A stretch of 20,253 nucleotides of DNA from a virus: positions 1 to 20,253 of the IMG/VR virus record IMGVR_UViG_3300020404_000081; one strand, 5' to 3'. A model generated the notes under the pieces. The model did no database searches. It saw only the letters and a program-made list of their open reading frames with translations, and was not told the origin of the DNA. Within the stretch, counting starts at the first letter, position 1; each line of letters begins with the position of its first letter. Position numbers and translations under genes: made by a program. This document shows positions 1-20,253 of the stretch, piece after piece.

Positions 1-2
1 AA

Positions 3-137
3 GGCAAGAAAAAAGTATCATTGAACGGTGAAGTTAAACCAGTATATGATGACGAAGGTATATTGATTGAACAAGGCGTTAAACACTTTGTAGATAATGA
101 AGCAGATACTTGGGGGTTAAGTATCGGAGTTGTATAA
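3..137 (+). CDS. C-terminal fragment of an upstream gene, unidentified
   Basis: An open frame enters from the left edge and gives 44 residues ending in DTWGLSIGVV before a TAA at 135-137. The fragment is lysine-rich at first and then acidic, with no motif I can name. It is very likely the real end of a gene, because its stop overlaps the next start in a TAATG junction and its last codons supply that gene's ribosome binding site. The product cannot be named from this piece; in such a genome a baseplate or tail protein is possible, but that is a guess from context only. Confidence 0.6.
   Translation, partial: GKKKVSLNGEVKPVYDDEGILIEQGVKHFVDNEADTWGLSIGVV
126..129 (+). promoter_or_regulatory. 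Ribosome binding site that fixes the start of the first radical SAM gene
   Basis: GGAG lies seven bases upstream of the ATG at 137, inside the end of the preceding gene. The frame could be extended upstream to a TTG at 110, but that codon has no comparable site. The ATG also places CX3CX2C at residues 13-20, the usual place for a minimal radical SAM protein. Confidence 0.6.
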
Positions 138-1168
138 TGAATTGGATGTTTTATCTTAAAACAACCGAGACCTGCAATCTAAATTGTAAACATTGTTTTA
201 CTTCAGGTATCAATGGTCCTAAAGTCTACTGGAATCCAGATAAGATTATCAAGTGGCTTAAAAATTTCAGAAAATATAATTTTCAAAAACACGATACAGC
301 ACATTTAGAACTACACGGTGGCGAACCGTTTTTAGTTCCTGTGTCTGAAATGCAATATGTCTATGACGCCACAAAGAATTTGTGGGAACAACAATCAATG
401 GGCATAACTTCCAATCTAGTTTTCAAACTTAAACAAGAACATATTGACTTTATCAAAGGTCCATTAGGTAATAGATGTGGAACAAGTTGGGATCCTAATA
501 TAAGATTTGCAAATGAGAAACAAGCAAACTTATGGCGTAAGAATGTAGAGACATTAATCGCCGAAGGTGTCAATATTAAACTTTTTATTTCAGTAACCAA
601 AGACACAATTAGAATTGAACCTATTGAATTACTAAAATGGGTAAGAGATTTGGGTGTAAAAGAAATGGCACTAGAAAGATTGACTGGAAATGGTAATGCA
701 AACTTACATCCAGAGATATTTCCTAGTAATATAGAACAAGACAAGTGGTTTTTGAAAATGCACGAACAATCTATTGAGTATAATACAAGAGATTGGTTTG
801 AAAATGAGTTTTTTGAGACAATTTATTCAAAATTTGAGTATGGTTCAACAAAAGATGGCACATTTTGCCGAGATTGTGAACAAAAACTATTTACACTTAA
901 CGCAACAGGCACAATAGGCGGTTGTCCTAACGCAGCTCCCGAGTTTAATTTTGGAACTTTAGATGACCCTCTAGTAGAACTTATAAATAGTCCTAAGAGA
1001 TTAGAAAATGTTGCTTGTGAAGTGGCAAGGAACCCTAAATGCTTTGATTGTGAAGTATTTAAATATTGTGGAGGCGACTGCCATCAATTAGAATGGCAAG
1101 GTAATGTATGTGGTGCTCCTAAATCTCTTATGAAGCACTTAAAGAAACAAAGTGAGGCGAAATGGTAA
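137..1168 (+). CDS. Radical SAM/SPASM-type protein, first of four
   Basis: This 343-residue protein has the radical SAM signature CX3CX2C at C13, C17 and C20 (context ETCNLNCKHC), which binds the [4Fe-4S] cluster that cleaves S-adenosylmethionine to a 5'-deoxyadenosyl radical. GGEP at 61-64 is the usual SAM-binding motif. The C-terminal part has many more cysteines (C244, C247, C263, C294, C302, C305, C311, C315, C325), including CFDCEVFKYCGGDC, a classic SPASM pattern for auxiliary Fe-S clusters. SPASM proteins commonly modify peptides or proteins. The gene overlaps the next start by seven bases (ATG at 1162), so it is translationally coupled to the gene with the Cys-His-Xaa-Ser tail, its most likely substrate by position. 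The family call is firm; the substrate is inference. Confidence 0.93.
   Translation: MNWMFYLKTTETCNLNCKHCFTSGINGPKVYWNPDKIIKWLKNFRKYNFQKHDTAHLELHGGEPFLVPVSEMQYVYDATKNLWEQQSMGITSNLVFKLKQEHIDFIKGPLGNRCGTSWDPNIRFANEKQANLWRKNVETLIAEGVNIKLFISVTKDTIRIEPIELLKWVRDLGVKEMALERLTGNGNANLHPEIFPSNIEQDKWFLKMHEQSIEYNTRDWFENEFFETIYSKFEYGSTKDGTFCRDCEQKLFTLNATGTIGGCPNAAPEFNFGTLDDPLVELINSPKRLENVACEVARNPKCFDCEVFKYCGGDCHQLEWQGNVCGAPKSLMKHLKKQSEAKW
982..989 (+). promoter_or_regulatory. Possible internal late promoter (TATAAATA)
   Basis: An exact TATAAATA lies inside the first radical SAM gene, 172 bases upstream of the start of the CHxS-tail gene. If active, it would let that virion-like gene and those after it be made late, independently of the upstream transcript. 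The distance to the next start is much longer than at the other sites (19-25 bases), and AT-rich coding sequence can produce the octamer by chance, so support is weak. Confidence 0.25.
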
Positions 1169-1935
1169 CTTTAAATAACCCGATAACGAGTCAAAACATA
1201 GTAGATAGATTTGAGGAACTGGTAACTGATATAGCAGACCACCATATTGTATGGGGTACTGATAATTTACCTGGTCACTCGGCATTTTCTGCTTCTGATT
1301 TTGGTGGAGTTGTTGATGGATTTAATCTTAACTTGATAAATGTATCAGGTTCTTATACTCAAAACGAAACCGTAACCGGTTCTATTACAGGTACAATAGG
1401 TACCGTAGTTAGTTGGTCTAACAATGTATTAAAAGTTAGAAACATAGTACCAGGTTCTGGTCAAACAGGATTTTTACAAAACGATATTATATCTGGAACT
1501 AATTCTGGTGCTGTAGGTTCTGTAAATACTTTTAACGAAGTAAATGCTGTATCTATCGGTATCACAGGTTCATCTATTGGTAATGCAGGTTCATTAATTA
1601 CTGCAAACCAAATTTATACTACACTTAAAAATGAAATGAACACTTATACTAATATTAAAAACACAAACGCTGTAGTTAATATGACAGGTGCAGGACAACA
1701 ATATTCAGATACACAAATTGCACACTTACCAACATCACAAAGAACAACTTTAAATCCAAGTCAACCTAGTAGTTTACAAGCAGGTCAAACTATTGATGAT
1801 AACAACTTGGAAGGTTTCTTTTCAACACTTGCAAACTCTTATAATACTGAAAGAGGAAACACTTATACATTGACAAAAACTATTTGCCACAGCAGTTGCC
1901 ACGGTAGTTGCCACGGAAGTAGAGGAAGAAGATAA
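1162..1935 (+). CDS. Virion-like protein with a (Cys-His-Xaa-Ser)x3 C-terminal tail; candidate modified substrate
   Basis: This 257-residue protein has three parts. Residues 1-50 are a mixed N-terminal segment. Residues 60-125 hold two beta-type repeats (SGSYTQNETVTGSITG at 62-77 and TGFLQNDIISGTNSGAVG at 102-119), of a kind seen in marine phage structural proteins. A Thr/Ser/Asn/Gln-rich part follows, and the last 16 residues are CHSSCHGSCHGSRGRR (242-257). That tail contains the only cysteines in the protein: C242, C246 and C250. The start has GAGG at 1152-1155, and the stop overlaps the next ATG (TAATG). Lying directly behind a radical SAM/SPASM gene, it looks like a RiPP-like substrate fused to a structural body. 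The HxS spacing recalls HxsA of the His-Xaa-Ser systems, but homology is not shown. An unmodified metal-binding or nucleic-acid-binding tail is the main alternative. Confidence 0.85.
   Translation: MVTLNNPITSQNIVDRFEELVTDIADHHIVWGTDNLPGHSAFSASDFGGVVDGFNLNLINVSGSYTQNETVTGSITGTIGTVVSWSNNVLKVRNIVPGSGQTGFLQNDIISGTNSGAVGSVNTFNEVNAVSIGITGSSIGNAGSLITANQIYTTLKNEMNTYTNIKNTNAVVNMTGAGQQYSDTQIAHLPTSQRTTLNPSQPSSLQAGQTIDDNNLEGFFSTLANSYNTERGNTYTLTKTICHSSCHGSCHGSRGRR
1885..1920 (+). repeat. Three tandem 12-base repeats encoding Cys-His-Xaa-Ser
   Basis: Units at 1885-1896, 1897-1908 and 1909-1920 follow TGCCACrGnAGT and differ only at two positions, all of them in the third codon. The unit is exactly four codons, so gain or loss of a copy would keep the frame and change the number of CHxS units. 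All three use the C-ending TGC and CAC codons, in a genome that mostly uses T-ending ones, which suggests recent duplication of one unit. Confidence 0.9.
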
Positions 1936-2627
1936 TGATTGAATCTATAGTACCAATTGAATTAAAAGACTTAAAAAAATACTTTGAAGACAAAACAGAA
2001 ACTTATCTATTAGACTATGAAAACAGCACATTGAAAGGTGCTCAGTTTTTGACATATTTAAGTAATTTAGATATACCTTGTGATATTAAGAATATGGACG
2101 AAGAACTAATAAGTGAGTATCTTAAATCTCAAATGTTAGTTAGTATACCTAAATTAGAGAAAGAAATAATTGCTGTATTATTTGAACACAAAGGGTTGAC
2201 AAAGACAGATAAATATAAGAGTGTTATAGAAGAGAACAAAGAGATACTTGACAAATGGGCAGGTAAATTAGAAAGTCTACCATTATATAATATGTCAATT
2301 GTCGGTGAAGGTGCTTTCAATGATTTTGTTGAGAGTTATCCTAAAGACGAAACAGAAGATGTAAGAGGTATCAACTTTGTTTCATTATTGAAACACAAAG
2401 AATTTTATAGTTATTATCAAATGCCAAAAGAAAACATTGTTAAGAATTATACAAAGTACTTTAAAGAATATATGTTTAAAGGTAAATCTTTATTTGAATA
2501 TTGGGCAAACGCAAGTAACCCATTATTCTTAATGACTTGGGCAGTTGCTGAAGGCAAATTTGATAGTAAAGAATATAACAAAAGGAAAATGGAAGGTGTA
2601 CAAAATCTTCCACTAGAGAGTAAATAA
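1935..2627 (+). CDS. Unrecognised 230-residue acidic/helical protein
   Basis: I do not recognise a family. The protein is rich in Lys, Glu, Tyr and Leu, appears mostly helical, has a single cysteine (C49), and shows no signal peptide or membrane segment. Its C-terminal third is aromatic (FYSYYQMPKENIVKNY, FKEYMFKGKSLFEYW). The start overlaps the stop of the CHxS-tail gene (TAATG), so the two are translationally coupled and probably made together. That makes it a candidate partner, chaperone or assembly factor for the tailed protein. This role is inferred from position only. Confidence 0.85.
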   Translation: MIESIVPIELKDLKKYFEDKTETYLLDYENSTLKGAQFLTYLSNLDIPCDIKNMDEELISEYLKSQMLVSIPKLEKEIIAVLFEHKGLTKTDKYKSVIEENKEILDKWAGKLESLPLYNMSIVGEGAFNDFVESYPKDETEDVRGINFVSLLKHKEFYSYYQMPKENIVKNYTKYFKEYMFKGKSLFEYWANASNPLFLMTWAVAEGKFDSKEYNKRKMEGVQNLPLESK

Positions 2628-2628
2628 T

Positions 2629-3744
2629 ATGCTACACTTATTTAATAAAGTTTATTTAGCGTTTGACGATTCAATAGATTGTCATACTAACAGATATGTA
2701 ATATCAGAAGAAGTTGGTAATGAAATGCACCAAGAACTTCAAAGTACATATAGAGGTAGTTTACTTAATTACGCAAAAAATAAAAACGAAATGCAAGGTA
2801 AGTTTGGTGACTTAACTGGTTTCTTTGAAGATGTAAATACTAAACAGAAATCATTAGGAACTAAAGTTATCATTTACTGCGATAGTCAAGCATACCTAGA
2901 AATATCTGTAACCTGGTTAAAAACTATGTTGCCGTATGCTGAAAGTGCTGAAATACAAAAGTTTTTAGATATTCATTTACACCACGAAAAAATTATTGCA
3001 AATACACAACTACAACCTACTCATACTTTAGCACTAACTAAATTAAATTCAGGATTAGGAAATGTAAGTGGTTATTTCAATGTTTTACCAACACTTGATA
3101 TAGATAGAATAAAAGCTCTTAATTTAAATTTCTCAATTGAATTATTGTTAGGCGAATACTTTGCTGGTGCTGATACTCACCAAGCAAATTTATTGTCTAC
3201 TTGGCATATGTTCTTAAAAAGATTTTATAAAGAAGTGTTGACAGATAGTAGAGAAGGTGCTGCTCTTAATCTTTTAAATAGTAATCAACAAACTGCGTTA
3301 GGTTATACTAGTGATGATGTTGATTTGAATGCTGATAATCCATTTACAGGAATTACACCATTAGCACCATTTGCTGACGAAGATGTATTCACACAAAAAC
3401 CTACTGCAACGGTCGGTGCTGTGAATATTGCAAACATAGATGGTCTTTCTACAGAAAAACAAACTGCATTGAAAACTTTAGTTAAAGACTTATATGATTT
3501 CCAGAACTCTCCGGATCCTGATTACTTTATGAACCATTTAGATAAAGCTTGTGATTCAAGTTTATCTGCTGAAGATTTTGATACAATTATTACTGAAACG
3601 GTGAATAGTCCATCTAGTCTATCTTATATCCCTAGATTTGATATTGGAAATATAAACTATACTTTCTTACAATATCTTTTCTCATTGAAAAAATCTAACG
3701 ATACAGACACATTAGGAAAATACAGACTATTCGCAAACTCATAG
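2629..3744 (+). CDS. Unrecognised 371-residue protein following the CHxS gene pair
   Basis: No family is recognised. The N-terminal 100 residues alternate hydrophobic strands and helices (KVYLAFDDSID, GTKVIIYCDSQAYLE), consistent with an alpha/beta domain. A His cluster, HLHH, lies at 116-119. The middle is rich in Asn, Leu and Ala, and the C-terminal part (about 260-371) looks helical and acidic. Three cysteines are widely spaced (C18, C84 and one near 308), with no Fe-S motif. The start lies one base after the previous stop, with AGAGAG upstream. Its place between the putative substrate and the second radical SAM gene suggests a role in the same process or in the particle, but nothing in the protein shows which. 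Confidence 0.85.
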   Translation: MLHLFNKVYLAFDDSIDCHTNRYVISEEVGNEMHQELQSTYRGSLLNYAKNKNEMQGKFGDLTGFFEDVNTKQKSLGTKVIIYCDSQAYLEISVTWLKTMLPYAESAEIQKFLDIHLHHEKIIANTQLQPTHTLALTKLNSGLGNVSGYFNVLPTLDIDRIKALNLNFSIELLLGEYFAGADTHQANLLSTWHMFLKRFYKEVLTDSREGAALNLLNSNQQTALGYTSDDVDLNADNPFTGITPLAPFADEDVFTQKPTATVGAVNIANIDGLSTEKQTALKTLVKDLYDFQNSPDPDYFMNHLDKACDSSLSAEDFDTIITETVNSPSSLSYIPRFDIGNINYTFLQYLFSLKKSNDTDTLGKYRLFANS

Positions 3745-3752
3745 GAGTTTAA

Positions 3753-4805
3753 ATGCGAGAGTTTTTAATAGACCCAAAAAGAGACCCAGAGCAAGAGTAC
3801 ACAATTCACTTATTTGAATTTTGTAATCTGCGTTGTGCTTTCTGTTGGCAAAACCACGAAGATACAATCGGTATTGATAATGTGGTTGATAAACTTCCAT
3901 CTATAGAAAAATTTGTTTCAAAAGAAATGTATATGAAAGTCACCTTTAATATTATGGGTGGCGAAGTCTTTGCACCTGCAATCTATAACAGAAATCTAAA
4001 CGAAGGTTATAAACTTCTATCAAAAGGCATACAAAAGATATGTCAAAGGTACGATAAAGAATTTTCAATCAATTGGGTATCTAACTTGGTTACATCACCT
4101 GATGGTAATGAACTCATTATGGACTTACTTAAATGGTCCAGAGAAGAAGATATACCTTGTAGACTTACAACAAGTTATGACCCACGAGGTAGATTTAATA
4201 AAAAAGACTTTGAGATATTTAAATCTAATGTAGAATATTGGGGTGATGAAGTTACCTGTTTCTCTTGTCTACTTACAAAACCTAATATAAACTTTTATTT
4301 AAATGAAGGCGATGAATACTTTGATTATTTGTATAATCAAGGTAAGTACATATATTTTGATTATTATATGCCAGATGAACACGCAAAATATAATATGCCT
4401 AGTGATGAACTATTATTAAAGTTTTTTAAACATTGTGTTGACAAATATCCAAATGTTCATCCTGTAAGAGACTGGATATTTAATAAAAAGAATTATGCAA
4501 GTTGTAGAGTATCTAAACTTGTTTTAGCAGATGGTACATTATGTCAATGTGGTAACCTTGTACAAGATGAGAAATCATTAAGTCAATATAAGTCGCCCAT
4601 TAAAAGAAAAGACAATAGTATTATAGAAAACTCTTTCCTAGAGAAATATAATTGTAGTAGTTGTGAATTTTTAGATAGATGTACACTTGGCTGTTTTATG
4701 AACCACGATTATAGATATAAGGAGGAGTTGGATGAATGTGTTTACAAACTTACGCACAGATATATTGAAGATGTACGACTACAGCGAAACTATATCGCAA
4801 ACTAA
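3753..4805 (+). CDS. Radical SAM/SPASM-type protein, second of four
   Basis: The protein has 350 residues, with CX3CX2C at C24, C28 and C31 (FCNLRCAFCW) and the SAM-binding GGE at 69-71. The C-terminal auxiliary-cluster region has C251, C264, C266, C301, C304, C310, C314 and C329, including CSSCEFLDRCTLGC, a SPASM-like arrangement. An [4Fe-4S]-dependent SAM-cleaving enzyme acting on a peptide or protein is the natural reading. The start has AGGAG (3743-3747) at normal spacing. The end overlaps the next gene by 74 bases, unusually long for this region. It is clearly diverged from the first radical SAM protein outside the motifs, so it is probably a separate activity, not a recent duplicate. 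Confidence 0.93.
   Translation: MREFLIDPKRDPEQEYTIHLFEFCNLRCAFCWQNHEDTIGIDNVVDKLPSIEKFVSKEMYMKVTFNIMGGEVFAPAIYNRNLNEGYKLLSKGIQKICQRYDKEFSINWVSNLVTSPDGNELIMDLLKWSREEDIPCRLTTSYDPRGRFNKKDFEIFKSNVEYWGDEVTCFSCLLTKPNINFYLNEGDEYFDYLYNQGKYIYFDYYMPDEHAKYNMPSDELLLKFFKHCVDKYPNVHPVRDWIFNKKNYASCRVSKLVLADGTLCQCGNLVQDEKSLSQYKSPIKRKDNSIIENSFLEKYNCSSCEFLDRCTLGCFMNHDYRYKEELDECVYKLTHRYIEDVRLQRNYIAN
4721..4727 (+). promoter_or_regulatory. Strong ribosome binding site inside the second radical SAM gene
   Basis: GGAGGAG, close to the full anti-Shine-Dalgarno complement, sits four bases before the ATG at 4732, within the preceding coding sequence. It is the best such site in the left half and supports the long overlap over the alternative in-frame ATG at 4771-4773. 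Confidence 0.65.
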
Positions 4806-5361
4806 TTATTTCAATTTTCCTAAACATATAGAAGTACAACTAGATAACTTTCCTGTAGAGAAACCATATCTACCTAGAATAGATGGTAGACAAGCACATA
4901 TGTTTTTATGGTTAGGCAAGAAAGAAGAAGATGGTGAACTATATGAGATTGCAAAGAAAACTAAAGGCGAAAGACAATGGGTTCAAAACAAGACGCCAGG
5001 CACATTTATTAAGGGCGTAGGAATGTTTCATATCTATGACGAGTATGTTATAGTCGGTTCTTTGAAATATGCCGGTTATATGAAGAATAGACCTGCAAAA
5101 GAAAATAGACATTTAATAAGAACTATGTGGTGTGAGACTATAAACATATTTAAAGATAAAGATATATTGTGTCCTTCAGGTACTTACTTTGATTGGTTAC
5201 ATTTAACAATGAATCAAATGAGAGCACAAAAAGAACCATATCATAGAGAAATAATGTGGCAGTTTGGATTTGATAAAATTGTTGAAGGTAAATTAAAAGA
5301 TTATTGGATTAGAAGAAAAGAAAATAAAACTGGACTTGACTGGATAGGAAGATGGACTTAA
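4732..5361 (+). CDS. Unrecognised 209-residue protein between two radical SAM genes
   Basis: No family is recognised with confidence. The protein is basic and aromatic, with conserved-looking stretches LPRIDGRQAHMFLWLG, GVGMFHIYDEYVIVGS and CPSGTYFDWLHLTMNQM. The closing GFDKI...KDYWIRR faintly recalls the end of GNAT-type acyltransferases, but I do not see a convincing acetyl-CoA loop. It has only two cysteines and no transmembrane segment. Its first 74 bases overlap the second radical SAM gene and its last ten overlap the third, so it is translated as part of that pair. A partner or substrate-recognition role is possible by context only. Confidence 0.85.
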   Translation: MNVFTNLRTDILKMYDYSETISQTNYFNFPKHIEVQLDNFPVEKPYLPRIDGRQAHMFLWLGKKEEDGELYEIAKKTKGERQWVQNKTPGTFIKGVGMFHIYDEYVIVGSLKYAGYMKNRPAKENRHLIRTMWCETINIFKDKDILCPSGTYFDWLHLTMNQMRAQKEPYHREIMWQFGFDKIVEGKLKDYWIRRKENKTGLDWIGRWT

Positions 5362-6446
5362 TTATAAAACCTACTGAACTTTGTAATTTTAAGTGTACCT
5401 TTTGTTCAAGTACACAACTTACAAATGAGAAAAAGAACTGGTTGAAACACGACCAGATATTTCGTTTTTTAGAAAGATTTCCAGAAACTAAAACTATAAT
5501 AGTAAATGGTGGTGACCCATTGATGATGGCACCTGATTACTACTGGAAGATTATTGAATGGTTAGATAATAAAGGTTATGATACTTCACTTGCATTAACA
5601 ACTAACTTGTGGCCTTTCTATAAGAAACCTAAACTATGGGTTGACTTATTTAATAATGATAGAGTAGGTATTACAACTTCTTTTCAATATGGTGGTGGTA
5701 GATTAAAAGGAGACTATTCAGAATTTACAGAAGAAGACTTTTGGAAGTGTTCAGATACTATGTTAGAGTATTGTGGTTATAGACCAGATTTTATATCTGT
5801 TATCACAAGAGAAAATGAACACAACGCAATTAAGAATGTTGAACTTGCAAAAAGAATGTCAGAAGATAAAATGCCAGAAGGTACTTTACATAACTTTTGG
5901 CGAGAAGAAAAGACAGGCGTAGAATGTAAGTTAAATTATGCAATGGCAAGTGGTGAACAAAAAGAGCCTTTTTTGTTATCAGATATATATGAGAAGTATG
6001 TAGAAATCTATAGGGCAGGTTTAGCACCTTGGGAGTTTAATACTAGACAGATGATGTTAGCAATCAACGATAGTGCTACAAGTTGTCCGTTAAGTAGAAA
6101 ATGTGATGAAGGTATTAGATGTTTACAACCAGATGGCGACTACTATAGTTGTGGTGCTTTTGGTGATGATAAAGATAAGTCTATAGATTTTGAAGAAGAA
6201 ATGAAAGGTAAGTTTTTTACACCTTTACAAGATAGTTTAGAGTTAACTACAATGAAAAAGAATTGTTATAGTTGCCCTATGTTTAATATATGTAATGGTT
6301 GTAGAAAGACAATTAAAGATTATAAAGAAGCAGGAGTTGTAGAAAAACATTGTGAGAAAATGAAAAGAATAGGACACGATATTTTAATCGCAAATAATAA
6401 ACCTCACATATCAATGACACCTTATGAGAGAGAATATGCAAGTTAA
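5352..6446 (+). CDS. Radical SAM/SPASM-type protein, third of four
   Basis: This 364-residue protein starts almost directly with its cluster motif: C11, C15 and C18 (ELCNFKCTFC). GGD at 53-55 takes the place of the usual GGE. A cysteine-rich C-terminal region has C245, C251, C257, C267, C305, C308, C314, C317 and C334 (CYSCPMFNICNGC), which fits SPASM auxiliary clusters. The ATG overlaps the previous stop by ten bases. The last bases overlap the start of a dioxygenase-like gene, which links oxidative and radical chemistry in one transcript. Peptide or protein modification is the family-based expectation; the substrate is unknown. Confidence 0.93.
   Translation: MDLIIKPTELCNFKCTFCSSTQLTNEKKNWLKHDQIFRFLERFPETKTIIVNGGDPLMMAPDYYWKIIEWLDNKGYDTSLALTTNLWPFYKKPKLWVDLFNNDRVGITTSFQYGGGRLKGDYSEFTEEDFWKCSDTMLEYCGYRPDFISVITRENEHNAIKNVELAKRMSEDKMPEGTLHNFWREEKTGVECKLNYAMASGEQKEPFLLSDIYEKYVEIYRAGLAPWEFNTRQMMLAINDSATSCPLSRKCDEGIRCLQPDGDYYSCGAFGDDKDKSIDFEEEMKGKFFTPLQDSLELTTMKKNCYSCPMFNICNGCRKTIKDYKEAGVVEKHCEKMKRIGHDILIANNKPHISMTPYEREYAS
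6426..6432 (+). promoter_or_regulatory. Ribosome binding site choosing ATG 6436
   Basis: The purine run GAGAGAG precedes ATG 6436 and overlaps the alternative upstream ATG at 6424, which has no such site of its own. It lies within the last codons of the third radical SAM gene. Confidence 0.45.
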
Positions 6447-6888
6447 ACATAATGTATTAACAAACTTGGAACTTAATCATATGATAAGTGAACTAGGTAA
6501 TCTAGGCAAAGATTATCCTATCTATGAAAAGAATGTACATAAGAAATTACCAGATGATTGGAAATGGGCAGATAGTATCTGTAAATTAAATGTACCTAAT
6601 GTAAAACATTGTATCGTTAGGTATGTTATCGCTGTAAATAGTAAAGATGAAGAAAAGAATATTATAGGGTTTCATACAGACAGCGATGTAAAAGGAGAAA
6701 AAACTATTATATTATATTTACAAGGTGATAGTAATAAAGGTGGTCAAATACAAGTTGAAGATAAGACTTATGACTTTAGACAAAACGCAATGTTTATTAT
6801 GGACTCTCATTTAGTACATAGGGCAATGCCTTATTGGGGAGAAAAAACAAGACTTGCAATTAAATGGAGATGGACTTGTGAGGGGTGA
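6436..6888 (+). CDS. 2-oxoglutarate/Fe(II)-dependent dioxygenase-like protein, first of a tandem pair
   Basis: The 150-residue protein has the facial-triad pattern of this superfamily: H80-x-D82 (GFHTDSD), a distal H128 (HLVHRAMP) and R139 eleven residues later (EKTRLAIKW), the usual 2-oxoglutarate carboxylate ligand. GGQIQV between them is typical of the core jelly roll. It is short but complete for the prolyl-4-hydroxylase-like core. Such enzymes hydroxylate amino-acid side chains, nucleic acids or small molecules. I prefer ATG 6436 over ATG 6424 because GAGAGAG (6426-6432) precedes only the former. It follows the third radical SAM gene with an 11-base overlap. Confidence 0.88.
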   Translation: MQVKHNVLTNLELNHMISELGNLGKDYPIYEKNVHKKLPDDWKWADSICKLNVPNVKHCIVRYVIAVNSKDEEKNIIGFHTDSDVKGEKTIILYLQGDSNKGGQIQVEDKTYDFRQNAMFIMDSHLVHRAMPYWGEKTRLAIKWRWTCEG

Positions 6889-7399
6889 ACACGATTTATC
6901 AAACTTAATAATAAATGGAGTATGGCCACATAAAGACCTTGCACCTTTTAAATTCTTTGAAGGTGTACAGATACCTTTTGTAGAAACGAAAGGAGAGTAT
7001 ACGGTTGCTGTTCATACTGAAAAGGTTGCACACGCACTTACCACAACCCACAAATATTTGGGTGATAAATATATTAGTAAGTTGTCTAGTAGATATACAT
7101 TACACGGACGACCTGAAATTGTCAATGGTGTAGATAAAGAAAGTACACTTTGGCACAATGACTTGAAAGAAGGAGCAAACATTGCTATATTAATGTACTT
7201 TACAAATGCTTGTAATAAAAAACAAGGTGGTTCTTTATCAGTTAGAAATAAAGAAACAAAAGAATTATCTTGTTGGTTATATCCAGGTAAGAACGATTTA
7301 ATATTTTTAAATCATAGTAAAGTATGGGAACATAGAGTTGGTAAATTCAAACTAATTGATAGTGAAAGAATTGTAGGATGTTTTAATTATAATATATGA
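6878..7399 (+). CDS. 2-oxoglutarate/Fe(II)-dependent dioxygenase-like protein, second of a tandem pair
   Basis: The protein has 173 residues from the GTG at 6878, with the triad H93-x-D95 (LWHNDLKEG), distal H152 (VWEHRVG) and R164 (SERIVGCFNYNI), plus GGSLSVR and LYPGKNDLIFLNH in between, as expected of the jelly-roll core. The frame is open upstream to a TTG at 6854, but GTG 6878 with GGAG at 6865-6868 overlaps the previous gene by 11 bases, the local pattern. There is no ATG start. It is diverged from its neighbour, so the pair probably acts on different positions or substrates. Peptide hydroxylation after or before radical SAM chemistry is possible; an unrelated nucleotide or metabolite substrate cannot be excluded. 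Confidence 0.87.
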   Translation: MRGEHDLSNLIINGVWPHKDLAPFKFFEGVQIPFVETKGEYTVAVHTEKVAHALTTTHKYLGDKYISKLSSRYTLHGRPEIVNGVDKESTLWHNDLKEGANIAILMYFTNACNKKQGGSLSVRNKETKELSCWLYPGKNDLIFLNHSKVWEHRVGKFKLIDSERIVGCFNYNI

Positions 7400-7971
7400 A
7401 AAATAAGATATTTCCAAACGGCAGAATACACGCCTCAAAAGAACAAGATTTAGATTACTCAAATGGATACCTTGCGTTATCAGTAAGTCCATTTGACAAT
7501 AACTTTGACAATGAAGTTGAGAAAGGTGTATTACCTCATTGCCACGCACTTATTAGAAAAGGTTATCTTCCAATATCAAGTTGCGAAGGACACTTTACTA
7601 AAAAACACCATATGCCATTTTATGTAATGTTAGCAGTTGGTGGTAAAAACAAATTAGATAGAATATACGATATAATAAACAAGACAAAACATATACCTGG
7701 TATATCATATAAAATTAAAGAACAACAAGCAAATGTAAGAGGTGAACTATTAGAAAGAGTAAACTATAGTTTAGATAAAGCAGAAGAGTATGCTGAACTA
7801 AACAGATTGTTTATGAGAAATCATTTAGAGTATAATTATCTCTGGATAGGTTTATTTCAAAGTGATAAGAAATTATCAGAAAGAATTTTAAGAAGACTTA
7901 TGTTTAGTAGATGTAAGAAAATGTTATTGAATAGTATTGAGGTGTTGAACTATGACGAAGCCGAAGATTAA
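7396..7971 (+). CDS. Unrecognised 191-residue protein with a Cys/His cluster (SCEGHF)
   Basis: No family is firmly recognised. A cluster of possible metal ligands lies in the N-terminal half: H48, C49, H50 (LPHCHAL), C63 and H66 (SSCEGHF), then H71 and H72. The SC-x-GH pattern in a 'sees a substrate' context is reminiscent of small phage proteins and, very loosely, of TYW3-like proteins, but I would not assign that. The C-terminal half is helical and basic (ERILRRLMFSRCKKML). The start overlaps the previous stop as ATGA with no clear ribosome binding site, so translation probably depends on re-initiation. Confidence 0.85.
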   Translation: MKNKIFPNGRIHASKEQDLDYSNGYLALSVSPFDNNFDNEVEKGVLPHCHALIRKGYLPISSCEGHFTKKHHMPFYVMLAVGGKNKLDRIYDIINKTKHIPGISYKIKEQQANVRGELLERVNYSLDKAEEYAELNRLFMRNHLEYNYLWIGLFQSDKKLSERILRRLMFSRCKKMLLNSIEVLNYDEAED

Positions 7972-8899
7972 TCTGTCAATCAATCCATCTTATTTTTGTA
8001 ATTTTAGATGTCCTTGGTGTTATCTAAAACCTGAACAATTAGGTGACCAAAAATGTATTGACCATTTTAAATTAAGTGAACTATTAAATGAAGTACAAAC
8101 TCATAGAGATATAGAACACATTGATTTATATGGTGGTGAGATAGGCGTATTAAAAGAAGGTGCATTAGAAAAAATCACAAATGCAATTAAGATATACTAT
8201 AAAGAAAAGATTAACATAAACACTAACTTATCTATGATGAGAGAAGAGTTTATGAATCCTGATTATTTTATTAGTGTTAGTTATGATATGGAGAGTAGAG
8301 AAGAAAACGAAAAAGTATGGAACAATATGATGAAACTGCCTGTTCCTTTTTCTGTTTTGATACTTGCAAATGAAAAAGTATTAAAAACATCAACTCAACA
8401 TATATGGTCTAAAATGATACACTTGACTAAAGACAATCAAAACTTTCAAGGATTTGAAATTAAACCTTATAGTACTAATCAGGCAAACCAACATCCTATC
8501 ACTCACGCACATTTTGAAGACTTTATATTAAGAATGTTAGAGACTAAACCTAACCAATGTCCTGTACATTTTATTAATGAAGACAATATTAAAGACTCTC
8601 TTAATAGTAGTTATAACGCATACAGCGATGACCATTTATATATTACACCTAATGGTAAGTTTGCTGTATTAGATTTTGATAAAGACGATAATGAATATTT
8701 TTTAGAACTTGATAGTTTTGCTGATTACGAAGTATGGTGTCAGAAAGAAAAAGAACAAAACATTTCCGATATATGTCGTAAGTGTGAATATCTAGGTAGA
8801 TGTCTAACTGAACATTACAGATATGTTAAAAGTCTAAAAGATGGTTGCAATGGGTATAGGTATCTATTGGATACTTATTCGTTTAAATATGGCAAATAG
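7952..8899 (+). CDS. Radical SAM protein with a short C-terminal cluster region, fourth of four
   Basis: This 315-residue protein has CX3CX2C at C16, C20 and C23 (YFCNFRCPWCY) and GGE at 61-63. Its C-terminal cysteines are fewer than in the other three: C263, C275, C278, C284 and C299 (CRKCEYLGRC), enough for one auxiliary cluster (Twitch or shortened SPASM) and probably not two. The gene overlaps its predecessor by 20 bases with GAGG upstream, and its end overlaps the next. It is probably a distinct activity from the others, and the substrate is unknown. Confidence 0.92.
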   Translation: MTKPKINLSINPSYFCNFRCPWCYLKPEQLGDQKCIDHFKLSELLNEVQTHRDIEHIDLYGGEIGVLKEGALEKITNAIKIYYKEKININTNLSMMREEFMNPDYFISVSYDMESREENEKVWNNMMKLPVPFSVLILANEKVLKTSTQHIWSKMIHLTKDNQNFQGFEIKPYSTNQANQHPITHAHFEDFILRMLETKPNQCPVHFINEDNIKDSLNSSYNAYSDDHLYITPNGKFAVLDFDKDDNEYFLELDSFADYEVWCQKEKEQNISDICRKCEYLGRCLTEHYRYVKSLKDGCNGYRYLLDTYSFKYGK

Positions 8900-9677
8900 A
8901 GCATTTTGTATAGGTAACGGAACAAGTAGAAAAGGTTTTAAATTTTCTACTATCAAAGGACGAGGTGTTATATTAGGTTGTAATAATCTCTATAAAGATT
9001 TTGCACCTGATATTCTAGTCGCAATGAAACATCCTGTTATGCACAAAATTTATCAATCAGGTTATGGTTATACTGCTAGATGTTATTTTAGAGATTGGGC
9101 ACCTAACACACACGAAAGATATGAGACTATGTTAAATAGTTTCTTTCCTGGGTATAGACATTTACGAGCAATCAGACAATCAGGTCTACTTAAAGAAAAT
9201 CAACGAGTAGGTTCTGATAGATTTTGTTTACACGGATATGATGATGAAGGACAAAGAAAAGTTAATGTAAGTTGGTTAACAGATGACCTAGTAAAAAATT
9301 TTACAGACATACAGAAAACACCTGAACAAACAGAATGGGCAACAGGTCCTGCAAGTGGTTATGTTGCTTGTAAAGAGATAGCAGAATTAAAAGAAGTGTA
9401 TCTAATTGGACACGACATATATAGTATGTCAAATAAATTTAATAACATATATGCCGGACAAGAATTTTATAAACAAGATACACACCCTAGTCAATACTAT
9501 TTACAAAACTGGATATTTCAATGGCGTCAACTCTTCAAGTGGTACCATTGGGTTAAGTTTTATAAAGTAAATAGAAAGGCTATGTTAAATGTCAATATTC
9601 CGGAGTGGAATGAATGTAGAAATTTGGAGTATATAAGTTATGAAAGAATGGAAGCTCAAACAAGAAGTATATCATAG
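8889..9677 (+). CDS. Possible glycosyltransferase-like protein (GT42/DUF115-type pattern)
   Basis: With the ATG at 8889 the protein has 262 residues and begins RAFCIGNGTSRKGF, a nucleotide-binding-like GNG loop at 9-11. VILGCNNLY (27-35), TGPASG (152-157) and VYLIGHDIY (170-178) follow. This order resembles the CstI/CstII sialyltransferases (GT42) and the DUF115/Maf proteins, which have GNGPSL, a CN segment, SG and a G-D motif. The match is weak and by eye. A longer start at 8841 would add 16 hydrophobic residues lying inside the previous gene and before the GNG loop; I reject it. If the call is right, it may glycosylate a virion protein or nucleotide. Confidence in a gene is high; the function is low-confidence. 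Confidence 0.8.
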   Translation: MANRAFCIGNGTSRKGFKFSTIKGRGVILGCNNLYKDFAPDILVAMKHPVMHKIYQSGYGYTARCYFRDWAPNTHERYETMLNSFFPGYRHLRAIRQSGLLKENQRVGSDRFCLHGYDDEGQRKVNVSWLTDDLVKNFTDIQKTPEQTEWATGPASGYVACKEIAELKEVYLIGHDIYSMSNKFNNIYAGQEFYKQDTHPSQYYLQNWIFQWRQLFKWYHWVKFYKVNRKAMLNVNIPEWNECRNLEYISYERMEAQTRSIS

Positions 9678-10050
9678 ATTAAATCCTACTCATAAAGATA
9701 CATTGAACGATAAGGAGATATATCTTATATGGGAAGATAATGATATAATTCTAAATGCAAAAAGACATTGGGTAGAACAGGTAGATAGATTTATCTATCC
9801 TGCAAAGAGTTATTGCGTAGCGATATGTTATGCAAAGTGGATAGAGAGAGATTATGGAGATAACTTTTACGACTTGTTAAACGATAAAGACTTGTTGTAT
9901 GGTAATGACCCTTACTTTGAAATATACAATGGGAAGAAACACATTTATGACCCAATCATAGAAGCGTTTCCTAAAGATGAACAATTGGGAATGATACCAG
10001 ATATTAGAGACTATTATGAAAAAGAAATACGATATGACGGTGGAATCTAA
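9640..10050 (+). CDS. Unrecognised 136-residue protein closing the enzyme cluster
   Basis: No family is recognised. The protein is rich in Asp, Tyr, Trp and Lys (YLIWEDNDIIL, FIYPAKSYCVAICYAKWIERDYG) and has two cysteines (C69, C73). The start overlaps the previous gene by 38 bases, with GGAG eleven bases upstream. It is the last gene before the first late promoter, so it marks the end of the overlapping enzyme operon. A functional link to the radical SAM genes is suggested only by overlap. Confidence 0.82.
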   Translation: MKEWKLKQEVYHRLNPTHKDTLNDKEIYLIWEDNDIILNAKRHWVEQVDRFIYPAKSYCVAICYAKWIERDYGDNFYDLLNDKDLLYGNDPYFEIYNGKKHIYDPIIEAFPKDEQLGMIPDIRDYYEKEIRYDGGI

Positions 10051-10062
10051 TATAAGAACTGG

Positions 10063-10070
10063 TATAAATA
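10063..10070 (+). promoter_or_regulatory. T4-type late promoter (TATAAATA)
   Basis: There is an exact match to the T4 late -10 consensus in the 39-base gap after the enzyme cluster, 19 bases before the next ATG, with AGGAG between. T4-like phages recognise this with the gp55/gp33 late factors. It marks the switch from overlapping enzyme genes to virion genes. Confidence 0.8.
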
Positions 10071-10089
10071 ATAGTACAAGGAGATAATT

Positions 10090-10320
10090 ATGGCTATAAA
10101 GATAAATGGTAAAGAGTATGATGAAGAGAAGTTTGACGATAGAACTAAAAATTATGTTATCGCTAGACAAGAGTTAGTACAAAACAAAGCTAGAGTAGAG
10201 ATTGAACTTGAAAAAATTGATGTGCTTGTTAGGTATTACAATGCTAAGATTTGCGAATTTCTAGGTATTGACCCAACTGCTCCAAAAGAAACTCAACCAG
10301 AAGAACCGAAAAAAGAATAG
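10090..10320 (+). CDS. Small coiled-coil protein, 76 residues
   Basis: The first residues (IKINGKEYDEEKFDD) look like a small beta motif and resemble short phage proteins of the 'KINGxEYD' kind, which are usually unnamed. Residues about 20-60 form a likely amphipathic helix or coiled coil (LVQNKARVEIELEKIDVLVRYY in two halves), and the end is Pro/Glu/Lys-rich. AGGAG and a late promoter precede it, so it should be made late and may be a virion or assembly protein. Confidence 0.85.
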   Translation: MAIKINGKEYDEEKFDDRTKNYVIARQELVQNKARVEIELEKIDVLVRYYNAKICEFLGIDPTAPKETQPEEPKKE

Positions 10321-10324
10321 ATAA

Positions 10325-10666
10325 ATGGCTGCGATAGCAAATTTAAGACTAGACCAAGGAACTACATTTTCCTCAAATATAACACTTGCAGGAAATGATG
10401 GAGCTGCTTGGGACTTGACTGGTCATACCGTTGCTGCTAAAATGGCAAAAGGATATGAGAGTACAAAGACTAGGATAACTATGACAACTGCTGTCGCTAA
10501 CCCGACTACAGGCATTATTACACTATCATTGACTTCAGCTCAGACAAGCGCCCTGGATGCGCCTGCGAGATATGTTTATGATGTAGAGGTTACTAATACT
10601 ACTTCAGGAGTGGTTACGAGAGTAATTGAAGGTATTATAACCGTGCGTCCTAATGTGACCATTTAA
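10325..10666 (+). CDS. Small Ig-like virion protein, 113 residues
   Basis: The sequence begins AAIANLRLDQGTTFS, typical of a widespread family of small phage structural proteins, and continues as alternating beta strands (GIITLSLTSAQTS, RYVYDVEVT, RVIEGIITV). The start lies four bases after the previous stop with only a weak ribosome binding site, so it is coupled to the coiled-coil gene. It is probably a tail or fibre-attachment component. The family is usually annotated only as structural or hypothetical. Confidence 0.85.
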   Translation: MAAIANLRLDQGTTFSSNITLAGNDGAAWDLTGHTVAAKMAKGYESTKTRITMTTAVANPTTGIITLSLTSAQTSALDAPARYVYDVEVTNTTSGVVTRVIEGIITVRPNVTI

Positions 10667-10704
10667 ATATTCTAAATACTATTAGTTTTTGAATACCCTT
10701 CGGT

Positions 10705-10712
10705 TATAAATA
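10705..10712 (+). promoter_or_regulatory. T4-type late promoter (TATAAATA)
   Basis: An exact TATAAATA lies in the 69-base gap, 23 bases before the GTG at 10736. The spacing is close to that of the other late-promoter-like sites in the window. I saw no strong hairpin terminator in the same gap. Confidence 0.8.
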
Positions 10713-10735
10713 TTAACAATTAAGGGAGACTAAAA

Positions 10736-10993
10736 GTGTCGCAAATAAAAGCAAGAATAGATTCTACAATAAGCAGACCGCAACAAGTATCGGTCACTAT
10801 GCCTGCTGGTGCAGCCTCACAAACTGCTGTTACCAATTCAACTTTGAAATTAAGACTTCTACAAGATGTTGACGCTAGTACCTTAGCAGACGGTAGTATG
10901 ATTCAGTATTCTGCAACAAGTGATAAATTTGTTGTAAGAGACGAGATAACAACTACAACTGGTTCAATAACACTAAATGGTGGTTCATTTTAA
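10736..10993 (+). CDS. Small virion protein with a GTG start, ending in GGSF
   Basis: The protein has 85 residues. The GTG start is fixed by GGGAG (10724-10728) and by a stop-free frame beginning SQIKARIDSTISRPQQVSV. It is beta-rich (MIQYSATSDKFVVRDE, TTGSITLNGGSF). Small proteins of this style occur in T4-like marine phages next to tail adapter genes. The last four residues, GGSF, are identical to the end of the next, much larger protein, which hints at a shared assembly motif. Confidence 0.8.
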   Translation: MSQIKARIDSTISRPQQVSVTMPAGAASQTAVTNSTLKLRLLQDVDASTLADGSMIQYSATSDKFVVRDEITTTTGSITLNGGSF

Positions 10994-11018
10994 GGAAGTA
11001 AAAAGAGAGAGTTAAGAT

Positions 11019-12755
11019 ATGGCAACAATAATTAGAATAAAACGAAGTGCTAACACTTCTGCTCCAAGTACTCTAAAACTCGGAGAATTAGCGTTAACCT
11101 ACGGTACTGGTACTGCAGGAAATAACGGAGATAGATTATTCATAGGTACAGGTGGTGTAGATACAAATGGTGACGCAAACGATATTGATGTAATTGGTGG
11201 TAAGTATTTCACAAGTTTATTTCCATCTACAAACGGTGTTATTACCGCTGAAAAATTAATAACAACAGATTCAAACAAAAGAATTGACGAGATTATAGTT
11301 GGTAACGAAACAACTAACTCTGGTCGTATAACTTTTAATGAAGCTACAAACAACGGTTCAAACAATGTTGTTTTAAAAGCTCCATTATCATTAACAAATT
11401 CATCAACACTATTATTACCTGATGGTGCTGGTTCACAAGGACAATTTCTAAAAGTAATATCTGCTTCTGGTACTGAAGCTCAATTAGGATTTGACGCTGT
11501 TGATACCACACTAACAATTGAAGATAGTGCTGGTGCAACAACAGATTACTCAACTAACTCTACTCTATTACTTACAGGTGATGGAACGATTGATACTGCG
11601 GTTACTAATAATACGGTAACTATTAAAGTACAAGACGGTGGAGTTGGAACAACACAACTTGCTGCTAATGCGGTAACAAATGCTAAACTTGCAAATGACG
11701 GTGTAACCTTAGGTTCTACTGCACTAACTCTCGGTGGTACTACAACTGACCTTGCAGGATTAACAAATGTTGTTGTTGACCATTTAACAATTGATGGACA
11801 AGATATTGCCACATCAGCTGCGAACAGAAATATTACTTTAACACCACACGGAACTGGAACGGTTACCGTACCTAGTGGATATAAAGATAGAGCTGGTTTC
11901 GCTTCTGACTCACTTGCAACAAAAGAATATGTTGATAGTGCTTCAAGTGGTTTAGATGTAAAAGATAGTTGTAGAGTTGCTACTACAGCAAACTTATCTG
12001 CTACATATGACCAATCAAATGGTAGACTAGACAATTCAGGAACTCAAGCCGCACTAACTATTGACGGTATTGCATTATCACAAAACGATAGAGTACTTGT
12101 TAAAGACCAAACAGAAGCTAGACAAAACGGTATCTACATTGTAGAAATCGTTGGTACTAACTCTACTAATTGGAGATTAACAAGAAGTGATGACGCAAAT
12201 ATCGGTACAGATATAACTGGTGGTACATTTACTTTCGTAGAAGAAGGTACTGCTAATAGTGATAACGGTTATGTGTTCACACACAATGGTACACCTACAA
12301 TAACAGATAGTACACTTTCTAACAATACTGAAATGCCAGTATCACAATTCTCTGGTGCAGGACAAGTAGTTGCTGGTGCAGCTATGGTAAAAGCAGGAAA
12401 TACTTTAGATGTTAATGTAGACAATACTTCAATCGCTGTAATATCAGACGCTTTATCTATTAAAGCAGGTGGGGTTACAAATGCTATGTTAGCAGGAAGT
12501 ATTGCAAATTCTAAACTTGCGGATCCAAATATCTCACTTGCTGGTGAGAGTGGAACCGGTTCAGTTGGATTAGGTGGTACATTAACTATTTCTGCAGGAG
12601 AAGGAATTGATACTTCTGCTTCAGGTACTGCAATCACAATCGCTGGTGAAGACGCAAGTACAACGAATAAAGGAGTTGCTTCTTTTAGTACTGATAACTT
12701 TACGGTAACAAGTGGTGCCGTTGAGGTTACTACTATTGACGGTGGGTCGTTCTAA
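11019..12755 (+). CDS. Tail adapter/fibre-like structural protein, 578 residues
   Basis: The N-terminus (TIIRIKRSANTSAP, LKLGELALTY, GDRLFIGTG) is the adapter-like module common in phage fibres and tropism proteins. It is followed by long Thr/Asn/Gly-rich beta sequence. A second common phage domain starts near residue 305 (SGLDVKDSCRVATTANL, DRVLVKDQTEARQNGIY). The end, TTIDGGSF, matches the preceding small protein. GAGAGAG (11005-11011) precedes the ATG. It is probably a fibre or fibre-attachment protein of the tail. Several long opposite-strand frames inside it are shadows of its biased base composition. Confidence 0.9.
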   Translation: MATIIRIKRSANTSAPSTLKLGELALTYGTGTAGNNGDRLFIGTGGVDTNGDANDIDVIGGKYFTSLFPSTNGVITAEKLITTDSNKRIDEIIVGNETTNSGRITFNEATNNGSNNVVLKAPLSLTNSSTLLLPDGAGSQGQFLKVISASGTEAQLGFDAVDTTLTIEDSAGATTDYSTNSTLLLTGDGTIDTAVTNNTVTIKVQDGGVGTTQLAANAVTNAKLANDGVTLGSTALTLGGTTTDLAGLTNVVVDHLTIDGQDIATSAANRNITLTPHGTGTVTVPSGYKDRAGFASDSLATKEYVDSASSGLDVKDSCRVATTANLSATYDQSNGRLDNSGTQAALTIDGIALSQNDRVLVKDQTEARQNGIYIVEIVGTNSTNWRLTRSDDANIGTDITGGTFTFVEEGTANSDNGYVFTHNGTPTITDSTLSNNTEMPVSQFSGAGQVVAGAAMVKAGNTLDVNVDNTSIAVISDALSIKAGGVTNAMLAGSIANSKLADPNISLAGESGTGSVGLGGTLTISAGEGIDTSASGTAITIAGEDASTTNKGVASFSTDNFTVTSGAVEVTTIDGGSF

Positions 12756-13138
12756 TGGCTGATACCGTAATAAAACCAAAAAGAAGTTTCACAGCTGCTG
12801 CTGTTCCTCAATTATCTGATTTAGAAATTGGTGAATTAGCAATGAACATTGCTGACGGTAAGTTTTACACGAAGCAAAATGCGAACACTATTAGAGAAGT
12901 TGGTGGTGCAAGTGCTGTTAATATTCAATCAGTATTAAATGCTGGTGCTATTACAACAACTGACTTAACTTTTAATAACGCAAATATAGTATTTGAAGGC
13001 GCTACACCAGACGCCTACGAAACAACATTAACGGTAGAAGACCCGACTGCTGATAGAACGGTTAAACTACCAAATTCTAGTGGAACATTAGCATTGACAG
13101 GAGATATTCTTGCCTTTGCTGTTGTATTTGGAGGATAA
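12755..13138 (+). CDS. Small adapter-like structural protein, 127 residues
   Basis: The N-terminus (DTVIKPKRSFT, LSDLEIGELAMNIADGKFYTK) is a second copy of the adapter module that opens the preceding protein, so the two are probably paralogous at this end. The rest is short: a hinge and a beta segment (TLTVEDPTADRTVKLPNSSG) that also has a counterpart in the bigger protein. The start overlaps the previous stop (TAATG). The final Gly-Gly codons double as the ribosome binding site of the next gene. Confidence 0.88.
   Translation: MADTVIKPKRSFTAAAVPQLSDLEIGELAMNIADGKFYTKQNANTIREVGGASAVNIQSVLNAGAITTTDLTFNNANIVFEGATPDAYETTLTVEDPTADRTVKLPNSSGTLALTGDILAFAVVFGG
13130..13135 (+). promoter_or_regulatory. 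Ribosome binding site made from the last two codons of the previous gene
   Basis: GGAGGA encodes the terminal Gly-Gly before the TAA at 13136 and stands six bases before the ATG at 13142. The C-terminus of one protein is therefore constrained by translation of the next. Confidence 0.6.
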
Positions 13139-13141
13139 TAA

Positions 13142-13471
13142 ATGGCTAGTGCTTTTAAAAACGCAGGACAAACTAACTCACAAGTTGATGATTCAACTGC
13201 AAATGTTTATACAGCGCCATCTAATGGTACTGCTGTATTACACGCTGTTTATATCTCAAACACTTCAACTGATACACAAGCAGAAGTAGATGTAAAGGTT
13301 ACGGTTGATGGTGGTACTACTTTCAAAACAATGATGAGTAATATTATTATTCCACAGAATAACACTTTTATATTAGATAAGCCTGTAAATTTAGAGGCAA
13401 ATGACATTATAAGAGTGATTGCTTCTCACGGAAATACTGATACATTTATTTCGGTATTAGAGAATACATAA
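13142..13471 (+). CDS. Small beta-sandwich virion protein, 109 residues
   Basis: It begins ASAFKNAGQTN and has strands typical of an Ig-like or jelly-roll virion protein (VLHAVYISNTS, EVDVKVTVDGG, FILDKPVNLEANDIIRVIAS). The pattern of a 'trigger' N-terminus followed by NLEANDIIRV is common to small structural proteins of marine myophages. It has no signal peptide or membrane segment and is coupled to the previous gene by a three-base gap. Its place in the particle is not known. Confidence 0.85.
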   Translation: MASAFKNAGQTNSQVDDSTANVYTAPSNGTAVLHAVYISNTSTDTQAEVDVKVTVDGGTTFKTMMSNIIIPQNNTFILDKPVNLEANDIIRVIASHGNTDTFISVLENT

Positions 13472-13483
13472 GATTAAAATAGT

Positions 13484-13491
13484 TATAAATA
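13484..13491 (+). promoter_or_regulatory. T4-type late promoter (TATAAATA)
   Basis: An exact TATAAATA lies in the 45-base gap, 25 bases before the ATG at 13517, with GAGGA in between. Position and spacing match the other late-promoter-like sites. Confidence 0.8.
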
Positions 13492-13516
13492 TAAGAAAAC
13501 GAAGAGGAAGAATTAG

Positions 13517-14014
13517 ATGGCATTAGCATTACCAACAGGAGCTTCACAAGCAGTTGCCGTAGACGCAGCTGGTTTCCAAATCTCTAACGAATATGCTATG
13601 CACGCCCTTAACCGTGATGTTAATGGTCTTTTGATATACACAAAGACCAAATTAGATAGTAATGAGGAAGTGATTGTTAACAGCGGAGAAGGTTTTGGAT
13701 TTAATGGGTTTGAAGGACTTGCAATCGGTAAGGCAAGTGATGGAACAACCGTTCAGAATACACTACAAAGTGATTTTGACGAGAATACAGACGCTCATTA
13801 CCAAACTAACGCAAAGTTTAGAAAGTATCAACAGACAAGATTTGATCCGTTGAAACTTTTTTACTTTTTAAATGATGAAGGTAATCTTGTGGCAAGGTAT
13901 CAACAAGATTATACTTACGCCGCTAGTGAGACAGCAACTTCTACAACTGGAAGCAACTGGATCCCAAGTGGTGGAAACTATTATACCGCTAGTAATGTTA
14001 ACAGGTACTTGTAA
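13517..14014 (+). CDS. Virion structural protein, 165 residues
   Basis: The sequence begins ALALPTGASQAVAVDAAGF and has a Gly/Asn-rich centre (GEGFGFNGFEGLAIG) followed by a Tyr/Asp-rich part (KFRKYQQTRFDPLKLFYFLN). It resembles the unnamed structural proteins found before fibre genes in T4-like marine phages. Directly behind a late promoter and before the large fibre gene, it is probably part of the distal tail or fibre base. The specific role is unknown. Confidence 0.85.
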   Translation: MALALPTGASQAVAVDAAGFQISNEYAMHALNRDVNGLLIYTKTKLDSNEEVIVNSGEGFGFNGFEGLAIGKASDGTTVQNTLQSDFDENTDAHYQTNAKFRKYQQTRFDPLKLFYFLNDEGNLVARYQQDYTYAASETATSTTGSNWIPSGGNYYTASNVNRYL

Positions 14015-14037
14015 AAATTAAATAGAGAGAGATAAAA

Positions 14038-17000
14038 ATGGCAGATTTTATTTTAGGAAGACTTAAATTTCACTTTAAAGGAGATTGGGTTACAGGAACG
14101 GCATATATTAAAGATGATGTCGTAAGATACGGAGGAAATAGCTTCGTAGCGATGGCGAACCATACAGGTTCAGCTGCGTTTGAAACAGATTTAACAGCAA
14201 CCAAATGGAAAAAGATGGTTGCAGGACAAGAATGGAAAGGCGCTTGGCAAGCAACTACAGCTTATAAAGTTGATGATGTTGTACAATGGGGAGGTTCTAC
14301 TTTCGTATGTAATGAAGCGCACACTTCACAATCAGATTTATATGACGACACTAGTAAATGGACTTCTTTTGTTCCAGGATTTAACTGGACAGGAACTTAT
14401 ACTGCTTCAACAGCATATAAAGTAAACGACTTAGCGAAATACGGTGCAAATGTTTATATTTGTTCAGTTGAACATACTGCCGCTTCAACAATAGATACAA
14501 CTAAATTTTCACTATTCGTTTCTGGATTAGAATTTGAAGATTCATACAACTCTGGTACTGCCTACCAAGCTGGTGATGTTGTAACCTACGGAGGTTATAA
14601 CTATGTCGCAATTCAACAATCTACAGGTCAATCACCTTATAACAATGCAACATACTGGGAAGTACTTACAACTGGATTTAAAATGGTTGGTACTTATGCC
14701 GGTGCAACTGCTTATAAAACTGGTGATGTAGTTAGATATGGTGGTCATACATATGTTGCAAAAACAGACGCAACTGGTATTGTACCAACAACAACTGCAA
14801 CTTGGGATTTATTAAACGAAGGATTTAACTGGAGAGATAGTTGGGCAGACGCAACTGCTTATGCTCCTGGTGACGCAATCGGTTATGGTTCATCTTCTTA
14901 CAGATGTAAACTTGCTCACACTTCTTCTGCTGTACAAGGTGACGCAAAAAGACCTGACTATGATACAGGCGGAGTTTACTGGGATTTAGTTGCTGAAGGT
15001 GATTCAAACTTTGTTACCACTAGTAGAGGTGACTTATTAACTAGAAACGCTACACAAAATATTAGACTACCAATTGGTACAGCTGGTTCAGTTGTACAAT
15101 CAGACGGAACAGATGTTAGTTGGGGAATACCTGGGGTTACAACAAATGTATTCTTTGTTGCAAAACACGGTGCTGACAACGATCCATCTACTGATACAGG
15201 TAGAGGTACTTCACTAGACAAACCTTGGTTAACACTTGCATACGCAATGGCTTGGATTAATTCAAATGTTGCTGCTAGTGCTTACAAAACGGTTTATGTA
15301 AAAACTGGAACTTACGAAGAGGCATTGCCTATCGTTCTTTCTGCTAATACACAATTAGTTGGAGACGGAGTAAGAAGTACAAGAATTACACCTGCTTCTG
15401 GAAATTCAGTAGTTGCAGGATTAACAAACACACCAAACAATCGTGCTGATATGTTTAGAGTACATAACGGTACAACGGTTACTGGTTTCACATTTAGTGG
15501 AATGGTTGGAACTATGGGAAGTGCTGACTCATATGGAGTTGCAAGACCTAATACTTCTGACGGTGCAACACGAAGTGGTGTTGTATTTGCATTAGACCCA
15601 GGAACTGGAGTTGGTGATACAACTACACACATTACAACTAAATCACCATTTATTCAGAATTGTACACACTTTGGTACAGGTTCTGTTGGTATTAAAATTG
15701 ACGGTGCATTACACAACTCTGGAAACAGAAGTATACTTGCAAACGACTTTACACAGGTAACTTCTGGAGGTGTTGGAGTATGGGCACTTGCAAATGCAAA
15801 ATCAGAATTAGTATCTGTATTTACATATTACGCACATCACGGTTACTTATGTGATAGTGGTGCTGTTATGAGAAGTTTGAACTCAAACAACTCTTACGGT
15901 GAATACGGTTCAACAGCTGCTGGTATTGACGCAAACGAAACGCCATATACTGGTAATGTAGATTTAAGAGATAACGAAGCTCAAGTAGGAAGAGTATTAG
16001 TATCTGGTTCAGGTATCGGAAGATTAGAATTACAATATGCAGGACAATCATATTCTTCTGCTTCAATTGCAATTGCCGGTTCTGGTGCTTCAGGAACTGC
16101 GTCTGCTTCTTTTAGTGATGGCGCTGTAAACTTTATTAAAGTTAACACAACAGGTTCTACACACTTTACTACAACAGGATTTGCACAATCAGGAACTGCA
16201 AGTACAATTAAACTTGCTGCTTCTGACTCACAACCTGATGACTTCTACAATGGTATGAGAATTACGGTTTACACAGGAACTGGTTATGGTAACACAGGTG
16301 TTATCGCTGACTATGTTGCTTCTACAAAAACTTGTACGGTACAAAAAGAAAATGGTACTGCAGGATTTGATGTATTTGTAAACTCTGGATTATCAGCTGC
16401 AACATCTTTTGATACAACAACAGGTTACGAAATTGAACCTAGAGTTGCTTTAAGTGGTGGTGGTTCTCCTAGTAGAAACGCACTCGCAAGAGCAGTTGTA
16501 GAAAATCAACAAGTTTCAAAAATTCTTATATTAGACGGTGGTGCTGGTTATTCTTCTGCACCAACGGTAACAATTACAGACCCTAACGCAAGTACGGTTG
16601 CTACTGCAACTTCACATATTGCTGACGGTGTAATATCACAAACAACAATAACAAGTGCTGGTTCTGGATACAAAACAGAAACTTCAACTGCTACTATCAC
16701 TGGTAACGGTTTTGCTGAAATTCAAAGTGAAGGTACTGCCTTTGTAAGATTAACAGGATTATCTAAATCGCCAACAGGTGGTGACATTGTTGAATTTGCT
16801 GGAATAACAAACCAAGCATATTATGTTGTTGGTGTAACCGGTTATTCAAGTGGTGCTGGTTTAGTTAGAGTAAATCCTAAATTTACAACTTCTAATCAAC
16901 CAACTCACGCTGAAACTGCAACTTTAAGAAGTAATTACTCAAACATTAGATTGACTGGACACGACTTCTTGGATGTAGGTACTGGTGATTTTACAACAAC

Positions 17001-17754
17001 AAATTATCCTAACACACCAACTCAAGCGCCTGACGCAAATGATGAAATCTTTGAAGCAGATAGAGGAAGAGTATTCTACTCATCTACTGACCAAGACGGT
17101 AACTTTAGAGTTGGTAACTTGTTTAGAATTGAACAGGCAACTGGTAAAGCAACATTGAATGCTGAAGCATTTGACCTTTCAGGATTACAAGAATTGAGTT
17201 TAGGCTCAAACGCACAAGGTAATTTCGGTGCTACAATTAATGAATTTAGTACTGACGGAACATTAGCAGATAATTCTGATAGTGCTCTAGTTACCGAAAG
17301 AGCGATTAAGACTTATGTAGATGGTCAACTTGGTGGAGGACAGAATGATTTATCAGTTAACTCATTAACTGCTGGTTCAATTACTGCTTCTGGCACAGCG
17401 ATTTCTACAACAGGTGTTGCGGGAAGTGATGTAAACTTATCTATTGGAACACAAAACAATGGTATAATTTCATTTACTTCACAAACACAAACAGCAATCA
17501 CTCCGACTGCGAATAATGATATAGTTAATAAATCTTATGTTGACGCACAAGGAACACCAACTTTACAAACACTTTCAATTGATGATGACACATTAGACTT
17601 GAAGAGAAGAGTTATCACAAACGCTAATGAGTTAATACAGAAAGAAAGTGCTTACTTTGATGGTACGGATGCTACTGAAGGATTTGAATTTATCAACGGA
17701 ACAATGCAAATTAACATTGATAAATCTGGAGACTTGGTAATAGAAACAACATAA
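14038..17754 (+). CDS. Large tail fibre with six repeats and a beta-helix, 1238 residues
   Basis: Residues 14-296 hold six repeats of a module of about 50 residues, each with TAYxxxDVVxYGG-like cores, resembling small carbohydrate-binding (CBM5/12-like) domains. A segment starting near 372 (FFVAKHGADNDPSTDTG, TVYVKTGTYEE, TQLVGDGVRST) is a right-handed beta-helix of the pectate-lyase type known from cyanophage fibres. The C-terminal part (GRVFYSSTDQDGNFRVG, INEFSTDGTL, SALVTERAIKTYVDG) is a conserved fibre region. It is probably the receptor-contacting or polysaccharide-processing fibre. The N-terminal lead resembles that of the next gene. GAGAGAGAT (14025-14033) precedes the ATG. Confidence 0.92.
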   Translation: MADFILGRLKFHFKGDWVTGTAYIKDDVVRYGGNSFVAMANHTGSAAFETDLTATKWKKMVAGQEWKGAWQATTAYKVDDVVQWGGSTFVCNEAHTSQSDLYDDTSKWTSFVPGFNWTGTYTASTAYKVNDLAKYGANVYICSVEHTAASTIDTTKFSLFVSGLEFEDSYNSGTAYQAGDVVTYGGYNYVAIQQSTGQSPYNNATYWEVLTTGFKMVGTYAGATAYKTGDVVRYGGHTYVAKTDATGIVPTTTATWDLLNEGFNWRDSWADATAYAPGDAIGYGSSSYRCKLAHTSSAVQGDAKRPDYDTGGVYWDLVAEGDSNFVTTSRGDLLTRNATQNIRLPIGTAGSVVQSDGTDVSWGIPGVTTNVFFVAKHGADNDPSTDTGRGTSLDKPWLTLAYAMAWINSNVAASAYKTVYVKTGTYEEALPIVLSANTQLVGDGVRSTRITPASGNSVVAGLTNTPNNRADMFRVHNGTTVTGFTFSGMVGTMGSADSYGVARPNTSDGATRSGVVFALDPGTGVGDTTTHITTKSPFIQNCTHFGTGSVGIKIDGALHNSGNRSILANDFTQVTSGGVGVWALANAKSELVSVFTYYAHHGYLCDSGAVMRSLNSNNSYGEYGSTAAGIDANETPYTGNVDLRDNEAQVGRVLVSGSGIGRLELQYAGQSYSSASIAIAGSGASGTASASFSDGAVNFIKVNTTGSTHFTTTGFAQSGTASTIKLAASDSQPDDFYNGMRITVYTGTGYGNTGVIADYVASTKTCTVQKENGTAGFDVFVNSGLSAATSFDTTTGYEIEPRVALSGGGSPSRNALARAVVENQQVSKILILDGGAGYSSAPTVTITDPNASTVATATSHIADGVISQTTITSAGSGYKTETSTATITGNGFAEIQSEGTAFVRLTGLSKSPTGGDIVEFAGITNQAYYVVGVTGYSSGAGLVRVNPKFTTSNQPTHAETATLRSNYSNIRLTGHDFLDVGTGDFTTTNYPNTPTQAPDANDEIFEADRGRVFYSSTDQDGNFRVGNLFRIEQATGKATLNAEAFDLSGLQELSLGSNAQGNFGATINEFSTDGTLADNSDSALVTERAIKTYVDGQLGGGQNDLSVNSLTAGSITASGTAISTTGVAGSDVNLSIGTQNNGIISFTSQTQTAITPTANNDIVNKSYVDAQGTPTLQTLSIDDDTLDLKRRVITNANELIQKESAYFDGTDATEGFEFINGTMQINIDKSGDLVIETT
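14077..14997 (+). repeat. Six tandem fibre repeats of about 50 residues
   Basis: Repeat cores lie at residues 14-44, 67-97, 118-147, 167-197, 217-247 and 266-296 of the large fibre protein, with 49-53 residues between starts. Each has an aromatic lead, TAY, a D-V-V (or D-A-I or D-L-A) strand, an YGG-like turn and an aromatic strand. They are diverged at DNA level, so the array is old. Confidence 0.85.
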
Positions 17755-17757
17755 ATA
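17750..17757 (+). promoter_or_regulatory. Variant late promoter (CATAAATA)
   Basis: This is a one-base variant of TATAAATA, partly overlapping the end of the fibre gene (the stop TAA lies at 17752-17754). It stands 24 bases before the ATG at 17782. That is the same spacing as the exact copies, so it is probably functional, perhaps weaker. Confidence 0.5.
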
Positions 17758-17781
17758 ATAGTTAAATAGGAAGATATAAAA

Positions 17782-20253
17782 ATGGCAACAACAAAAACTA
17801 GAATTGGTAATCTGTTCTTCAATTATCAAGGTGAATATTCTGCTACGAAGACTTATCATAAAGATGATGTTGTATTATACAACAATTCTGATTTTATCTG
17901 CGTAAAAAATTCATCTACGACAGGACAAGCACCTGACACAGGAACAGAAGCTCAACAAAAAAGATATGTAAGGGTAACTATTGCTACATCAGCAAGTACT
18001 GGTGGCAATGCCTTTAAATGGGACGGCGAAGCAGCTTGGCCTGCTACAGAAGTACAATACAAAATTGGTGATACTTTAGTATTATACCAAGACGGTAATG
18101 ACTTTGATGATAACTCAATAGCATTTTCAACTTCGTCTACTTCAAAAGAAAACAATTTATACCACACAGATGTAACCTATATGTTAGACGGTAAATCTGT
18201 TGGTGGTGGAACTGCAAGTGGTGAATACTTTAACTCTGGTACATTTAACAATGCTGCTAAAAGAGAAATAAGAATAGAAATTACTGCTGAAACACCAAAA
18301 GAATTATACATTTTTAATTATCAAAATCCTTCTGCTACTTGGGGACCTAAATTAGTTGTTGCCGAGAACCAAGTATGGAAAGAAATTAGACAATCATTTA
18401 AATGGAGAGGTGACCACGACAATACAAACGCAAGTGGTTCATATTTAACTTATCAACCAAATGATGTTGTAAGAATAAATGTACCTGTTGATAATGACTT
18501 TTCAACAAACAATCAGTATTCTGGAAACCAAATACAAAAAATCAGAGCAACTTATATATGTTTAAAAACACATACTTGTGATGGTACTGACAAATATTTA
18601 CCTTGGGACCAAGATACAGATACAGACGAAAACAAATGGTGGGAAAGAATTTCAGAAGAACATCAATTTGATGAAGAAACAATAACAGATAGTGGTTCTG
18701 TTGTTTCTATCAATAACATTTCTGCTGCTTCTCCTGCAAGACAACAAGGATTTTATCCTTTCGTAAATACTAAAAACATAACTGCCGCTGCTGAAAACTC
18801 AAATGCTGGTAGAACTGGTGGATATAACCCACCTATGGTTAATGTAACCGTTGAAGGTTACCAATCTGTTAAATCAGTTGGAAACTTCTCTACTGCACAT
18901 TACAAAAGAAAACCTGGTGTTTACAGAAACTTAACTCAATCTTCAACTTCAGGTGCTGGTTCAAACGCAAACTTTGATATTGAAGTAGACAACAATGGTA
19001 AAGTAATTAGAGTAGAGGTTACGAAAAAATCACTTGGTGGTCAAATGGGTGGTTTAGGATACGCACAAAACGAAACGATTACAATAGGTGACTCACTTCT
19101 AGGAAGTGGTGGTGCACCTGACTTTACTTTTGATGTATTAACAATTGGTACTTGGGGTGCTCTTAATATAGAAATCGCTAGAGACCAAAAAAGAGGAATG
19201 CAAAACGCACAATGGGAAAACAATGACGAAGCTGAAATGCTTGGTGGTGAGAACAATGCTGCTTCTGACCAACTAGGTATTGACGGACAAGTATTCTATT
19301 CTTCTGCGAATGTAACCTTTGATGTTGTATCTACACAAAAGAAAGCAAGAGGTTATCAAAACTTCTATAGTGGAAACAGATTAGAATGTATGGCATTATG
19401 TAATGAAAACGGACCTATCGGAGATGACCATCCGTTATACAGATTGCCTGGACAATTCCAACAAGCACAATGTGTTAACTGGCCGTGTTTTATTAATGGT
19501 CGTGGCGGAATTACAAGTTGGGGTTCAAACTCTAACGGTCAAAACGGACAAGACCAAGGTTCAATTTTAACTGGAGTTGGAATGGTATTTCCATTCCTAG
19601 ATTGGTACAGAAGTACAGACAATGGTGGTTCTGGAATTCACACTACTCCTGATGGAGAAGTACCAAAAGCAATTCAACTATTATCTGGATACGAAGTTGG
19701 TATGGCACTATTTAATAATGGTGAAGTATACCATTGGGGTTACGGAGGTCACGGACAAAATGGTGACGCTGCTACTTCAAACAGAGGATATCCAGTAAGA
19801 TGTGGTGGAACATACCAAGAAATTTATCTTGCTGCTAATACTTCTACACACACTTTTAAAGATACTAGAATTAAAAGAATTTACATAACTAATTGGGGCG
19901 GAGACAATAACACAAGTACACATAGTTGTTATGCGTTAGATACTGACGGCGAACTATGGGCTTGGGGTTACAATGGTTACGGTCAATTAGGACAAAATAA
20001 TACTTCTGATTTAAGTAGACCAACAAAAATTAATAAGACAGCTTACTTTAATGGTAATAAGATTGACGCTTTCTGGACTGCTGGTGCAGGATACGCTTTC
20101 TGTTATGCTTTAGATGTAACCGGAAAACTTTATAGTTGGGGTTACAATGGATATGGTCAGTTAGGACAAACTAATACAACTAACTTATCAGTACCTACAG
20201 AAGTTCCAGGTATCACTTGGGATAACGGTGCTTCAAATCCAGGTAAGATTAAA
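17782..20253 (+). CDS. RCC1-repeat tail fibre protein, incomplete at the right edge
   Basis: The frame from ATG 17782 (AGGAAG at 17768-17773) has no stop to the window end, giving 824 residues. The N-terminus (RIGNLFFNYQGEYSATKTY) resembles that of the preceding fibre. One CBM-like module follows (HKDDVVLYNNSDFICV), then further fibre-like beta sequence. From about residue 577 there are RCC1-type units: ITSWGSNSNGQNGQ, GEVYHWGYGGHGQNG (648-662), GELWAWGYNGYGQLGQ (723-738) and GKLYSWGYNGYGQLGQ (781-796). The last two start 58 residues apart, the usual blade spacing of a seven-bladed propeller, which may continue beyond the edge. A receptor-binding or host-surface role is likely; the propeller call is strong. 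Confidence 0.88.
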   Translation, partial: MATTKTRIGNLFFNYQGEYSATKTYHKDDVVLYNNSDFICVKNSSTTGQAPDTGTEAQQKRYVRVTIATSASTGGNAFKWDGEAAWPATEVQYKIGDTLVLYQDGNDFDDNSIAFSTSSTSKENNLYHTDVTYMLDGKSVGGGTASGEYFNSGTFNNAAKREIRIEITAETPKELYIFNYQNPSATWGPKLVVAENQVWKEIRQSFKWRGDHDNTNASGSYLTYQPNDVVRINVPVDNDFSTNNQYSGNQIQKIRATYICLKTHTCDGTDKYLPWDQDTDTDENKWWERISEEHQFDEETITDSGSVVSINNISAASPARQQGFYPFVNTKNITAAAENSNAGRTGGYNPPMVNVTVEGYQSVKSVGNFSTAHYKRKPGVYRNLTQSSTSGAGSNANFDIEVDNNGKVIRVEVTKKSLGGQMGGLGYAQNETITIGDSLLGSGGAPDFTFDVLTIGTWGALNIEIARDQKRGMQNAQWENNDEAEMLGGENNAASDQLGIDGQVFYSSANVTFDVVSTQKKARGYQNFYSGNRLECMALCNENGPIGDDHPLYRLPGQFQQAQCVNWPCFINGRGGITSWGSNSNGQNGQDQGSILTGVGMVFPFLDWYRSTDNGGSGIHTTPDGEVPKAIQLLSGYEVGMALFNNGEVYHWGYGGHGQNGDAATSNRGYPVRCGGTYQEIYLAANTSTHTFKDTRIKRIYITNWGGDNNTSTHSCYALDTDGELWAWGYNGYGQLGQNNTSDLSRPTKINKTAYFNGNKIDAFWTAGAGYAFCYALDVTGKLYSWGYNGYGQLGQTNTTNLSVPTEVPGITWDNGASNPGKIK
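19513..20253 (+). repeat. RCC1-type repeats (four visible, more likely beyond the edge)
   Basis: Four WG-centred units lie in the second fibre. The cores at 19963-20001 and 20137-20175 are nearly identical in DNA, 174 bases apart, so those two probably duplicated recently. The earlier two are more diverged. The block is cut by the window end. Confidence 0.75.

Follow-up and report, generated by a model that had tools for sequence, protein, structure and literature searches.

The His-Xaa-Ser (Hxs) systems, with components HxsA to HxsD, were reportedly described by Haft and Basu. SPASM radical SAM enzymes often modify peptides. Hxs systems are cited in PMC9062424, and examples of peptide-modifying SPASM enzymes are given in PMC11002830. 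HaaB, YhhB and ScaB generate His-Xaa-X3 crosslinks, and MscB generates a Phe-Xaa-Ser crosslink (PMC11002830). Radical SAM genes are also listed in the jumbo phages FLC6, S13 and phiRP12/31 and in pelagimyophages (PMC8066314, PMC11898562, PMC5468394, PMC7029224), and the passages cited from these four papers contain no mention of the C-terminal motif described below. Campylobacter phages CP220 and CPt10 encode 11 and 12 radical SAM proteins (PMC2853527).

Here, we describe a viral locus that resembles Hxs systems in that radical SAM enzymes lie beside a protein with a repeated H-x-S motif. Unlike in Hxs systems, a Cys residue precedes every His, the units are located at the very C-terminus and the protein ends in RxRR. 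The locus also resembles the systems of triceptide (three-residue cyclophane) enzymes, such as XncB, OscB, MscB, HaaB and YhhB, in its SPASM radical SAM enzyme and aromatic-x-residue motifs, and the HaaB and YhhB motifs (PMC11002830) begin with His, as does the H-x-S of our protein. In contrast to the triceptide systems, the candidate substrate here is a predicted folded protein with a median length of 187 residues. We refer to the C-terminal motif as the CHxS tail and to its carrier as the tail protein. The CHxS tail was not found in the open-access literature, preprints excepted, where such a motif is hard to find by words.

Results

The DNA analysed consists of positions 1-20,253 of IMG/VR record IMGVR_UViG_3300020404_000081, and this whole stretch of 20,253 nucleotides is called the window. 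It contains the following features.

137-1168, + strand: main SPASM radical SAM enzyme, 343 aa from the ATG at 137 (NCBIfam, PHROG)
1162-1935, + strand: tail protein, 257 aa, consisting of a body with a beta-rich insert (residues ~52-127) and a C-terminal CHxS tail
1885-1935, + strand: tail CHSSCHGSCHGSRGRR and stop codon, the C-terminus of the tail protein
1935-2627, + strand: F3, conserved cassette protein (PHROG 20767; AF2 mean pLDDT 94.3)
2629-3744, + strand: F4, conserved cassette protein of the 'MxHLF' family (our own name), with relatives in 164 fetched loci
3753-4805, + strand: second radical SAM enzyme (Pfam, PHROG, profile)
5352-6446, + strand: third radical SAM enzyme (Pfam, PHROG, profile)
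6424-6888, + strand: oxygenase-like protein without a Pfam match of its own, matched by the profile of its neighbour at 7.4e-8
6890-7399, + strand: 2OG-Fe(II)-oxygenase-like protein (PF13640, E 1.9e-5, 25.9 bits, below the cut-off of 27)
7952-8899, + strand: fourth radical SAM enzyme (Pfam, PHROG, profile)
9640-10050, + strand: small cassette protein, 136 aa, with relatives in 20 fetched loci
10325-20253, + strand: adjoining tail-fibre region (PHROGs for L-shaped fibre assembly, tail fibre and baseplate)

The main enzyme and tail protein ORFs, which are the first complete genes in the window, overlap by seven bases on the + strand, and the second product ends in ICHSSCHGSCHGSRGRR and has no Cys elsewhere, in agreement with an earlier note on this DNA. 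The statement in that note that all cysteines reside in the tail holds for the window protein and for 131 of 177 unique relatives but not for the other 46, which carry one to three Cys residues before the last 16 residues. The window cassette contains four radical SAM genes and two oxygenase-like genes, which the earlier note had overlooked. The enzyme ORF alternatively begins at an upstream TTG at position 110 in the ORF list. RCC1-like repeats are located near the far end of the tail-fibre region.

The main enzyme is matched by the SPASM model TIGR04085 at 32.0 bits (cut-off, 27), by PHROG 1802 (radical SAM) at 1.3e-65 and, under the 29.5 cut-off, by Pfam Radical_SAM at 24.5 bits (E 3.6e-5). 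Its CX3CX2C motif occupies residues 13, 17 and 20, and SPASM-type Cys residues follow in the C-terminal part at 244, 247, 263, 302, 305, 311, 315 and 325; each of these cysteines is kept in at least 118 of 121 unique enzyme relatives. Profile searches thus bear out the SPASM assignment of the earlier note, whereas the likeness to Hxs systems that it had drawn is confined to the shared motif: among the NCBIfam matches listed, the enzymes fall far under the cut-offs of HxsB (TIGR03978; main enzyme, 32.0 versus 370 bits) and HxsC (TIGR03977; third enzyme, 30.9 versus 267.9 bits). No NCBIfam family matches the tail protein, F3 or F4 at E 0.05, and these proteins thus match neither the repeat protein HxsA nor its partner HxsD, for which NCBIfam presumably includes models. 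When 79 tail proteins were compared with NCBIfam, one protein matched one family, DegP-like, at 0.0058. The YhhB, FxsB, AmcB and GrrM models give the main enzyme 17.8-33.6 bits against cut-offs of 310-445, and a single-sequence search with this enzyme returned no solved-structure match at E 0.01.

More familiar readings of the enzyme and motif were rejected. The anaerobic sulfatase maturase model TIGR03942 scores the main enzyme at 35.4 bits versus 349.45. Sulfatase maturases recognize C/S-x-P-x-R, and formylglycine formation was discarded because 176 of 177 tails carry one of G, S, T, N, A, C, V and D at the position required to be Pro, ahead of the Arg at -4. The c-type cytochrome motif is CXXCH; the tail reads CX3CH instead, which disfavours heme c attachment. 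Since the Hxs, cyclophane and sulfatase-maturase models all score under their curated cut-offs, the system lies outside these modelled families. In its presumed working it resembles RiPP maturation, and, as in a RiPP system, the conserved core is part of a gene product that adjoins a modifying-type enzyme.

The tail is a 16-residue element with the near-universal form CHxSCHxSCHxSRxRR. Its back-translated pattern matches at least 119 stretches of virus contigs, and the backwards-read pattern yields 0 matches in 26 virus records and in 14, 129 and 143 genomes. The three Cys-His pairs and the Arg residues at -4, -2 and -1 are kept in every one of 68 unique tail proteins whose loci were selected through the enzyme (65 from virus contigs and 3 from named phages, a set restricted to proteins with three Cys among their 40 C-terminal residues), and the codons of these fixed residues vary synonymously among the 68. 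The tail is not a chance match because the forward pattern recurs, the reversed pattern is absent and the codons vary synonymously; it is under strong constraint at the protein level. In a 79-row alignment whose rows were partly picked by the tail pattern, the mean column identity is 22%, and the sole invariant columns are nine tail residues. Position 4 of the unit is occupied by Ser in 465, Asn in 44, Ala in 15, Gln in 4, Arg in 2 and Lys in 1 of the 531 units of the 177 unique proteins, a partly pattern-selected set in which protein length ranges from 67 (cut) to 364 residues (median, 187).

Degenerate tails were not seen among the family members examined, since all nine members without an exact tail are halves or cut pieces: six N-terminal halves and three contig-end pieces. 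In the six loci with such halves (L019, L020, L021, L023, L105 and L187, some of which share a contig), the N-terminal half is fused to a Gly-rich stretch, which we take to be an adhesin-type insert, and the tail is encoded on the next ORF. Four-unit tails are present in 3 virus contigs, with F3 downstream in both newly fetched ones, and tandem tail copies occur on differing bodies. PHROG 35144 matches the last 48 residues of the window tail protein.

How constant is the association between the tail and radical SAM genes? A search of virus contigs with the main enzyme alone yielded 209 stretches, of which the best 80 were kept. The exact tail frame is present in 75 of these best 80 loci, and in the remaining five the contigs end 3 to 284 bases past the enzyme match; among the best 80 of 209, 75 of the 75 enzyme loci with room for a tail gene carry the tail. 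In the tail-first direction, which yielded at least 119 virus stretches, two profiles detect a radical SAM ORF within the fetched stretch in 114 of those listed, and Pfam Radical_SAM matches the complete records of the remaining five (L125, L129, L172, L197 and L204). Because a radical SAM gene is found nearby or in the record for 119 of 119 tail-selected virus stretches among the matches listed, the refuting condition set by the earlier note, a tail widespread in phages without any such gene, does not hold. The pair recurs in many other virus contigs. Radical SAM genes keep constant company with the tail, and the proposed enzyme-substrate pairing is well supported.

Thirty-one tail-selected stretches lack a main-enzyme match. 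Whole records were searched with Pfam Radical_SAM in two batches (27 + 7, 34 records); the 27-record batch covered 26 of the 31 stretches and L128, and the remaining five were in the 7-record batch. Thirty-three of the 34 records match at E <= 0.001, 30 of them above the cut-off. These Pfam counts have no phage background of their own and are read against the frequency of the main enzyme in named phage records (7 of 50,697). The single record without a Pfam match, G019 (L199/L240, 18 kb), contains two ORFs of a divergent family described below. Two records of the 7-record batch matched only under the cut-off.

The shared cassette consists of a radical SAM gene, the tail protein, F3 (~250 residues), further radical SAM enzymes and 2OG oxygenases. 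The gene that precedes the tail gene in the 177 unique cases is radical SAM by profile in 109, another gene in 32, a tail gene in 21, the contig end in 13 and on the opposite strand in 2. The following gene is F3 in 115, another gene in 26, a tail gene in 18, F4 in 7, the end in 6, on the opposite strand in 4 and radical SAM in 1. These counts derive from a simple gene caller that missed some genes, such as the Phosso tail gene. In 21 fetched stretches, the main profile detects 0-7 radical SAM ORFs per stretch, and the two with 0 (L240 and L245) contain the divergent family. F3 is undetected by profile in 3 of the 21 stretches, in two of which it is found by tblastn, and F4 is undetected by profile in 13, which counts against the reading that we favour below. 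F4 matches no family in Pfam, PHROG and NCBIfam searches. F3 has no Pfam or NCBIfam match, and no known leader-binding domain was therefore found.

The enzyme is not the same at every locus because tandem loci use a divergent, weakly matching family. In the tandem layout, a fibre-like ORF is followed by two tail proteins of ~127 residues and then by the divergent-family enzyme. Across five seeds, CX3CX2C is present in 80 of 80 sampled members for each seed, and four C-terminal Cys residues are kept in 77-80 of 80. Against the main enzyme, hhalign returns weak profile matches (E 1e-4 to 7e-3; probability, 5.5-57%). Assignment to the radical SAM enzymes has better support from a 385-residue member that coincides with a Pfam Radical_SAM match (19.3 bits, E 2.4e-5, under the cut-off) and from a 391-residue member that matches annotated radical SAM proteins of phage DT01 at 9e-9. 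Other loci carry extra genes: L251 encodes a B12-type radical SAM candidate (both Pfam matches under the cut-off) with an adjoining 2OG oxygenase, and L256 has a tryptophan-halogenase-like gene at the locus edge. These extras suggest lineage-specific decoration.

The main enzyme is encoded in seven of the 50,697 named phage records at 42-52% identity, namely, those of Phosso, Atu_ph07 (two records), FLC8, FLC6, SURPRISE13 and pPa_SNUABM_DT01. The tail is present in six of the six records examined. It was read directly in Phosso, Atu_ph07 (one record), FLC8 and DT01, with one CHx2CHx2CH site per whole genome, and was recognised through C-terminal similarity in FLC6 and SURPRISE13. F3 is found in all seven records, and FLC6 thus has the enzyme, the tail (by similarity) and F3, as in the window. 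The window tail protein has no named-phage match at 1e-3, and a tandem-type tail protein has none at 0.01. Neither phages nor plasmids yielded a tblastn match to a 22-residue consensus of the tail; this null result reflects the limit of a short query because named phages do hold the tail. CP220 is similar to the cassette phages in its many radical SAM genes, and its 177,534 bases contain no CHx2CHx2CH pattern.

The tail is also encoded in bacterial and archaeal assemblies. Among 84,980 species genomes, 19 stretches match the tail pattern, and 16 are genuine tails. L220 was dropped because its units lie within a longer Arg-rich frame, L221 because its frame has 29 residues and L227 because no stop follows the pattern. 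Eight of the 16 tails are in assemblies labelled Bdellovibrionota, a ninth (L233) shares a class with one of these eight, and the rest are in bins with phage-like or unplaced contigs. The tail is sporadic in two classes, since only 5 of 129 and 3 of 143 genomes have it. Binning errors are possible because all of these assemblies are metagenome bins or drafts; the flanks of L248 (bS20-like, acyl-CoA-type) and L251 (ABC-F-like, oxidase-like) look chromosomal as judged by eye from their N-termini. A radical SAM gene is present in the fetched stretch for 15 of the 16 tails, with the exception of L226, which has none in 5.2 kb downstream. L226 is a 5.4-kb contig that is cut inside the tail gene, and it also lacks F3.

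An S74 domain is encoded within ~9 kb of the tail in five of nine Bdellovibrionota stretches (four identified by Pfam and the fifth by a profile built from those four). The S74 proteins contain 345-413 residues, and one has a prepilin N-methylation match. The S74 genes recall the Bdellovibrio MAT fibres, which are predator fibres with S74 chaperone domains and a phage likeness (PMC10769870); the main text of that paper never uses the term 'post-translational'. In a tree of 62 main enzymes, seven of which are from these assemblies, the predator label changes at least four times, and predators form one group in 0 of 200 bootstrap trees; some rows are long-branched. Phage and predator sequences intermingle in this tree, and the cassette occurs outside phages as well. 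The profile built from the four S74 domains also matches three virus loci (L028, L038 and L201).

The AF2 model of the tail protein has a mean pLDDT of 90.2, which falls to 65 and 55 in the last two blocks; the tail itself is modelled at 55-65. In BFVD, the model has 32 matches at E <= 0.001, including cyanophage structural, neck and fibre proteins (1e-5 to 4e-4, ~80 columns). The matches probably map to the body insert because the PDB rows span residues 52-126. VIA-align superimposes the tail protein best on a Klebsiella phage baseplate chain (Z 7.7, rmsd 2.3, 70 aligned) and gives F3 a best Z of 3.5. A PDB fold search found no match at E <= 0.001 for the tail protein or F3, a result that does not by itself prove new folds. 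A sequence search of the tail family against solved structures gave three matches (E 0.034-0.97), which we take as chance. The BFVD likeness and the fibre neighbours suggest that the tail protein is structural, and it may reside in virions.

Discussion

The conservation of the tail, its synteny and co-occurrence with radical SAM genes, and its sharing between phages and predators call for a common explanation. We consider it probable that the SPASM enzyme crosslinks the tail of an adhesion-apparatus protein in a RiPP-like manner, assisted by partner proteins and extra enzymes. The main enzyme, which is encoded just upstream, would mature the invariant C-terminal tail of the second protein and most likely install a crosslink in each Cys-His-Xaa-Ser unit. 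What bond might be formed? Our first guess is a three-residue cyclophane between His C2 and the C-beta of Ser or Asn because His-x-X3 and Phe-x-Ser crosslinks have precedents; thioethers at Cys are our second guess, and Cys may otherwise stay uncrosslinked and serve as a metal or redox ligand. The enzyme may use the fixed RxRR end as a handle. F3 and F4 probably act as partner proteins, and the additional radical SAM enzymes and oxygenases would mark the same tail or nearby fibres. The product would be a stiff, modified tip on an adhesion protein, located on the tail fibre or baseplate in phages and on a surface fibre in predators. An adhesion role, possibly in recognition, is suggested by the fibre neighbours, the fold likeness and the S74 genes, and by the radical SAM cassettes of the pelagimyophage host recognition cluster (PMC7029224). 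Against this reading stand the many radical SAM enzymes for one short tail, the absence of a recognised leader-binding domain in Pfam and NCBIfam searches, the divergent enzyme family beside tandem tails, the L226 tail without radical SAM or F3 in 5.2 kb downstream and the body without a significant PDB match.

The tail might instead be the core of a true RiPP or a small-molecule scaffold, with the body as a long leader and the product released in the cell. An invariant tail on a variable body is what such a precursor would show, and up to seven radical SAM ORFs per fetched stretch, the B12-type candidate with its 2OG oxygenase and the tryptophan-halogenase-like gene at another locus also fit. 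However, no protease or exporter was noticed by eye in the mapped stretches, and the body is modelled as folded with high mean pLDDT and resembles phage virion proteins in BFVD, which makes this account unlikely. Some phage spikes carry metal at the tip, and the invariant alternation of Cys and His would suit three Cys-His pairs that bind zinc, iron or an Fe-S cluster while the radical SAM enzymes act on another cassette substrate. We regard a bare metal site as quite unlikely, since it leaves both the radical SAM company of all 119 virus stretches among the matches listed and the three fixed Arg residues unexplained. A modified tail might bind metal too, and metal binding may thus be part of the same story.

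The enzymes could also remodel host surface sugars or another metabolite, with the tail protein as a docking partner rather than a substrate. Radical SAM cassettes have been noted in the pelagimyophage host recognition cluster, which also has glycosyltransferases (PMC7029224), and F3 and F4 would be other conserved partners. Such a bystander role is nevertheless very improbable given that the free C-terminus carries repeated modifiable residues and that the tail occurs in tandem copies on different bodies.

Returning to the crosslinked-tip reading, we tentatively raise the possibility, short of an even chance, of a new class in which a cassette with multiple radical SAM genes passes between phages and predatory bacteria and equips their adhesion fibres with a crosslinked tip, CHxSCHxSCHxSRxRR serving as the modification site. 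If so, viruses would carry non-proteinogenic chemistry on their host-recognition machinery. We know of no earlier radical-SAM-matured, RiPP-like mark on a phage protein, should the tail be modified. Modification would also supply a function for radical SAM genes that have been reported in phages with no role assigned, and it would tie the recognition apparatus of phages to that of predators by way of a single exchanged module. The tail would then be a new substrate motif, and F3 would represent a new accessory family. The mark would then span at least 119 virus stretches and the cultured phages Phosso, Atu_ph07, FLC6/FLC8, SURPRISE13 and pPa_SNUABM_DT01. A virion proteome exists for the jumbo phage phiRP31 (PMC5468394).

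Tail proteins and their loci

The tail protein, defined by its terminal CHxS tail, also occurs in tandem, in split form and at a contig end.

Tandem tail proteins: L066:7088-8601, L165:11752-13467 and L098:2523-3286
Split tail protein: L019:7016-8384
Tail gene at a contig end: L226:3135-5406

In the tandem loci (those listed and others alike), the bodies of the tail proteins differ and their tails are nearly identical, as if one enzyme set served several tail proteins. In L019, a Gly-rich stretch is fused to the N-terminal half of the tail protein, and the CHxS tail lies immediately downstream on its own ORF. The L226 tail gene is the sole exception in having no radical SAM gene within reach on its contig; pilin-like ORFs, judged by eye from their N-termini, lie nearby.

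Neighbouring genes

F3, the gene after the tail gene: window 1935-2627
Tryptophan-halogenase-like gene: L256:3-1300 (Pfam E 3.1e-53)
Family of ~200 residues adjoining the S74 chaperone-domain fibre genes: L251:1130-1729, L248:7195-7824, L254:1563-2156, L247:16951-17505 and L249:15129-15755
Large protein with an RCC1-like end (PHROG matches): window 17782-20253

The AF2 model of F3 (alignment of 64 rows) has a pLDDT of 94.3 and matched no PDB structure at E <= 0.001; Pro7, Tyr41 and Asn44 are invariant in the family. The halogenase-like gene is located at the cassette edge in L256, a partly masked stretch. The S74-adjoining family ends in NGRHWVKVK-like residues, and a Pfam scan of two members returned no match. 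At its end, the large window protein has PHROG matches of the RCC1-like type (RCC1, regulator of chromosome condensation), which is unexpected within a phage fibre region.
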